Positions 1 to 64,000 of a stretch of 64,000 nt of DNA are shown here, piece by piece. The notes beneath the pieces are model-generated. The model saw nothing but the letters and a program-made list of their open reading frames with translations, was not told the DNA's origin and made no database searches. The position numbers were made by a program, and so were the translations under genes. Source of the stretch: Arcobacter sp. CECT 8986 (lineage in GTDB: Bacteria > Campylobacterota > Campylobacteria > Campylobacterales > Arcobacteraceae); the NCBI RefSeq assembly GCF_004116725.1, contig NZ_PDKG01000005.1:1-64000 (forward strand), given 5' to 3'. Position 1 is the first letter of the stretch, and each line of letters begins with the position of its first letter.

Positions 1-40
1 CGTGACAGGCAGGCATTCTAACCAACTAAACTACAACCGC
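1..40 (-). tRNA. tRNA-Asp (GUC), partial
   Basis: This is the 5' part of a tRNA read on the minus strand. The acceptor 5' strand starts at 40, followed by a D-arm with TTTAGTTGGTTAGAA and the anticodon loop CTGTCAC, which gives anticodon GUC (Asp). The T-arm and 3' end lie outside the window. It is the last of four tRNAs transcribed in one direction. Confidence 0.9.
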
Positions 41-46
41 ACATAA

Positions 47-122
47 TGGTGGTCGATAGTGGACTCGAACCACTGGCATCTACCTTGTAAGGGTAGCGCT
101 CTACCAACTGAGCTAATCGACC
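47..122 (-). tRNA. tRNA-Val (UAC)
   Basis: A full cloverleaf is visible on the minus strand. The acceptor arm GGTCGAT pairs with ATCGACC, the D-arm is GCTC/GAGC, the anticodon stem CTACC/GGTAG encloses loop CTTACAA (anticodon UAC), and the T-loop is TTCGAGT. The 3' CCA is encoded (47-49). Confidence 0.97.
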
Positions 123-130
123 TAAAATAA

Positions 131-205
131 TGGTGACCCCTAGGAGACTCGAACTCCTGTGGCATGGATGAAAACCATGAATCCTAACCGCTAGATGAAG
201 GGGCC
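131..205 (-). tRNA. tRNA-Glu (UUC)
   Basis: A complete minus-strand tRNA. The anticodon stem CATGG/CCATG encloses loop TTTTCAT (anticodon UUC), the T-loop is TTCGAGT and CCA is encoded at 131-133. It lies 8 bases from tRNA-Val and 10 bases from tRNA-Lys, so the cluster is probably one transcript cut by tRNA-processing nucleases. Confidence 0.97.
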
Positions 206-215
206 AATAAAAAAA

Positions 216-291
216 TGGTGACCCGTGAAGGATTCGAACCTTCGGCCACCTCCTTAAAAGGGAGATGCTCTACCAGCTGAGCTAACGGGTC
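216..291 (-). tRNA. tRNA-Lys (UUU)
   Basis: A complete minus-strand tRNA and the first of the cluster. The acceptor GACCCGT pairs with ACGGGTC, the anticodon loop is CTTTTAA (UUU), the T-loop is TTCGAAT and CCA is encoded at 216-218. Confidence 0.97.
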
Positions 292-313
292 ATCTTTCTC
301 AAAATGGAGTGGA

Positions 314-342
314 ATTATATAAAAAAAATTTTTATTTGTCAA
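314..342 (-). promoter_or_regulatory. Consensus sigma-70 promoter of the tRNA cluster
   Basis: On the minus strand TTGACA (342-337) and TATAAT (319-314) are separated by exactly 17 bases. Transcription would start around 305-308, about 15 bases before tRNA-Lys. The -35 box lies within the last codons of pncC. A full -35 consensus is rare in Campylobacterota, whose vegetative promoters usually rely on the -10 box and upstream T-tracts, and fits a strong stable-RNA promoter. Confidence 0.85.
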
Positions 343-838
343 GGGTTTTTTGAAAAAATATTGAAAATTTTTCAAAACTAGTTTTTGCAGCTTGAATTTG
401 TACTGATTTTCTATCTCCTGTAAAGTGATAAACGTCTATTATGTTACCATGCTCTTTAGAACCAATTCCTATTACAACTGTACCAACTGGTTTATTTTTT
501 GTTGCACCTGTTGGTCCAGCAATACCACTTGTTGCAAGTGCAAAATCTGCATTAAATTTATTCATTGCACCATTTAACATATCATTTACTACTTCTATAC
601 TTACTGCACCATGACTATCTAGATGCTCTTTTTTTACTTTTAACTCTTGCATTTTTATTTCATTTGAATAAGAAACAATTGCACCATTGAAAATATCTGA
701 TGACCCAGATAGTTCTGTAATCATTGAAGCAATTAATCCTCCAGTACAACTTTCAGCACTTGTTATTGTTTTTTTATGTTCTCTTAATAAATCTTGTAGT
801 TTTTGCATTTTATTTTCATCAAATATATCATTATACAT
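332..838 (-). CDS. pncC: CinA C-terminal family nicotinamide-nucleotide amidase
   Basis: This 168-residue protein is a stand-alone CinA C-terminal (PncC) domain, without the N-terminal CinA domain. The family deamidates nicotinamide mononucleotide to nicotinic acid mononucleotide, recycling the pyridine ring of NAD in the cytoplasm. The signature SAESCTGGLIAS with the catalytic Ser/Thr region is at about residues 27-38, followed by SYSNEIK and the conserved ATSGIAGPTGAT block at about 102-113. Length matches the family (about 160 residues). The gene is monocistronic, between mqo and the tRNA cluster on the same strand, and its 3' end contains the tRNA promoter. Family assignment is firm; the exact enzymatic activity is inferred from the family. 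Confidence 0.92.
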   Translation of the reverse strand: MYNDIFDENKMQKLQDLLREHKKTITSAESCTGGLIASMITELSGSSDIFNGAIVSYSNEIKMQELKVKKEHLDSHGAVSIEVVNDMLNGAMNKFNADFALATSGIAGPTGATKNKPVGTVVIGIGSKEHGNIIDVYHFTGDRKSVQIQAAKTSFEKFSIFFQKTLDK

Positions 839-946
839 ATAGATATCCTTTATATTAAAGTATATACTATTATATTATATAAGAAATGAAAAGTTGATAT
901 AAGGGATATATAGTATGAAAAAATTCATACTATATATTAAAGTAGT

Positions 947-2293
947 TTATTCAGGGTCTGTTAAATCTGCTAAGAATTGTTTTTCATCGAATTCTAAGTT
1001 TAAGTACTCAGAAACAGTTTTAACATCTCTTTGTGCATTACCTAAACATGAAGTAGCACCTGGACTAGGAGTCATATTAAAGATTATTCCATTTCCTGTA
1101 TTTATAGAAGCTTCACCAAGCATTAATCTTTGCTCTTCTTTATTTAGAACTTGAGGTCTAACACCACCAAATCCTTTAGCATATTCTATATCTTCTTCTT
1201 TTAAAGAAGGAACAATTTTTCTTGCATCTTTTACGAATAGTTTTTTATTTAATCCTGGCACTTCAAATAAAAAGTTTCTAAATACGTAGTTTCTAATATC
1301 ACTATCTTTTAATAAATCCCAGAAGATTTTAATGATATTACCATCTAAGTTTAATGTTTTAAAGAAATCTAAGTATGTACCTGGTTTATATCTTTCTAAT
1401 TTAGGAAGCATAAGTGCAGTTGGTCCAAATCTTGTTTTTCCATTAGCTAAAATATCTGGATCTCCATGAAGTGCAGCAAATGGTAATTTATCATTTTGTA
1501 CCATATATACTTTACCATTTAAGAACTCTCCACTAGTAATGTAGAAACTTCCTGCCATTGGAAGACAACCCATATGTTTACCATAACCCATTTTGTGAGC
1601 TAAGAATAATGAGTGTGCACCAGCATCAACAACAACAAAATCAGCAGTAAATACTGTTCCTGAAGTAGTAGTTAATTTATATTTGTCACCTACTTTTTCT
1701 ATTTCATCTACTTGAGAATTAAAGAAAATATCAGTAACAACGTCTTCACACGCTTGTGCAGCTTTTGCTAATTCTTTAGTCATTTGACCATATTCAACAG
1801 TTGTATATTGGTCTTTTGCACCCATAGCTAAAATTGGCTCTGGTCTTTCAGTACCATCTTCTAAATAAACTAATTTAGGTTCTAGTTCTTTTAGCTTTTC
1901 TTTATCCCATAATTCTAAATAAGGGAAAACTGTTTTAAATTCTTCATATCTATTTCTAATAAAGTCAACTTCTTTTTGTCCTACACCAAGTGCCATTTTT
2001 TGATGTTTGAACATAACTTTATCTTGTAAGTCATGTTGTAGACAAAATTTCTCAACCATTTTTGCTGTTCGTTTTGTGATTTTTGCTTTTTCTAAAGTAT
2101 AGTTAGTCTCAATATCTCCAACATGGATAGTTTGAGAGTTACTAGTACCCTTTGTGTTTAAAGTAGCTAAGTCTTCATATTTTTCTAACATACAAAGGCT
2201 TTTTACATTTGTATATTTAGCTAGCTCGTAAAATAAAGCCGCGCCAGAGATCCCTCCACCGACAATAACTACTTCATAATGTTTTTCATTCAT
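947..2293 (-). CDS. mqo: Malate:quinone oxidoreductase
   Basis: This is a membrane-associated FAD enzyme of the citric acid cycle that oxidises malate to oxaloacetate and passes electrons to quinone. The N-terminus carries the dinucleotide-binding motif VVIVGGGISGAA at residues 8-19. Further conserved stretches are KGTSNSQTIHVGDIET and the C-terminal GFGGVRPQVL and PSPGATSCLGNA. The open frame continues upstream to 2458, but I place the start at 2293: GGGGAT stands 8 bases before that ATG, the FAD motif then follows after only 7 residues, and the resulting 448-residue length fits the Helicobacter-type enzyme. The extra upstream residues look untranslated, since they overlap the TGTACA operator array. 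The substrate assignment rests on similarity to the Helicobacter/Campylobacter Mqo family. Confidence 0.9.
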   Translation of the reverse strand: MNEKHYEVVIVGGGISGAALFYELAKYTNVKSLCMLEKYEDLATLNTKGTSNSQTIHVGDIETNYTLEKAKITKRTAKMVEKFCLQHDLQDKVMFKHQKMALGVGQKEVDFIRNRYEEFKTVFPYLELWDKEKLKELEPKLVYLEDGTERPEPILAMGAKDQYTTVEYGQMTKELAKAAQACEDVVTDIFFNSQVDEIEKVGDKYKLTTTSGTVFTADFVVVDAGAHSLFLAHKMGYGKHMGCLPMAGSFYITSGEFLNGKVYMVQNDKLPFAALHGDPDILANGKTRFGPTALMLPKLERYKPGTYLDFFKTLNLDGNIIKIFWDLLKDSDIRNYVFRNFLFEVPGLNKKLFVKDARKIVPSLKEEDIEYAKGFGGVRPQVLNKEEQRLMLGEASINTGNGIIFNMTPSPGATSCLGNAQRDVKTVSEYLNLEFDEKQFLADLTDPE

Positions 2294-2376
2294 ATTAATA
2301 ATCCCCATAGTTTTTGTAAAAAATCTAAACGATGTTATCATAAATAAGTTATTTTCTAAATAAAAATAAAAAAAAC

Positions 2377-2458
2377 TGTACATTATTAAGTATATGTATC
2401 CATTTTTGTAACAATAAGGAGCACTAGGGCTTGTACATAATGTACAATAATTGTACAT
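2377..2458. promoter_or_regulatory. TGTACA dyad array around the mqo promoter
   Basis: A perfect 7-3-7 palindrome TTGTACA-TAA-TGTACAA occupies 2431-2447, followed after TAA by another TTGTACA at 2451-2457. A further TGTACA is at 2378-2383. On the minus strand a -10-like TATACT (2394-2389) sits between the palindrome and the single site, so the array brackets the probable mqo promoter. This looks like the operator of a dimeric regulator. The regulator is unknown. Confidence 0.55.
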
Positions 2459-2642
2459 AGGTGTGACAAAATGGTTACTGATATGGTAAGTTTTATTTTA
2501 ACTTAAATAATAAATTAAGATTAAAATTTAAACTAATAAAATTTCATGAAAAAGTGATTAAAACTAAATTTACTAAAACTTAGATATAATCTATGATTTT
2601 AATAAATATAGATAAATACTAAAAATTGAAGGTAGTACGGAT
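2459..2642. promoter_or_regulatory. Divergent intergenic region with ileS promoter
   Basis: This AT-rich stretch is the ileS side of the 349-base gap between mqo (start 2293) and ileS (start 2643). A clear -10 box, TATAAT at 2585-2590, lies 53 bases before the ileS start codon and would give a leader of about 45 bases. I see no coding sequence and no T-box-like leader. Confidence 0.6.
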
Positions 2643-5369
2643 ATGGATTATAAAGATAGTTTATTACTTCCAAATACTAAATTTCCAATGAGAGGGAATT
2701 TACCGCAGAATGAGCCTAAGAGATATAAATCTTGGGAAGAGAAAAAAGTTTATGACAGAATGAAAAAGAATAGAGAAGGTAAACCAAGTTTTACACTTCA
2801 TGATGGTCCTCCATATGCAAATGGACATATTCACATAGGTCATGCATTAAATAAAATTTTAAAAGATATTATTGTTAAGTATCACTATTTTAACGGTGAG
2901 TCAGTTAGATATGTTCCAGGATGGGATTGTCATGGTCTTCCAATTGAGCAAAAAGTTGAAGAAAAGATTGGTAGTTCTAAGAAAAAAGAGTTAGAAAAAT
3001 CTAAAATTAGAGAACTTTGTAGAGAACATGCTGCAAGATTTATTGATATTCAAAGAGAAGAGTTTAAACAACTTGGTGTTATAGGTGATTGGGATAATCC
3101 TTATATGACTATGGATTTTAAATTTGAAGCGAATATTTATAGAGAATTATGTGCTATTGCGCAAAAAGGTCTATTAATTCAAAGAAGTAAACCTGTATAT
3201 TGGTCTTGGGCAGCACAAACAGCTCTTGCTGAAGCAGAAGTTGAATATGAAGATAAAACATCTCCTTCAATTTTTGTTGCTTTTAAACATCAAGATTTAG
3301 ATGCAAGTTTAATTATTTGGACAACAACACCTTGGACTCTTCCAGCAAATACTGGGATTGCTTTAAATCCAGAAGAAGAGTATGTTATTACAACAGATAA
3401 ATATATTGTTGCTAAAAAACTTTATAATTCATTAGTTGAGCAAGAAGTAATCAAAGGTGAAGTAGAAAAAACAATTATGGCAACAGAATTAGAAAATACA
3501 GTTGCTATAAATCCATTAAATGGTAGAACATCTAAAATTGTATTAGGTGAGCATGTTGAGATGGAATCTGGTACAGGTTGTGTTCATACTGCTCCTGGAC
3601 ATGGTGAAGATGACTACAAAGTTGGTTTAAGATATGGACTTGATGTTATTATGCCTGTTGATGCTTATGGAAAATATGATGAAACAATTGTAAGAGAAAA
3701 ACTATTTAATGATACAGATAAATATTTAGGTGTTCATGTATTCAAAGCAAATGAGTTAATTTTAGAAGAGTTAGGTGATGCATTATTAAAACATGTAGAT
3801 ATTAGACACTCTTATCCACATTGTTGGAGAACTCATAAACCAATTATCTTTAGAGCAACTAAACAATGGTTTATCTCAATTGATGATGAGTATGGTGAAA
3901 AAAATAATACATTAAGACAAAATGCACTTGAAGTTGTAGAGAATATTAAATTCTATCCAGAATGGGGAAGAAATAGATTAAAATCTATGTTAGAAGGAAG
4001 ACCTGACTGGTGTATTTCAAGACAAAGAGATTGGGGTGTTCCAATTGCATTTTTTAGAAATAAAAAAACTGATGAGATTATTTTTGATGAAAAAGTACTT
4101 AATTATGTTGCAATGATTTTTGAACAAAAAGGTTGTGATGCTTGGTATGATTTATCAATCGAAGAGTTATTATATCCAGGAAGTGGATTAAATCCTGAAG
4201 ATTTAGAAAAAACAATGGATATTTTAGATGTTTGGTTTGATTCTGGTTCTACACAAAATGCAGTATTAAGAAGTAGAAACTATGATGCTGGTACATTCCC
4301 TGCTGATATGTATTTAGAAGGAAGTGACCAACATAGAGGTTGGTTTCAATCTTCTTTATTAACTACATTAGCATCAAATGAAATTGCACCTTATAAATCG
4401 ATTTTAACACATGGATTCACTGTTGATGAAAAAGGTGAAAAAATGTCTAAATCAAAAGGTAATGTAATTGCGCCTGAAAAAGTTATGAAACAATATGGTT
4501 CTGAAATATTAAGACTTTGGGTTGCTATGAGTGATTATCAAAGTGATTTAAAAATCTCTGATAATATTTTAAAACAAAATGCAGAGCTTTATAGAAAAAT
4601 TAGAAATACTTCAAGATTCTTACTTGCAAATATTGATGATTTAGATGAAGTAGTATCTATTGATAAAATGGGAATTTTAGATAAATGGATATTAGCAAAA
4701 GCTAAAAAAGTATTTACAGAAATTGAAGAATCATTTGCAATTTATGAATTCTCTAAAGGATTAAATAAATTAAATAACTTCTTAGTTGTTGATTTATCAG
4801 GTATCTATTTAGATGTTTGTAAAGATAGATTATATTGTGATGATAAAAATGATATTCATAGAAGAAGTTCACAAAGTGCTATGGCACTTATTGCTAAAAA
4901 ATTAATATCAACTCTATCTTGTATCTTAACTTATACAATGGATGAGTTATTAGAGTATGCTCCTTCATTTATAAAAGGTGATGCAACTGATATCTTTGAT
5001 ATAGAAAATGAAAAATTAGTTGAAGTTGAAACTAATCTTAATGAAGAAATTGTATTAAAAGCTAAAGAGAAATTTTCTGAAGCGATTGATACACTTAAAA
5101 AAGATAAAGTGATTAAATCAACTTTAGAATTAGCTTTATCTACAACTTGCGAAGATATTTTATCTTTACCACAAGTTGAAGCAGAAGACTTATTCTTAGT
5201 AAGTAGTGTAAGAAAAGATTATGAAGGTGAAACTTTAGTATCTTTTGAAATTGATTCAATCAAATTTGACGTGTTCAAAATTCAAGAGCATAAATGTCCA
5301 AGATGTTGGAAATTTAAAGCAGTTGAAGAAGAAACATTATGCCAAAGATGTGAAAGTGTGATAGGATAA
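2643..5369 (+). CDS. ileS: Isoleucyl-tRNA synthetase
   Basis: This class I aminoacyl-tRNA synthetase charges tRNA-Ile in the cytoplasm. The 908-residue protein has the HIGH-type motif HIHIGHALN near residue 61, the CP1 editing domain with [12 protein letters not shown] at about 227-238, and the KMSKS motif in [10 protein letters not shown] at about residue 600. A C-terminal zinc-finger module with CPRCWKF and CQRC closes the protein, as in bacterial IleS of the Escherichia coli type. The start ATG is preceded by GGTAG, and a TATAAT box lies at 2585. A one-residue-offset ATG follows the stop codon and begins a tiny membrane peptide, so ileS probably heads an operon with nfu and murE. Confidence 0.97.
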
Positions 5370-5370
5370 A

Positions 5371-5478
5371 ATGTTTTCTGAACCAGTTAGCCTATCTTTC
5401 ATATTTGAAACAATAGCAGTAGTCTTAGTACTAATTGCTATTGGTATATATTATGTAAATAAAAAAAAAGGTAATTAA
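5371..5478 (+). CDS. Small single-pass membrane protein (35 aa)
   Basis: A short reading frame begins one base after the ileS stop and ends two bases before the nfu start, filling the gap exactly. It encodes MFSEPVSLSFIFETIAVV followed by a hydrophobic helix to about residue 29 and a KKKGN tail, which predicts one membrane segment with a basic cytoplasmic end. I recognise no family. The AGGAT within the ileS end could serve as ribosome binding site, or translation could be coupled to ileS termination. Tight packing between two essential-type genes supports it being real, but its small size keeps confidence moderate. Confidence 0.55.
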   Translation: MFSEPVSLSFIFETIAVVLVLIAIGIYYVNKKKGN

Positions 5479-5480
5479 TC

Positions 5481-5759
5481 ATGATGCCATTTTCAGATGA
5501 GGATTTACAACTTCCTGTAAGTTCAATAATAGAAAAGAAAGTTGCACCTATGTTAGCACAAGATGGTGGAGCAATCTCATTATTGTCAATAAAAAATGGA
5601 AAAATATATGTACAATTACAAGGTGCATGTGTAGGATGTAGTTCAAGTGGTAGTACTTTAAAATATGTAGTTGAAAAAGAGTTACAAGCTGCAATTCATC
5701 CAGATTTAGTTATTGTAAATGTACCACAAGGTATGGAAAATAGATTAGAGGAACTTTAA
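5481..5759 (+). CDS. nfu: NifU C-terminal-like Fe-S scaffold (Nfu)
   Basis: This 92-residue protein is a lone Nfu domain, which carries a labile [4Fe-4S] cluster between two subunits and hands it to target proteins. The cysteine pair is in GACVGCSSSG at about residues 49-58, preceded by the characteristic PMLAQDGGAISLL. Two adjacent ATG codons (5481 and 5484) are possible starts. The stop codon overlaps the next start (TAATG), so it is co-translated with the downstream gene. The order nfu-hypothetical-murE is also known from Campylobacter and Helicobacter, which supports orthology. Confidence 0.93.
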   Translation: MMPFSDEDLQLPVSSIIEKKVAPMLAQDGGAISLLSIKNGKIYVQLQGACVGCSSSGSTLKYVVEKELQAAIHPDLVIVNVPQGMENRLEEL

Positions 5760-6352
5760 TGGTAAATGAAAGAAGATTATTAAATGAAGCAAATTCATAT
5801 TTTTTAAATAAAGAGTATGACAAAGCATTATTTATTTATTCTCAACTTTCTTCTTTATTCCCTAAAAAAGAAGAGTATAAAATATATTCTCTTTTTTGTG
5901 ATATTGCAACAGAAGATGAACAAAAAGCATTATCACTATATGACTATTTTAGTGTTGCTGTTGAAGAAGATAAAGATGCAGCAATCTCTTATGTAGAACA
6001 AGCAATAAATGCTTATGACGGCGATATAGATAATATGATGACTCTACTAAATGATATTACAGAGACAAGTGTAGAGACATTAGACGCGATTAAATATGAA
6101 GATTTTATAAAATTAGTAGAATCTAGAGGTTCTTTTAGAGTTGCTTTTGAAGATATTATGTTTTCTACAAAAGTAGCGATTGAAACAAAAGAAGATTTTT
6201 TTGATTTTGTTTCAAAATTAATTGATAATGGATTTAATACTACAGCCTATAGCTATTTAGATGGTTTTAATGAGTACTTTAGTTATGATAAAAAACTTGA
6301 AGAGCTATATAAAAAATTAGAAGAGAAAAACATTGCTAATAACCATAAATAA
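5759..6352 (+). CDS. Conserved helical (TPR-like) protein between nfu and murE
   Basis: I do not recognise a named function. The 197-residue protein is soluble, acidic and almost entirely helical. Its N-terminal NEANSYFLNKEYDKALFIYSQ looks like one tetratricopeptide-type repeat. No signal peptide or membrane segment is evident. The ATG overlaps the nfu stop and the 3' end overlaps murE by 20 bases, so all three genes are translationally coupled. A similarly placed uncharacterised protein occurs between nifU and murE in Campylobacter and Helicobacter genomes, which argues for a conserved, possibly scaffold-like role. Function is not assigned. Confidence 0.85.
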   Translation: MVNERRLLNEANSYFLNKEYDKALFIYSQLSSLFPKKEEYKIYSLFCDIATEDEQKALSLYDYFSVAVEEDKDAAISYVEQAINAYDGDIDNMMTLLNDITETSVETLDAIKYEDFIKLVESRGSFRVAFEDIMFSTKVAIETKEDFFDFVSKLIDNGFNTTAYSYLDGFNEYFSYDKKLEELYKKLEEKNIANNHK

Positions 6353-7616
6353 CAAAAAATTTACAGATAATTCAAAAGAGGCAAATAGCGAAATTGCATT
6401 TGTCTATTCAGCTCAAAATAAAAACTTTTGTGATGATGCTAAAAATAACGGTTGTACACAACTAATTGCTTCTGAAAAATTAAAAGATTATGTTGATTTT
6501 TCATCAATTAAAGTAATAGGTATTACAGGTACAAATGGTAAAACTACAACTGCTGCTGCAATTTATTCTATTTTATTAGATTTAGGATATAAAGTTGCAC
6601 TTCAAGGAACTAGAGGTTTTTTTATAAATGATAAAAAAATTGAAGATTATACGTTAACTACACCTGTACAACTTGCAAATTTTGCACATATTCAAAAAGC
6701 AATAGATAACCAATGTGATTTTTTTGTAACTGAAGTTAGTTCACATGCAATTCAACAAAAAAGAATTGAAGGAATTGATTTTGAATTAAAAGTTCATACA
6801 AATATTACAAGAGATCATTTAGATTATCACAAAACAATAGAAGAGTATATAAATGTTAAAAACTCATTTTTTAATGATGAAACAAAAAAATTAATTAATA
6901 GAGATGATAAAGTTGTAAAATTTAATACAAAAAATGCATTTACTTACTCTTTAGATAATCCTTCTACATATAAAGTTGGAGCATATTCTTTTAAAAATGG
7001 AATGCATGTAATGTTTTCAAATATTGAAAAAATGCACTCTTTTTCATCTTTAATGATGGGAATATTTAATATTTATAATTTAATGGCAGCAATTGCCTCT
7101 GTACATTTAACAACAAACAAATCTCTTGATGAAATTTGTGATGTTGTAGAAAATTTTGCAGGAGTTAGTGGAAGAATGGAAATAGTAAGTACTAATCCAC
7201 TTATTATTATAGATTTTGCTCATACTCCAGATGGAATGAAAGAGGTTTATGAAAGCTTTAATCATAAAGATATAATTACAGTATTTGGTGCAGGTGGAAA
7301 TAGAGATAAAGAGAAAAGACCACTTATGGGACAAATTGCTGCAAAATATGCTAAACAGATAATTGTTACTTCTGATAATCCAAGATTTGAAGACCCAGAT
7401 TTAATAATTGAAGATATTTGTACTGGAATTAAAGATAAATCAAATCTTTTAATTGAAGTGAATAGAAAAGAGGCTATTAAAAAAGCCATAGAATTAGCTA
7501 AACAGAATGAAAATAGTGTTCTTTTGATATTAGGAAAAGGTGATGAACCTTATCAAATAATATATGATAAGAAATTCCCTTTAGTTGATAAAGATGAGGT
7601 ATTAAAGCATATTTAA
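6333..7616 (+). CDS. murE: UDP-MurNAc-tripeptide synthetase MurE
   Basis: MurE adds the third amino acid, here meso-diaminopimelate, to UDP-MurNAc-L-Ala-D-Glu in cytoplasmic peptidoglycan synthesis. The ATP-binding motif GITGTNGKTTTA is at about residues 63-74, and the DNPR motif that recognises diaminopimelate occurs in TSDNPRFEDP near residue 350. At 427 residues it is shorter than the E. coli enzyme but matches the compact epsilonproteobacterial form. The start is TTG at 6333, inside the preceding gene; no ATG lies between there and the ATP motif. The 3' end converges with and overlaps by four bases the minus-strand gene at 7613. Confidence 0.95.
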   Translation: MLITINNKKFTDNSKEANSEIAFVYSAQNKNFCDDAKNNGCTQLIASEKLKDYVDFSSIKVIGITGTNGKTTTAAAIYSILLDLGYKVALQGTRGFFINDKKIEDYTLTTPVQLANFAHIQKAIDNQCDFFVTEVSSHAIQQKRIEGIDFELKVHTNITRDHLDYHKTIEEYINVKNSFFNDETKKLINRDDKVVKFNTKNAFTYSLDNPSTYKVGAYSFKNGMHVMFSNIEKMHSFSSLMMGIFNIYNLMAAIASVHLTTNKSLDEICDVVENFAGVSGRMEIVSTNPLIIIDFAHTPDGMKEVYESFNHKDIITVFGAGGNRDKEKRPLMGQIAAKYAKQIIVTSDNPRFEDPDLIIEDICTGIKDKSNLLIEVNRKEAIKKAIELAKQNENSVLLILGKGDEPYQIIYDKKFPLVDKDEVLKHI

Positions 7617-8494
7617 TTTTTATATGCTCTAATAATAATACCTTTATTTGATTCTTTAGAGATTATATTATAATTTACTGGTGTTAATATTATATTTTTT
7701 TCACCAGTAATCTCTTTTATTACCCAAAAAGCTTCTACAACTCTATCTCTTGAAATACCATTTATTATATATTTTCTAACATCTTTTTTATCAGATAACT
7801 CTTTTGCCTTTGCAGTATCTTCTTTTCCTACAATTCCAATAACTTCAAATCTAACAGAGTCTAAATTATTTTGAACAAATTTTTTGATTTTTTTACTACA
7901 AGTATAAGGTGGTTTCTTTTGAAAAGTATCATAATCATAACATTTAACAATATTGAATTTTTTTATATTAAATAGAGCTTTTAATTTATCTTTTACTAAA
8001 GTTTTATCTTCTTTTTTTTCTTCATTTACTAAAGTTGCATCATCTTTTTTTATTTTCTCTTCTTGTGCTACTATTTTTTCTTTAGTATCTTTTATATCTG
8101 CTTTTTGTTCTTTTATCTCTGTCTTTTCTTCAACTTTTGTTATTTCTTCTGTTTTTTCTGTTTTCTTATCTTCTTTATTGGAAATATCTTCTTCTAAAGT
8201 TTTTACTTTTTCAATATCTTTATTTTGAACTTTTGGTTCTATATTTATTTCTTGTTTTATATTATTTGTATTTTTTTGTAAATCATTTGAAACAAATAAA
8301 TAAGTAATAAAAGATACGATAATCAATGTAAATATAGTAAATAGAATATAAAAAAGTTTTTTTTGTTTATCTTGTTTAGATTGTTTTATTGCTTCTTGTT
8401 TTTGTTTCTCTTCATTTAATTTCTTATGAATACTCTCTTGGGACATATTTTGATTTAAAACTTCTCTTAGTTGCTCTTTTTTTTCATCATGCAT
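7613..8494 (-). CDS. Membrane-anchored Lys/Glu-rich protein, end of MoxR operon
   Basis: The 293-residue protein has a charged cytoplasmic N-terminus, one membrane helix at about residues 47-68 and a long Lys/Glu-rich, probably extended or coiled region to about residue 175. A globular periplasmic C-terminal domain follows, with two cysteines (KCYDYDTF and YTCSKK) that could form a disulfide. I recognise no family for that domain. It lies 12 bases downstream of the VWA protein in the MoxR operon, so a role with the Bat-like membrane complex is likely by context. The charged linker resembles a periplasm-spanning spacer, as in TonB or TolA, but no energy-transducing motif is visible. Confidence 0.8.
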   Translation of the reverse strand: MHDEKKEQLREVLNQNMSQESIHKKLNEEKQKQEAIKQSKQDKQKKLFYILFTIFTLIIVSFITYLFVSNDLQKNTNNIKQEINIEPKVQNKDIEKVKTLEEDISNKEDKKTEKTEEITKVEEKTEIKEQKADIKDTKEKIVAQEEKIKKDDATLVNEEKKEDKTLVKDKLKALFNIKKFNIVKCYDYDTFQKKPPYTCSKKIKKFVQNNLDSVRFEVIGIVGKEDTAKAKELSDKKDVRKYIINGISRDRVVEAFWVIKEITGEKNIILTPVNYNIISKESNKGIIIRAYKN

Positions 8495-8506
8495 TTAATA
8501 AAACCT

Positions 8507-9409
8507 TTATTCTTTATTTTTAAAATATATTAATAAAATCAGAAGTATTGTAGATAAAAATAGTGGATAAAAATAGTAATACTCTTTTAAAACAACTTTA
8601 TTTTGTTTTACTTTTGATTTTTCTAAACTATCAATTTGAGAGTATATTTGTACTAAATCCTCTTTACTATTTGCATTAAAATATTTACCATTTGTTTGAT
8701 TAGCAATTTCATTTAATATATATTCATTTTGGCTATGTATTCCAATTGTATAAACTTTTATATTATATTTTTTTAAAAGTTTTAAAGTAATTTGATATGG
8801 AATTTTACTTGAAGTATCTTCTCCATCTGTTAGTACTATAATAACTTTACTTTTAGCAGTTGAATTTTTTAATATTTTTACACTACTTACTAATGAATCA
8901 AATAATGCAGTTCTTGGACCAACTATTCCTATATCTAAATAGTTTAAAATCTCTTTTTGTGCTTGCTTATCAAAGCTTAAAGTAGATGCAACTAATGAAC
9001 TGTTTCCAAATACAACAAGTGCTATATTGTCATTTACTCTTTTTGTTATAAACTCACCAACAAGTTGTTTTACTACATCAAATCTATTTTCATTTATATT
9101 AAACTTATTGAAACCTTTTTGTTGCATTGAATCACTTGTATCAAGACTTAAAACAATATCAATTCCATCACTATTTATATATTGAGTATTTTTTATTTTT
9201 ATAGGAGAAGCAAGAGCAGTCACAGCTAATATAACTGCTAAATATTTTAATACTTCAACAAAAGATGAACTTTTTTGAGTACTTTTTTGTAATAAAAATA
9301 GATGTGGCATAAAAATCGTTGATTCTTTTGCTTTACAATATTTAAAACATAAAAAGAAAATAATTAAAATTAAAAATACATATGGATATTCAAAACTAAG
9401 ATTATACAT
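8507..9409 (-). CDS. BatA-like von Willebrand factor A membrane protein
   Basis: This 300-residue protein has two N-terminal membrane helices (about 9-21 and 55-67), a VWA domain and a C-terminal membrane helix near 276-293. The metal-ion-dependent adhesion site is intact: D90-T-S92-D-S94, with the later conserved Thr in GPRTALFD and Asp in VLTDGEDTS. VWA proteins of this architecture (BatA type) work with MoxR AAA+ ATPases and DUF58 proteins in the cell envelope. Its start overlaps the preceding gene by eight bases, showing translational coupling. The cellular role of such clusters is poorly known; maturation of envelope or metalloenzyme complexes is the usual proposal. Confidence 0.88.
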   Translation of the reverse strand: MYNLSFEYPYVFLILIIFFLCFKYCKAKESTIFMPHLFLLQKSTQKSSSFVEVLKYLAVILAVTALASPIKIKNTQYINSDGIDIVLSLDTSDSMQQKGFNKFNINENRFDVVKQLVGEFITKRVNDNIALVVFGNSSLVASTLSFDKQAQKEILNYLDIGIVGPRTALFDSLVSSVKILKNSTAKSKVIIVLTDGEDTSSKIPYQITLKLLKKYNIKVYTIGIHSQNEYILNEIANQTNGKYFNANSKEDLVQIYSQIDSLEKSKVKQNKVVLKEYYYFYPLFLSTILLILLIYFKNKE

Positions 9410-9788
9410 CTACTGAATCCATAAATCTATGAAATTGATTGATTACATTATTATCAAAGGTATTTACATCTTTTTTATATTTATACTCTTCTAAATTCTC
9501 AATTAGTTCATAATACAATTTTTTACTTCTATCATCTTTTGCCACAATTCTTCCATATTTTGTAATTTTATAAGCATCTTCTTTGCTATTATCAAGAGTA
9601 ATATTTTCTAATATTTCAAATGCAATCTCTTCTTTTGTTTTTTTCTTATTTAGAAATGATTTTATTATAAAGTATAAAACAACTATACAAATTATACTTA
9701 TAAATATAATCAAGGATATGTATATATAAAAAGAGTAATCGGGAATTGTAACAAGATTTTTAATATCATGTATTTTTAATTCATTCAT
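9402..9788 (-). CDS. DUF4381-like small membrane protein
   Basis: The 128-residue protein has one long hydrophobic helix at about residues 22-47, then a basic, helical cytoplasmic tail with EEIAFEILENI and DAYKITKYGR. Layout and position, between a DUF58 protein and a VWA protein downstream of moxR, match the DUF4381 proteins of MoxR operons. The similarity is by architecture and context rather than by a signature motif. The start codon overlaps the DUF58 stop and its end overlaps the VWA start. Confidence 0.7.
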   Translation of the reverse strand: MNELKIHDIKNLVTIPDYSFYIYISLIIFISIICIVVLYFIIKSFLNKKKTKEEIAFEILENITLDNSKEDAYKITKYGRIVAKDDRSKKLYYELIENLEEYKYKKDVNTFDNNVINQFHRFMDSVDV

Positions 9789-10621
9789 TATTTCATTAAC
9801 CTTACTAATTTTGAAAAAGGATTTTCATCTGTATATATTTTTACAAAATTTATATTACATTTTCTTAGGTGTTCATAAAGAATGTGGTCATTGTTTTTTA
9901 ATAACTCTTTATATTCATTAATTGAACTTTTGTCTAAAATACCTTTGTATTCAACACCATTTTCTAAATCTCTTAGTTGAACATTTCCTAGTGTAGTTAA
10001 ATTTTCTTCAAATTTATCTCTTACTATAATTACTACAACTTCATGTTTTTTACTTAATAGTTTCAAGTCAATTTTTGAACTATCAAAAAAATCACCAATC
10101 AAAAATATCAATGATCTTCTTTTTAAGTGTGAAAATAGTTCATTACAAATAGCTTTGTAATCACATTTTTTACCTATACTTTTATAATTGAAAATATTTT
10201 CAGCCATTTTATTTGCATTGAAATTTTTTTTACTTTTTTTTGTACAAACTTCAATACTATTATTTGCAATAAATGAAGAGAAAGTGTCTCCTTGTTTTAT
10301 TGCACTAAAAGCAAGAATAGAAGATATCTCACAAATTAAATCTTGTTTGAAAATATCAGTACCAAAATATACACTACCATTTAAAATAGGTACAATATTT
10401 ATATTTAACTCTTTTTGAGCATGAAAAACTTTTACATAGGGTTTTTGTAGTTTTGCACTAATAACCCAATCAATATTTTTTACATCTTCACCATATTCAT
10501 ACTCTTTTAGTTCTAAAAAGTCATAACCTTCACCTTTTAGTTTAGAACTATTGTTTCCAACAATTTCACTAAAAACTTCTTTTTTACTTTTGATTAAAAT
10601 CTTTTTTAATTTTGTATTCAT
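9788..10621 (-). CDS. DUF58 family protein of MoxR operon
   Basis: This 277-residue protein has the DUF58 signature near the N-terminus: GEGYDFLELKEYEYGEDVK with IDWVISAKLQKPYVK directly after. In the family a VWA-like fold follows, seen here as RRSLIFLIGDFFDSS at about 190-204. There are no N-terminal membrane helices, unlike many longer DUF58 proteins, so this is the short cytoplasmic type. The gene abuts moxR and shares its end base with that stop codon. It probably links the AAA+ ATPase to the membrane VWA protein. Confidence 0.88.
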   Translation of the reverse strand: MNTKLKKILIKSKKEVFSEIVGNNSSKLKGEGYDFLELKEYEYGEDVKNIDWVISAKLQKPYVKVFHAQKELNINIVPILNGSVYFGTDIFKQDLICEISSILAFSAIKQGDTFSSFIANNSIEVCTKKSKKNFNANKMAENIFNYKSIGKKCDYKAICNELFSHLKRRSLIFLIGDFFDSSKIDLKLLSKKHEVVVIIVRDKFEENLTTLGNVQLRDLENGVEYKGILDKSSINEYKELLKNNDHILYEHLRKCNINFVKIYTDENPFSKLVRLMK

Positions 10622-11574
10622 TAAGGTATGTCAATAGTCTCTATTATTTTTTGTATTACATCATCAACATTAATATCTTGTGCTTGAGCTTCATAACTTA
10701 ATATAACTCTATGTCTTAAAACATTTTTCACAATTAAAGCTACATCAATAGGGCTAACATAATCATTGCCTCTTATATATGCTTGTGCTTTTACTGCTTT
10801 AAACATATCAATTGTAGCCCTTGGACTTGCTCCAAACTCAATTTGAGAAGCAATCTCTTCTAAGCCATAATTTTTTGGATCTCTTGTAGCACAAATAATA
10901 TCTACAATATACTCTTCAATTTCTTTATCCATATGAACTTCAAAAATCTCTTCTTTTATTTTTTCAAGTTCATTTTTATTAATAATAGTATTTAAATTAA
11001 TCTCTTCTTTACTAGATGCCATTTTTGCAATTTCATACTCTTGCTCTTTTGTATTGTATGAAACTACAATTTTAAACATAAACCTATCTAGTTGCGCTTC
11101 AGGTAAAGAGTAAGCTCCCTCTTGTTCTATTGGGTTTTGTGTTGCTAAAACTAAAAATGGTTTATCAATTGAAAAACTATTATCACCAATAGTAACTTGT
11201 CTTTCTTGCATAACTTCAAGAAGTGCTGATTGTACTTTTGCTGGAGCTCTATTTATCTCATCTGCTAATAATAAGTTTGTAAAAACAGGACCTTTTTTTA
11301 TTTTGAATTCAGCAGTTTTCATATCATAGATTTGTGCACCAATAATATCACTTGGCAATAAATCAGGAGTAAATTGAACTCTTTTAAAATCTAAATCTAT
11401 TGTTTTTGCTAAAGCATTAACCGTTGTAGTTTTTGCAAGACCTGGAACACCTTCAAGTAAAATGTGACCATTTGTTAATAATCCAATTAACAACGCATCA
11501 ATCATCTCTTCTTGACCAATTATTTTTTTAGATAACTCTTTTTTTATTTGTAAAATAACTTCAAAACTATTCAT
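10621..11574 (-). CDS. MoxR family AAA+ ATPase
   Basis: This 317-residue AAA+ ATPase is the first gene of a five-gene minus-strand operon. The Walker A is GVPGLAKTTT at about residues 39-48, Walker B is LLADEINRAPAKVQSALLEVMQE at about 102-124 (a MoxR hallmark), sensor I is LATQNPIEQEGAYSLPEAQLDRF, and arginine-rich ASPRAT comes near 250. MoxR proteins act as chaperone-like ATPases with VWA-domain partners, here encoded downstream. The start is preceded by AAAAGGTAATAA. The region 11575-11692 is a divergent promoter region shared with the lytic transglycosylase. Confidence 0.94.
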   Translation of the reverse strand: MNSFEVILQIKKELSKKIIGQEEMIDALLIGLLTNGHILLEGVPGLAKTTTVNALAKTIDLDFKRVQFTPDLLPSDIIGAQIYDMKTAEFKIKKGPVFTNLLLADEINRAPAKVQSALLEVMQERQVTIGDNSFSIDKPFLVLATQNPIEQEGAYSLPEAQLDRFMFKIVVSYNTKEQEYEIAKMASSKEEINLNTIINKNELEKIKEEIFEVHMDKEIEEYIVDIICATRDPKNYGLEEIASQIEFGASPRATIDMFKAVKAQAYIRGNDYVSPIDVALIVKNVLRHRVILSYEAQAQDINVDDVIQKIIETIDIP

Positions 11575-11692
11575 ATATATATTATTACCTTTTTTTTGAT
11601 TTTTAATTTTATCAAAATAGAAATAAATGCAGTTTAAAACAAAAAATTACAAATTCAAGCTGAATGTATATATTTTTTGTTAAAATTAATTT

Positions 11693-12871
11693 ATGAAAAA
11701 GAGTATATTTACACTAATATTGATATTTTTTTTAGTTGGTTGTAGTGGAACAGATATATACAATCTGACAAGAGCAGCAGTTAGTAAAGACCCTTCAATT
11801 GCATTTAAATCTTTAGCTAAATCTAAAGGAATAGCATATGCAACAAATCCAAAAAGTTTAGAAAATGATATTAAATCATTAGATAAAAATTTTACAAAAT
11901 TTATTCTTGCATTTACAAAAGCTATTAGTGGTGAGTGGGGAAAAGATAATGTAGAGTTACCTAAACAAAAAGAGTATGTTAAATATATGCAAAACTACAA
12001 AAGTAGGGCATTGATTGATTTTGATAGAGGTTTAGTTACTGTTGAAACAATTGATGAAAAAAATACAAAAGATAGTTTGCAAAATGCTATTGTAACTGCA
12101 CTTTTGCTTCCTGATGACCCTCAATCAGCAGATTTATTTAATTCAAATGAAGTTAAATTAGGGAAAACACCCTATTTATTAGGTGAAGTAAAAGATGACC
12201 AAAATAAAAATATTAGATACTCATGGAGAGCAAATAGATTTGCTTCTATTTTGACAAAAAATATAAAATATAAAACAATCAAAAAAGATAACAAAAGTTT
12301 AAAAGTATCATATGTTGAAATTCCTATGGTAAAAGACCATGCCACAATTAGAGTTGCAAAATTTAAAAATATAGTAGAGACTTATTCAAAAAAATATAAC
12401 ATAAGTAGAAATCTAATTTATGCAATTATAAAAACAGAGAGTAATTTTAACCAATTTGCAATAAGTAGTGCAGGTGCGATAGGTTTAATGCAAATTGTAC
12501 CTACAACAGCTGGACAAGATGCATATAAATATCTAACAAATAAAAACTATACACCAACAAAATCTTATTTATTTAATGCAAATAATAATATAAAATTAGG
12601 TACTGTTTATCTAAAAATTTTAAATGATAGATATTTAAGTGGAATTTATAATAAAGTATCAAAAGAGTATTGTGTGATAAGTGCTTATAATACAGGAAGT
12701 GGAAATGTTCTTAAAACATTCAGTTCAAATAAAACAAAAGCAAAAAATATTATAAATCAAAGTAGTGCTTCTAAAGTTTATAAAAAACTTATAAATGATT
12801 TACCTTACACAGAAACAAGAAGATATCTCAAAAAAGTTGTTAACAATAAAAAAGAGTTTGTTGCTTTATAA
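11693..12871 (+). CDS. mltC: MltC-like lipoprotein murein transglycosylase
   Basis: A lipoprotein signal ends in the lipobox LVGC with Cys17 as lipidation site. An N-terminal domain of the MltC type (about residues 40-190) precedes an SLT catalytic domain from about 225. The catalytic glutamate is E249 in IIKTESNFNQ, followed by the family motif SSAGAIGLMQIVP and, later, YNTGSGNV. These enzymes cleave the MurNAc-GlcNAc bond of peptidoglycan, producing 1,6-anhydro ends, and sit on the outer membrane facing the periplasm. It is transcribed alone, divergent from the moxR operon. I am sure of the transglycosylase activity; MltC versus another subfamily is slightly less certain. Confidence 0.9.
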   Translation: MKKSIFTLILIFFLVGCSGTDIYNLTRAAVSKDPSIAFKSLAKSKGIAYATNPKSLENDIKSLDKNFTKFILAFTKAISGEWGKDNVELPKQKEYVKYMQNYKSRALIDFDRGLVTVETIDEKNTKDSLQNAIVTALLLPDDPQSADLFNSNEVKLGKTPYLLGEVKDDQNKNIRYSWRANRFASILTKNIKYKTIKKDNKSLKVSYVEIPMVKDHATIRVAKFKNIVETYSKKYNISRNLIYAIIKTESNFNQFAISSAGAIGLMQIVPTTAGQDAYKYLTNKNYTPTKSYLFNANNNIKLGTVYLKILNDRYLSGIYNKVSKEYCVISAYNTGSGNVLKTFSSNKTKAKNIINQSSASKVYKKLINDLPYTETRRYLKKVVNNKKEFVAL

Positions 12872-12958
12872 AAGTAACAAATTCAACAAAAAATACTCAT
12901 AAAATAAATTAAAAAAAACTTATTTATTGATATAAAATATATACAATATGAAAAATAA

Positions 12959-12985
12959 ATACACATAATGTGTATATTATATACA
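12959..12985. promoter_or_regulatory. Overlapping dyads upstream of betaine transporter
   Basis: ATACACA-TAA-TGTGTAT (12959-12975) is a perfect 7-3-7 palindrome. It overlaps a second dyad TGTATA-TTA-TATACA at 12971-12985. They lie about 60-95 bases before the probable translation start of the ProV homologue, where an operator for osmotic or substrate control would be expected. The regulator is unknown. Confidence 0.5.
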
Positions 12986-13053
12986 TAAAAAATTTGTAAA
13001 ATTACTAATTTTATTCTATAATTGTTCTGACTCTATGTATTAAGGAGGATGAT

Positions 13054-14259
13054 ATCGAAGAGATTAGAAAAAATAAACTAGTCGTCAAAAATCTTTATAA
13101 AGTCTTTGGGTCCAGTCCTAAAAAGGCTATGACTCTTTTAAAAGAGGGAATAAATAAAGATGAAATTTTTAAAAAAACGGGTATGACAATAGGAGTTAAA
13201 GATGCCTCTTTTGAGATAAAAGAGGGAGAAATCTTTGTAATAATGGGACTTTCAGGTTCTGGTAAATCTACACTTGTAAGATTACTTAATAGACTTATTG
13301 AGCCAACTTCTGGCCAAATATTTATTGATAATACAAATATAACTAACTTAACAGATAAAGAACTTATAGATATAAGAAGAGAAAAAATCTCTATGGTTTT
13401 TCAATCTTTTGCACTTATGCCACATATGAATATTATTGATAATGTATCTTTTGGATTGGAATTAAGCGGTATTTCAAAAGAGCAAAGATATGAAAAAGCA
13501 AGAATTGCACTTTCTCAAGTTGGTCTTGCTCAACACGAATTATCATATCCAGAAGAGTTAAGTGGTGGTATGCAACAAAGAGTAGGTTTAGCTAGAGCCT
13601 TAGCTAATAACCCAGATATATTGTTAATGGATGAAGCTTTTTCGGCACTTGATCCTTTAATTAGAACAGAGATGCAAGATGAACTTTTGACTTTACAAAG
13701 TGAAGAACAGCGTACTATTGTTTTTATTTCACATGATTTAGATGAAGCAATTAGAATTGGAGATAGAATTGCAATAATGCAACACGGTGAAATATCCCAA
13801 ATAGGAACACCAGAAGAGATAATCAATAATCCTGCAAATGATTATGTAAAATCATTTTTTAAAGGGGTTGATGTAACTTCAGTTCTAAATGCTTCTCATA
13901 TAGCTACAAAAGTTCGTTCTACAATTATTAATAAAGAAGGAACAGGAGTAAAATCAGCATTACAATATTTATCTGATTTTGATGATGATTTTGCATATTT
14001 TGTTGAAAAAAGCGGAAAATATTTAGGTTTATTGACTTTAGATTCTTTAAAAGAGCAAAAAAAATTAGGTGGAACAATTAAAGATGCAATAATTGATGAA
14101 AAACCTATAAATGAAAATTTACAAATATCTGAGTTTATATCTGATATTGCAGCTCACAAATATCCTACTGCTGTAATAGATGACAAAGGAAAATATAAAG
14201 GAACAATTTCAAAAAGTAGATTATTGAAAATTTTTGATGAAGGAGTAGATTATGAGTAG
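13054..14259 (+). CDS. proV: Glycine betaine/proline ABC transporter ATPase (ProV-type)
   Basis: This is the ATPase of an osmoprotectant importer. Walker A is GLSGSGKST, the signature is [15 protein letters not shown], Walker B is [13 protein letters not shown], and two C-terminal CBS-like repeats follow, as in ProV/OpuAA. The first in-frame ATG is at 13129, but homology to ProV starts earlier: codons from 13075 encode [18 protein letters not shown], which matches the conserved ProV N-terminus. No ATG, GTG or TTG lies in frame between the upstream stop (13006) and 13129. AGGAGG at 13043-13048 stands five bases before an in-frame ATC at 13054, which I take as the likely start; ATT at 13063 is an alternative. 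The 3' end overlaps proW by eight bases. The exact 5' end is uncertain, the identity is not. Confidence 0.88.
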
Positions 14260-15283
14260 TGATCCTTGGGGAAATGCTTCTGCTTCTCAAGCAGATAAAC
14301 AATCATCTGTTGATTGGACGTCTAATATAGATACATCAAATATTGATAATACAACAAATTTTGATATTTTACATCCATTTAAAGATTCAATTATTCCTTT
14401 TGATGATTGGACAAATCATGGGATTGATTGGTTAGTTGAGAACTTTAGAGAGTTTTTTCTTTATACAAAAGCACCAATTGATATTGTATTAAAAGCAATT
14501 GAGAGTTTTTTACAATATCTATCTCCTTATGTAGTAATTGCTTTTTTTGTATTACTTGCTTTACAATTTTCTACAAAGAAAATGGCATTTGGGACATTTT
14601 TATCACTTTTAGTAATTGGTTTTATTGGTGCTTGGGAAGAAGCAATGATAACTTTAGCTTTAGTAATAACTGCCGTTTTATTTTCTATTCTTATAGGATT
14701 GCCTTTGGGTATATGGACAGCAAAAAGTGAAAGGGCAAATAAAATAGTACGTCCAATATTAGATGCAATGCAGACAACACCAGCATTTGTTTACTTAATT
14801 CCAATAGTTATGCTATTTGGAATTGGTAATGTTCCTGGTGTTATTGTGACTATTATATTTGCACTACCTCCTTTAATTAGACTTACAAATCTAGGTATTC
14901 GACAAGTACCAAAAGATTTGATAGAGGCTTCAAGATCTTTTGGTGCAAATTCTAAACAGATGTTATGGAAAGTTCAAATTCCAGTTGCAATGCCAACAAT
15001 TATGGCAGGAGTAAATCAGACTTTAATGCTTGCTTTATCAATGGTTGTAATTGCTTCAATGATTGCAGTTGGTGGACTTGGACAAATGGTATTAAATGGA
15101 ATTGGAAGACTTGATGTTGGTTTAGCTGCTGTTGGTGGTTTAGGAATAGTTCTTTTAGCTGTTATATTAGATAGATTAACTCAATCAATGGGAAAAAAAG
15201 ATAAAAATATAAAATTTAAGTGGTATGAAACAGGACCAGTTGGAATAGTATATAAAATAGTAAAAGGAAGAAAAAATGTTTAA
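14252..15283 (+). CDS. proW: Glycine betaine/proline ABC transporter permease (ProW-type)
   Basis: The 343-residue inner-membrane permease has a long hydrophilic N-terminal part (about residues 1-90, including [15 protein letters not shown]) typical of ProW, followed by about six to seven membrane helices. The EAA-type loop that docks on the ATPase is [29 protein letters not shown] at about 215-243, and the conserved [17 protein letters not shown] follows. It overlaps proV at its start and proX at its end, so the three genes are one operon. Confidence 0.95.
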
Positions 15284-16250
15284 TAAAAAGATTTTAATTA
15301 CAATAGCTTCATTATTTGTTTTTACAAGTTCTTTATTTGCAGTAAAAGTTACTGCTTTAAAAACGACAATTGCAGAAGAGGCTTTTCAGACAAAAATTGT
15401 AGTAAGTTTAGTAAAAAAATTAGGTTATGATGTAGAACTTACAAATGGTGTATCTTATGATATTGCTTATCAAACAATTGCTAATAATGCAAAAAGTGAT
15501 GATGTATATTTTCTTGCAGTGAATTGGGACCCTTTACATAATGGAAAGATAAAAGCTCTTGGAGAAGATAAATTTGCAAGATATAATCCTTTTATAAAAG
15601 GTTGTGCACAAGGTTATTTAATAGATAAAAAAACAGCACAAAAATATAATATTAAATATATAAATGATTTGAAAAATCCAAAAATTGCAAAACTATTTGA
15701 TTTAAATGGTGATGGAAAAGCAGACTTAGCAGGATGTAATGCTGGTTGGGGTTGTGAAAAAGTTATTGAGTATCAATTAGATGCATTTAAATTAAGAGAT
15801 ACAATTAAACATAATCAAGGTGAATATTCAGCATTAATAGCAGATACAATAGCAAATTATAAAAATGGTAAACCAATTTTATATTATACATGGACTCCTT
15901 ATTGGGTTAGTGGAAAATTAGTTCCTGGACGTGATGTAGTATTTTTACAAGTTACACACTCAGCAAATCCAAATCAATCTTCGACAAAACTACCAAATGG
16001 TTCAGACTATGGTTTTGCAGTAAATTCTCAAAGAATTGTATCAAATGCCAGTGTTAGACAAAAACATAAAGATATTGCAAAATTATTTGATATTATAAAA
16101 GTAAATGTAAATGATATAAGTGGGCAAAATATGCTTATGAATAAAGGGCAAAAAAAAGATAAAGATATTAATAGACACGTTAAAATGTGGCTAGAAAAAA
16201 ATAAAACTAAAGTAGATGCTTGGATAAAAGAAGCAAAAGCTGCAAAATAA
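15276..16250 (+). CDS. proX: Glycine betaine-binding periplasmic protein (ProX-type)
   Basis: A 324-residue exported protein with an N-terminal signal peptide ending near FTSSLFA (about residue 22). It belongs to the OpuAC/ProX substrate-binding family. Several tryptophans in [14 protein letters not shown] and [15 protein letters not shown] are of the kind that form the aromatic cage around quaternary ammonium groups. Two further cysteines ([16 protein letters not shown]) may form disulfides. It is the last gene of the operon and is followed by an intrinsic terminator. Glycine betaine is the probable ligand, proline betaine or choline cannot be excluded. Confidence 0.93.
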
Positions 16251-16260
16251 ATCATAAAAG

Positions 16261-16284
16261 GAAAAGAGAACTCTCTCTTTTTCT
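16261..16284 (+). terminator. Intrinsic terminator after proX
   Basis: AAAAGAGA (16262-16269) pairs with TCTCTTTT (16274-16281) around a four-base loop, with a T-rich 3' arm. It lies 11 bases after the proX stop and before the rpsB promoter, a natural end of the transporter transcript. Confidence 0.6.
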
Positions 16285-16315
16285 AGACTTAAACTTAAAT
16301 TAAAGTTAATTTAGA

Positions 16316-16321
16316 TATTAT
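16316..16321 (+). promoter_or_regulatory. -10 box of the rpsB-tsf operon
   Basis: TATTAT at 16316-16321 follows a T/A-rich upstream region without an obvious -35 box, the usual Campylobacterota pattern. It would start a transcript near 16328, giving a leader of about 140 bases that contains the structured element at 16366-16436. Confidence 0.5.
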
Positions 16322-16365
16322 ACGCGTTCTTAATTATCTTTAATCACTTTTAGATATGCAAGAAA

Positions 16366-16436
16366 CCTCACATGTGTCAGTCCTAAAATGGGTTGTATTA
16401 TTATTATGATACTAAGGGGCACAGAGGCAAAACCCA
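16366..16436 (+). promoter_or_regulatory. Structured rpsB leader with predicted pseudoknot
   Basis: CCTC (16366-16369) and TGTGTC (16373-16378) can pair with GAGG (16424-16427) and GGCACA (16418-16423), leaving only a three-base bulge on one side. The loop contains TGGGTT (16389-16394), a perfect complement of AACCCA (16431-16436) just outside the stem, forming an H-type pseudoknot. It ends 32 bases before the rpsB start codon. Autoregulatory leaders bound by ribosomal protein S2 are known upstream of rpsB in other bacteria, so this is a plausible S2-responsive element. The pairing is seen in the sequence, the function is inferred. Confidence 0.55.
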
Positions 16437-16468
16437 ATTGAAAAAAATAAAAACTTAGGAGAAACAAT

Positions 16469-17260
16469 ATGGTTACAATGAAAGACCTATTAGAATGTGG
16501 TGTACACTTCGGACACCAAACAAGAAGATGGAATCCAAAAATGAAAAAATTCATTTTCGGTGTTAGAAAAAATATTTATATTATCGACTTACAAAAAACG
16601 TTAAGATATTTCAGATATACATACAATGTAGTAAGAGATGCAGCTGCTGAAGGTCAAACTATGATCTTTGTTGGTACTAAAAAACAAGCTAGTGAAGCTG
16701 TAAAAAGAGCTGCTGAATCTTGTGGTATGCCATACGTTAACCACAGATGGTTAGGTGGTATGTTAACAAACTACGGTACAATCAAAAAATCAATTAGAAA
16801 ATTAGAAGTTATTAAAAAAATGAGAGAAGAAGGTCAATTTGATCTTTTAACTAAAAAAGAAGCTTTAATGCTTTCAAGAAAAGAAGAAAAATTAGAGTTA
16901 TATCTTGGTGGTATCAAAGAGATGAAAAACTTACCAGATTTAATGTTCGTTCTTGATGCAGTTAAAGAAAAAATTGCTATTAAAGAAGCAAGAAGATTAG
17001 GAATTAAAGTAGTTGCTCCATTAGATACAAACTGCGACCCTGATTTAGTTGATTTCCCAATTCCAGGAAATGATGATGCAATTAGATCAATTCAATTATT
17101 CTGCCAAGAAATGGCAGCAGCAGTAAATGAAGGTAAAGCAGCAGCTGCAGATGCAGAAGGTACTGATGAAGTAGAAGCTCCTGTAACTGAAGAAGAAGCA
17201 AAAGAAGTAGTTGCTGAAGCAGTAGCTGAGGAAGAAACTACAACTAAAGAGGAAGCGTAA
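16469..17260 (+). CDS. rpsB: Small ribosomal subunit protein S2
   Basis: The 263-residue protein begins [25 protein letters not shown], the conserved S2 start, and contains [11 protein letters not shown] and the family motif [20 protein letters not shown]2 binds the 30S subunit at the head-body junction. The C-terminus carries an unusually acidic, Ala/Glu-rich extension of about 40 residues. AGGAG lies seven bases before the ATG. The gene is followed two bases later by tsf, as in most bacteria. Confidence 0.98.
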
Positions 17261-17262
17261 TC

Positions 17263-18309
17263 ATGGCTGGTGCAACTCCTAAATTAATCAAACAATTAAG
17301 AGAGATGTCTGGTGCAGGTATGCTTGATTGTAAAAATGCTTTAAATGAGTGTGAAGGTGATTTAGATAAAGCTGTTCAACACTTAAGAGAAGCAGGATTA
17401 AGTAAAGCTGCTAAAAAAGCTGGTAATGTTGCTGCAGAAGGTTTAGTTTCTGTATTAGTTAATGAAGATAATACTAAAGGTACAATCTTAGAACTTAACT
17501 CACAAACTGACTTTGTTGCAAAAAATGATAATTTTATTGCATTAACAAAAGAGATTACTGCTCATGCACAAGTTAATGATATTAAAGATGCTGAAGCATT
17601 AGCTACATCTACAATTAACGGGCAAGACTTTACGACTTTCTTAAATGAAAAAATCGCAACTATTGGTGAAAACCTTGTTGCTAGAAAATTAGCTACTGTT
17701 GAAGGTCAAGTAGTTAATGGTTATGTTCATGCAACTGGTAGAGTAGGAGTTTTATTAGCTGCTACTTGTGATGATGCTGCTAAAGAAAAAACTGCTGCAT
17801 TATTAAAAAGTGTTGCAATGCACGCATCAGCTATGAAACCAACTGTTATTTCATATACTGATTTAGACCCAGAATTCGTTGAAGCTGAAAATAGAGCAAT
17901 TGTAGCAGAAATTGAAGCTGAAAATGATGAATTAAAAAGATTAGGAAAACCTCTAAAAAATATTCCTGATTTTGTTTCTATGTCTCAATTAACAGATGAA
18001 GCTCTTGCAAATGCAAAAGCTAATTTTGAAGCTGAGTTAAAAGAACAAGGTAAACCAGAAAAAATCTGGGACAAAATTATTCCAGGTAAAATTGAAAGAT
18101 ATATCCAAGACAATACTCAATTAGATGGAAGATTAGCTCTTTTATCTCAAGCATATGTTATGGATGATAAAAAAACAGTTGAGCAAGCAATTGCTGATAC
18201 TGATGCATCAATTAAAATTGTTGAATATATTAGATTTGAACTTGGTGAAGGTATTGAGGTAGAAGAAGAAGATTTTGCAGCAGAAGTTGCAAAACAAATG
18301 GGTAAATAA
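17263..18309 (+). CDS. tsf: Elongation factor Ts
   Basis: EF-Ts recharges EF-Tu by catalysing GDP release. The N-terminal UBA-like domain has LREMSGAGMLDCKNALNE and the EF-Tu-contacting motif NSQTDFVAKN is at about residues 78-87. The 348-residue length, with an insertion in the C-terminal domain, is typical of epsilonproteobacterial EF-Ts. It starts two bases after the rpsB stop and shares its transcript. Confidence 0.98.
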   Translation: MAGATPKLIKQLREMSGAGMLDCKNALNECEGDLDKAVQHLREAGLSKAAKKAGNVAAEGLVSVLVNEDNTKGTILELNSQTDFVAKNDNFIALTKEITAHAQVNDIKDAEALATSTINGQDFTTFLNEKIATIGENLVARKLATVEGQVVNGYVHATGRVGVLLAATCDDAAKEKTAALLKSVAMHASAMKPTVISYTDLDPEFVEAENRAIVAEIEAENDELKRLGKPLKNIPDFVSMSQLTDEALANAKANFEAELKEQGKPEKIWDKIIPGKIERYIQDNTQLDGRLALLSQAYVMDDKKTVEQAIADTDASIKIVEYIRFELGEGIEVEEEDFAAEVAKQMGK

Positions 18310-18325
18310 TCCATAAAGTTTAATT

Positions 18326-19012
18326 GTGCACGGACAAAAAGAAAATAGCTCGTCACATCTTTCAAATCCCCTTTTGCTTGAAGCAAAGGGGATTTCTCAT
18401 AAATTTGACTACGAACTTTTTAATAATATAAATTTATCTTTATATAAAAATGAAACTATTGCCATCATTGGAATGAGTGGTAGTGGAAAATCTACATTAT
18501 TAAATATATTATCATCTCTTTTAGAACCAAATGAAGGTTCAGTTTCTTATAATGGTACAGATATATACAAATTAAAAAAATCTAAGCTTTTAAATATACG
18601 TAGAGAAGATTTTGGTATAATATTTCAAGCCCACTATTTATTTAGAGGATTTAGTGCAAAAGAGAATTTAGATATTGCAACATTATTAAGTTCAAATGAT
18701 ATAGATACTACTTTACTTAAAAATCTTGATATTGAACATGTTATAAATCAAGGTGTTGGAGAGTTAAGTGGAGGTCAACAGCAAAGATTATCAATTGCTA
18801 GAGTTTTAACAAAAAAACCAAAAGTAATTTTTGCTGATGAACCTACGGGTAATTTAGATAAAGAGACATCTTCTCACGTAATGCAAGCTTTATTTGATTA
18901 TGTCAAAAACAATGAAGCTGGACTTATTTTAGTTACACATGATGAAGAACTCGCAAGTAAATGTGATAGAACTTTTAAAGTTGTTGATTTGAAGTTAGAG
19001 GAGATAAGGTGA
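18326..19012 (+). CDS. LolD/FtsE-like ABC transporter ATPase
   Basis: A 228-residue ABC ATPase with Walker A GMSGSGKST, Q-loop IIFQAHYLFRGFS, signature LSGGQQQRLSIARVL and Walker B VIFADEPTGNLD. The best family match is the LolD/MacB-like group, which drives lipoprotein or lipid extraction with an integral-membrane partner; no permease is encoded nearby. The same gene follows tsf in Campylobacter. Start choice is difficult: GTG at 18326 gives a 15-residue tail, TTG at 18374 gives the family-like LEAKGISHKFDYELF, and neither has a good ribosome binding site. A strong hairpin covers 18364-18395. The 3' end overlaps the next GTG. Confidence 0.88.
   Translation: MHGQKENSSSHLSNPLLLEAKGISHKFDYELFNNINLSLYKNETIAIIGMSGSGKSTLLNILSSLLEPNEGSVSYNGTDIYKLKKSKLLNIRREDFGIIFQAHYLFRGFSAKENLDIATLLSSNDIDTTLLKNLDIEHVINQGVGELSGGQQQRLSIARVLTKKPKVIFADEPTGNLDKETSSHVMQALFDYVKNNEAGLILVTHDEELASKCDRTFKVVDLKLEEIR
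18364..18395 (+). promoter_or_regulatory. Hairpin at tsf/ABC ATPase junction
   Basis: AAATCCCC (18364-18371) pairs with GGGGATTT (18388-18395), and TTTGCT (18373-18378) with AGCAAA (18382-18387), with one bulged T and a three-base loop. That is a stem of about 14 base pairs, 55 bases after the tsf stop. No T-tract follows, so it is not a clean terminator. It overlaps the 5' coding region of the ATPase and may attenuate or stabilise the tsf mRNA. Confidence 0.5.
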
Positions 19013-19800
19013 ATTTATTATTAATAAGTGATACAGCAATTATTATAAAAATTTTTACATTGATATGTAAAAAAGTAGGAATAAAACTAGATATTCAAAA
19101 TAACTATGAGATTAATGAAAAAAAAGATTTTATAATAATTGATCAAAAATTTATTGATGATAAATTTAATAGCTTTAAAAAACAGTGCTCAAAATTGGGT
19201 GCAATTTCAAATGATGAATTACCTTTTGATAAAGCCAGAGATTTTATTATTCCAAGACCTTTTTTACCTCTACAATTACAAGAAATACTAAATGAGCAGA
19301 TTCAATTTTTAAAAGAAGAGAGTGTTGCTGAACAAAAAGTTGTTTCTAAAAAATCTAATTTGAATATTAATTTAGAAGAAGATGCAAGTGACTTAACTAA
19401 TTATGTTGAATCACTTGCAGATGATATTGCAGCAGATATTGATGATGATACTGATGAAAGTATTGTAACTTTAGCTTCTTTAAAAGAGGGTGGAGTTTTG
19501 GATAATAGTGAACTAAGTAGAATCAATGACATCTTAAGATATGAAGATGTTCAAAATGAAGTTATAAAAGATGAAAATGATTGGAAAGAGTTATCAGATA
19601 TTATTGATGATGCGTTAACAGAAGTTAATGAATATGATTTAACTCATCCAAGTGAGCCATTAAAATTAATTCTTAGTAGATATTCAATAGAAGAGTTAAA
19701 GCCTCTTTTGCAAAAATTTGACCAATCTGTTATTGATAAGTTATCAAATGGCGAAGATATAGATTTAAAACTAAGTTTAAAGGAAAAGACTAATGCATAG
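19009..19800 (+). CDS. Acidic protein upstream of gmk
   Basis: The 263-residue protein is strongly acidic, especially at about residues 120-205, where Asp/Glu-rich stretches such as ADDIAADIDDDTDE occur. The N-terminal 90 residues (MNLLLISDTAIIIKIFTLIC) resemble a receiver-like alpha/beta fold, though I see no convincing phosphorylation site. There is no signal peptide. It begins with GTG overlapping the ATPase stop and ends overlapping the gmk start. Campylobacter has an uncharacterised highly acidic protein in the corresponding position beside gmk, so the gene is conserved. Function unknown. Confidence 0.82.
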   Translation: MNLLLISDTAIIIKIFTLICKKVGIKLDIQNNYEINEKKDFIIIDQKFIDDKFNSFKKQCSKLGAISNDELPFDKARDFIIPRPFLPLQLQEILNEQIQFLKEESVAEQKVVSKKSNLNINLEEDASDLTNYVESLADDIAADIDDDTDESIVTLASLKEGGVLDNSELSRINDILRYEDVQNEVIKDENDWKELSDIIDDALTEVNEYDLTHPSEPLKLILSRYSIEELKPLLQKFDQSVIDKLSNGEDIDLKLSLKEKTNA

Positions 19801-20413
19801 TGAGTTTGGAGCGATATTACTTATCTCTGGACCAAGTGGATGTGGAAAATCAACTCTATTAAAAGAAGTTTATAAAAATATAAATGAGTATTATTTTTCT
19901 ATTTCAACTACTACAAGAGCTCCACGAGAAGGTGAACAACATGGTGTTGATTACTTTTTTGTATCAAAAGAAGAGTTCGAAAAAGATATAAAAGATGGAA
20001 ATTTTTTAGAATATGCAAATGTTCATGAAAACTATTATGGGACATCTTTAAAGCCTGTAAAAAAAGCTTTAGAAGAGGGTAAATTAGTTATTTTTGATAT
20101 AGATGTTCAAGGGCATGATTTAGTTAAAAAAACAGAACTTGCATCTTATGTAACATCTGTTTTTATTACAACTCCTACATTAACTGAATTAGAAAATAGA
20201 TTAAACTCAAGAGCAACTGATTCAAAAGATGTAATAGAAAAAAGAGTTAGCAATGCAAAAATAGAGATTAATTCTATTGATAAATATGATTATTTTCTAA
20301 TAAATGATGATTTGCAAGAAGCTAGCAAAAAACTAGTATCAATTGCAAATATTACAAAAATTAAAGCAAGTTTATTTAATAAAAATGAAGTTGTAAGTTC
20401 TTGGATGAAGTAG
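19793..20413 (+). CDS. gmk: Guanylate kinase
   Basis: Gmk phosphorylates GMP to GDP in nucleotide metabolism. The P-loop is LISGPSGCGKSTL at about residues 9-21, and the GMP-binding region is TTTRAPREGEQHGVDYFFV at about 41-59. The 206-residue length is normal. It overlaps the preceding acidic protein by eight bases and ends one base before the convergent response regulator gene. Confidence 0.97.
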   Translation: MHSEFGAILLISGPSGCGKSTLLKEVYKNINEYYFSISTTTRAPREGEQHGVDYFFVSKEEFEKDIKDGNFLEYANVHENYYGTSLKPVKKALEEGKLVIFDIDVQGHDLVKKTELASYVTSVFITTPTLTELENRLNSRATDSKDVIEKRVSNAKIEINSIDKYDYFLINDDLQEASKKLVSIANITKIKASLFNKNEVVSSWMK

Positions 20414-20414
20414 T

Positions 20415-22034
20415 TTATACTTCATCAAAACTTATAGGCTTACCAAAGTAGTAACCTTGTGAATATGTAATATCAAGTGATTTTACTTTTTCATATATCT
20501 CTTTACTACTTACAAATTCTGCAACTGTTGCAAATCCAAACTCTTTTGAGAATGTTGAAATAGTATTTACGATAATTTCTTGATTTTTTGAGTGGTCAAT
20601 CTCTTTTATTAAAGAACTATCTATTTTTACAAAGTCAATATTTAAGTTTGTAAGCATATTAAAGTTAGAGTATCCAGCACCAAAGTCATCTACTCCAACT
20701 GTACAACCTAACTCTTTTACATCTTTGATGAATTTTTTTACAATTTCCATATCTGAAATCTCTTCACTTTCAAGTATTTCAAATTCTAAAAGATTAGTGT
20801 ATTCACTCTCGTTTCTTAGTTCTTCATAGATAAATCTTCTTGTCTCACTACTTGCAATATCTTCAAAAGATATATTAACTGCAACTCTTTTATTTTTATT
20901 TTTGATTAAAAGCAGTGCTTCTCTTAGCATCACTCTTATGATATTTGGATATAGTTTAGCTTTTTTTGCAATATCAAGAAATTTAAATGGAGCAATTACT
21001 TCACCATCATCTTCAATAAATCTAATTAAAGCTTCGTATTTATAAATTTCTTGAGTTTGATTATTTACAATTGGTTGATAAAAACCTTTAAAGTTACCAT
21101 TTTTTAATCCATTTTTGATTTTTTTAACCCATTTGATATTCTCTTCAAATGACTCTTGGATATTAAATGAGTCTTCATAAATCATTACTTGCTCAAATTT
21201 ACTTCTTGCGTAAGCAATAACTCTTTGAGAGAATTTATAAGCTCTATTTCCATCACCTTTAGCAATACCAATTGTAATTGCCAAATCTATTTCATTATCA
21301 TCTAAAATTATTGTGTCTTTTTGGATATTATCAGCAAACTCTTTACATTTATTTTTAAATTCAATAATATCTTTTTTCTCATCTCTACAAACAATAGCAA
21401 ACTTGTCAGCTTCAATTCTATAAATTTTATAATCTTGTTTACTAAAATGCTCTTTTAAATTATCAGAAAACTCAGATAAAATTCTATCACCATTTGTTTC
21501 TCCAAATAGGTCATTTATAGTTGAGAATTTATCTATATTTATTAGAGCCATTAAATCTTCTTTTGTTTGCTCTAAATCTTTTTTCAATCTATTTCTATTT
21601 GGTAAATGAGTTAATTTATCAATATATAAATCTTTTAATTCATGGTAAAGTAGTGATTGACTCATAGTTTGAAGCAATTTTTTCATATCTATTGGTTTTA
21701 GTACATATTTATCTACACCAATATCAATAGCTTCTAGTAAATATTCTGTATTTGAAAAAGCAGTTGCAACAATAATAGGAATATTTGGATTTATCTCTTT
21801 TATCTCTTTAATCATCTCTAAACCATTCATTTGTGGCATATTTACATCTGTGATAATTAAATCAATCTCTTCTTCATTTTCTTTAAATAGCTCAAGACCT
21901 TCTTTCCCATCTTTTGCTACAAATTGTTTTTTTGTGAAACCTTTTAGTATGTTTAAGGTTATCTCTCTTAGACTCTCTTCATCTTCTGCGTATAATATAG
22001 TAATATTTTTTAATATTGATATATTGTTAATCAT
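20415..22034 (-). CDS. Response regulator with degenerate GGDEF and EAL domains
   Basis: The 539-residue cytoplasmic protein has a receiver domain (about 8-125, phospho-acceptor Asp63 in ITDVNMPQMNG, Lys in YVLKPIDM), a GGDEF domain (about 140-290) and an EAL domain (about 310-535). The GGDEF active-site motif is replaced by RIEADKFAIV, so cyclase activity is unlikely. EAL features are largely present: YEALIRF, NISFEDI, FEILESEE and DDFGAGYSNF. It therefore probably degrades c-di-GMP or senses GTP, under control of an unlinked kinase. It is monocistronic and divergent from ccoI. Confidence 0.9.
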   Translation of the reverse strand: MINNISILKNITILYAEDEESLREITLNILKGFTKKQFVAKDGKEGLELFKENEEEIDLIITDVNMPQMNGLEMIKEIKEINPNIPIIVATAFSNTEYLLEAIDIGVDKYVLKPIDMKKLLQTMSQSLLYHELKDLYIDKLTHLPNRNRLKKDLEQTKEDLMALINIDKFSTINDLFGETNGDRILSEFSDNLKEHFSKQDYKIYRIEADKFAIVCRDEKKDIIEFKNKCKEFADNIQKDTIILDDNEIDLAITIGIAKGDGNRAYKFSQRVIAYARSKFEQVMIYEDSFNIQESFEENIKWVKKIKNGLKNGNFKGFYQPIVNNQTQEIYKYEALIRFIEDDGEVIAPFKFLDIAKKAKLYPNIIRVMLREALLLIKNKNKRVAVNISFEDIASSETRRFIYEELRNESEYTNLLEFEILESEEISDMEIVKKFIKDVKELGCTVGVDDFGAGYSNFNMLTNLNIDFVKIDSSLIKEIDHSKNQEIIVNTISTFSKEFGFATVAEFVSSKEIYEKVKSLDITYSQGYYFGKPISFDEV

Positions 22035-22228
22035 TAAGACTTACTCCAAACTTAATTCGCTATAATAATAAGTTAATAAAATCAAATTGTTATATTCAGT
22101 AATAATAACATAAAAGGTTTTAAAAGAGGTTATATGATAAAAATATTCAAAATAAATATACAAAAACCTCAAAAACTGCGTATTTTTAATATAAAAATTG
22201 TGATGTAAAAAAAAGTTAGGAAAAATAA
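22035..22228. promoter_or_regulatory. Divergent intergenic region, response regulator / ccoI
   Basis: This 194-base AT-rich gap separates two divergent genes and must hold both promoters. I find no clear -10 box, FNR-type dyad or coding sequence in it. AGTTAGGA at 22214-22221 is the probable ribosome binding site of ccoI. Confidence 0.4.
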
Positions 22229-24667
22229 GTGTCGAAAATAAAATGTGATCATTGTCATTTAGAGTATGATGATGATATTATGATTAAGGATGGGAATCTA
22301 CATTTTTGTTGCAAGGGATGTCAAGGGGTATATCACTTATTAAAATCTGATGGGTTGGACTCTTTTTATGATAAATTAGGAAATAAAACTATTACTCCTC
22401 CAATTGAATCTGATAATGATGTTGAGAAATTTGATACACAAAGTTTTGAAGAGAATTTTATCGGTGTTACTGAAGATGGATACAAAAAAATAGATTTAAT
22501 TATAGAAGGTATACATTGTGCTGCTTGTGTGTGGTTAAATGAAAAAGTTTTATTTAATACTGATGGAATTATTGAAGCTAGTATAAATTTCTCTACAAAT
22601 AAAGCGAAAATAGTTTGGGATGATGAAAAAATAAAACTATCTCAAATTATATTAAAAATTAGAAGTATTGGATACAACGCATACGCTTATGATGCGAGTA
22701 TTGCTGATGAGCAAGCAAGTAGTGCAAAAAGAGATTTTTTTATTAGAATGATGGTTGCAGTATTTGCAACAATGAATATCATGATGCTTTCTGTTGCAAA
22801 ATATACTGGATTTTTTACTGGAATTGATGAGCAAATAAAAAACTACATTCATATAGCTGAATTTATCTTTTCAACTCCTGTTTTATTTTATAGTGGATGG
22901 ATATTTTATAAAGGTGCATATTATGGTTTAAAAAATCGTATTTTAAATATGGACTTTTTAGTAATATCTGGAGCTTCCTTTTCTTATGTTTTCTCTTTAT
23001 ATATTCTTTTTGGAGGAAAAGGTGAAAGTTATTTTGATAGTGTTGCTATGATTATTACTTTTGTATTAGTTGGTAAGTATTTAGAAGTAATTGGTAAAAA
23101 AAGTGCAGTAGATACTCTTGATAAAATAAAAAGTTCAATTCCTCTTGAAGCAACAATTATCTTAAATGGAATAAAAAAAATATTGCCAATAAATAGTGTA
23201 AAAGTTGGAGATATAGTTGAGTTAAAAGCAGGAGAAAAAGCATCTTTTGATGGTAAATTAATTAGTGAAAATGCCTCATTTGATGAATCAAGTTTAACTG
23301 GTGAATCTCTTCCTATTGATAAAAAAAGAGGTGAGAAAATATTTAGTGGAACAATAAACAATGAATCAGTTATTAGATATGAAGTTGAAAAAACTTATAA
23401 AGATTCAACTCTAAATTCAATTGTAACTCTTTTAGAAGATTCTCTTAGTTCTAAGCCAAAAATAGAGCATAAAGCAAATGAAATATCAAAAGGATTCAGT
23501 CTTACAATATTAGCTTTATCTATTATTACTTTTATTGTTTGGTACTATTTTGGAATTGATTTAGGCTTTGATTATGATGGTGTTAATCATTTTGAAAAAT
23601 CATTTATTGTTGCAATTTCTGTTATTGTTATTGCTTGTCCTTGTGCTTTAGCTTTGGCTACACCAATTGCAAATTTGATAGGTATCTCAGAACTTGCAAA
23701 AAGAGGATTACTTTTCAAAGAAGCTAAGTTTATTGAAACATTAGCAACATCAGATACTTTAGTATTAGACAAAACAGGAACTATTACAAAAGGAAAATTA
23801 AAAGTTAAAAAAGCAAGAATTCTTGATGATAATATTCATAAATTAAATCTTTTATATTCATTGATTGTAAGTTCAAATCATCCTATAAGTAAATCAATAA
23901 AAAAATATTTGCAAGATAATTATACTTTAGAAGAGAAAGAACTTTTAGATATTAAAACAATTAGTGCAAAAGGATTAACTGCAAAATATAAAAATGTAGA
24001 TGGCAAAATTTTTAATTTAATAGGTGGTAATATTAAATTATTAAGAGATAATAATATTAATTACAAATTTGATAGTGAAAATTCTATATATCTATTTGCA
24101 ATAAACTCAAAAGTAATTGCAACTTTTGAACTTGAAGATGAATTAAAAGAGGGTGCTAAAGAGTTCATATCAAATATTAATACAATGGGAATAGATACTG
24201 TTATGTTAACAGGAGATAATGAACAAACTGCTTCTAAAGTTGCAAAAGAAGTAGGAATAAAAAATTATGTTTGTGATGTGAATCCTATTGAAAAAGCACA
24301 ATTTATTGAAGATTTGAAAAAACATAATAAAACTGTTGTTATGGCTGGTGATGGAATAAATGATTCTGTTGCTTTAGCTAAAAGTGATGTTGCAATTGCT
24401 ATGGGAAATTCTGCTGATATTGCACTTAGTGTTTCAGATATTGTTTTATTAAATAACTCATTAAAAAGCTTAGAGGATTCATTTGTTATTTCGCAAAGAA
24501 CATATAAGTTTATAAAACAAAATCTTTTAATATCACTGATTTATAATGCTATTACAATACCACTTGCAATTGCAGGATATGTAATACCATTAGTTGCTGC
24601 ATTATCAATGAGTTTAAGTTCGTTGATTGTTGTTGGAAATTCAATGAGAATAAAATTAAAAAAATAG
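22229..24667 (+). CDS. ccoI: CcoI/FixI-type copper P1B-ATPase
   Basis: This 812-residue P1B ATPase moves copper across the inner membrane for assembly of the cbb3 cytochrome oxidase. The N-terminus has a CDHC...CCKGC metal-binding domain, as in FixI/CcoI, followed by a heavy-metal-associated domain with GIHCAACVW. The membrane metal motif is IACPCALALATP, the phosphorylation site LDKTGT and the hinge GDGINDSVALA. The start is GTG at 22229 behind AGTTAGGA. The FixI-type N-terminus and the ccoS gene ten bases downstream distinguish it from the detoxifying CopA. Confidence 0.94.
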   Translation: MSKIKCDHCHLEYDDDIMIKDGNLHFCCKGCQGVYHLLKSDGLDSFYDKLGNKTITPPIESDNDVEKFDTQSFEENFIGVTEDGYKKIDLIIEGIHCAACVWLNEKVLFNTDGIIEASINFSTNKAKIVWDDEKIKLSQIILKIRSIGYNAYAYDASIADEQASSAKRDFFIRMMVAVFATMNIMMLSVAKYTGFFTGIDEQIKNYIHIAEFIFSTPVLFYSGWIFYKGAYYGLKNRILNMDFLVISGASFSYVFSLYILFGGKGESYFDSVAMIITFVLVGKYLEVIGKKSAVDTLDKIKSSIPLEATIILNGIKKILPINSVKVGDIVELKAGEKASFDGKLISENASFDESSLTGESLPIDKKRGEKIFSGTINNESVIRYEVEKTYKDSTLNSIVTLLEDSLSSKPKIEHKANEISKGFSLTILALSIITFIVWYYFGIDLGFDYDGVNHFEKSFIVAISVIVIACPCALALATPIANLIGISELAKRGLLFKEAKFIETLATSDTLVLDKTGTITKGKLKVKKARILDDNIHKLNLLYSLIVSSNHPISKSIKKYLQDNYTLEEKELLDIKTISAKGLTAKYKNVDGKIFNLIGGNIKLLRDNNINYKFDSENSIYLFAINSKVIATFELEDELKEGAKEFISNINTMGIDTVMLTGDNEQTASKVAKEVGIKNYVCDVNPIEKAQFIEDLKKHNKTVVMAGDGINDSVALAKSDVAIAMGNSADIALSVSDIVLLNNSLKSLEDSFVISQRTYKFIKQNLLISLIYNAITIPLAIAGYVIPLVAALSMSLSSLIVVGNSMRIKLKK

Positions 24668-24676
24668 GGGGAATAA

Positions 24677-24910
24677 GTGGCTATAAATGATACTCTTTTG
24701 ATGATGTTGGTAGTAGGACTAATTATATCTTTTGCTATATTAGGTATATTTATTTGGGGTGCAAAAAATGGACAATTTGATGATAGTGAAAAGATGATGG
24801 GTGGATTGCTTTTTGATTCTACTGATGATTTAAATGATGCAAAAGATAAAGATGAAAGAATAAAAGAGGCAAAAAAAGAGCATAAAAAAAGTAAATCACC
24901 CAAAGAGTGA
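24677..24910 (+). CDS. ccoS: Cbb3 oxidase assembly protein CcoS
   Basis: The 77-residue protein has one N-terminal membrane helix (about 7-29), the conserved IWGAKNGQFDD motif at the membrane border, and a charged cytoplasmic tail. CcoS is needed to insert copper and heme into the cbb3 oxidase. It starts with GTG behind GGGGGA and is co-transcribed with ccoI. The ccoNOQP structural genes are not in this window. Confidence 0.92.
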   Translation: MAINDTLLMMLVVGLIISFAILGIFIWGAKNGQFDDSEKMMGGLLFDSTDDLNDAKDKDERIKEAKKEHKKSKSPKE

Positions 24911-24944
24911 TTTACTTTTATAATTTAAGCTAAAACAGAAAAAA

Positions 24945-25226
24945 TTATTTGAATGATGAAATAGTTTTAGCTAATTCTTTAATATCAGCATCAGAAAGTC
25001 TAGCAACTTGACCTTTCATAACACCTTTCATTGCTCCACCATATGATCCATCTTTATAACCATGTAAAGCTTTTTCAATTTTATCAGCTGGCCAACCAGC
25101 AATAACGTGAGATTTACCTAAAGCTTTTTTTTCAGCTTTAGCCCCGTGACAGCTTGCACATTGTGCGAAGTTTGCAGCCATTAAAGATGCTGCTGCAATT
25201 AAAGTTCCTAATACAATTTTTTTCAT
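24945..25226 (-). CDS. Small periplasmic monoheme cytochrome c (c553-like)
   Basis: A 93-residue exported cytochrome. The signal peptide covers about residues 1-18, and CASCH at 23-27 binds heme; a methionine in the Lys/Gly-rich GGAMKGVMKGQ segment is the probable axial ligand. Size and sequence fit the small c553 class that shuttles electrons from the bc1 complex to the cbb3 oxidase in Campylobacterota. It lies next to ccoI-ccoS but on the other strand, with GGAG before its start, so the functional link is contextual. Confidence 0.92.
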   Translation of the reverse strand: MKKIVLGTLIAAASLMAANFAQCASCHGAKAEKKALGKSHVIAGWPADKIEKALHGYKDGSYGGAMKGVMKGQVARLSDADIKELAKTISSFK

Positions 25227-25406
25227 TTTTTTATCTCCTTCAATATATAGGGTAATTATTCTACCTTTTTTTTTCTTGAATAAAGTTTTAAAAAAAAAAT
25301 TAATATTAGTGTAAATAATTATAATAAAAGCAGATATTATCTTAGTTTAAAGGCTTCTTATTATATGATATTATAATTTTATGGGGTATATGGTTTTGCA
25401 AAAGAT

Positions 25407-26018
25407 ATGAGAGATGATGTAGTTTTAAGTATAGATAATTTAACATTTGCATATAACAAAAACAAACCAATATTTCAAGATTTTAATCTTGAGTTAAAAA
25501 AGGGTGAAGTGGTTTGTATTGTAGGAGAGAGTGGAAAAGGTAAAAGTACACTTTTTGAACTTATTTGCAAAAACTTAAAACCAATAAAAGGTGAGATAAA
25601 AACAGAAAAATTAAGTTGTATTTATCAAGACCCTTATAGCTCTTTTCATCCATCTTTTACTATTCTTAATCAAATAGAAGATGTGATTAATGATAAGAAA
25701 TATTTATATGAAAATATTAATATTTTTATAAAAGAGCTAAGCTTAAATAAGCAACTTTTAGAGAAAAAACCTCATGAATTAAGTGGAGGTCAACTTCAAC
25801 GATGTTCAATCTTAAGAAGTTTACTTATGAAGCCAAAATTATTACTTGTGGATGAAGCAACATCTGCTTTGGATAATGTAATAGCTTTAGAGGTTATGAA
25901 GCTGCTTATCAAGCATTTAGATAAGTGTGCGATACTTTTAATTACTCACGATATGTCACTTGCAAAATGGTGTGCGGACAAAATAATAGATTTAAATAGG
26001 TTGTATGATGGGAAATAA
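25407..26018 (+). CDS. Orphan ABC ATPase, Dpp/NikE-like
   Basis: The 203-residue ATPase has Walker A GESGKGKST, Q-loop CIYQDPYSSFHPS, signature LSGGQLQRCSILRSL and Walker B LLLVDEATSALD. The Q-loop QDPYSSFHP wording is characteristic of the dipeptide/nickel importer ATPases (DppF, NikE), but this protein lacks their C-terminal oligopeptide-binding extension and is short. No permease or binding protein is adjacent. It overlaps hemH by 14 bases, so it is co-expressed with heme synthesis. It may serve an unlinked nickel or peptide transporter. Confidence 0.85.
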   Translation: MRDDVVLSIDNLTFAYNKNKPIFQDFNLELKKGEVVCIVGESGKGKSTLFELICKNLKPIKGEIKTEKLSCIYQDPYSSFHPSFTILNQIEDVINDKKYLYENINIFIKELSLNKQLLEKKPHELSGGQLQRCSILRSLLMKPKLLLVDEATSALDNVIALEVMKLLIKHLDKCAILLITHDMSLAKWCADKIIDLNRLYDGK

Positions 26019-26937
26019 AAAAGCTTTAGTTTTATTAAATATGGGTGGACCAAGAACAAAAGACGAGTTGAAAATGTTTTTAACTAATATGTTTAATGAT
26101 AAAAATATTATTACAGTAAAAAGTAATTTATTAAGAAAAATGATTGCATTTTTTATTACAACTTCAAGATTAAATAGTGCTTGGGAAAATTATGAAAAGA
26201 TTGGTGGTTATTCACCAATAAATAAAATTACAGAAGATTTAGTTGATAAATTAAATGATAGTTTTGATGATATGTTTGTTACACAAGCAATGAGATATAC
26301 TCCTCCATTTGCTTCAAGTGCAGTAGAACAGATAAAAGAAAAAGGAATAAAAGATGTAATATTACTTCCTTTATACCCTCAATATTCAACTACAACAACA
26401 AAATCATCAGTTGAGGATTTTATAGAAGTTTCAAATAATGAGTTTAATATAGAAGTAATTGATCCTTTTTATAAAAATGATACTTTTAATGATGTTATTG
26501 TAAAAGAGTTAACATCAACAGTTGAAGATGTAAGTGAATATAATCTTATCTTCTCTGCACATGGACTTCCTCAAAAAATAGTTGATGCTGGAGATGTATA
26601 TGAAAAACATATAAATGAACATGTACAAATTTTATCAGAAAAGTTAAAACAAAAAGGTTTTAATTTCAAATCAATAAATTTAGCATACCAATCAAAAGTT
26701 GGACCAATGAAGTGGTTAGAACCTTCACTAGATAATATGTTGAAAAATTTTAAAGAACAGAAAGTTTTAATATATCCAATTGCTTTTATTATTGATAATT
26801 CAGAAACAGATTTTGAATTAAGTATTGAATATAAAGAGATAGCTGATGAGATTGGTATTAGTGATTATAAAGTTTGTAAATGTGTAAATGATAGTGTAGA
26901 ATTTCAAGAAACAATAAAAGAGTTATTAAGTAAGTAA
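26005..26937 (+). CDS. hemH: Ferrochelatase
   Basis: HemH inserts iron into protoporphyrin or coproporphyrin at the end of heme biosynthesis. The N-terminus has VLLNMGGPRTKDELKMFLTNMF, the middle has the conserved LPLYPQYSTTTTKS, and the catalytic histidine is in IFSAHGLPQKIVDAGD near residue 183. The length of 310 residues matches the family. It overlaps the orphan ATPase and is followed one base later by the AMMECR1-like gene. Heme demand of the sox and cbb3 cytochromes fits its presence. Confidence 0.95.
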   Translation: MMGNKKALVLLNMGGPRTKDELKMFLTNMFNDKNIITVKSNLLRKMIAFFITTSRLNSAWENYEKIGGYSPINKITEDLVDKLNDSFDDMFVTQAMRYTPPFASSAVEQIKEKGIKDVILLPLYPQYSTTTTKSSVEDFIEVSNNEFNIEVIDPFYKNDTFNDVIVKELTSTVEDVSEYNLIFSAHGLPQKIVDAGDVYEKHINEHVQILSEKLKQKGFNFKSINLAYQSKVGPMKWLEPSLDNMLKNFKEQKVLIYPIAFIIDNSETDFELSIEYKEIADEIGISDYKVCKCVNDSVEFQETIKELLSK

Positions 26938-26938
26938 T

Positions 26939-27490
26939 ATGAATCTTAAAATTCTATTGGATGTTGCAAGAAAAAGTATCTTTACAAGCTTTGATAAATC
27001 ATTGAGTTTAAATAAAGATTACTATTTATCAAAATATGATGAGTTAAGTGAACAGCGAGCCTCTTTTGTTACTTTAAAGTTAAATGGAAGATTAAGAGGT
27101 TGTATTGGTTCACTTGATGCTTGTAGAGAACTTTATGAAGATGTTTTTGATAATGCACGAAAAGCAGCATTTAATGACCCTAGATTTGAACCAATAGAAC
27201 TAAGAGATTTTGCAAATATCAAAATTGAAGTCTCTGTTTTAACTCCAGCAAAAAAAATTGATTATATTGATAAATATGATTTGAAAGAAAAAATAATTCC
27301 AAAAAAACATGGAGTTATTTTAGAGTATGAGGATAAAAGAGCAACTTTTTTACCTCAAGTTTGGCAAGAGTTACAAACTTTTGAACAGTTTATAAGTTCC
27401 CTATGTTTAAAAGCTGGAGTTTCATCTACTTGTTTGGAAAACAATGCAAAAGTTTATGTTTATGAAGTTATGATAGAAAGAGAAGCTTAA
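26939..27490 (+). CDS. AMMECR1 domain protein (AmmeMemoRadiSam A-like)
   Basis: The 183-residue protein is a complete AMMECR1 domain. The signature motif LRGCIGSLDA is at about residues 48-57, followed by NARKAAFNDPRFEPI and the C-terminal TFLPQVWQEL. In many bacteria this gene travels with a Memo-like and a radical SAM gene (the AmmeMemoRadiSam set), but neither partner is in this window. The reaction is unknown. It is placed tightly between hemH and the ElyC-like gene. Confidence 0.9.
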   Translation: MNLKILLDVARKSIFTSFDKSLSLNKDYYLSKYDELSEQRASFVTLKLNGRLRGCIGSLDACRELYEDVFDNARKAAFNDPRFEPIELRDFANIKIEVSVLTPAKKIDYIDKYDLKEKIIPKKHGVILEYEDKRATFLPQVWQELQTFEQFISSLCLKAGVSSTCLENNAKVYVYEVMIEREA

Positions 27491-28239
27491 TGTTTTTTTT
27501 AAAAAAGTTAATATCTAGTTTTTTGATGCCTTTGCCTATTGGAGTTATTTTAATAGCTCTTGCAGCTATTTTTTTATATAAAAAATCATATTTTAAAAGT
27601 AAAGTATTTTTAGTTTTATCTTGTTTATGGTTTGTTTCATTATCTTATGAACCAGTTGTAAATAGATTATTGACTCCATTAGAAAGTAGTTATAAAGCTT
27701 TAAAAGTAATACCAACTGATGTGAAATATATAGTGGTATTAGGAAGTGGACACACTTCAAATGAGCAGTTAAGTATAACTTCTCAATTGAGTCAAGTTGC
27801 GTTAAATAGGTTTTTAGAAGGTTATAGAATATATAAAAACTTGCCAGAAAGTAAACTTATATTTTCTGGATATGAAGGACCTGACAAAACACCTCACGCA
27901 CTAATGCAAAAAAAATTAGCGTTAGAATTAAAAGTAAAAGATAAAGATATTATAACAATAAGTAAACCTAAAGATACTACGCAAGAAGCAGTGGCTATAA
28001 AAAATTTATTACATGATGAAAAATTTATACTCGTTACTTCAGCTTCACATATGAAAAGAGCGATGAAGATATTTAAAAAATTAAGATTAAATGCCATTGC
28101 TGCACCTACTAATCATCTTGCAAAAAATGAAGGAAGATATTTTTCAAGATTGAGTGCTTATAATTTATATAAAAGTAAAGTTGCTTTTCACGAATATTTA
28201 GGACTTTGGTGGGAAGATATAAAAGATATATTAAGGTAA
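27490..28239 (+). CDS. ElyC/SanA/YdcF family (DUF218) envelope protein
   Basis: The 249-residue protein has two N-terminal membrane helices (about 13-29 and 36-53) and a periplasmic DUF218 domain. The domain shows YIVVLGSGH near residue 80, the Arg/Tyr-rich RFLEGYRIYKNLP and TSASHMKRAMKIF. In E. coli, ElyC affects use of undecaprenyl lipid carriers in envelope synthesis. The start overlaps the preceding stop. The exact molecular role is not established for this family. Confidence 0.88.
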   Translation: MFFLKKLISSFLMPLPIGVILIALAAIFLYKKSYFKSKVFLVLSCLWFVSLSYEPVVNRLLTPLESSYKALKVIPTDVKYIVVLGSGHTSNEQLSITSQLSQVALNRFLEGYRIYKNLPESKLIFSGYEGPDKTPHALMQKKLALELKVKDKDIITISKPKDTTQEAVAIKNLLHDEKFILVTSASHMKRAMKIFKKLRLNAIAAPTNHLAKNEGRYFSRLSAYNLYKSKVAFHEYLGLWWEDIKDILR

Positions 28240-28296
28240 ATTAATAAAGATTTAGTTAAAATTGCGACTTAGTTGCATTTATAATAAGGTAAATAA

Positions 28297-29034
28297 TTGA
28301 ATATAGTAGAGATTAAAAATTTGTCATATAAGTATGACAAAGCAAATGTTTTAGAAAATATAAATTTAACAATCAAAAAAGATGATTTTTTAGCAATAAT
28401 TGGACCAAATGGTGGTGGAAAATCAACTCTTTTAAAATTGATATTAAAATTAAAAAAACCTCAAATAGGAACAATAACAAAAAATCTAAAAGATAACTGT
28501 TTTGGATATGTTCCACAAAATACAAATTTAAATATAGATTTTCCAATTACAGCACTTGAAGTTGTTTTAATGGGACACATATCAGCAAAAAAGAAGTTTT
28601 TTGGTTACTCAAAAGAGGATATTTCTTGTGCGATGAATTCACTAGAACAAGTTGGAATGAAAAATTATGCAAATAGTAAAATAGGAAATTTAAGTGGAGG
28701 GCAAAGACAAAGAGTTTTTATAGCAAGAGCACTTTGTTCAAACCCAGAAATTTTGCTACTTGATGAGCCAACAGCAAGTATTGATGTAAAAGGACAAAAA
28801 GAGGTTTATGAACTTCTTGCAAAATTAAATAAACAAATTACAATAGTTGTAGTAAGTCATGATATTTCAGTTTTATTAAATTATGCAAAAAGTGTTGCAC
28901 ACGTAAATAAAAATTTGGTTTATCATAAACTTGATAATGTAGAAAAAAATGTTGATGATAGTGAGCATTTATGTGAAGTAGAGTTATTATCAGCATTAGG
29001 AAAATCATCTTGTGGGTGTAGTCATCATGGTTGA
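28297..29034 (+). CDS. znuC: Zinc/manganese-type ABC transporter ATPase (ZnuC-like)
   Basis: The 245-residue ATPase has Walker A GPNGGGKST, a ZnuC-like region YVPQNTNLNIDFPITALEVV, signature LSGGQRQRVFIARAL and Walker B ILLLDEPTAS. The C-terminus is rich in metal-type residues and ends CGCSHHG. It begins at TTG 28297 with AAGG at 28286-28289. The permease gene overlaps its end. No solute-binding protein gene is adjacent, so it must be elsewhere. Zinc is the most likely substrate; manganese or iron are possible. Confidence 0.88.
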   Translation: MNIVEIKNLSYKYDKANVLENINLTIKKDDFLAIIGPNGGGKSTLLKLILKLKKPQIGTITKNLKDNCFGYVPQNTNLNIDFPITALEVVLMGHISAKKKFFGYSKEDISCAMNSLEQVGMKNYANSKIGNLSGGQRQRVFIARALCSNPEILLLDEPTASIDVKGQKEVYELLAKLNKQITIVVVSHDISVLLNYAKSVAHVNKNLVYHKLDNVEKNVDDSEHLCEVELLSALGKSSCGCSHHG

Positions 29035-29833
29035 TAGTATAATTCAAGCATTATCTTATGATTTTGTTCAAAATGCATTAATAGCAGGAATTTTAATCTC
29101 TCTAGCTGCGGGAATAATTGGTTCATTAGTTGTAGTAAATAGAATTACATTTTTAGCAGGTGGAATCGCTCATAGTTCATATGGTGGAATAGGACTAGCA
29201 ATATTTCTAGGCTTACCAATATTACTAGGAGCTACATTTTTTGCAGTTATATCTGCAATTTTTATAGCTTTTATTACTCAAAATAATAAAGCCAGAATTG
29301 ATAGTATAATAGGAATGATGTGGGCTTTAGGAATGGCAATAGGTATTGTCTTTGTTGATTTAACACCTGGATACAATGTAGATTTGATGAGTTATCTATT
29401 TGGTTCAATTATTGCAGTATCAAATGAAGATATTACTTTTATGGCTGTTTTAGATGTTGTTATTATTTTAAGTGTATCACTTTTTTATAAACAAATATTA
29501 GCAGTTTCATATGATAGTGAATTTGCAAAATTAAGAGGAATAAGTGTTAAGTTTTTTTATACTCTAATACTTATACTTGCTGCACTTTGTGTAGTTGCCG
29601 CTATTCGAGTTGTTGGACTTATATTAGTAATAGCACTTCTTACAATACCAACTTATATAGCAGAACTATTTGCATCAAGGTTATCAACTATGATGATTAT
29701 TAGTGCAGTTTTTGCAGTATTTTTTACTGTGTGTGGATTAATTATCTCTTATTTTTATGATATTAGTTCTGGTGCAAGTATAATTATTGTGGGAGTAATA
29801 ACTTTATTAATCGTAAAACTAATAAAGAGATAA
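29027..29833 (+). CDS. znuB: Metal ABC transporter permease (ZnuB-like)
   Basis: A polytopic inner-membrane protein of the ABC-3 family with about eight hydrophobic helices. Conserved stretches are VVNRITFLAGGIAHSSYGGIG, SIIGMMWALGMAIGI and VALLTIPTYIAELFA-like sequence near residue 210. I place the start at ATG 29027, overlapping the ATPase gene by eight bases; a GTG at 29012 would add five residues and is less likely. It forms the membrane channel for the ATPase at 28297. Confidence 0.88.
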   Translation: MVDSIIQALSYDFVQNALIAGILISLAAGIIGSLVVVNRITFLAGGIAHSSYGGIGLAIFLGLPILLGATFFAVISAIFIAFITQNNKARIDSIIGMMWALGMAIGIVFVDLTPGYNVDLMSYLFGSIIAVSNEDITFMAVLDVVIILSVSLFYKQILAVSYDSEFAKLRGISVKFFYTLILILAALCVVAAIRVVGLILVIALLTIPTYIAELFASRLSTMMIISAVFAVFFTVCGLIISYFYDISSGASIIIVGVITLLIVKLIKR

Positions 29834-29874
29834 ATTTAGATATAATAAATAAAATTTAATTAACGGAATAACCA

Positions 29875-30717
29875 ATGAATAAAAATATAAAATTAGGTGA
29901 AATAAACACTTTAAAAATAAATAGAGCAAGTGAACCTGGATTATACTTAATCTCTCAAGATGAAACAGAAGTTTTACTTCCAAATGTATATATAAAACAA
30001 GGTATGAGTTTAGGTCAAGAAATTGAGGTTTTTATCTACACAGATAGTGAAGATAGACTTGTTGCTACTACTTTAACTCCAAAAGCAATGATAAATGAAA
30101 TCCAATATTTAGAAGTTGTTGATACTGCCAAATTTGGTGCTTTTGTTGATATTGGACTACCAAAAGATATATTAGTTCCAATAAATAAACAAAAATCAAC
30201 TTTTAAAGTAGGTGAAAAAAGATTAGTTAAAATTATTGAAGATGAAAAATCACATAGACTAATTGGAACAGAAAAATTTATAAAAAACTTTAATCGAAAT
30301 ACAAAAAATTTCAAAAGAAATGATGAGGTAAATATTATAATTTATCAAAAAACACCTCTTGGATTTAAAGTAGTTATAAATGAAGAGTATGAAGGAATGA
30401 TTTTTCATAGTGAAATTTTTACAAAAGTTAATATAGGTGATAAAAAAGTAGCTTATATAAAAACAGTAAGAGAAGATGGAAAACTAGACTTATCTTTGCA
30501 AAAAATTGGTGAAGAGAAAAGTTTAGATGATGTAAATAAAGTGATTGATGTTTTAAAAAACAATAATAATATTTTAAATGTTACTTCAAAAAGTGATGCA
30601 GAAAATATTATAAATCTTTTTGGAATGAGTAAAAAAAGATTTAAAGCTGTATTGAACACTTTAGTAACTACAAATCAAGTTCACATTGAAGATAACTCTA
30701 TAAGATTACATCATTAA
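29875..30717 (+). CDS. cvfB: CvfB-like S1-domain RNA-binding protein
   Basis: The 280-residue protein matches CvfB: repeated S1-type OB folds (about residues 1-65, 70-140 and 145-215) and a C-terminal winged-helix (about 220-280, with SDAENIINLFGMSKKRFKAVL). The second S1 repeat reads FGAFVDIGLPKDILVPI. CvfB-type proteins bind RNA and influence virulence gene expression in Staphylococcus; the role here is unknown. It is a single gene between znuB and tpx. Confidence 0.87.
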   Translation: MNKNIKLGEINTLKINRASEPGLYLISQDETEVLLPNVYIKQGMSLGQEIEVFIYTDSEDRLVATTLTPKAMINEIQYLEVVDTAKFGAFVDIGLPKDILVPINKQKSTFKVGEKRLVKIIEDEKSHRLIGTEKFIKNFNRNTKNFKRNDEVNIIIYQKTPLGFKVVINEEYEGMIFHSEIFTKVNIGDKKVAYIKTVREDGKLDLSLQKIGEEKSLDDVNKVIDVLKNNNNILNVTSKSDAENIINLFGMSKKRFKAVLNTLVTTNQVHIEDNSIRLHH

Positions 30718-30739
30718 GTAATTTTTTAAAGTAATTTAA

Positions 30740-30745
30740 TATAAT
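30740..30745 (+). promoter_or_regulatory. -10 box of tpx
   Basis: TATAAT at 30740-30745 stands 30 bases before the tpx start codon, with AAGGATGG as the ribosome binding site just upstream of the gene. It suggests that tpx has its own promoter and a short leader. Confidence 0.55.
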
Positions 30746-30774
30746 AATTTTTAAATACAAAATAAGGATGGAAA

Positions 30775-31284
30775 ATGGCAATTACTCATTTAAAAGGTGA
30801 AGAAGTAAATTTACTTGGAAATGAAGTAAATGTTTCTGATAGTGCACCAATTGTAAAAGTTGTAGGACAAGATTTAAGTGAATTTGAAATTGGTGGAGCA
30901 AAAGATGATGTTCAAGTATTAGTTGTTGTACCATCATTAGATACACCTGTATGTGCAGCAGAAACAAGAAAATTCAATGAAGAAGCAGCAAGATTAAGTA
31001 ATGTAGAAATTAGTGTAGTTTCTATGGATTTACCTTTTGCAATGGGAAGATTTTGTACAACAGAAGGAATAGAAAATATCAATGTTGGAAGTGACTTTAG
31101 AAATAAAGAACTTGCAAGTGCATATGGACTATTAATCGAAAATGGACCTTTAGCAGGAATTGCAGCAAGAGCTGTATTTGTAATTGATACTAATGGAAAT
31201 GTAGTTTATAAAGAACTATGTGATGAAATTACAAAAGAGCCAGATTATGATGTTGTAATGAAAGAAATTGAAAAATTAATCTAA
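30775..31284 (+). CDS. tpx: Thiol peroxidase Tpx
   Basis: This 2-Cys peroxiredoxin reduces peroxides, especially lipid hydroperoxides, with thioredoxin as donor. The peroxidatic cysteine is C60 in DTPVCAAETRKFN and the resolving cysteine is C94 in MGRFCTTEGI, the spacing of atypical 2-Cys Tpx. The 169-residue length is normal. It precedes an NnrS-like gene and msrPQ, giving a small stress-defence neighbourhood. Confidence 0.95.
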   Translation: MAITHLKGEEVNLLGNEVNVSDSAPIVKVVGQDLSEFEIGGAKDDVQVLVVVPSLDTPVCAAETRKFNEEAARLSNVEISVVSMDLPFAMGRFCTTEGIENINVGSDFRNKELASAYGLLIENGPLAGIAARAVFVIDTNGNVVYKELCDEITKEPDYDVVMKEIEKLI

Positions 31285-31388
31285 TTTTTTAGCTAAATTT
31301 GTCATAAGTCAATTTTTATATCATTTTGAAAGGTTATAATTTGATATAAAAATTGAAAAAAGTCAAAAAAGACTTTTTAGGAGTAATT

Positions 31389-32579
31389 ATGACAAATTGG
31401 TTTAAATCTTTTTCAAACCAACCACATCAACCATTTTTCTTAAGTGGAATAATATTTTTTATATCATTTATATTATTACTTTTTGCAGCTTATTCAAGAA
31501 TAATAAACTTAAGTTCAACAATACTAACATATCATACATATTCAATGCTTTTTATAGTATTTATACAATTTATAATCGGTTACTTATATATACTTTTCCC
31601 AAAAATTTTAGAAGAAAAACCAATAAAAAAATCTACATATATGATGCATTTTTATATATACTTTTTTAGTAGTTTAGGATTTTTATCATCGTTGTTTTTT
31701 TCATCTGAATATATTATATTTTTTACATTAGCTTTACTTTTAGTGCAGTTTTTATCTTTTAAATTACTTTTTATTATGAATTTAGAAAGTAATATCCAAA
31801 ACAAAAAAGATACAAGTTGGATACTATTTTTTCTTTTCATTGGAATAATCGCACATATAATATTTTATGTATCTTTTTATGAGTTGGGATATTCATTTTC
31901 TTTGAAAAAAGCAGGAACATATATTGGGTTTTATCTTTACTTTTTTGGTGTAGTTTTTTCTATTTCTCAAAGAATGATACCTCAAATTACAAAAGCAAAA
32001 ATAGAAGATTATAAAATAAATAAATCAATGTTATTGATGACAAAATTTACTATTTTGATGTTTTTTAAAGTTCTTACTCATTTTTATGAAAATAGTTATT
32101 TCTCTTTAGTTGTTAATATTCTATTTTTTGTTTTTATTGTATATGAATTAGTTAAATGGAGACTTCCAATATTTAGAGTTAATTCAATATTATGGATACT
32201 TTATATTTCCATGTATTGGATTCCTATTGCATTTTTCTTGCTTGTTATACAAAATATAGTTGAGATAATACATATTCATTTTTTATTTGAACAAGCACCT
32301 TTACATACACTTGCTTTAGGATATTTTACTACTTTATTTTTGGGATTTATTTTTAGAGTAACTCTTTTTTATAAAGGGAAAACACAAAATGCAAATGGTA
32401 TTACTACAATACTTTTTCTATTTTTACAAATTGCAGTTATATTAAGATTGGTTGCATCTTTTAGTCTAAATACAGAACTAAGTTATGTATTGTGGATAAA
32501 TATTGCTTCATTTAGTTTTGCATTTATTTTGTTACTTTGGTTCTTGAATTACTTAAAAATTTTATTAATTAGCAAATAA
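31389..32579 (+). CDS. NnrS family membrane protein
   Basis: A very hydrophobic 396-residue protein with about twelve membrane helices. The start is taken at ATG 31389 behind AGGAG, not at the upstream in-frame codon 31353. The N-terminal QPHQPFFLSGI and the later APLHTLALGYFTTLFLGFIFRVTLFYKGK correspond to NnrS, where a conserved His-rich helix and a Thr-Arg helix are typical. NnrS is a heme- and copper-containing protein that protects metabolism from nitric oxide. Sequence conservation is weak outside these segments. Confidence 0.78.
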   Translation: MTNWFKSFSNQPHQPFFLSGIIFFISFILLLFAAYSRIINLSSTILTYHTYSMLFIVFIQFIIGYLYILFPKILEEKPIKKSTYMMHFYIYFFSSLGFLSSLFFSSEYIIFFTLALLLVQFLSFKLLFIMNLESNIQNKKDTSWILFFLFIGIIAHIIFYVSFYELGYSFSLKKAGTYIGFYLYFFGVVFSISQRMIPQITKAKIEDYKINKSMLLMTKFTILMFFKVLTHFYENSYFSLVVNILFFVFIVYELVKWRLPIFRVNSILWILYISMYWIPIAFFLLVIQNIVEIIHIHFLFEQAPLHTLALGYFTTLFLGFIFRVTLFYKGKTQNANGITTILFLFLQIAVILRLVASFSLNTELSYVLWINIASFSFAFILLLWFLNYLKILLISK

Positions 32580-32586
32580 ATACTAC

Positions 32587-32637
32587 ACAAATCCTTTATA
32601 TTTATTGTATAAACTAATATTACAATAAAGGATTTGT
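32587..32637 (+). promoter_or_regulatory. 13-bp inverted repeat covering the msrP ribosome binding site
   Basis: ACAAATCCTTTAT (32587-32599) is the exact reverse complement of ATAAAGGATTTGT (32625-32637). An alternative fold adds TATTGTA pairing with TACAATA after a short bulge. The right arm contains the AAAGGA Shine-Dalgarno sequence and ends one base before the msrP ATG, so folding would hide the ribosome binding site. No T-tract follows. It could also act as a DNA operator. Confidence 0.65.
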
Positions 32638-32638
32638 T

Positions 32639-33598
32639 ATGAAGTATCTAAAAACAAAACAGTGGCAAATAAAACAGAGTGAAGTTACATCAGAAACTTT
32701 ATTTAATAAAAGAAGAGATTTTATTAAATTGGGTGCTGCATCTTTAGTATCATCTGGAGCAATTTTTGAACTACTTGCAAAAGATAAAATACCACTTGCA
32801 AATCTACAATATAAAAAAGATAAAAATGAAAGTAATCTTACTTTAAATAGTTATGAGCAAATAACGTCACACAATAACTTTTATGAATTTACAACAAATC
32901 AAAGTAAAGTAAAAGATATGGCTCATACTTTAGATACTTCAAATTGGAAAATAGAAGTTGATGGACTTGTTGAAAAACCTATGATTATTGACTTTGAAAC
33001 TATAATGAAAAAGTTTCCTTTAGAAGAGAGAATATATCGTTTTAGATGTGTTGAAGGTTGGTCTATGGTTGTTCCTTGGATTGGGTTTGAACTATCTAAA
33101 CTTATAAAATATCTAAAGCCTTTATCAAGTGCTAAATATATAAAATTTGAAACATTGTATGATGAAAAAATGTTTCCAGACCAATCACGAGGTGTTTTTT
33201 CAACTATATCTTATCCTTATGTTGAAGCTTTAAGAATGGATGAAGCGATGAATGAACTTACTATTTTAGCAGTTGGTTTATATGGTTCCTCAATGCCAAA
33301 ACAAAATGGAGCACCAATTAGATTAATTGTACCTTGGAAATATGGATTTAAATCTATAAAATCAATTTCTAAAATTTCATTTGTAGATAAGCAACCTTTA
33401 AATAGTTGGCAAAAAGAGAATAAAAATGAGTATGGTTTTTATGCGAATGTAAATCCATATGTTGATCATCCAAGATGGTCTCAAAGTAAAGAGAGAGTTT
33501 TAGGTAAATTTTTCAAACAAAGAACATTGATGTTTAATGGATATGAAAAACAAGTTGCAAGTTTATATAAAGGTATGGATTTAACTAAGGATTTTTAA
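32639..33598 (+). CDS. msrP: Methionine sulfoxide reductase catalytic subunit MsrP
   Basis: MsrP is a periplasmic molybdopterin enzyme that repairs oxidised methionine in envelope proteins. A twin-arginine signal is visible as KRRDFIKLGAAS. The molybdenum-binding cysteine is C137 in YRFRCVEGWSMVVPW. Other family motifs are GLYGSSMPKQNGAP and WKYGFKSIKSI. Length is 319 residues, as usual. The gene overlaps msrQ by one base, and a large hairpin covers its ribosome binding site. Confidence 0.95.
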   Translation: MKYLKTKQWQIKQSEVTSETLFNKRRDFIKLGAASLVSSGAIFELLAKDKIPLANLQYKKDKNESNLTLNSYEQITSHNNFYEFTTNQSKVKDMAHTLDTSNWKIEVDGLVEKPMIIDFETIMKKFPLEERIYRFRCVEGWSMVVPWIGFELSKLIKYLKPLSSAKYIKFETLYDEKMFPDQSRGVFSTISYPYVEALRMDEAMNELTILAVGLYGSSMPKQNGAPIRLIVPWKYGFKSIKSISKISFVDKQPLNSWQKENKNEYGFYANVNPYVDHPRWSQSKERVLGKFFKQRTLMFNGYEKQVASLYKGMDLTKDF

Positions 33599-34149
33599 TG
33601 AGAATATTTCTATTTGTACTTTTTTTAACTCCTTTTTTTATAGCTTTATATTCACTATTTATAACTCAAAGTGTAATTGACCCTATCAAATATATCTACA
33701 CTTTTTCTGGAGTTGTTGCAACTGTTATTCTATTTTTTACAATTATAATATCACTTATAAAAAGATATATAAATTTGATGAAATATAGAAGAATGATAGG
33801 ATTATTTGGATTTTTTTATGCTTCTTTACATATTATAAATTTTGTTGTTTTAGATGCACAATTTGATGTTGATTTTATAATTAATAATTTAATAAAAAAG
33901 CCATTTATATATCTTGGTGCAATGGCATTTCTTATTCTTGTATTTTTAGCAGTAACTTCAACAAAAAGACTTTTTAGAAAATATAATAAGTACCATAAAA
34001 CTTTGTATTTATCACTTGTTTTGATTATTATTCATTTTATATTGGCACAAAAATCACTTGATATTTATCAAATATTTTATATATTTATAATTGGTGTTAT
34101 TTCTATTTTTAAACTAATTCAAATAAAAAGTTTATTCAATAGAAATTAG
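33598..34149 (+). CDS. msrQ: MsrQ heme-binding membrane subunit
   Basis: The 183-residue inner-membrane protein has about five to six helices and passes electrons from the quinone pool to MsrP. Histidines in LFGFFYASLHIINF and YHKTLYLSLVLIIIHF are in the positions of the b-heme ligands of the ferric-reductase-like family. It is translationally linked to msrP. Its last 18 bases overlap the convergent response regulator gene. Confidence 0.92.
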   Translation: MRIFLFVLFLTPFFIALYSLFITQSVIDPIKYIYTFSGVVATVILFFTIIISLIKRYINLMKYRRMIGLFGFFYASLHIINFVVLDAQFDVDFIINNLIKKPFIYLGAMAFLILVFLAVTSTKRLFRKYNKYHKTLYLSLVLIIIHFILAQKSLDIYQIFYIFIIGVISIFKLIQIKSLFNRN

Positions 34150-34797
34150 TTTATATCCTACACCTCTTAAATTAATAATCATTCCATTTTTTAATTTCTT
34201 TTTTAATTTATGAATAATTGAACGCATACTAACTGATTCCATCTCTTTACTATCCCACACATATTCATGTATCATCTCATTTGTTACTGATTTATTTATG
34301 TTTTTTACAAATAGAGTTAAAAGTAGTTTCTCTTTTGTTGTAAGCTCAATTTCGTGGTTATGTTTATAAAGTTTCTCTTCTAACAAATTAAAAGTAAAGT
34401 TATATCCTAACTCAATATTCATATCTGAGTTTTGCTCTTTTTTATAAGATAAATGGTATTGAATTCTTAAAAATAGTTCTTCAAAATCAAATGGTTTTTT
34501 TATATAGTCATTACATCCAAGATTAAAAGATTTTTTTATATTTTCAATATCTATTTCTGCACTTATCATTATTACAGGAGTATTTATATTTTCATTTCTT
34601 ATTATTTCTAAGATTTTATGGCCATCAAATCCTAATACATTAACATCCAAAATATATAAATCATATCTATTATTTAATATAATATTTGCAGCTTCATACC
34701 CATCAAAAAAGTTCTCTACAAAAAAGCCTTTATTTTCTAATGATAGTTTTATTATCTTATTTAAAGAAGTATCATCTTCTAATAAAAAAATTTTCAT
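34132..34797 (-). CDS. OmpR-family response regulator
   Basis: The 221-residue protein has a receiver domain (phospho-acceptor Asp51 in YILDVNVLGFDG, Lys in YIKKPFD) and a C-terminal winged-helix DNA-binding domain (about 130-221, with KEKLLLTLFV and HKLKKKL). Its start overlaps the sensor kinase gene by four bases, making these two a pair. Such regulators usually bind direct repeats about 11 bases apart; an array like this is found in front of urtA (38254-38283), 4 kb away. The link to urea genes is inferred from position. Confidence 0.93.
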   Translation of the reverse strand: MKIFLLEDDTSLNKIIKLSLENKGFFVENFFDGYEAANIILNNRYDLYILDVNVLGFDGHKILEIIRNENINTPVIMISAEIDIENIKKSFNLGCNDYIKKPFDFEELFLRIQYHLSYKKEQNSDMNIELGYNFTFNLLEEKLYKHNHEIELTTKEKLLLTLFVKNINKSVTNEMIHEYVWDSKEMESVSMRSIIHKLKKKLKNGMIINLRGVGYKLISIE

Positions 34798-35855
34798 AAA
34801 TTACCTTTTATTACATCTTTTATATCTATTTTATAAGAAAAAGATGTTGTATTGTTTTCTGATTTTACACTAATTTCTATATTATTATTATCACAAATAT
34901 CTTTTACAATATTTAATCCCAATCCTAACCCTATATTTTTACTTTTATCTTGATAATATGCTTTAAATATAGAATCTGTATCTTGAATATATGAACCACT
35001 ATTTTTTATTATTATAAAGTGTTCATCTTTATTTATATCTAAAATTATATCTATTTGGCTATTTATCTCTGCATATTTTATAGCATTTGAAATAGTATTA
35101 TCAATAACTCTTTGAAGTGAGTTTTCATCAATAAAAATATTGAATTCAGTATGAATATCTAAGTTTATATCTATATTTTTTATATTTGCCATTTCATCAA
35201 AAAACATAACTCTTGAAGATAGAAATTTTATAAGTTCAATCTCTTTTTTCTCTTCAACTTTTTTTTCTTTTTTTATTAAATAGTATAAATCATTATATAT
35301 TGAAGATAGAGATTTTGAAGATGCTTTTATAGCTTCAAACTGCTCTTTTGGACCAATTTGAGTCTCTAAGTTATCAATATTTAAAGAGATAATACTTAAA
35401 GGTGTATTCATCTCATGGATAATTTTTTTTAGAAAAAAATCTTGTTGTTTTAGTAAATTTATATTAGTTTGTTTACTTTCAAACAGATTTAGTTGAGTTT
35501 TTATTCTTGCTTTTACTTCCTCTTTTTCAAAAGGCTTAGTTATATAATCAACTCCACCTTCTTCAAATGCTTTAACTTTACTTTGTACATCATCTAAAGC
35601 ACTTATGAAAATAATTGGAATATCTTTTAGTTTTTCATCATCTTTGAATATTCTACAAACTTCAAATCCATTTAAATGAGGAATTTTAATATCTAAAAGT
35701 ATCAAATCTGGTGCACTTAATTTGGCAGATTTTATCGCAAATTGTGCATCTGTTGTTGCTTTTATTAGATAGTTTTCATTTTTTAATATATTATTTAAAT
35801 ATTGTAAGTTTTCAACTTTATCGTCAATTATTAGTATTGTATATTTTTTATCCAT
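34794..35855 (-). CDS. Soluble receiver-histidine kinase
   Basis: The 353-residue protein has an N-terminal receiver domain (Asp55 in LILLDIKIPHLNG, Lys in YITKPFE), a dimerisation/phosphoacceptor segment with His147 in IIHEMNTPLS, and a C-terminal ATPase domain with DNTISNAIKYAE and GLGLGLNIVKD. No membrane segment is seen, so it acts in the cytoplasm. Receiver-first architecture suggests that it is itself phosphorylated, perhaps by the hybrid kinase at 35930, forming a relay to the response regulator at 34132. Confidence 0.92.
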   Translation of the reverse strand: MDKKYTILIIDDKVENLQYLNNILKNENYLIKATTDAQFAIKSAKLSAPDLILLDIKIPHLNGFEVCRIFKDDEKLKDIPIIFISALDDVQSKVKAFEEGGVDYITKPFEKEEVKARIKTQLNLFESKQTNINLLKQQDFFLKKIIHEMNTPLSIISLNIDNLETQIGPKEQFEAIKASSKSLSSIYNDLYYLIKKEKKVEEKKEIELIKFLSSRVMFFDEMANIKNIDINLDIHTEFNIFIDENSLQRVIDNTISNAIKYAEINSQIDIILDINKDEHFIIIKNSGSYIQDTDSIFKAYYQDKSKNIGLGLGLNIVKDICDNNNIEISVKSENNTTSFSYKIDIKDVIKGNL

Positions 35856-35929
35856 CTGTTTTTTCTTTTGATTTTGCTACTTAGATATCATTATAAACAA
35901 AAAGTTATAAAATTATATTGAGGGGTTTG

Positions 35930-38227
35930 ATGAATTTAAAAAGACTTTTTATGCTGCTATTTATTTTAAATACTGGATTATTTATCTTAGTTGTAATGGT
36001 AATAAATAAATACCAAAAATCAACCGATACTCTAGAACAAGCCTATCAAATGCAATATAAATCACTTATTTTAGCCCATGAATTAAGACAAAGTAGTGAT
36101 GATTTGACAAGAATGGCAAGAACTTATGTAATTACTGGAAATCCTTTGTTTAAAAAGCAGTATCAAACTGTACTTGATATTAGAAATGGTGTGAAGCCAA
36201 GACCCAAAAGATACAATGGAATATTTTGGGATTTTCTTACTTTAGATGGAAGTGTTGCAACTTTAGATGGAAAAAAAATACCATTAAGAGAGTTGATGCA
36301 AGAAGCAAACTTTCCAGAAGAGGAGTTAAATCTTTTATTTACTTCTCAAAATGAATCAGATGATTTAACAAACTTAGAACATAAAGCTATGAATGCAATA
36401 ATAGGTGTTTTTCAAGATAAAAATGGAAACTACACTATAAAATCAAAACCAAATTATAAATTAGCAAGAGAGTTGATGTATTCTGATGAATATCATAAAG
36501 CAAAAATAAGAATTATGAAACCACTTGATAAATTTTATAAAATGTTCGAATCAAGAACAAAGCAAAAAGTTGAAGAAGCAAGAATTGTTGTAAAAAAATT
36601 AGAGTTTTATGTAACGGTTATAGTTCTTTTTTCTATTATTGTGTTTTTATTGTCTTTTTTTATTATTCTATTTAGAATTGTACAACCTTTAGAGTTATTA
36701 AGAGTTTCAATGCTTAGATTATCAAAAAATGATATGAATGTGGAACTAGATAAAGAAAAATATCAAGATGAAATTGGAGATATGATTGGTGCTGTTGATG
36801 TATTTAAAGATAATACAAAAAAACTAATAACAAGTGAGCAAAAGATTAAGCTCTCTATGCAAGAAGCAACAAGTGCAAATAAAGCAAAATCTATTTTTTT
36901 AGTAAGAATGAGCCACGAGTTAAGAACACCATTAAATGCAATAATGGGCTTTTCAAATCTACTTAAAAAATCTGAAAATATAAATGAGCAAGAGAGAAAA
37001 AATTTAAGTATTATTAAAAAAAGTGCAAACCATCTACTAAATATCATAAATGAAATACTTGAACTTTCAAAGATTGAAGCAGGAAAAATAGAGATAGTTC
37101 CTAAAAGTTTTAATTTTGAAGAACTTTTAAAAGAGATAGAATCTATCTTTGAATTTAGATGTGAATCAAAAGGTTTAAAATTTAAACTAATAAAATCAGA
37201 AAATATTCCAACATTTATAAAAGTTGATGAATTAAGACTTCGTCAGATTCTAATAAATTTATTAGGAAACTCAATAAAGTTTACAAAAAAAGGTGAAATC
37301 TCTTTATATGTATATGAGCTAAATAAAAAGTTATTTTTTGAAGTAAAAGATACAGGTATTGGTATTTCTAAAGTAAATTTAAAAAAGATTTTCAAACCAT
37401 TTGAACAAGTAAAAAAAGATGATTATAGTCAAAATGGTACAGGTTTGGGCTTATCAATTACTAAAGAGTTAATATCTTTAATGAATGGAACTATATATGT
37501 AAAAAGTATTTTGAATAAAGGAAGTGAGTTTTACTTTAGTATTAGTTATGAAGATTCAAGTCGTGATGAAATAGATATAAAAATTGATAAAAGTAGTATA
37601 AAATCAATTCAAAATCAAAATTTTGAAAAATCAATTTTAGTAGTTGATGATATAAAAGAGAATAGACAATTAGTAACTCAAATATTAAATCAGTATGAGT
37701 TTAAAGTTTTTGAAGCAAGTAGTGGTACTGAAGCTTTAGCTCTTTATGAAAAAAATAGAATTGATTTGATTTTTATGGATATTTTGATGAGTGATATGAA
37801 TGGACTTGATGCCATAAAAAAAATAAGAGAAGAGAAAAATGATAGAAAAATTCCTATTATTACTCTATCTGCAAATGTTTTTTTAGAAGATAGAAGAAAA
37901 GCTTTGAAAGCTGGTGCAAATGACTTTTTACCTAAGCCTTTTGAAGAAGAGAGTATTTTAGCTTTACTTCAAAAATATCTAAATGTAGATGTATGTTTTA
38001 AAGATGAAGTTAAGCAACCTTCTTCAAATATAGAAGATTTACCAGTAGAATTTTATGAAAAATTAAAAGAGTACTCTATTCTTATGAGCAATGAAGAGAT
38101 ATTGAAAATATTGGATACATACTTGCTAAAAGATTCTAGTAAAAAAGTAATAATTGAATTATTAGAAAACTTTGACTATCAGCAGATAATAAATCTATGT
38201 GATAGTAACCTAAATAAAGCTGTATAA
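35930..38227 (+). CDS. Hybrid sensor histidine kinase upstream of urt operon
   Basis: The 765-residue membrane kinase has a first helix at about 5-23, a periplasmic sensor domain of about 200 residues (with LARTYVITG-like RMARTYVITGNP and the RNGVKPRP...YNGIFWDF motif), a second helix at about 224-248, HAMP, HisKA with His329 in RMSHELRTPLNA, HATPase and a receiver with Asp617 in LIFMDILMSDMNG. I take ATG 35930 as start because GAGGGG stands just upstream; TTG 35918 would add four residues. It ends 110 bases before urtA. Divergent to the kinase-regulator pair, it may sense urea or related amides in the periplasm, an inference from location only. Confidence 0.92.
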   Translation: MNLKRLFMLLFILNTGLFILVVMVINKYQKSTDTLEQAYQMQYKSLILAHELRQSSDDLTRMARTYVITGNPLFKKQYQTVLDIRNGVKPRPKRYNGIFWDFLTLDGSVATLDGKKIPLRELMQEANFPEEELNLLFTSQNESDDLTNLEHKAMNAIIGVFQDKNGNYTIKSKPNYKLARELMYSDEYHKAKIRIMKPLDKFYKMFESRTKQKVEEARIVVKKLEFYVTVIVLFSIIVFLLSFFIILFRIVQPLELLRVSMLRLSKNDMNVELDKEKYQDEIGDMIGAVDVFKDNTKKLITSEQKIKLSMQEATSANKAKSIFLVRMSHELRTPLNAIMGFSNLLKKSENINEQERKNLSIIKKSANHLLNIINEILELSKIEAGKIEIVPKSFNFEELLKEIESIFEFRCESKGLKFKLIKSENIPTFIKVDELRLRQILINLLGNSIKFTKKGEISLYVYELNKKLFFEVKDTGIGISKVNLKKIFKPFEQVKKDDYSQNGTGLGLSITKELISLMNGTIYVKSILNKGSEFYFSISYEDSSRDEIDIKIDKSSIKSIQNQNFEKSILVVDDIKENRQLVTQILNQYEFKVFEASSGTEALALYEKNRIDLIFMDILMSDMNGLDAIKKIREEKNDRKIPIITLSANVFLEDRRKALKAGANDFLPKPFEEESILALLQKYLNVDVCFKDEVKQPSSNIEDLPVEFYEKLKEYSILMSNEEILKILDTYLLKDSSKKVIIELLENFDYQQIINLCDSNLNKAV

Positions 38228-38253
38228 ATTTTATACCAAAAACAGTAATCAAA

Positions 38254-38296
38254 CAACACTAAAAGCAACACTTAAACAACACTACTTTTTTATACT
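38254..38296 (+). promoter_or_regulatory. Phased CAACACT repeats and -10 box of the urtA promoter
   Basis: CAACACT occurs three times, at 38254-38260, 38266-38272 and 38277-38283, with start spacings of 12 and 11 bases. A TATACT -10-like box follows at 38291-38296, so the last repeat occupies the -35 region. This arrangement is typical of activation by a response regulator that contacts RNA polymerase. The urtA start codon is 42 bases downstream of the -10 box. Confidence 0.55.
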
Positions 38297-38337
38297 TTCA
38301 ATATAAGTTTAAAAGACTTAAATTGAAAGGAGATTTA

Positions 38338-39615
38338 ATGAAAATGAGATTTGCTAAAGCAGTAGTTGCTTCTACATTATTAGCTGGTATGCTTGCACAT
38401 GCTGCTGATACAATTAAGGTTGGTGTTTTACACTCACTATCAGGAACAATGGCTATTTCTGAAACAACATTAAAAGATACGGTATTAATGTTAATCAAAA
38501 AGCAGAATGAAGAAGGTGGATTATTAGGTAAAAAACTAGAACCTGTTGTAGTTGACCCAGCTTCAAACTGGCCACTATTTGCTGAAAAAATGAGAAGTTT
38601 ACTTACTAAAGATAAAGTTGATGTAACATTTGGTTGTTGGACATCTGTTTCTAGAAAATCTGTTCTTCCTGTTGTTGAAGAGTTAAATGGTATTTTATTT
38701 TATCCTGTTCAATATGAAGGTGAAGAATCATCTAAAAATATTTTCTATACTGGTGCTGCGCCAAACCAACAAGCAATTCCAGCAGTTGATTATTTAATGA
38801 ATGAAGTTAAAGTTAAAAGATGGGTATTAGCAGGAACTGATTATGTTTATCCAAGAACAACAAATAAGATTTTAAAAGCATATTTAAAATCTAAAGGTGT
38901 AAAAGATAAAGATATTATGGTTAATTATACTCCATTTGGATATTCAGACTGGCAAAGTATTGTAAGTGATATCAAAAAATTTGGTAGTACTGGATTAAAA
39001 ACTGCTGTTGTTTCTACTATTAATGGTGATGCAAATGTACCATTTTATAAAGAGTTAGCAAATCAAGGTATTAAAGCTGAAGATATTCCTGTTGTTGCAT
39101 TCTCTGTTGGAGAAGAAGAACTTTCAGGTATCGATACTAAACCATTAGTTGGACACTTAGCTGCGTGGAATTACTTCCAAAGTGTTGAAACAAAACAAAA
39201 TGATGAGTTTATTAAATCTTGGCACAAATTCAAAAAAGATAATAAAAAAGTTACAAATGACCCAATGGAAGCTACTTATATTGGATTTAACTTATGGGTA
39301 AAAGCTGTTAAAAAAGCTGGAACTACTGATGTTGATAAAGTAAGAAAAGCAATGATTGGATTATCAGTTCCTAACTTAACTGGTGGAACAGCAACAATGC
39401 TTAAAAATCACCATATTACAAAACCAGTATTAATTGGAGAAATTCAAGATAATGGTCAATTTGAAACTGTATGGGAAACAGAAAAAGAAGTACCAGGTGA
39501 TGCTTGGTCAAACTATTTACCAGATAGTAAAAATTTAATTTCTGATTGGACAGATCCTGTTAATTGTGGAAATTATAATACAGTTACTAAAAAATGTTTA
39601 GGAAATAGTAAATAA
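38338..39615 (+). CDS. urtA: Urea ABC transporter binding protein UrtA
   Basis: This periplasmic binding protein captures urea. A signal peptide covers about residues 1-23 (ending MLAHAA-D). The family motifs IKVGVLHSLSGTMAISE, FGCWTSVSRKSVLPVVEE and LFYPVQYEGEE are clear and separate it from branched-chain amino acid binding proteins. The start is ATG 38338 behind AAAGGAG; the upstream TTG at 38323 is inside the ribosome binding region. It is the first gene of an eleven-gene run of urea uptake and urease genes. Confidence 0.95.
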   Translation: MKMRFAKAVVASTLLAGMLAHAADTIKVGVLHSLSGTMAISETTLKDTVLMLIKKQNEEGGLLGKKLEPVVVDPASNWPLFAEKMRSLLTKDKVDVTFGCWTSVSRKSVLPVVEELNGILFYPVQYEGEESSKNIFYTGAAPNQQAIPAVDYLMNEVKVKRWVLAGTDYVYPRTTNKILKAYLKSKGVKDKDIMVNYTPFGYSDWQSIVSDIKKFGSTGLKTAVVSTINGDANVPFYKELANQGIKAEDIPVVAFSVGEEELSGIDTKPLVGHLAAWNYFQSVETKQNDEFIKSWHKFKKDNKKVTNDPMEATYIGFNLWVKAVKKAGTTDVDKVRKAMIGLSVPNLTGGTATMLKNHHITKPVLIGEIQDNGQFETVWETEKEVPGDAWSNYLPDSKNLISDWTDPVNCGNYNTVTKKCLGNSK

Positions 39616-39655
39616 TAATATGAGAGTTCTTCTCTCATATTAAAAAAGGATTGGT

Positions 39656-41254
39656 ATGAAGTTTTTAAAAATAATATTGCTTAATTTATTACTTTTAACT
39701 TTTTGTTTTGGTTCTAGTTTTGAAGAAGATTCTTCTAAACTTATGACTAGAAGCTTTAATAAAAAACAAGTGGTTTTAGATGAGTTATTAAATAAATATA
39801 AAGATGATGCAAGATTTGAAACACTTTTAAAATATATGTTAAAAGGTGACTTGTATTATACAAAAGAGGATAAAAGACTTGTAGTTTTATTAAAAAAAGT
39901 AGAATATTCATATTTTACACAAGATTTACTAACAGGTAAAAACTTAGAAAAAAAAGAGAAATATGACTTTAAAAAGATAAAAATAAATAATAAATTAAGA
40001 AGTGTTATAAAAGCTGCACTTGCACAAATAAATCTTTTTTCAACAAATAAAGATAAAAGATATAGTGCTGCAAAAAATATATTATCAAACTTAGAAAAAG
40101 AAGATGAGGTATTAATAAATAAAGCTTTACAAATAGAAAAAGTTGTAAGTGTAAAAGAACTTTTACTAGAAAGTAAAATAAATCTAATAGCTTTATATTC
40201 AACTAATTTAGAGCAAAGAGTAGAAGCTGTTAAAAAACTTGGTTCATATATGTCTTCAAGAACTTTTGAAACATTAAAAAATATAGAAAACTCTTTAGAT
40301 GAGAAGATATTAAAAGATGAAGCAAAAAAAGCATTAGGAACTATAAAACATAAAAAAAGTTTTTATGGAGTAATTCAAGAGCTATTTTTTGGTCTTAGTT
40401 TAGGTTCTGTTTTATTATTAGCAGCAATTGGTTTAGCTATTACTTTTGGAGTAATGAAAGTTATTAATATGGCCCATGGAGAATTGATTATGATTGGAGC
40501 ATATACAACATATACAATTCAACAATTAATGCCAAATTTAATAGAGTATTCTGTAATTATTGCAATTCCTGTGGCTTTCGTAGTAAGTGGATTAGTTGGG
40601 GTTTTAATTGAAAGATTAGTTATAAGACATCTTTATGGAAGACCTTTGGAGACACTTCTTGCAACATTTGGAATTAGTTTAATATTACAACAATTAGTAA
40701 GAAGTATTTACTCACCTTTAAATCAAGAAGTGAAAACACCTTCTTGGATGAGTGGAGCGTTAGAGATAAATAGTTCACTATTTTTAACATACAATAGATT
40801 GTATATTATTATTTTTGCATTGATTGTATTTTTTGGTGTTTTATTTGTAATGAAAAAAACATCTTTAGGATTAAAAGTTAGAGCAGTTTCTCAAAATAGA
40901 ACAATAGCAAGAGCAATGGGAATAAAATCAAGTTATATTGATGCCTTAACTTTTGGTATAGGTTCAGGAATTGCAGGAATTGCTGGTGTTGCTTTATCTC
41001 AACTTACAAATGTTGGACCAAATTTAGGACAAGCTTATATTGTTGATAGTTTTATGGTTGTTGTATTTGGTGGAGTTGGTAATTTATGGGGAACATTAAT
41101 AGCAGCATTTTCACTTGGTGAAATAAATAAATTTATGGAACCAGTTGCAGGAGCTGTTTTAGCAAAAGTAATTATTTTAGTATTTATAATCTTATTTATA
41201 CAAAAAAGACCTAGAGGATTATTTCCTCAAAAAGGTCGAGATGCAGAGGATTAG
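39656..41254 (+). CDS. urtB: Urea ABC transporter permease UrtB
   Basis: The 532-residue protein has a signal-like N-terminus, a hydrophilic helical periplasmic domain (about 20-230) and a LivH-type membrane domain with about eight helices from residue 240. Motifs include GLAITFGVMKVINMAHGELIMIGAY and the ATPase-docking RAVSQNRTIARAMGI. The long N-terminal domain is a normal feature of UrtB. It lies 40 bases after urtA with AAGGA before the start. Confidence 0.95.
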   Translation: MKFLKIILLNLLLLTFCFGSSFEEDSSKLMTRSFNKKQVVLDELLNKYKDDARFETLLKYMLKGDLYYTKEDKRLVVLLKKVEYSYFTQDLLTGKNLEKKEKYDFKKIKINNKLRSVIKAALAQINLFSTNKDKRYSAAKNILSNLEKEDEVLINKALQIEKVVSVKELLLESKINLIALYSTNLEQRVEAVKKLGSYMSSRTFETLKNIENSLDEKILKDEAKKALGTIKHKKSFYGVIQELFFGLSLGSVLLLAAIGLAITFGVMKVINMAHGELIMIGAYTTYTIQQLMPNLIEYSVIIAIPVAFVVSGLVGVLIERLVIRHLYGRPLETLLATFGISLILQQLVRSIYSPLNQEVKTPSWMSGALEINSSLFLTYNRLYIIIFALIVFFGVLFVMKKTSLGLKVRAVSQNRTIARAMGIKSSYIDALTFGIGSGIAGIAGVALSQLTNVGPNLGQAYIVDSFMVVVFGGVGNLWGTLIAAFSLGEINKFMEPVAGAVLAKVIILVFIILFIQKRPRGLFPQKGRDAED

Positions 41255-41257
41255 AAA

Positions 41258-42364
41258 ATGAAAAGAGAACCAATATTATTAAATATATTAAAAAATGACA
41301 AGGGTGGAAAAATAGTTTTATCTACTCTTGGAGTTGTTGTTTTTGTTGTAGCATTTTGTAATCTTTTCATGCCACATGACTCAATTTTTTATATCTCAAC
41401 ATTTACTGTTACTATTTTAGGTAAATATCTTGCATTTGCACTTTTAGCACTTGCTCTTGATTTAGTTTGGGGATATTTAGGAGTTTTAAGTTTAGGTCAC
41501 GGTGCATTTTTTGCCCTTGGTGGATATGCATGGGCTATGTATTTGATGAGACAAATAGGTGATAGAGGAGTTTATGGAAATCCTGATTTACCAGATTTTA
41601 TGGTATTTATGAATCTAAAAGAATTACCATGGTTTTGGCAAGGATTTGATAATCCTATATTCGCTTTTTTAATGGTGATGCTAGTTCCTGCAATTTTAGC
41701 TTTTGTTTTTGGTTATTTAGCTTTTAAATCAAGAGTAACAGGAGTTTATCTTTCTATCATAACTCAAGCTTTAACTTATGCTTTAATGCTTGCATTTTTT
41801 AGAAACGATATGGGATTTGGTGGAAACAATGGACTTACAGATTTTAAAGATATCTTAGGATTTGATTTATCATTGGATTCTACAAGAGTAGGGTTATTAA
41901 TAATTACATTTATTGCTTTAGTTATTGGATATCTTATTTGTAGATTTATTATGAACTCAAAACTTGGAAGAGTAATTATATCTATTAGAGATGCAGAAAG
42001 TAGAGTAAGATTTATAGGGTATAAAGTAGAACAATATAAACTATTTATCTTTATTGTTTCAGCTATTTTAGCAGCAATTGCAGGAGCATTATATGTTCCA
42101 CAAGTAGGAATTATCAATCCTAGTGTTTTCTCTCCATTATTTTCAATTGAGTTAGTAATTTGGGTTGCAGTTGGTGGTAGAGGAACTTTATATGGAGCAA
42201 TTATTGGAGCAATTGTTGTAAGTTTTGCAAGTACATACTTTACTTCAGCACTTCCAGAAGTTTGGTTATATGCTCTTGGTGGATTATTTGTTGTTTCTAC
42301 ATTATATCTTCCAAAAGGAATAGTTGGAGTTTTTGAAAAACTGAAAGTTAAAAAGGAAGCTTAA
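41258..42364 (+). CDS. urtC: Urea ABC transporter permease UrtC
   Basis: A 368-residue LivM-type permease with about nine to ten membrane helices. Conserved motifs are LDLVWGYLGVLSLGHGAFFALGGYA, FGGNNGLTDFKDILGF and SIRDAESRVRFIGY (the ATPase-docking loop). The RQIGDRGVYGNPDLPDFM insertion with FLGW-type aromatic residues is typical for UrtC. It begins three bases after urtB and is followed one base later by urtD. Confidence 0.95.
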   Translation: MKREPILLNILKNDKGGKIVLSTLGVVVFVVAFCNLFMPHDSIFYISTFTVTILGKYLAFALLALALDLVWGYLGVLSLGHGAFFALGGYAWAMYLMRQIGDRGVYGNPDLPDFMVFMNLKELPWFWQGFDNPIFAFLMVMLVPAILAFVFGYLAFKSRVTGVYLSIITQALTYALMLAFFRNDMGFGGNNGLTDFKDILGFDLSLDSTRVGLLIITFIALVIGYLICRFIMNSKLGRVIISIRDAESRVRFIGYKVEQYKLFIFIVSAILAAIAGALYVPQVGIINPSVFSPLFSIELVIWVAVGGRGTLYGAIIGAIVVSFASTYFTSALPEVWLYALGGLFVVSTLYLPKGIVGVFEKLKVKKEA

Positions 42365-42365
42365 T

Positions 42366-43154
42366 ATGAAACTATTAAAACATGAAATAAAACAAGACTT
42401 TGGAAATATAAAAAAAGGAGATAGAATCCTTTTAGTTGATGGTGTAAGTGTTAGTTTTGATGGTTTTAAAGCTTTGAATAATCTAAGTTTTTCTATTGAT
42501 TATGGAGAACTTAGATGTATTATTGGAGCAAATGGAGCTGGAAAATCTACGATGATGGATGTTGTAACTGGAAAAACTAAACCAGATGTTGGTCAAGTTA
42601 TTTTTGGAGAAGCTATTGATTTATTATCAATGGATGAGCCAACAATTGCAGATGTAGGAATAGGAAGAAAGTTTCAAAAACCAACAGTTTTTCAAAACAA
42701 TACAGTATTTGAAAATTTAGAGCTTGCAATGAAAGATGATAAGAGATTTTTCAAAACTCTTTTTTCTAAATTAAATAGTGAACAAAAAGATAAAATAGAA
42801 CACACAATGAATTTAATAGGTTTAAAAGAACTTTATAATAAAGAAGCTGGAATTTTATCACATGGTCAAAAGCAATGGCTAGAAATAGGAATGCTAATAA
42901 TGCAAGAACCAAAGCTTCTATTAGTTGATGAGCCAGTTGCTGGTATGACTCCTCAAGAAGTTGAAAATACTGCACAAATTTTAACTGATTTATCAAAAGA
43001 AAATGCAGTTGTAGTAGTTGAACATGATATGGAATTTATCAGAAGTATTGCAAAAAAAGTTACTGTTTTACACGAAGGTTCAGTTCTTGCAGAAGGTACA
43101 ATGGATGCAATACAAAACAATGAAAAAGTGCGAAAAGTATATTTAGGTGAGTAA
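42366..43154 (+). CDS. urtD: Urea ABC transporter ATPase UrtD
   Basis: The 262-residue ATPase is LivG-like, with Walker A GANGAGKST, the UrtD-type GIGRKFQKPTVF, signature LSHGQKQWLEIGML (as in UrtD, not LSGG) and Walker B LLLVDEPVAGMT. It energises urea uptake with UrtE. A 134-base gap with three hairpins separates it from urtE. Confidence 0.95.
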   Translation: MKLLKHEIKQDFGNIKKGDRILLVDGVSVSFDGFKALNNLSFSIDYGELRCIIGANGAGKSTMMDVVTGKTKPDVGQVIFGEAIDLLSMDEPTIADVGIGRKFQKPTVFQNNTVFENLELAMKDDKRFFKTLFSKLNSEQKDKIEHTMNLIGLKELYNKEAGILSHGQKQWLEIGMLIMQEPKLLLVDEPVAGMTPQEVENTAQILTDLSKENAVVVVEHDMEFIRSIAKKVTVLHEGSVLAEGTMDAIQNNEKVRKVYLGE

Positions 43155-43183
43155 AACTCAAATATAAAGACAAACTTATTTGC

Positions 43184-43269
43184 CCCTTTAGGGTTTTGTT
43201 CACTTTTAACAATTTTTTATAAATTGTGCTAAAAGTGTTATAGAGGAAAGGTCCCTATTAAATTGGGAC
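43184..43269 (+). promoter_or_regulatory. Three-hairpin element between urtD and urtE
   Basis: Three inverted repeats follow each other: CCCT/AGGG at 43184-43193 with a following TTTT; CACTTTTA (43201-43208) with TAAAAGTG (43230-43237), extended inside by ACAATTT/AAATTGT (43209-43215/43221-43227); and GTCCC (43251-43255) with GGGAC (43265-43269). The last ends 19 bases before the urtE start codon. It may be a partial terminator, an RNase processing site or a regulatory RNA that sets different levels for urtABCD and urtE-ure. I recognise no known riboswitch class. Confidence 0.6.
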
Positions 43270-43288
43270 AATTTAAGAGGAATAAATT

Positions 43289-43984
43289 ATGTTAAAAATT
43301 GAAAAAGTAAATCAATATTATGGACAAAGTCATACTCTTTGGGATTTAGATTTAGAGATTAAAAAGGGGAGATGTACTTGTATTATGGGAAGAAATGGAG
43401 TTGGTAAAACTACATTAAGTAAAGTTATTATGGGACTTCTTCCAATAAAAGATGGTCAACTTTTATATAATGGAAAAGATATTTCTAAATTAAGTGATTA
43501 TAAAAGAGCAGGTATTGCTATTGGGTATGTTCCTCAAGGAAGAGAGATTTTTTCTCAACTTACAGTTAGAGAAAATTTAGAAGTTGGTGTTTTATCAAAT
43601 AGAAATAAAATAACAAAAATCCCTGAAAAAATATATGATTTATTTCCTGTTTTAAAAGAGATGGAAAAAAGAAAAGGTGGGGATTTAAGTGGAGGTCAAC
43701 AACAACAATTAGCAATTGCAAGAGCACTTTGTATTGACCCAGAGTTTTTAATACTTGATGAACCAAGTGAAGGGATTCAGCCAAATATTGTCGCACAAAT
43801 TGGGGAAGTAATTGATTATTTGACAAAAGAGGAAAATATTACTGTTATGTTAGTTGAACAAAAACTTCCTTTTGCAAGAAAACATGGAGATGATTTTTAT
43901 GTTATTGACAGAGGAAGTGTTGTAGCAAATGGAGAAATAAACCAGTTGAGTGATGATATAATTAAACAACATCTATCAGTTTAG
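43289..43984 (+). CDS. urtE: Urea ABC transporter ATPase UrtE
   Basis: The 231-residue LivF-like ATPase has Walker A GRNGVGKTT, the UrtE/LivF motif GYVPQGREIFSQLTVRENLEVG, signature LSGGQQQQLAIARAL and Walker B FLILDEPSEGIQP. It is the second ATPase of the urea importer and ends seven bases before ureD, linking transporter and urease genes in one transcript. Confidence 0.95.
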   Translation: MLKIEKVNQYYGQSHTLWDLDLEIKKGRCTCIMGRNGVGKTTLSKVIMGLLPIKDGQLLYNGKDISKLSDYKRAGIAIGYVPQGREIFSQLTVRENLEVGVLSNRNKITKIPEKIYDLFPVLKEMEKRKGGDLSGGQQQQLAIARALCIDPEFLILDEPSEGIQPNIVAQIGEVIDYLTKEENITVMLVEQKLPFARKHGDDFYVIDRGSVVANGEINQLSDDIIKQHLSV

Positions 43985-43991
43985 GAGAATT

Positions 43992-44741
43992 ATGAGTATT
44001 AAATTTCATTTTAAAGATGATAAGTTTAATTTAGACAAACAGCGTTTACCTTCAAGACATTACTATTTCAATGAAGATGAAAATTATATAAAATTATTAA
44101 ATATAGGTGAGGGAATTTTTCCAAAAGATAGAATAAAAACATCTTTTAGACTTGATAACTCATCTTTAGTTTTAACTACTGAGTCTGCAACTAAAATTTA
44201 CTCTTCAAAAAAAGAGTATGGAATAAATAGCTTAAATATAAAATTAGAAAATTCAAATTTAGAGTTTATAAATGATGAATTGATTCTATATAAAGATTCA
44301 AAATATATTCAAACATTTAGATTAGTTTTTGATGAAAAATCTACATTTTTTTATACAGATATCTTAAGTAGAGGAAGAAGCTTTGAAGATTTTGATTTCA
44401 CTTCTATGCTTATAAAAAATTCATTTTATGAAAATAAGAAATTAGAATATATAGAAAAATTTGATATTTCAGGTGATGAATTAAAAGATTATATTTTTAG
44501 AAAAAGTACAAAAAATCATCTATTTGCTAAAATTTATATAAAAACTAACCATAATGATTACTTTTTAGACACATTACATCTAGAAGAATTTGAAAGTTTT
44601 TCTTATAGTAATGATAAGAAAATAATTATAGGTTCGATTAGTAGTGATTCAATGTCAGAACTAAAAAAGAAAATTAATTATATTTGGGAACTTTATAGAA
44701 AACAATTAAATAAAAAAAGATTTATTTTAGGAAAACAGTAA
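43992..44741 (+). CDS. ureD: Urease accessory protein UreD (UreH)
   Basis: UreD is the scaffold that binds apo-urease and, with UreF and UreG, delivers nickel. The 249-residue protein has the family's [16 protein letters not shown] and TTESATKIY at about residues 37-70 and the later [17 protein letters not shown]. It is a divergent member, but the position immediately before ureAB supports the call. AGGAG stands five bases before the ATG. Confidence 0.9.
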
Positions 44742-44761
44742 AAAAAAGGGAGGCTATTTTA

Positions 44762-45439
44762 ATGTTTTTGACAAATCGTGAGCAAGAGAAACTACTTATT
44801 TATACAGCGTCAAAGTTAGCACTAGAAAGAAAGCAAAGAGGATTAAAACTTAATTATCCAGAAGCCGTATCAATAATTAGTTCTTTCATTTTAGAGGGTG
44901 CAAGAGATGGAAATAGTGTTGCAGACTTGATGGTAAATGCAACAAAAGTTCTAAGTGAAGATGATGTTTTACCAGGTGTTGCTTCAATGATGCAAATGGT
45001 ACAAGTTGAAGCTACATTTGAAGATGGAACTAAGCTTGTAACAGTACATAATCCAATATCTTTTAATAAAAATGAACTTGTTCCAGGTGAGTATTTTATT
45101 GATGAGGGTGAAATTTCTTTAAATGAAAATAGCAAGGTTATTACTATTGAAGTAGAGAATAGAGGTGATAGACCAGTTCAAATAGGTTCACATTATCACT
45201 TCTTTGAAGTAAATAAAGAGCTATTTTTTAATAGAGAAGAAGCTTATGGAAGAAGATTAGATATTCCTGCTGGAACTTCTGTTAGATTTGAACCTGGTTC
45301 TAAAAAAAGTATAAATTTAATAGATTTTAGTGGAAAAAGATATGTAAGTGGATTTAATGGTTTAGTTGAGGGCTTATTAGATGATAAAGAAGTGAAAACT
45401 AAAGCAATGCAAAATTTAAAAGAATTTTTAGGAGAGTAA
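44762..45439 (+). CDS. ureAB: Urease gamma-beta fusion subunit
   Basis: The 225-residue protein joins the gamma subunit (about 1-100, [18 protein letters not shown] and [21 protein letters not shown]) to the beta subunit (about 103-225, [35 protein letters not shown] and [12 protein letters not shown]). This fusion is the Helicobacter/Arcobacter type. It forms the urease holoenzyme with UreC. The start follows GGGAGG and the stop is one base before the ureC start. Confidence 0.97.
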
Positions 45440-45440
45440 G

Positions 45441-47141
45441 ATGAAAATATCAAAAGAAAAATATGCGTCAATGTATGGACCAACAACTAATGATAGATTT
45501 AGACTTGCTGATACTTCTTTAATCGCTAAAATAGAAAAAGATTATACAACTTATGGAGAAGAGAGTAAATTTGGTGGTGGTAAAACAATAAGAGATGGAA
45601 TGGCTCAAAGTCCAACAGCTACAAAAGTTGCTGATTTAATTATTACAAATGCTGTTATTATAGATTATACAGGTATTTATAAAGCAGATATTGGAATAAA
45701 AGATGGTCTTATAAGTGCTATTGGAAAATCTGGAAATCCAAATTTATGTGATGGAATAACTGACGGTTTAGAAATTGGGGCAAATACTGAAATTTTATCA
45801 GCTGAAGGAAAAATTATAACAGCTGGTGGAATTGATTCACATATTCACTTTATAAGTCCAGGACAAATAGATGAAGCACTAGCAAGTGGAGTTACAACAA
45901 TGGTTGGAGGAGGAACTGGTCCAAATACAGGAACAAATGCTACAACTTGTACTCCAGGAAAATGGAATATCTCAAAAATGATTCAAAGTGTTGATAATCT
46001 TCCTTTAAATTTTGGTTTTATGGGAAAAGGAAATAGCTCAAGTTATAAAGCACTGAAAATGCAAGTTGAAGCTGGAGCAATGGGATTGAAACTTCATGAA
46101 GATTGGGGAAGTACTCCAAATGCAATTGATACTTGTTTGAAAGTTGCAGATGATTTTGATATTCAAGTTGCTATTCATACAGATACTTTAAATGAGTCAG
46201 GATTTGTTGATAGTACAGTATGTAGCTTTAAAAATAGAACAATCCATACATTCCATAGTGAAGGTGCTGGAGGTGGACATGCACCTGATATTATGAAAGT
46301 AGCAGGATTAGCAAATATTTTACCATCAAGTACAAATCCAACTTTACCATATACAAAAAATACAATTGAAGAACACCTTGATATGCTTATGGTTTGTCAC
46401 CATTTAAGTCCTAAAATTCCAGAAGATGTAAGTTTTGCAGAATCAAGAATAAGAGGAAAAACTATTGCAGCTGAAGATGTATTACATGATATTGGAGCAA
46501 TTTCAATAACAAGCAGTGATTCTCAAGCAATGGGAAGAGTAGGGGAAGTTATTATTAGAACTTGGCAAGTTGCTGATTCTATGAAAAGACAAAGAGGTGC
46601 TTTAAAAGGTGATGATAACTTAAGTGATAATGAAAGAATCAAAAGATTTGTGGCAAAATATACTATAAATCCTGCAATTGCTTGTGGAATTGATGATTAT
46701 GTAGGAAGTGTTGAAGTTGGTAAGATGGCAGATTTAGTTTTATGGAATAGAGCATTTTTTGGAGTAAAACCAGAAATTGTTGTAAAAGGTGGATTTATCG
46801 CTCTTGCTATGATGGGAGATAGTAATGCTTCAATTCCAACACCAGAACCTAATATGTATAGACCAATGTTTGGAAGTTTAGGAAAAGCAAGTGCAAAAAC
46901 AAGTGCTATTTTTACATCTAAAGTTGCAAGTCATGATTTAAAAGAGAAATTAGAAATAGGCAAAAAAGTATTAGCAGTTAAAAATACTAGAAATATTGGT
47001 AAAAAAGATATGAAATTAAATGATTTCATTGGAGATATAAAAGTAGATTCAGAAACATATGATGTTACAGTAAATGGAGAATTGATTGAATCAAACTATG
47101 TTGAAACTGTACCAATGGCAAAAAAATACTTTTTATTCTAG
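45441..47141 (+). CDS. ureC: Urease alpha subunit (catalytic)
   Basis: UreC hydrolyses urea to ammonia and carbamate at a dinuclear nickel site. The 566-residue protein has the metal-binding [14 protein letters not shown], the carbamylated lysine K217 in [15 protein letters not shown], the nickel ligands in [10 protein letters not shown] and [16 protein letters not shown], the flap [22 protein letters not shown] and [12 protein letters not shown]. All catalytic residues that I can check are present, so it should be active. It is equivalent to UreB of Helicobacter. Confidence 0.98.
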
Positions 47142-47147
47142 GAATAT

Positions 47148-47588
47148 TTGATGATAAGAAAGATTACAGATATAAAAAAAGATTTAGATAGTTTTGATGA
47201 TGAAGTAGAATTATCTTGGTTTGATATGCAAAAGCCAAATCTAAGTGCAATTACTAAAAAAGGTGCAGAGTTTATAGTGAAAGTAAAATTTACTCATTTG
47301 CATGAAAATGATTTTTTAGTAGATGAAAATGATTATAAAATAAAAGTAAGTAGATGCGAAGATGAAATTTATATTTTAAAATTTGATGATGCTTTAACTT
47401 TTGCAAAAACAGCATATGAGATTGGAAATAGACATCAGCCTATTATGATAAGTGATTTTCAAATTACTGTTTTGGAAGATATTTCAATTTTAGATATTAT
47501 CAAACAGTGCCAATCAAATGAGAAGATTGAGGTAAACAAAACAAAAGGCTATTTTAAACCAAATGGAAAAGCACATCACTCACACTAA
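47148..47588 (+). CDS. ureE: Urease nickel chaperone UreE
   Basis: The 146-residue protein has a peptide-binding N-terminal half and a metal-binding C-terminal half with the family's YEIGNRHQPIMI motif near residue 93, containing the conserved dimer-interface histidine. It ends KAHHSH, a short histidine tail instead of a long one. The 3' end overlaps ureF by 26 bases. Confidence 0.92.
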   Translation: MMIRKITDIKKDLDSFDDEVELSWFDMQKPNLSAITKKGAEFIVKVKFTHLHENDFLVDENDYKIKVSRCEDEIYILKFDDALTFAKTAYEIGNRHQPIMISDFQITVLEDISILDIIKQCQSNEKIEVNKTKGYFKPNGKAHHSH

Positions 47589-48267
47589 TTTAAATCTAAA
47601 AAGTCTTAGTAGATTTTTACAAATACTTGATGGAAGTTTTCCATCGGGTGTTTTTGTCCACTCTTTTGGACTTGAACCACATATTTTAAAAAATGAAGTA
47701 TTTGATATAAATAGTTTAAAATCATATTTACAAAACTTAATTATTGACCAATATTTTAAACAAGAGTTCGTTTATATAAAAAAAGTATATAAGGCTTTGG
47801 AAGATAAAAAAATAAATCTTATTGTTAAAATAAATAAAGAGTATAGTGCATTTTTAACATATGAATATGCAAAAGCTTCAAAGGATATTGGTGAAAATTA
47901 TTTCAAACAAATAAAACATTTACCAGTAAAAGATGAGGTAAAAGAGTATTTTAAAAAAATAGAAGATAAAACAATTTTGGCAAATGAGATTATTGTATTG
48001 AGTTGCTTTGCTTATGATATGAATATTAGTTATGAAGATTTTATTGTTATGTGGACAAAAAAGAATTTGATTAATATTTCAGCAGCAACACTTAAAATCT
48101 CTAGAATAAAACCAACTCAAATACAACAAATGCTTTTTGAAATTGATGATATTTTAGAGAGTATGCCATTTGAAAATATAAAAGATAAAATAACAAACTT
48201 TAATCCTTTATTTGAAGAAGTTATTTTTTCACATAAAAATTTAGAACCTAAAATGTTTACTACATAA
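47563..48267 (+). CDS. ureF: Urease accessory protein UreF
   Basis: The all-helical 234-residue protein shows the UreF N-terminal signature LQILDGSFPSGVFVHSFGLE and a conserved C-terminal region. UreF acts with UreD and UreG in nickel insertion. The start codon lies inside the end of ureE. AAACCAAATGG gives only a weak ribosome binding site, so translational coupling is likely. Confidence 0.9.
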   Translation: MEKHITHTNLNLKSLSRFLQILDGSFPSGVFVHSFGLEPHILKNEVFDINSLKSYLQNLIIDQYFKQEFVYIKKVYKALEDKKINLIVKINKEYSAFLTYEYAKASKDIGENYFKQIKHLPVKDEVKEYFKKIEDKTILANEIIVLSCFAYDMNISYEDFIVMWTKKNLINISAATLKISRIKPTQIQQMLFEIDDILESMPFENIKDKITNFNPLFEEVIFSHKNLEPKMFTT

Positions 48268-48284
48268 GAAAAAGGAAATAATAA

Positions 48285-48872
48285 ATGAGTTTAAAAATTG
48301 GAATAGCAGGACCAGTTGGAAGTGGTAAAACTTCATTAATAGAATCAATGACAAATTTATTAAAAGATAAATATTCATTAGCAATTGTGACAAATGATAT
48401 TTATACAACAGAAGATGCAAACTATTTGAAAAAGACATTAGATTTAGATGAAGATAGAATAATTGGAGTTGAAACAGGTGGTTGTCCTCATACTGCTATT
48501 AGAGATGATATTTCTATGAATCAAAAAGCAGTTGAAGAGCTTGAAGAAAAGTTTAATCCTGATATTATATTTGTTGAAAGTGGTGGAGATAATCTTAGTG
48601 CTACATTTTCTTATGAGTTAATTGATTATTATATGTATATAATTGATACGGCACAAGGTGCAGATATTCCTAGAAAAAAAGGTGCAGGTTTACTTTTTTC
48701 AGATTTATTAGTAATAAATAAAACAGATTTAGCCCCTTATGTTGGCGTAAATTTAGATGAAATGAAAAATGACGTAGCAAATAATAGAAAAAATAAACCT
48801 TCTGTTTTTATATCAAATAAAGATGAAAATAGTTTGCAAAAAGTTATTAATTGGGTAGAAGCTATATTGTAG
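48285..48872 (+). CDS. ureG: Urease accessory GTPase UreG
   Basis: The 195-residue SIMIBI-class GTPase powers nickel delivery. The P-loop is [15 protein letters not shown] (about 6-20), the metal-binding Cys-Pro-His motif is in [15 protein letters not shown], and the guanine-binding NKTD occurs in [29 protein letters not shown] precedes the ATG; its AAGGAAA is the complement of the TTTCCTT segment shared by the two small RNAs downstream. It is the last gene of the urease operon. Confidence 0.96.
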
Positions 48873-48926
48873 TTAACTATTCATTAACTTTTTGTTGAAA
48901 TTTAGTTAATCGTTAACTGTTATAAT
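48873..48926 (+). promoter_or_regulatory. Promoter and TTAAC operator array of small RNA copy 1
   Basis: TTAACTATTCATTAAC at 48873-48888 and GTTAATCGTTAAC (a GTTAA-3-TTAAC dyad, 48905-48917) precede a perfect -10 box TATAAT (48921-48926). The same layout recurs, ungapped, 193 bases downstream at copy 2. The proximal dyad abuts the -10 region, the usual place for a repressor or a class II activator. The regulator is not identified. Confidence 0.7.
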
Positions 48927-48932
48927 TTTCTT

Positions 48933-49050
48933 ATGAATAAGCAAGAAGCGGACTTACTTATTTATGCTTAAAATACATAGCGAATTTTTTCCTATGAAAA
49001 TTTTATGTTTCCTTGTGTGTAAAAGCCTCCTAATGGGAGGTTTTTTTTTG
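48933..49050 (+). ncRNA. Small RNA, tandem copy 1
   Basis: A predicted transcript of about 115 bases. Hairpin 1 pairs AATAAG-C-AAG (48936-48945) with CTT-A-CTTATT (48953-48962) around loop AAGCGGA. Hairpin 2 pairs CATAG (48976-48980) with CTATG (48992-48996), extended by AAAAT/ATTTT. A single-stranded segment TTTTATGTTTCCTTGTG follows (from 49001), then the terminator. The whole unit is repeated as copy 2 with hairpin 2 changed in sequence but preserved in structure. A 12-codon ATG frame exists, but its frame is not kept in copy 2. Function unknown; the CU-rich segment could pair with Shine-Dalgarno sequences. Confidence 0.8.
49023..49050 (+). terminator. Intrinsic terminator of small RNA copy 1
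   Basis: CCTCC (49026-49030) pairs with GGAGG (49036-49040) around TAATG and is followed by nine T residues. It also ends any transcript that reads through from ureG. Confidence 0.9.
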
Positions 49051-49065
49051 CCTAAAATTTTGTTA

Positions 49066-49119
49066 TTAACTAATCATTAATATTTTGTTGAAGTTTAGTT
49101 AATTGTTAACTGTTATACT
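49066..49119 (+). promoter_or_regulatory. Promoter and TTAAC operator array of small RNA copy 2
   Basis: TTAACTAATCATTAA (49066-49080) and GTTAATTGTTAAC (49098-49110) precede a -10 box TATACT (49114-49119). Alignment with the copy 1 promoter has no gap, with eight differences in about 75 bases. The -10 box is one base weaker than in copy 1, so copy 2 may be less expressed or more dependent on an activator. Confidence 0.7.
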
Positions 49120-49125
49120 TTTACT

Positions 49126-49240
49126 ATGAATAAGCAAGAATACGGACTTACTTATTTTTAGTAAAATTCTAATTTTACTATAACAATTTTTTTATGTTTC
49201 CTTGTGTGTAAAAAGCCTCCTTTTGGAGGCTTTTTTTTTG
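49126..49240 (+). ncRNA. Small RNA, tandem copy 2
   Basis: Predicted transcript of about 115 bases. Hairpin 1 pairs AATAAG-C-AAG (49129-49138) with CTT-A-CTTATT (49147-49156) around loop AATACGGA, which keeps the GGA and adds one base compared with copy 1. Hairpin 2 is TAGTAAAAT (49159-49167) with ATTTTACTA (49172-49180), nine base pairs of entirely different sequence. The segment TTTTATGTTTCCTTGTG (from 49190) is identical to copy 1, then comes the terminator. The pattern of conserved seed and structure with replaced helix sequence indicates a functional RNA. Confidence 0.8.
49212..49239 (+). terminator. Intrinsic terminator of small RNA copy 2
   Basis: AAAGCCTCC (49212-49220) pairs with GGAGGCTTT (49225-49233) around TTTT, followed by a run of T residues. 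The stem is longer than in copy 1. Confidence 0.92.
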
Positions 49241-49309
49241 CTCTATACAAGTAAAATTATGATACTATTCGAAAATGATTAATCTTACACAAACAAATGA
49301 ACTCAACTA

Positions 49310-51349
49310 ATGCCATTATCAAATCTTAACAAAGAACAATTAGAAGCTGCAACTTGTACACCAGGTTATAATTTAATTATTGCAAGTGCTGGTACTGGAA
49401 AAACTTCTACAATTGTAGGAAGAATTGCAAACTTAATTAACAATGGAATAAAACCTGAAGAGATTTTATTATTAACTTTTACAAATAAAGCAGCAGCTGA
49501 AATGGTACAAAGAATTGCTAAGTATTTTGGAAAAGATATAGCTCAAAGTATTATGGCAGGAACTTTTCACTCTGTATCATATAAATTGTTAAAAAAGTTA
49601 GAGATAAATATTACACTAAAACAACCAAATGAGTTAAAAACACTATTTAAATCACTATATGAAAAAAGAGTATTTTATAATAGAGATGATGAAGCAAATC
49701 CATATGATGGTGGATATTTGTATGATATGTACTCTTTATTTTTAAACTCAAATGATGGTGAGGAATTTGGACAGTGGATAATATCAAAAAATGCAGCACA
49801 TGAAATTTATACACCAATATATGAAGATGTTGTTTTAGAATTTGATGATTTAAAAAGAAAATATGGATATGTAAATTTTGATGATTTACTTATTTTAATG
49901 TTAAATACTTTAAAAGAGAAAGATTTTGACTTTAAAGAGATATTAGTTGATGAATATCAAGATACAAACCCTCTACAAGGAAGATTACTTGATGCTTTTA
50001 AACCAAAATCACTTTTTTGTGTAGGAGATTACGACCAAAGTATATATGCTTTTAATGGTTCAGATATTGGAATTATTTCTACATTTTCAAGACGGTATAA
50101 AGGTGCAAATGTATATACATTGAGAAAAAATTATCGCTCTTCAAAACCAATATTAGATTTAGCTACAAAAGTAATAGAATATAATGAAAGAATTTATGAA
50201 AAAAATCTAGAAGTAATGAGAACAGATGTTGATATAAAACCAAAACTTTTAGCTTTTAATGAGCTGTTTGGTCAATATGAATATATCTCAAAGCTTATAT
50301 CTCAAAGTAGTACACCACACAATGAAGTAGCAATTATATTTAGAAATAACTCAAGTGCAGATGGAATAGAAGTAAACTTAAGAGAGTTTGGAATTCCTGC
50401 TAGAAGAAAAGGTGGAATGTCTTTTTTCGATGCAGTTGAAGTAAAATTTATTTTAGATATTTTGATGATGCACTTATCTCACAATGATATGATGGCATTT
50501 ATTCATGTGATTGAATATGGTAAGGGAATTGGAAAAGCAATAGCTAAAGATATATTTGATGCCTTAATCAAATTAGGTCATGGAAAATTGTTTGAAGGTC
50601 TATTTAATCCAGATGATAAAATAAAAAATCCATATGAATCAAATAAAGTAAAAAATATTCAATTAGGATTATTTGATGATTTTATTGAATTAGGAAGTCT
50701 TGCAAAATTTAAAGATTGTGGTTTTGAAGAGAAGTTTTTATCAAATCCAATTTTAAAGCATCCAAAACTTAGTGTTGAGGGTGCAAACTATTTATATGAT
50801 TTTTATAAATTAATTAGAGATTTAAGAAGAATAAAAAATCCATCAACAAAAATAGAAAATATTGTAAAAAGTCCTTTATTTGAGAGAATTAAAGAGATTG
50901 TTTCAACAAAAAGAGCTACACAAAAAGATGGTACAGTTAATTTAGAGTTGAAAAATAATGCAATTTCAAAAATAAATAGAAAAACAGTTTTATTAAAAAG
51001 ATTATCTACTCATTATAGTGATTTATCAAAATTTATTAATTCTATGGTTTTAGGTGGAAGTGAGATGAGTGAAGGAGATGGTGTAAATTTACTATCTGTT
51101 CATGCAAGTAAAGGTCTAGAATTTAAAGAAGTATATGTAATTGATTTGATGGATGGAAGATTCCCAAATAGAAAACTTATGAGTAAAGGTGGAAGCTTAG
51201 AAGAAGAAAGAAGACTTTTTTATGTTGCTGTAACAAGAGCAAAAGATATTTTATATCTTAGCTTTGCTAAATATGACAGAATTAAAAAATTAGATTTTAT
51301 TCATTCACCATTTTTAAAAGAAGCAGGACTAATAAGAAAAGAAGAGTAG
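49310..51349 (+). CDS. UvrD/Rep/PcrA-type DNA helicase
   Basis: This 679-residue superfamily 1A helicase unwinds DNA 3' to 5' in repair or replication restart. Motif I is ASAGTGKTSTIVGRI (about 25-39), motif Ia LLTFTNKAAAEM, motif II DEYQDTNPLQ, motif III GDYDQSIYAFNGSD, motif IV NYRSSKPIL, motif V VHASKGLEFKEVYVIDL and motif VI EERRLFYVAVTRAKD. The length fits Rep/PcrA. It starts 70 bases after the second small RNA terminator; no nearby partner genes suggest a special role. Confidence 0.95.
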   Translation: MPLSNLNKEQLEAATCTPGYNLIIASAGTGKTSTIVGRIANLINNGIKPEEILLLTFTNKAAAEMVQRIAKYFGKDIAQSIMAGTFHSVSYKLLKKLEINITLKQPNELKTLFKSLYEKRVFYNRDDEANPYDGGYLYDMYSLFLNSNDGEEFGQWIISKNAAHEIYTPIYEDVVLEFDDLKRKYGYVNFDDLLILMLNTLKEKDFDFKEILVDEYQDTNPLQGRLLDAFKPKSLFCVGDYDQSIYAFNGSDIGIISTFSRRYKGANVYTLRKNYRSSKPILDLATKVIEYNERIYEKNLEVMRTDVDIKPKLLAFNELFGQYEYISKLISQSSTPHNEVAIIFRNNSSADGIEVNLREFGIPARRKGGMSFFDAVEVKFILDILMMHLSHNDMMAFIHVIEYGKGIGKAIAKDIFDALIKLGHGKLFEGLFNPDDKIKNPYESNKVKNIQLGLFDDFIELGSLAKFKDCGFEEKFLSNPILKHPKLSVEGANYLYDFYKLIRDLRRIKNPSTKIENIVKSPLFERIKEIVSTKRATQKDGTVNLELKNNAISKINRKTVLLKRLSTHYSDLSKFINSMVLGGSEMSEGDGVNLLSVHASKGLEFKEVYVIDLMDGRFPNRKLMSKGGSLEEERRLFYVAVTRAKDILYLSFAKYDRIKKLDFIHSPFLKEAGLIRKEE

Positions 51350-51355
51350 TAAAAA

Positions 51356-52765
51356 CTAAATTAAGTTAAGTCTACTTCTTACTACATTTTTCCCTGAGTT
51401 TTTAGCATGATACAAGTGATTATCAGCTTTTTTTAGCATCTCATCTATATTTGATACATTTTTCATATCAGCAACTCCAAAACTTGCAGTTATTCTTATA
51501 ATATCAGTTTTTGTAACTATTTCTATTTTTTCAATACAAGTTCTTATATAATCAACTTTTTTAATTGCTTCACTTAATGGAATGTCTTTGAATAAAATAG
51601 AGAACTCTTCTCCTCCAAGTCTTCCAAAGACTGTGTCATCTTCAATACAATCTTTAATGCATTTACTAAAAGTTACCAAAACTTTATCACCTAAATCATG
51701 TCCATAAGTATCATTTAACTTTTTAAAATTATCTATATCAATCATAACTGCACAAAGTTCACTATCTTTTTCTCTTGCAACATTATAAGCATTGTTAGCA
51801 TGCATAAAAAAATGTCTTCTATTCATAGTTTTAGTTAAGAAGTCTGTATGGGCTAAATCATATAACTTTAAGTTAACTTTCTCAAGTTCTGTTAATGTTG
51901 CTTTTATTTGAAAAGTTCTCTCTTCAACTTTATCTTCAAGTTCATTATTTTGCTCTTTTACTATCTTTTGATATAGGTATGTTATATAAAATAAAATGAT
52001 TAAAAATATAATCACAATTGCTATAAAAATATAGATTGTATTTTTTCCTTCATTTGATAGTGTTGCTTTATTTTTTGTTTTTAAAGAGAATAAAAAGTTC
52101 CCATCATTACCATAAAAACTAATAGTATTCTGTATTTTTATATTATTAAAATTTGTATATACATCTATTTTTTTGAAGTTTTTCGAGCTAAAGTCTAAAT
52201 CTTTTTTTCTATTTATAATATGATTTTTTTGCACATTAATAGATGAAAAGTTACTACCAAACTTTTTCAAATCACTATTATCTATTTGTTTAATGATATA
52301 TAAGAAAGAGTTATCTTTCATTTCTCTTTTTGATACAAATACTAAAGTGTTATTAAACTGTTTAATTATGTTAAAATTTGTAACATTAGGAAAAATTTCT
52401 AAAAAATCTTTTTTTATAAAATCTTTATATTTAGTCTCAAAATTCTTAGTCTCGATTTGTTCCACTTTATTATTATTTTCAATTAATAGTAAATCAAAAT
52501 TTAGACTTTTTAAAGAGTTTTTAACTCTAGTTTGATTAGAAAAATCTAAATCTGTTTTTAACAGAAAATTGACTCTTTTTGAATTAGAATCAATATTTTC
52601 TTCAAAAGAATTAATTAAAGTATTAATATATTTTATATTTTGATTTCTTTCAATTTTTAAATAGTTGTCTACAAGTAAACAGTAGACAAAAGACAGAAAA
52701 ATAGCCGTTAGTAGACTAATTAAGGAAATAAAAAAGATAGTTTTATTTTTTAAAATTCTCTTCAC
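51356..52765 (-). CDS. Membrane diguanylate cyclase
   Basis: The 469-residue protein has an N-terminal membrane helix (about 10-30), a periplasmic sensor region of about 210 residues that I do not recognise, a second helix (about 245-267), a coiled-coil linker with NNELEDKVEERTFQIKATL and a GGDEF domain. The active site is intact: GRLGGEEFSILF. Upstream FLTKTMNRRHFF and DIDNFKKLNDTYGHDLGD are canonical. It should synthesise c-di-GMP in response to a periplasmic signal. It converges with the helicase gene. Confidence 0.93.
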   Translation of the reverse strand: MKRILKNKTIFFISLISLLTAIFLSFVYCLLVDNYLKIERNQNIKYINTLINSFEENIDSNSKRVNFLLKTDLDFSNQTRVKNSLKSLNFDLLLIENNNKVEQIETKNFETKYKDFIKKDFLEIFPNVTNFNIIKQFNNTLVFVSKREMKDNSFLYIIKQIDNSDLKKFGSNFSSINVQKNHIINRKKDLDFSSKNFKKIDVYTNFNNIKIQNTISFYGNDGNFLFSLKTKNKATLSNEGKNTIYIFIAIVIIFLIILFYITYLYQKIVKEQNNELEDKVEERTFQIKATLTELEKVNLKLYDLAHTDFLTKTMNRRHFFMHANNAYNVAREKDSELCAVMIDIDNFKKLNDTYGHDLGDKVLVTFSKCIKDCIEDDTVFGRLGGEEFSILFKDIPLSEAIKKVDYIRTCIEKIEIVTKTDIIRITASFGVADMKNVSNIDEMLKKADNHLYHAKNSGKNVVRSRLNLI

Positions 52766-53203
52766 AAATACCAGACTTTCTATTGATTTTTTTTATGCAG
52801 ATGCATTTTACCAAAAAATTATAAAAAAACTATAATTTATGACTTAAATAATAAAAATAATAAAAATATATCTATTTCATGAGATTATTTACAGAATAAT
52901 TATTTTAAATTATAAACAAAATTCATTTAAGCAATAAATAATAATAGAGTTATAAAAAAATTTAAAATACCTAAAAAAATTAGTAGGGTTTACTTTAGGT
53001 AAAAAATAAAAAAAATATTCTATTCTAAAAAGCAAACTGGAAATAAAAATTAAATTCTTTAAAATGCTACTATTATGCTATTTTTTTTTGATATAATTTT
53101 TTTAGTGATAAGAAAAAGTAATAATCAAAAAGTTGATTGTTATTAAGTATTACTATGTTTCTAGGAAGATTTTACTGTTGGTATCATTTAGGGAGGTTCT
53201 AAA
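52766..53203. promoter_or_regulatory. 438-base intergenic region with the sox promoter
   Basis: This very AT-rich gap lies between the divergent cyclase and soxC. A strong Campylobacterota-type promoter, nine T residues followed by GA and TATAAT (53092-53097), would start transcription near 53105. In the resulting leader of about 100 bases, AGTAAT (53117-53122) pairs with ATTACT (53149-53154) and AATCAA (53123-53128) with TTGATT (53133-53138). GGGAGG at about 53192 is the soxC ribosome binding site. No gene is seen in the region. Confidence 0.6.
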
Positions 53204-54538
53204 ATGAAAAACAATAAGGCTGTAAAAGTTGAGTTAAGTAGTAACTCTGATAAAAATCTTACGAGAAGAGATTTTTTTAAGAAGAGTTTATTATATTCTG
53301 CTGGTGCTCTTGGGACTACTTCTGTATTAACTCCTTCTTTGCTAAGTGCAAATGAAAAAGAGATTATAGAAGAAGCTCCTTGGGGAACTAAGTTAGGTGA
53401 CCCAGTTGATAAAAATTTATATGGTATTCCATCTGCTTATGAACATAATAACATAAGAAGAACACACGATTTATTATCATCTGGTGATTCATATGCTTCT
53501 ATTTCTATGTGTCCTATTCATGAGTCTGAAGGGATTATAACTCCTAATGGGTTATTTTTTACAAGAAACCATGGTGGAACTGCGCAAGTAGATCCAAATA
53601 AATGGAGACTTATGATTCATGGAAAAGTTAAGAAGCCAATAGTACTAACTTTAGAGGATTTAAAAAAATATCCTAGTGAAACTAGAATACATTTTATTGA
53701 ATGTCCAGCAAATGGTAGTCCAGAATGGAGAGGACCACAATTTAATAGTTTACAGTTTATGAAAGGTATGATGAGTTCAGCACAATGGACAGGAGTTATG
53801 CTTAAAACTATTTTAGAGGATGTTGGTCTAGATAAAGATGCTGTTTGGATGTTAGCTGAAGGTAGTGATGATGCTGGTAATCCAAGAACAATTCCTGTTG
53901 ATAAAGCACTTGATGATGTTATGGTTGCTTGGGCTCAAAATGGTGAAGCTTTAAGACCAGAACAAGGTTATCCAGTTAGATTAATTGTTCCAGGATGGGA
54001 AGGTAACTTAAATACTAAATGGTTAAAAAGATTAGAATTTTCTGATAAGCCATGGCACTCTAAAGAAGAGACTTCTAAATATACAATGTTACAAAAATCA
54101 GGTAAAGCTATTAGATATTTTTGGGTAAATGAAGTAAATTCTGTTATTACTTCTCCATGTCCTGAAAAACCTTGGACTCATCTAAAAAAAGGCGATTTGG
54201 TTGAGATTGAAGGTTTAGCTTGGTCTGGTAGTGGAACTATTAAACATGTTGATGTATCTTTTGATGGTGGTGATAATTGGGTTGAAGCTAATTTAAAAGG
54301 ATTAGTATTACCAAAATCATGGACAAGATTTAGTTATATCATGAGATGGGAAGGAAAACCTTTATTGCTTGCAAGTAGAGCAACTGATGATGTTGGAAGA
54401 ACTCAACCAACAATTGATGAAGAGACTTCTAAAGTTGGGGTTGAATCAGTTTATCATAGAAATGCAATAGTAACTTGGGAAATTACAAAAAAAGGGGAGT
54501 GTAACAATGTACAAATTAGAAAACATAAAAAAGCATAA
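53204..54538 (+). CDS. soxC: Sulfane dehydrogenase molybdopterin subunit SoxC
   Basis: SoxC, with cytochrome SoxD, oxidises the sulfane sulfur bound to SoxYZ in the periplasm. The 444-residue protein has a twin-arginine signal (TRRDFFKKSLLYSAG) and a sulfite-oxidase fold. The molybdenum-ligand cysteine is C167 in IHFIECPANGS. Also visible are FTRNHGGTAQVDP, YPVRLIVPGWEGNLNTKWLKRLE and a C-terminal dimerisation domain with HVDVSFDGGDNW. Its 3' end overlaps soxD by 32 bases. Presence of SoxCD predicts complete oxidation of thiosulfate to sulfate without sulfur globules. Confidence 0.95.
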   Translation: MKNNKAVKVELSSNSDKNLTRRDFFKKSLLYSAGALGTTSVLTPSLLSANEKEIIEEAPWGTKLGDPVDKNLYGIPSAYEHNNIRRTHDLLSSGDSYASISMCPIHESEGIITPNGLFFTRNHGGTAQVDPNKWRLMIHGKVKKPIVLTLEDLKKYPSETRIHFIECPANGSPEWRGPQFNSLQFMKGMMSSAQWTGVMLKTILEDVGLDKDAVWMLAEGSDDAGNPRTIPVDKALDDVMVAWAQNGEALRPEQGYPVRLIVPGWEGNLNTKWLKRLEFSDKPWHSKEETSKYTMLQKSGKAIRYFWVNEVNSVITSPCPEKPWTHLKKGDLVEIEGLAWSGSGTIKHVDVSFDGGDNWVEANLKGLVLPKSWTRFSYIMRWEGKPLLLASRATDDVGRTQPTIDEETSKVGVESVYHRNAIVTWEITKKGECNNVQIRKHKKA

Positions 54539-55694
54539 TGCTCTTCTAAAATCGGTTTTATGTATATTTGCTGTTTCAGGAATATTATTTGCAAATGATA
54601 ATATTGCTGTTGATGGTGGTAAAAAATATCCTGTTAAAGATGGAATGTATACAAAATACCATGTTAATACACAAGGATATAAAAAATTTAATTTTGGTAG
54701 AGAAGCAACACAAGATGAGATAAATGCATGGAATGTTGATGTTAGACCAGATGGAGAAGGACTTCCAAAATATGATACAAAAAATGGGAAAGTTGTATTA
54801 GAAGATGGAAAACCAAAAATTGCACAAGGAAGTGTAGAACTAGGAGAAGAGTTATATGATGAAAAATGTGCAAGCTGTCATGGTGATTTTGGTTCTGGAG
54901 GAAAAGGATATCCAACATTAGCAGGTGGGTCTAAAAATTCTTTAACTTTACAAAGATTAAATCCAGCAGATATGAATCCAAATCCAGAAGGTCCATTTAA
55001 AACAATTGGTTCTTATTGGCCATATGCAAGTACATTGTTTTGGTATATTCAAGATTCAATGCCATTTACAAATCCTAAGACTTTAACAAATAGTCAAACA
55101 TACGCACTTGTGGCATATTTATTATCTGTAAATAACATTAAAATAAATGGAGAAGAGTTAGATTATGAATTTATTTTAAATAAAGAAAACTTTTCTAAAA
55201 TTAAATTACCAAACGAAGATGGTTTTTATCCAAATGTGGATACTCCTAAAAATCCAAAACAAGGAGTTGAAAATATTACAAAATTTCTTGCAGATGCAAA
55301 AAATTATGGTACTGGTACAAGATGTATGAAAGACTGTATCAAAGAGGATGTTGATAAATTACTTTTAAAAATGAGACACGATTTATCAAAAGATGCAAAT
55401 CAGCCTTTATCTACAAAAAGAGATTTACCAAAAGTAAAAGAGGGTGAACAATCTAGCGTAGGTAAAACTATTTACGAATCAAAATGTGCAGTTTGTCATG
55501 GAAATGATGCTATAGGTGCACCAGTTTTAAAAGATAAAGAAGCTTGGGCAAATGTAGTAAAAAAAGGTATGGATAAAGTTTATAGTAATGCACTAAATGG
55601 TGTAAATGCTATGCCACCAAAGGGTGGACACATGGATATCTCTGATGAAGATATTAAAAAAACCGTTGATTATATGGTAGAATCTAGTAAATAA
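54507..55694 (+). CDS. soxD: Sulfane dehydrogenase diheme cytochrome SoxD
   Basis: The 395-residue exported cytochrome c is the electron acceptor of SoxC. A signal peptide ends near GILFA (about residue 29). The two heme sites are CASCHG at about 119-124 and CAVCHG at about 329-334. Axial methionines are probably in DSMPFTNP and NAMPPKGGH. The start ATG lies inside soxC, with GGGGAG seven bases upstream, so the overlap is real. Confidence 0.94.
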   Translation: MYKLENIKKHNALLKSVLCIFAVSGILFANDNIAVDGGKKYPVKDGMYTKYHVNTQGYKKFNFGREATQDEINAWNVDVRPDGEGLPKYDTKNGKVVLEDGKPKIAQGSVELGEELYDEKCASCHGDFGSGGKGYPTLAGGSKNSLTLQRLNPADMNPNPEGPFKTIGSYWPYASTLFWYIQDSMPFTNPKTLTNSQTYALVAYLLSVNNIKINGEELDYEFILNKENFSKIKLPNEDGFYPNVDTPKNPKQGVENITKFLADAKNYGTGTRCMKDCIKEDVDKLLLKMRHDLSKDANQPLSTKRDLPKVKEGEQSSVGKTIYESKCAVCHGNDAIGAPVLKDKEAWANVVKKGMDKVYSNALNGVNAMPPKGGHMDISDEDIKKTVDYMVESSK

Positions 55695-55714
55695 ACGAAA
55701 GGAGAGAGAGTGTT

Positions 55715-56071
55715 ATGAAATTAGCTAAATCTTTTTTACTTGTAAGTATTACTTGTGGGTTATTTTCAATTAGTTCTTTTGCTTCGGATAATACGAAGCT
55801 AATAAATGAGGGTGAAAAGATTTTTAATACTAAAAATCTAGGAAACTGTCTTGCATGTCATGCAGCAAATGGTAAAAATGTAGATGGACCAGGAAGTATG
55901 GGACCAAAACTGCAATATTTATCATCTTGGCCTGATGAAGCATTATATGCTAAGATTTATGATCCATACACAACTAATCCAATTTCTCAAATGCCTGCAT
56001 TTGGTAAAAATGGATGGTTAAGTGATCATCAAATTAAAGCACTTATTGCTTATTTAAAAACAATAAATTAA
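55715..56071 (+). CDS. soxX: Cytochrome c SoxX
   Basis: The 118-residue monoheme cytochrome is the small subunit of SoxAX, which joins thiosulfate to SoxY. It has a signal peptide (about 1-23), the heme site CLACHAANG (about 45-53), a family GPGSMGPKL and the methionine ligand in ISQMPAFGKNGWLSDHQ. AAAGGAGAGAGAG precedes the start. Confidence 0.94.
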   Translation: MKLAKSFLLVSITCGLFSISSFASDNTKLINEGEKIFNTKNLGNCLACHAANGKNVDGPGSMGPKLQYLSSWPDEALYAKIYDPYTTNPISQMPAFGKNGWLSDHQIKALIAYLKTIN

Positions 56072-56086
56072 TAGTAAGGATATAAA

Positions 56087-56539
56087 ATGTTAAATAGAAG
56101 AGAATTTTTAGGATTAGGTTTATTAGCATTTGGTGTAGCAGTAGCTCCAAATCAATTAAATGCTATTAATTTTAGGGAAACTAAGCCAAAAGCTTGGACA
56201 GCAACTAAAGTTGATGAAGCAATAAAAGAGGTATTTGGTACTACTAAAACTGTTGATGGTAAAATCAAGTTAAAAGCTCCAGATATTGCTGAAAATGGTG
56301 CAGTTGTTCCTGTATCTTTTGAAACAAATCTAAAAGCTTCAAAAGTAGCAGTATTCCAAGATGCAAACCCAGAAAGTACAGTAGCAGTATTTAATATTCC
56401 AGAAAATGCTGTAATTGATTATGCATTTAGAATTAAAATGGCAAAAACAGGTACAGTTACAGTAGTTGCAGATGTTGGTGGAAAACTTCATAAAGTTTCA
56501 AAACTTGTAAAAGTAACAATTGGTGGATGTGGTGGTTGA
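56087..56539 (+). CDS. soxY: Sulfur carrier SoxY
   Basis: SoxY carries the sulfur substrate on the cysteine of its mobile C-terminal tail, here GGCGG as the last five residues. The 150-residue protein has a twin-arginine-like signal (NRREFLGLGLLAFG) consistent with export of the folded SoxYZ complex. It is followed by soxZ 47 bases later. Confidence 0.96.
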   Translation: MLNRREFLGLGLLAFGVAVAPNQLNAINFRETKPKAWTATKVDEAIKEVFGTTKTVDGKIKLKAPDIAENGAVVPVSFETNLKASKVAVFQDANPESTVAVFNIPENAVIDYAFRIKMAKTGTVTVVADVGGKLHKVSKLVKVTIGGCGG

Positions 56540-56586
56540 TTTAACTCAACAACAACTAATTACATATGAAAACTGAAGGATAAATA

Positions 56587-56889
56587 ATGGCAAAAACAAG
56601 AATCAAAGCAAAATTAAGAAAAGGTGTTGTTACAGTTAAAACTCTTTCTAAACACCCAATGTTAAGTTACGTAGAAGCAAAAAGAGCTAAAAAAGAAGCA
56701 AATTTCATTACTTATTTTGTAGCTGAAGTTAATGATAAAGTAGTTTTTGAAGTATCTACTTCTCAATTTTTATCAAAAGACCCTTATTTAAAATTTGCAT
56801 TTACTGGTGCAGAAAAAGGTGACAAAGTAAAAATTACTTGGAAAGATTTAAAAGGTGCAACTGTAGTAAGTACAGGGAAAATCAAATAG
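56587..56889 (+). CDS. soxZ: SoxZ, partner of the SoxY sulfur carrier
   Basis: The 100-residue immunoglobulin-fold protein has no signal peptide and is presumably exported as a hitchhiker with SoxY. Family motifs HPMLSYVEAKRAKKE near residue 22 and the C-terminal GDKVKITWKDLKG are clear. Confidence 0.95.
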   Translation: MAKTRIKAKLRKGVVTVKTLSKHPMLSYVEAKRAKKEANFITYFVAEVNDKVVFEVSTSQFLSKDPYLKFAFTGAEKGDKVKITWKDLKGATVVSTGKIK

Positions 56890-56922
56890 TTATATCTTAT
56901 AAGTAAAACAAGGAGAGAAGGT

Positions 56923-57837
56923 ATGTTAATGAAACTATTAAAAGCTGTATCATTCCTTTCACTTGCATTAATTACATTAAATGCAAGTGAGTTTGATAAG
57001 CAAGCACAAAAAGATAAAAACGAGTTAGTAAAATACTTTGAAGCAAAATTTGCAGATCCTTATAAAGAAAAAAATAGATTTTTCCCTTATTCAACTGATG
57101 ATGAGTTGGAAAATGGATATTCTAAAGGATTAAAGCATATGGATTTTGCAATAGGAAGTTACTCTTATGCAAAAGATGCAAAAGAACAATATGAAGCAAT
57201 TAAAGAGTTTCCACCTTATGAAGATAAAATTGAAAAAGGTGAAGAACTTTACAATAAAAAGTTTGCAAATGGAAACTCTTTAGCTACATGTTTTCCAGAC
57301 CCAACTGTTGCAGGAAATTATCCTTATTATGATTTAGAGAAAAAAGAGGTTATCTCTTTAACAACAGCTGTAAATCAATGTTTAACAGATAATGGTGAGA
57401 AAAAATGGAATGCAAAAAAAGGTGATATGGCAGTATTTCAAGCATTTTTAGCATATTCATCAGCTGATGAAGGTAAAAATGTAGATATCAAAATTCCTAA
57501 TAAAGAAGCACAAGATGCTTATGAAAGAGGAAAAGAGTATTACTATACTCAAAGAGGATATTTAAAAATGTCATGTGCAACTTGTCACGTTCAAGGTGCA
57601 GGTCAAAGAGTTAGAAATGAAAAACTTTCTCCACTTTTAGGACAAACTACACATTTCCCAGTTTATAGATTAAAATGGGGATCATTAGGAACTCTTGAAA
57701 GAAGAATTGCTGGATGTATTAAAGACCAAGGTCAAGTTCCACCAAAAGTTGATAGTAAAAAAATGCATGAATTACTATACTTTATGGCATATATGTCAAA
57801 TGGAATGCCAGTTGATGGTCCAGACGTAAGAAAATAA
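56923..57837 (+). CDS. soxA: Cytochrome c SoxA
   Basis: SoxA carries the active-site heme with cysteine persulfide ligand and forms SoxAX. The 304-residue protein has a signal peptide (about 1-22), one heme motif CATCH (about 222-226), the conserved GAGQRVRNEKLSPLLGQ and the cysteine in AGCIKDQGQVP that is the usual modified heme ligand. The first heme motif of diheme SoxA is degenerate here (ATCFPD, no CxxCH), so this looks like the monoheme type. ATG 56929 is an alternative start. Confidence 0.95.
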   Translation: MLMKLLKAVSFLSLALITLNASEFDKQAQKDKNELVKYFEAKFADPYKEKNRFFPYSTDDELENGYSKGLKHMDFAIGSYSYAKDAKEQYEAIKEFPPYEDKIEKGEELYNKKFANGNSLATCFPDPTVAGNYPYYDLEKKEVISLTTAVNQCLTDNGEKKWNAKKGDMAVFQAFLAYSSADEGKNVDIKIPNKEAQDAYERGKEYYYTQRGYLKMSCATCHVQGAGQRVRNEKLSPLLGQTTHFPVYRLKWGSLGTLERRIAGCIKDQGQVPPKVDSKKMHELLYFMAYMSNGMPVDGPDVRK

Positions 57838-57848
57838 AAGGAGAAATT

Positions 57849-58286
57849 ATGAATAAAATAATAAGTTTATCACTAATTGCAGTTTCTGCATTGACTTTTA
57901 GTGCTTGTGTGAGTTCATCATCTCCTTCATTTCAAACAGCACAAAGTTTAAATGAGAAAAAAGTTTGTGATGTTAATCTTAATGGAATAGATAAAGTAAT
58001 AAATACAGCAAAAGCATACAATGAAATTGCTATAAAAAGAGAAGTTGAATTTAGAAGATTAGGTGTTAATAATAGTGGTTTAATTGCAGCAGTTGAAGAA
58101 GGAATAAAAACTGGTGCAAAAGAGGTTAACCCTAAAGATTTTAAAGGTAAAGATTCTAAAACAGTACTACCAATAGATTTTGCTGCTGAACGTGCATGCA
58201 AATTTGCTATTAGTGCTTTAGTACAAGAAAAAGAAGCACAAACTACTTGGAGACTAGCAGTTCCTGGCGATGGGTATAAATACTAA
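57849..58286 (+). CDS. Lipoprotein between soxA and soxB
   Basis: The 145-residue protein has a lipoprotein signal with lipobox TFSAC (lipidated Cys20). The mature part has two cysteines (KKVCDVN, ERACKFA) and a C-terminal WRLAVPGDGYKY. I do not recognise a family with confidence. A small SoxAX-binding protein (SoxK/SAXB) is encoded next to soxA in some sulfur oxidisers, and position, export and size agree, but I see no motif that proves it. AAAGGAG precedes the start and the gene lies 11 bases after soxA. Confidence 0.8.
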   Translation: MNKIISLSLIAVSALTFSACVSSSSPSFQTAQSLNEKKVCDVNLNGIDKVINTAKAYNEIAIKREVEFRRLGVNNSGLIAAVEEGIKTGAKEVNPKDFKGKDSKTVLPIDFAAERACKFAISALVQEKEAQTTWRLAVPGDGYKY

Positions 58287-58353
58287 AATTTAATACTTAT
58301 TTAATATATAAAAGACAAGAAATTGTCTTTTATTTGTAAAAGGGGAAGTAATA

Positions 58354-59007
58354 ATGAGTATTACAAATAAATTTTTAAAAACATTATTAGTTGCAGCTTT
58401 ATCTATATCTTTTGCAAATGCAGAAGGTGGTGAAAAATTTGTTCCTATAATGCCTGGTGTAAAATCAATGGATGTTACACTAAATGGTCAAACTTATATA
58501 ATACAAAGAAATCAAGATTTCAAAAACAAAATTTCAGATTTATATAATACTACTGCAAGAGGTGTTCCTCAACCAATGACTTTAGCACAAGGTGTTGAAA
58601 CTATTGGAGAAGTAGAATTTTTAAATTTTATGAAAAAAGCACAAAATGATTCTTCTATTGCAATCATTGATACAAGAACTCCAGGTTGGTTTGCAAGATT
58701 AAGAATTCCAGGTGCAGTGAATGTACCTTATACAAATTTTAATAATAGAGATGATGCTGTTGATATGATGGAAGATTATATGGGAGTTATCATAAATGAT
58801 GATGAGTCTTTAGATTTTTCAAAAGCAAAAACTCTTATTTTATATTGTAATGGTTACTGGTGTGGACAAACTCCAGCAATGATTAAAAATGCAAAACAAT
58901 CACTTTTAACTTTAGGTTATCCAGCAAGTAAAATCAAATATTATAGAGGTGGTATGCAAGCGTGGACATCTTTAGGATTTACAGTTGCAGGTAGTGCAGC
59001 AAAATAG
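58354..59007 (+). CDS. Periplasmic rhodanese-like sulfurtransferase
   Basis: The 217-residue exported protein (signal about 1-23) has one rhodanese domain from about residue 85. It shows IIDTRTPGWFARLRIPGAVN and the active-site loop LYCNGYWCGQTPAM with catalytic cysteine (about 171). A second cysteine five residues on is unusual and could form a disulfide or persulfide relay. Its place between soxA and soxB suggests sulfur transfer in thiosulfate oxidation. GGGGAAG stands before the start. Confidence 0.9.
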   Translation: MSITNKFLKTLLVAALSISFANAEGGEKFVPIMPGVKSMDVTLNGQTYIIQRNQDFKNKISDLYNTTARGVPQPMTLAQGVETIGEVEFLNFMKKAQNDSSIAIIDTRTPGWFARLRIPGAVNVPYTNFNNRDDAVDMMEDYMGVIINDDESLDFSKAKTLILYCNGYWCGQTPAMIKNAKQSLLTLGYPASKIKYYRGGMQAWTSLGFTVAGSAAK

Positions 59008-59022
59008 TAAGGATATTTTATT

Positions 59023-60801
59023 ATGAGTAAATTAAGTAGAAGAGAATTTATATATATGATGGCAGTACTTGGTGCTTCTCCTATATTTGCAAATTCTCAT
59101 ACTAGAATGACTAGTACTAATAAATTAAGTGATTACTATAAGCTTAAACCTTTTGGTAACGCTAGATTTTTGCATATGACAGATTCTCATGCTCAATTAA
59201 CACCTATTTACTTTAGAGAGCCAAGTGTAAACTTAGGTTTTCATAGTAACTATGCTAAACCTCCACATATTGTAGGAGAAAAGTTTTTAGAGTATTATGG
59301 AATTAAAAATGACAAAAGACTTGAGTATGCTTATACATGTATTGATTTTGAAAAGCATGCAAGAGCGATAGGTAAAACTGGTGGATATGCACAAATTAAA
59401 ACTGTTGTTGATTATTTGAGAAATAGTTTTGGTGAAGAAAAGACATTACTTTTAGATGGTGGTGACACATGGCAAGGTAGTGCAACTGCATTATGGACAC
59501 GTGGTAAAGATATGGTTGGTGCTATGAATTTACTAGGAGTTGATGTTGCAGTTGGACACTGGGAGTTTACTTATAAAGCACAAGAAGTTTTAGAAAATGT
59601 AAAACTTTTAAAAGCTGAGTTCTTAGCTCAAAATGTAAAAGTAAAAGAAGATGCATTATTTAATGAAACAGATATTGCAAAACAAGCATATGATATGGAT
59701 GAAGGTTATGCTTTCAAACCATATACAATTAAAAAAATGGGTAATGCAAGAGTTGCTATAATTGGTCAAGCCTTCCCTTATACAACTATTGCTAATCCTC
59801 AAAGATTTATCCCTGATTGGTCTTTTTCTATTAATGATGAGAATATGCAAGAAGTTGTAAATGATATTAAAGAAAATGAAAAGCCAGATGCAATAATTGT
59901 GTTATCTCATAATGGTTTTGATACAGATAAAAAAATGGCAAATGTAGTAACAGGAGTTGATTTTATTATGGGTGGACATACTCATGATGGAGTGCCTGAA
60001 GCAGTTCCTGTAAAAAATGCTGAAGGTGTTACATATGTATGTAATGCTGGTTCAAATGGTAAATTTTTAAATGTATTAGACCTTGATATTCAAAATGGAA
60101 AAATAAAAGACTTTAAATTTACTCTATTACCAATATTTTCAGATTTAGTTCCTGAAGATAAACAGATGAAAGAGTATATTCAAAGTGTAAGAAAACCATA
60201 TTTAAAAGATTTAAATAGACAAATTGCAACAACTGATGTAACTTTGTTTAGAAGAGGGAACTTTAACGGTTCTTGGGATCAAATAATATGTGATTCTCTT
60301 TTAGAAATCAAAGATGCTGAAATATCATTATCTCCAGGATTTAGATGGGGAACATCTGTTATGCCTGGACAAGTTATTACTTTTGATGACTTGATGACTC
60401 AAACAGCTATGACTTATCCTGAAACATATGTTAGAAATATGAAAGGAAGTGAGATTAAACTTATTTTAGAAGATGTTGCTGATAACTTATTTAATGTGGA
60501 TCCATTTTATCAACAAGGTGGAGATATGGTAAGAACAGGTGGAATATCTTATAAAATTAATCCAATTGAAAAAATTGGAAATAGAATCTCTTCAATTACA
60601 CTTACAAGAACAGGTGAAAAAATAGAACCAAATAAACTATATAAAGTTGCTGGTTGGTCAACAGTTGGTGCAAAATCAGAGGGTGAACCTATTTGGGAAA
60701 CTGTTGAAAAATATTTGGCAAACATAAAACACATAAAAAGTTTAAATGTTGATGCACCTGATATCGTTGGAATTAAAAATAATCCAGGAATCATAATATA
60801 A
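59023..60801 (+). CDS. soxB: Thiosulfohydrolase SoxB
   Basis: SoxB hydrolyses the sulfonate group from SoxY-bound intermediates, releasing sulfate. The 592-residue periplasmic protein has a twin-arginine signal (SRREFIYMMAVLGA) and a metallophosphoesterase domain with dimanganese ligands in MTDSHAQL, DGGDTWQGS, VGHWEF, LSHNGFD and GGHTHDG. The 5'-nucleotidase-type C-terminal domain follows. The gene is followed by an intrinsic terminator, so it ends the main sox transcript. Confidence 0.97.
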   Translation: MSKLSRREFIYMMAVLGASPIFANSHTRMTSTNKLSDYYKLKPFGNARFLHMTDSHAQLTPIYFREPSVNLGFHSNYAKPPHIVGEKFLEYYGIKNDKRLEYAYTCIDFEKHARAIGKTGGYAQIKTVVDYLRNSFGEEKTLLLDGGDTWQGSATALWTRGKDMVGAMNLLGVDVAVGHWEFTYKAQEVLENVKLLKAEFLAQNVKVKEDALFNETDIAKQAYDMDEGYAFKPYTIKKMGNARVAIIGQAFPYTTIANPQRFIPDWSFSINDENMQEVVNDIKENEKPDAIIVLSHNGFDTDKKMANVVTGVDFIMGGHTHDGVPEAVPVKNAEGVTYVCNAGSNGKFLNVLDLDIQNGKIKDFKFTLLPIFSDLVPEDKQMKEYIQSVRKPYLKDLNRQIATTDVTLFRRGNFNGSWDQIICDSLLEIKDAEISLSPGFRWGTSVMPGQVITFDDLMTQTAMTYPETYVRNMKGSEIKLILEDVADNLFNVDPFYQQGGDMVRTGGISYKINPIEKIGNRISSITLTRTGEKIEPNKLYKVAGWSTVGAKSEGEPIWETVEKYLANIKHIKSLNVDAPDIVGIKNNPGIII

Positions 60802-60830
60802 AAATACAAAGCTTTTTGCTTTGTATTTTT
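60801..60830 (+). terminator. Intrinsic terminator after soxB
   Basis: AAAATACAAAGC (60801-60812) pairs perfectly with GCTTTGTATTTT (60818-60829) around TTTTT, followed by T. It overlaps the soxB stop codon. Confidence 0.88.
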
Positions 60831-60868
60831 CAAATTGATAAGTTTTAAATATTGAGTTTATCAATTTG
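60831..60868. promoter_or_regulatory. 11-bp inverted repeat before the thioredoxin-like gene
   Basis: CAAATTGATAA (60831-60841) is the exact reverse complement of TTATCAATTTG (60858-60868), directly after the soxB terminator and one base before the AAAAGG ribosome binding site. It may be an operator for the downstream four-gene group or a second hairpin in its leader. Confidence 0.5.
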
Positions 60869-60880
60869 AAAAGGTTAACT

Positions 60881-61264
60881 ATGATAAAAAAAATATTTAT
60901 TTTATCTTTATTTTTACTATCTTTTTTATACGCAAAGATTGATGATAATAAAGTAATATCAAAAGCAAATAGCTTAAATAAACAAATTCTTGTATATGTT
61001 ACATCTAAAAATTGTTTTTATTGTATGAAAATGGATAAAGATGTTTTTTCACAAGAAGAGGTAAAAAATGCCATATCTAAAAATTATATATTTGTAAAAG
61101 TTGATGTATTTGAGGATAAATTGCCTTTTTCTTTACAAAAAAAATATAAAAAAATAACTCCTAGTTTTTTTATACTTGATAAAAACGGTACATATCAAAA
61201 TAGTGTTATTGGAAGTTGGAGCAAAAAAGATTTTTTAGAAATATTAAAAGAGAATATAAAATGA
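60881..61264 (+). CDS. Periplasmic thioredoxin-like protein (SoxW-like)
   Basis: The 127-residue protein has a signal peptide (about 1-19) and a thioredoxin fold with the redox motif CFYC in SKNCFYCMKMDKDVF and the cis-proline loop KITPSFFILDKNG. I start it at ATG 60881 behind AAGG. Downstream of a sox cluster, such proteins (SoxW type) keep SoxY or SoxA cysteines reduced, a role inferred here from position. It overlaps the MOSC gene by four bases. Confidence 0.88.
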   Translation: MIKKIFILSLFLLSFLYAKIDDNKVISKANSLNKQILVYVTSKNCFYCMKMDKDVFSQEEVKNAISKNYIFVKVDVFEDKLPFSLQKKYKKITPSFFILDKNGTYQNSVIGSWSKKDFLEILKENIK

Positions 61265-61719
61265 GTGAAATAATAAAAGGTAATGTAGTAGGAATCTTTA
61301 GTGCTACAAAAGATACTCAAAGTAAATCAAGACCAAAAGTTGAAAGTTTAAATCTTATAAAAGATTTTGGAATAGAAAATGATAAGTTTGCTGGTAAAGA
61401 TTTAGATAAAACAGTGATGATTGTTGGTACAAAATCATATGAAATAGCAAAAGAAAATGGTGTAGAGTTAGAATATGGAAGTTTAGGAGAAAATATACTT
61501 TTAGACTTTGACCCACACAATTATAAAGTTGGAGATATTTTTAATATTGAAAATAGTTTGCTTGAAATTACACAAATTTGTACAGTTTGTAGTCATTTGA
61601 GTAAATTTGATAAAAAATTACCAAAGTTGTTAAATATGCATAGAGGTTTATATTGTAAAATATTAACAAATGGCATCATAACAAATAAAATGCAAGTTAG
61701 CGTAAAGGAAGTTAAATGA
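61261..61719 (+). CDS. MOSC domain protein
   Basis: The 152-residue cytoplasmic protein has the MOSC features KVESLNLIKDFGIENDKFAG, YGSLGENIL and LLEITQICTVCSHL, with a conserved cysteine. MOSC domains belong to molybdenum cofactor sulfurases and related Moco-handling proteins. SoxC and MsrP in this window need molybdopterin, so a cofactor-related role is plausible. The start is ATG 61261, overlapping the preceding stop. An earlier in-frame codon (61216) lies in the previous gene. Confidence 0.9.
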   Translation: MSEIIKGNVVGIFSATKDTQSKSRPKVESLNLIKDFGIENDKFAGKDLDKTVMIVGTKSYEIAKENGVELEYGSLGENILLDFDPHNYKVGDIFNIENSLLEITQICTVCSHLSKFDKKLPKLLNMHRGLYCKILTNGIITNKMQVSVKEVK

Positions 61720-62153
61720 AGAAAATATTGTTAGTTTTATTATTAAGTATATTTTGTTTTGCAAGAACAGAGTTTTCAGAACCAAAACCAACATTTGATA
61801 ATCCAAGAAAAGTTGTATATTCATTGCACACAGGTGATATAAAAAAGATAAATAGTATTTTGGGTTCTATGTACAATATACTAAAAGAGTATCCTGCTGA
61901 GAGTCTAAAAATAGTAGTAGTTGCATATGGAAAAGGCTTACGAACGTTAAGAAAAGATTTTGATAAAGCTACACTATTAAGAATAAAATCATTAATGCAA
62001 TATGATGTTGAATTTATAGGATGTAAAAATACAATGGATTCAATGCATTGGAAAGAAGAAGATTTTTTAGATGATGTTGATTTTGTACAAGCAGGAATTG
62101 CAGAAGTAATAGAAAGAAAAGTTGATGGATATATAGGAATTAATGCTTATTAA
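61716..62153 (+). CDS. Exported DsrE-like protein
   Basis: The 145-residue protein has a signal peptide (about 1-16) and a DsrE/F-like fold with VVYSLHTGDI, IVVVAYGKGL and a single conserved cysteine in EFIGCKNTM near residue 105. DsrE proteins move sulfur as cysteine persulfide; exported single-Cys members often accompany sox genes. The start overlaps the MOSC stop by four bases, so they are co-expressed. Confidence 0.87.
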   Translation: MKKILLVLLLSIFCFARTEFSEPKPTFDNPRKVVYSLHTGDIKKINSILGSMYNILKEYPAESLKIVVVAYGKGLRTLRKDFDKATLLRIKSLMQYDVEFIGCKNTMDSMHWKEEDFLDDVDFVQAGIAEVIERKVDGYIGINAY

Positions 62154-62168
62154 AAAAAGGGAGTTACT

Positions 62169-62951
62169 ATGTTAAAAAAGATTTTTATTTCAAGTTTAGT
62201 TTTAGGGGTTAGTTTATTAAATGCTCAAAATATCTCAAAGAGTCAATGCTCTAAACTAGGAGATGATTTTATATTTGCAGGTGGTGAATGTATTAATTAT
62301 AAAAAATATTCAGGTGAGCAAAAAGATAAACTAAATATTGTAGTTCATGGAACATGGGATGAAGGAACAAATATTTTAGGTAGATATGCTCCTTTTGCTG
62401 AAAATCTATCTTTTGAAACAGATGTTCCAACTATTGCTGTTGCACTTCCAGGTTATTCAAAATCATCATTAAATAACTTAAAATCAATTGGTTCAAAAAC
62501 TCAAACAAATTTAGTTTATAAAAAGGAGTATCTATCTTTTTTATCTTCATTAATTAGTGCTTTTAAAGATAAATATAATGCAAAAACAATAACTTATATA
62601 GGTCATAGTGCAGGTTGTAGTATTGGTGCTACAATTTTAGGAGATTATCCAAAATTAATAAATAATCTTTTATGTGCAGGTGGGAAATATGATATTCATA
62701 AAACTACAAAAGAAAAAGATTTAATCTCTGCAATTGATGTTGTTGATAATATAGATAAAAACTCAAAAATTGCTTTAGTGTATGGAACAAAAGATACTAT
62801 TTCTAAACCTGAAAATACAATAGAGTTTTATAAAATAGCAAAAGAAAAAGGATTAAATGTAAAACTTGTTGAAGTTAAAGATGCGGTGCATTTAGATTTG
62901 GATATGAGTGAACCTTCTGTAAATGCAATTATTGAATTGGATGAAAAGTAA
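62169..62951 (+). CDS. Exported alpha/beta hydrolase
   Basis: The 260-residue protein has a signal peptide (about 1-19) and an alpha/beta hydrolase fold. The nucleophile elbow GHSAG (TYIGHSAGCSIGA, about residue 147) and the probable oxyanion region VVHGTWDEG are visible; the catalytic acid may be in YGTKDTISK and the histidine in AVHLDL. The substrate is unknown. It is tightly spaced after the DsrE-like gene and one base before the HD-GYP-like gene. Confidence 0.85.
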   Translation: MLKKIFISSLVLGVSLLNAQNISKSQCSKLGDDFIFAGGECINYKKYSGEQKDKLNIVVHGTWDEGTNILGRYAPFAENLSFETDVPTIAVALPGYSKSSLNNLKSIGSKTQTNLVYKKEYLSFLSSLISAFKDKYNAKTITYIGHSAGCSIGATILGDYPKLINNLLCAGGKYDIHKTTKEKDLISAIDVVDNIDKNSKIALVYGTKDTISKPENTIEFYKIAKEKGLNVKLVEVKDAVHLDLDMSEPSVNAIIELDEK

Positions 62952-62952
62952 A

Positions 62953-64000
62953 ATGGATAAAAAAAGACAACTACTTTTTAATTCAAATAATTTTTTATTA
63001 GCTACTTCTTTATGCTTTGATTATGTTTTAAAAAATCAAAAGAAAATACCTTTGGGATATTTAAAAAGAGTGACTTATATAAGTTTAAATATTGCACTTA
63101 AATTGGGTTTTTCTAGTAAAGAATTAGCAGATTTATGTTCATATTGTTTAAGTAGTAATATTGCTCTTAATATAAGTGAAGATGAAAAAACTTTATGTGA
63201 AAATAGTTCTAAAATTGTTGAAAACTTTGAGTTTTTGACAAAACAACAAGATGTTCTTTTATATCAAAAAGAGCATTTTGATGGAACTGGATTATTTAAT
63301 AAAGTTGGCGAAGAGATACCTCTATTTTCTCAGATAATATTTTTATCAACAAAATTAAATGAAAAATTTGATTTTTCTACATTTGATGAAGAGATAAAAC
63401 AACAAGCAATTTTTTTTGTAAAAGACAATAAAAATACTCTTTTTAGTTCAAAAATAGTAGATACTTTCTTAGAACTTTGTACATCAACTTCTTTTTGGTT
63501 AGATTTAGAAGATGAAAATGATATTTTGATGTTTATTTATAATACTTTAGAAGATTTTACAGCACCAATGGATTTTGAGAATATATTAAAAATAACTCGA
63601 AGTATTTCAAAAATAGAAAATTCTAATAGCAAATTGGTTGAGTATATTGATAGTATGAGTGAATATTATGGATTTGACCATAAAGACAAATATACTCTAA
63701 AAATTGCAGGAAGTCTTTGTAAAATTGGGAAATTAATAATAAAAAAAGAGTTGTTAGAAAAAAAAGAGCCTTTAAATAAAAATGAAATTGAGAAGATAAA
63801 AACATATCCATACTACACAAAAAAAATCCTGTCAAATATCATAGGATTTAATGATATTATGCAATGGGCTATTAAAATTCAAGAAAGATTAGATGCAAGT
63901 GGATATATATATTCCCTTGATGCAAAAAGTCTGAGTTTAAAAGATAGATTACTTATAAACTTAGCTATTTATGATGCTTTAACTCAAGATAAAACTTATA
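62953..64000 (+). CDS. Tandem degenerate HD-GYP-like protein (3' end outside window)
   Basis: An open frame starts at ATG 62953, one base after the hydrolase stop, and runs off the window after 349 codons. It contains two HD-GYP-like units: the first has YLKRVTYISLNIALKLGF, then KEHFDGTGLF; the second has VEYIDSMSEYYGFDHKD, LCKIGKLIIKKELLEKKEPLN, QERLDASGYIYSLDAKSL and YDALTQDKTY. The metal-binding His-Asp pair is missing in both (for example SSNIAL and SLCKIGKL), so c-di-GMP hydrolysis is doubtful. It may bind c-di-GMP or act as a scaffold. It is absent from simple open-frame lists because it has no stop in the window. Confidence 0.82.
   Translation, partial: MDKKRQLLFNSNNFLLATSLCFDYVLKNQKKIPLGYLKRVTYISLNIALKLGFSSKELADLCSYCLSSNIALNISEDEKTLCENSSKIVENFEFLTKQQDVLLYQKEHFDGTGLFNKVGEEIPLFSQIIFLSTKLNEKFDFSTFDEEIKQQAIFFVKDNKNTLFSSKIVDTFLELCTSTSFWLDLEDENDILMFIYNTLEDFTAPMDFENILKITRSISKIENSNSKLVEYIDSMSEYYGFDHKDKYTLKIAGSLCKIGKLIIKKELLEKKEPLNKNEIEKIKTYPYYTKKILSNIIGFNDIMQWAIKIQERLDASGYIYSLDAKSLSLKDRLLINLAIYDALTQDKTY

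Follow-up and report, generated by a model that had tools for sequence, protein, structure and literature searches.

Tandem genes of a putative small RNA family of the Arcobacteraceae and their predicted action on outer-membrane receptors

In a Malaciobacter-type genome of the family Arcobacteraceae (Arcobacter sp. CECT 8986), the gene ureG ends at position 48872, and two similar units of DNA follow one another before the gene of a UvrD-like helicase (49310-51349). What these units encode and what their products act on is the question raised by this locus. Positions refer to the window, i.e., the stretch of 64,000 nucleotides that opens contig NZ_PDKG01000005.1. An earlier note on this DNA took the units for sibling regulatory RNAs and pointed to ureG as a possible target. 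The analysis favors another target class: with a probability of roughly 0.75, the two units encode trans-acting sibling small RNAs (sRNAs) that are controlled by an OmpR-type response regulator and repress TonB receptors and porins.

The tandem units and their family

Both units are built alike: an operator and a −10 box come first, then two hairpins, a linker of 24 bases and, at the end, an intrinsic terminator (Table 1). The repeat is as the earlier note described it, with exactly 8 differences in the 75 aligned bases of the promoter and 5′ part. The linker TTTTATGTTTCCTTGTGTGTAAAA is identical in both copies and has no further occurrence in the window. A linker-anchored pattern gave two matches in the window against none expected; the terminator scan detected one strong terminator per unit (2 found, 0.1 expected). 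Both full transcripts fold better than 200 of 200 shuffles, with z of −3.3 for copy a and −4.8 for copy b. Hairpin 2 does have unrelated sequence in the two copies and folds significantly in both, as does hairpin 1. In the full-length minimum free energy fold of copy b, the 5′ arm of hairpin 1 pairs with the linker and displaces this hairpin, which does form when its segment is folded alone. A small open reading frame was considered and rejected. Copy a has a frame that opens with ATG (MNKQEADLLIYA), but an indel shifts it in copy b; the ATG is absent in the Aliarcobacter-type members and is followed by a stop after two codons in others, so the predicted transcript is judged non-coding.

Table 1. 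Features of the two tandem units (window coordinates)
Feature	Position	Strand	Description	Basis
Operator, copy a	48873..48910	+	four TTAAY-like half-sites with 11-bp spacing (48873, 48884, 48895, 48906), OmpR-family style	alignment of 79 promoters
−10 box TATAAT, copy a	48921..48926	+	10 bp downstream of the last half-site; start predicted near 48932	family-wide fixed spacing
Putative sRNA gene a	48933..49051	+	about 117 nt	covariance model, 127 bits (model included copy a); beats all fold shuffles
Hairpin 1, copy a	48936..48962	+	AATAAGCAAG / CTTACTTATT	fold; homologous hairpin covaries in Aliarcobacter-type members
Hairpin 2, copy a	48976..48996	+	CATAG / CTATG	fold; weak family-wide support
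Linker/seed, copy a	49001..49024	+	5′-UUUUAUGUUUCCUUGUGUGUAAAA; complementary to TonB-receptor/porin Shine-Dalgarno	core AUGUUUCCUUGUGU nearly invariant in 69 members
Terminator, copy a	49021..49045	+	intrinsic	terminator scan
Operator, copy b	49066..49103	+	same four half-sites	promoter alignment and operator matrix
−10 box TATACT, copy b	49114..49119	+		promoter alignment
Putative sRNA gene b	49126..49240	+	115 nt	covariance model, 116 bits (model included copy b); fold z −4.8
Hairpin 1, copy b	49129..49156	+	linker pairing competes in the full-length fold	segment folded alone
Hairpin 2, copy b	49159..49180	+	TAGTAAAAT / ATTTTACTA	fold tests
Linker/seed, copy b	49190..49213	+	same as the copy a linker	sequence comparison
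Terminator, copy b	49210..49235	+	intrinsic	terminator scan

The search for relatives by covariance model, which the earlier note had proposed, was productive. DNA search found the family in all 6 Malaciobacter genomes with one or two copies each. The first model, built from nine copies, was positive in 60 of the 104 Arcobacteraceae genomes (1-4 copies each, tandem in several), and the second one added members within the Arcobacteraceae, giving a total of about 65 of 104. No member was found by the second model in about 350 genomes of other Campylobacterales, where weak members could have escaped the stricter filters used. When 84,980 species genomes were scanned for the exact pattern, the matches fell mostly in the Arcobacteraceae, with scattered ones in other phyla. 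Rfam contained no relevant family at the gathering threshold for the window or at E up to 1 for 11 related loci, and in the library searched, no paper on a trans-acting sRNA in Arcobacter or Arcobacteraceae was found. Weak model matches in one genus (g18; L126, L127, L140, L141) had neither promoter nor seed and were discarded, as was a second match in this genome (C4:130252), which is an AT-rich chance match. Judged by sequence, the tandem pair belongs to a previously unnamed Arcobacteraceae sRNA family and is not a local duplication.

The single-stranded (A)UGUUUCCUUGUGU is nearly invariant across the 69 aligned members; hairpin 2 and the terminator vary freely. In 35 Aliarcobacter-type members, 7 of the 10 pairs of hairpin 1 have changed on both sides and 98% of cells pair. 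None of 500 shuffles reached these values, and the slid controls were far lower. Tested by folding, hairpin 1 also outperformed 95% of its shuffles in 94% of the 78 members. Compensatory changes, whose absence from close relatives the earlier note named as a refutation, are present in hairpin 1 of the Aliarcobacter-type members; the sequence divergence of hairpin 2 is real, but this hairpin had no such changes in the tested clade. The GGA of the hairpin-1 loop, said to be kept, is present in both copies, but other genera carry GCGAA or GACGCAGCGAC, and GCGAA replaces GGA in both hairpin regions of one large member group. The accessibility of the seed is moderate, with a mean unpaired probability of 0.61. 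The family of about 65 genomes, the covariation and the invariant linker together back the view of sibling regulatory RNAs with an anti-Shine-Dalgarno linker. One locus (L139, G074:C1:2372488) has kept the operator and hairpin architecture and lacks the UUUCCUUGUGU seed, as if it had been exchanged.

Complementarity of the seed to start sites of outer-membrane proteins

Start sites were picked by a simple Shine-Dalgarno rule that is independent of the seed. Outside the RNAs, CACAAGGAAA occurs at nine places in this genome (G000); three of them are Shine-Dalgarno sites, among them that of a TonB-dependent receptor gene and that of a porin gene (PF13609), which has a 15-nt perfect complement to the seed, located 7 nt before its ATG. 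The porin stood first when 419 genes from 464 kb of this genome (a 400-kb sample was chosen to include receptor regions) were ranked by pairing. Seven of the eight best-pairing genes among the 419 encode outer-membrane proteins, namely the porin and six of the nine TonB receptors. The real seed was superior to 200 of 200 flank-shuffled decoys keeping UUUCCUU and to 200 of 200 full shuffles; the best-scoring decoy seed had rebuilt AUGUUUCCUUGUGUUU by chance. By mean rank among the 419 genes, the receptors did not surpass the best result of the 30 restricted decoys, and such statistics are weaker than those for the top of the list because three receptors have no site. Reading the UUUCCUU of the linker as anti-Shine-Dalgarno is supported for the receptors and the porin, but not for ureG, which was the suggested target and which reached −13.8 kcal/mol, just outside the best 21 of 419.

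In three Malaciobacter genomes, the mean pairing energy was −14.0 kcal/mol for 30 TonB-receptor genes vs. −8.7 kcal/mol for 100 background genes (p = 2e-7). Pairing of −14 kcal/mol or stronger was found in 20 of these 30 receptors and in 3 of the 100 background genes (p = 2e-7), and the specificity for receptors over core-preserving decoys had p = 2e-6. For the TonB receptors of other genera, carriers of the RNA averaged −11.9 kcal/mol and non-carriers −8.6 kcal/mol (p = 4e-5); −14 kcal/mol was reached by 10 of 32 receptors in the former and by none of 36 in the latter. Combined, strong pairing occurs in 30 of 62 receptor genes of carriers and in 0 of 36 of non-carriers (p = 3e-8), a comparison in which the two groups are also split by phylogeny and the orthologous receptors of related genomes are not independent. 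Target prediction with the linker as seed, another proposal of the earlier note, thus yields strong lineage-specific matches, and these are TonB-dependent receptors and a porin.

Counts of 11-mer seed matches ahead of an ATG did not clearly set carriers above non-carriers; the two differ only in which kind of gene is matched. Matched start sites in the other carriers belong to TonB receptors, OmpA-like, DUF3373 and porin-like proteins, MlaA and NosZ, and repeatedly to the cytosolic prs and a 173-aa Tpx-like gene. Those in non-carriers belong to aroQ, rpsB, metK, ilvC, psd and similar genes (genes without a Pfam match were named from reading the sequences). A permuted 11-mer, ACCAAAGGAAA, was tried as a control and had only 8 matches in 47 genomes. 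This control says little because non-carriers also have the real 11-mer. The gene prs, which we take from its sequence to encode PRPP synthetase, has a seed match at the Shine-Dalgarno site in two genera (L239, L242, L246, L249, L299), and it may be a conserved cytosolic target.

Operator and further putative small RNAs

In most of the 79 promoters, four TTAAY-like half-sites are spaced by exactly 11 bp, the last one lying 10 bp upstream of TATAAT. The small-genome Aliarcobacter-type members have lost the two upstream half-sites and keep only the two proximal ones. Tandem half-sites spaced by 11 bp are the binding mode of tandem OmpR-family dimers. The operator matrix applied to 464 kb of this genome found only copies a and b and one further putative sRNA locus; each genome has few exact operator matches, and these turn up repeatedly at sRNA genes.

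The same operator appears to drive at least one, and probably two, further putative sRNAs in this genome. One of them, the further locus found with the matrix (L427:9302-9480; G000:C3:119302), has the four half-sites, a hairpin with a GCGAA loop and the seed UCAUUGUUCUUCCUAAA; it lies upstream of an MscS-type mechanosensitive channel gene and is conserved in the genus (G001-G004). The other candidate (G000:C2:247628, minus strand; L423), which came from searching the whole genome with the exact pattern, has a more divergent operator with TTAAT repeats, followed by a hairpin, a CU-rich UCUCUCCUUGUUAAA and a terminator. It lies upstream of the gene for a 115-aa protein without a Pfam match, and like arrangements are seen in G005, G065 and G071 (L158, L190, L191). 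In other genera, RNAs with the operator and GCGAA hairpins carry different seeds; at L189 (G060:C2), two operator-driven putative sRNAs of this kind with different seeds form a tandem pair.

Neighborhood, alternative explanations and proposed mode of action

At 44 of the 53 loci, the helicase gene follows the RNAs on the same strand within about 10-100 nt; at 18, MsrQ-like proteins are encoded upstream. The order nnrS-msrP-msrQ (names from sequence reading) is found at L041, and the same trio occupies 31353-34149 of this window. Between msrPQ and the RNAs, positions 34132-48872 hold genes of an OmpR-type regulator, kinases, a urea ABC transporter and urease. This block is probably an insertion, msrPQ and the RNAs being adjacent in other genera. 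Since it separates the trio from the RNAs, the link to urease looks recent and incidental. Within the window, two Rfam matches were noted besides. The 5_ureB_sRNA (RF02514) match at 45592-45879 (−), above cut-off and antisense inside ureB, may represent a genuine antisense RNA like that of Helicobacter or simply reflect similarity of the coding sequence; the n00280 (RF03531) match at 51177-51273 (+), inside the helicase gene, is probably coding similarity, as in the helicase genes of relatives.

The frequent position before the helicase gene and the AAGGAAA of the ureG Shine-Dalgarno would suit RNAs acting in cis on the urease operon or the helicase as a leader, attenuator or local antisense. 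Each unit, however, starts from a promoter and stops at a strong terminator of its own. Some copies are located away from the helicase: four Malaciobacter genomes have one beside an SDR gene, and G070, G071 and G065 have ectopic ones. Since the RNA precedes another gene in the four Malaciobacter genomes, it is not a helicase leader. No more than 3 of the 53 loci have urease next to the RNAs, and many genes pair better than ureG, which leaves the urease target proposed by the earlier note without backing and makes control in cis quite improbable. Titration of a protein such as CsrA through GGA loops is most improbable: GGA is found in the hairpin-1 loop of both copies and in the terminator stem-loop, but multiple conserved loop GGA motifs are not present across members, the loop changing between genera while the linker is invariant, and the receptor Shine-Dalgarno matches confined to carriers would be left unexplained.

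The linker resembles an anti-Shine-Dalgarno, and its conservation is of the strength that a protein site could show. It might thus bind an RNA chaperone or a ribosome component, the receptor matches being a by-product of a lineage-specific Shine-Dalgarno style. This is improbable, as background genes in these genomes do not have the ACACAAGGA style in common, the enrichment disappears with decoys that keep the UUUCCUU core, and the sister RNAs driven by this operator carry other CU-rich linkers. Periodic AT tracts are frequent in Campylobacterota promoters, and the operator might accordingly be a curved AT-rich element or the site of a regulator outside the OmpR family. Such an explanation is unlikely, though of some weight; the exact spacing and fixed distance to the −10 box fit tandem OmpR-type binding, and sites are few per genome.

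Trans-acting sibling sRNAs under an OmpR-type regulator are therefore the preferred reading. Because many genes of receptors for iron and nutrient uptake have ribosome-binding sites that match the invariant sequence, the RNAs probably shut these receptors off when a sensor system turns on the two RNA genes. The sequences show the family and its conservation, the covariation of hairpin 1, the architecture of the operator and the enriched seed complementarity at TonB-receptor start sites, seen only in carriers. Transcription of the pair, the response regulator, its inducing signal and the repressive sign are all predicted here. The phosphorylated OmpR-type regulator would bind the four TTAAY repeats, which overlap the −35 region, and turn both genes on. 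In the folded RNA of about 115 nt, a hairpin would protect the 5′ side, a second, variable hairpin and the terminator would form as well, and the invariant AUGUUUCCUUGUGUGU would stay exposed. The seed would then form 10-15 nt of pairing with the Shine-Dalgarno region ACACAAGGAR in mRNAs of TonB-dependent receptors, the porin and some other envelope proteins; this would block ribosome binding and lower the levels of the targeted outer-membrane proteins. The duplication would serve dosage; hairpin 2, being variable, may adjust stability or the choice of additional targets.

The seed of enterobacterial OmrA/OmrB is their 5′ end, whereas that of the Arcobacteraceae RNAs is 3′, just before the terminator. 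OmrA/OmrB are OmpR-controlled tandem siblings with shared ends and a divergent middle, which act through base pairing to repress TonB receptors (CirA, FecA, FepA) as well as other outer-membrane proteins (PMC4211561). The pair studied here shares the tandem arrangement with conserved ends and a divergent middle and the (predicted) pairing with mRNAs of TonB receptors and other outer-membrane proteins. OmpR-like 11-bp repeats are present at the promoters of a and b. It has no sequence relationship to OmrA/OmrB (no match to the Rfam OmrA-B model), its family was found only in the Arcobacteraceae, and its regulator and repression are predicted. LhrC RNAs pair with ribosome-binding sites of their targets via CU-rich motifs. 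In Listeria monocytogenes, LhrC1-5 are multicopy siblings turned on by LisR under envelope stress (PMC4132741, PMC5880928). The Arcobacteraceae family has 1-4 copies per genome, with a response regulator predicted; LhrC differs in its Gram-positive host, in several CU-rich loops instead of one long invariant seed, in other targets such as the adhesin LapB and in sequence (no match to the Rfam LhrC model). RepG of Helicobacter pylori, from the same phylum, also base-pairs with mRNA leaders, its target being a G-repeat in the tlpB leader (PMC8295292); it shares neither operator nor target class. Repression by OmrA/OmrB depends on Hfq. Campylobacter jejuni has no Hfq (PMC3847290). A GC-IGR survey of Arcobacter sp. 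L lists, without naming them, rare intergenic candidates that occur in Arcobacter only (PMC6429828); some could overlap the present family, and its main text gives no structure, function, operator or target for them. The best-supported reading is that the family would work like OmrA/OmrB (PMC4211561) and LhrC (PMC4132741) and is by sequence a member of neither.

A wider proposal is tentative, with the odds slightly against it. One OmpR-type regulator, its operator lying almost only at sRNA genes (the pair, the MscS-adjacent RNA and the divergent third one), might control an Arcobacteraceae sRNA regulon with a common 5′-hairpin architecture and a different anti-Shine-Dalgarno seed for each class of envelope genes. 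The ribosome-binding sites of TonB receptors would have co-evolved with the invariant seed into a one-RNA receptor switch with an origin separate from OmrA/OmrB.

The analysis of the tandem pair yields a precise, cheaply testable seed and target list. If the reading is true, the Arcobacteraceae, including food-borne Aliarcobacter, would have a family-wide post-transcriptional switch for outer-membrane receptors. The enterobacterial circuit from OmpR through sRNA to TonB receptor would then have a separate second origin, and one sRNA could shape the ribosome-binding sites of a whole gene class.
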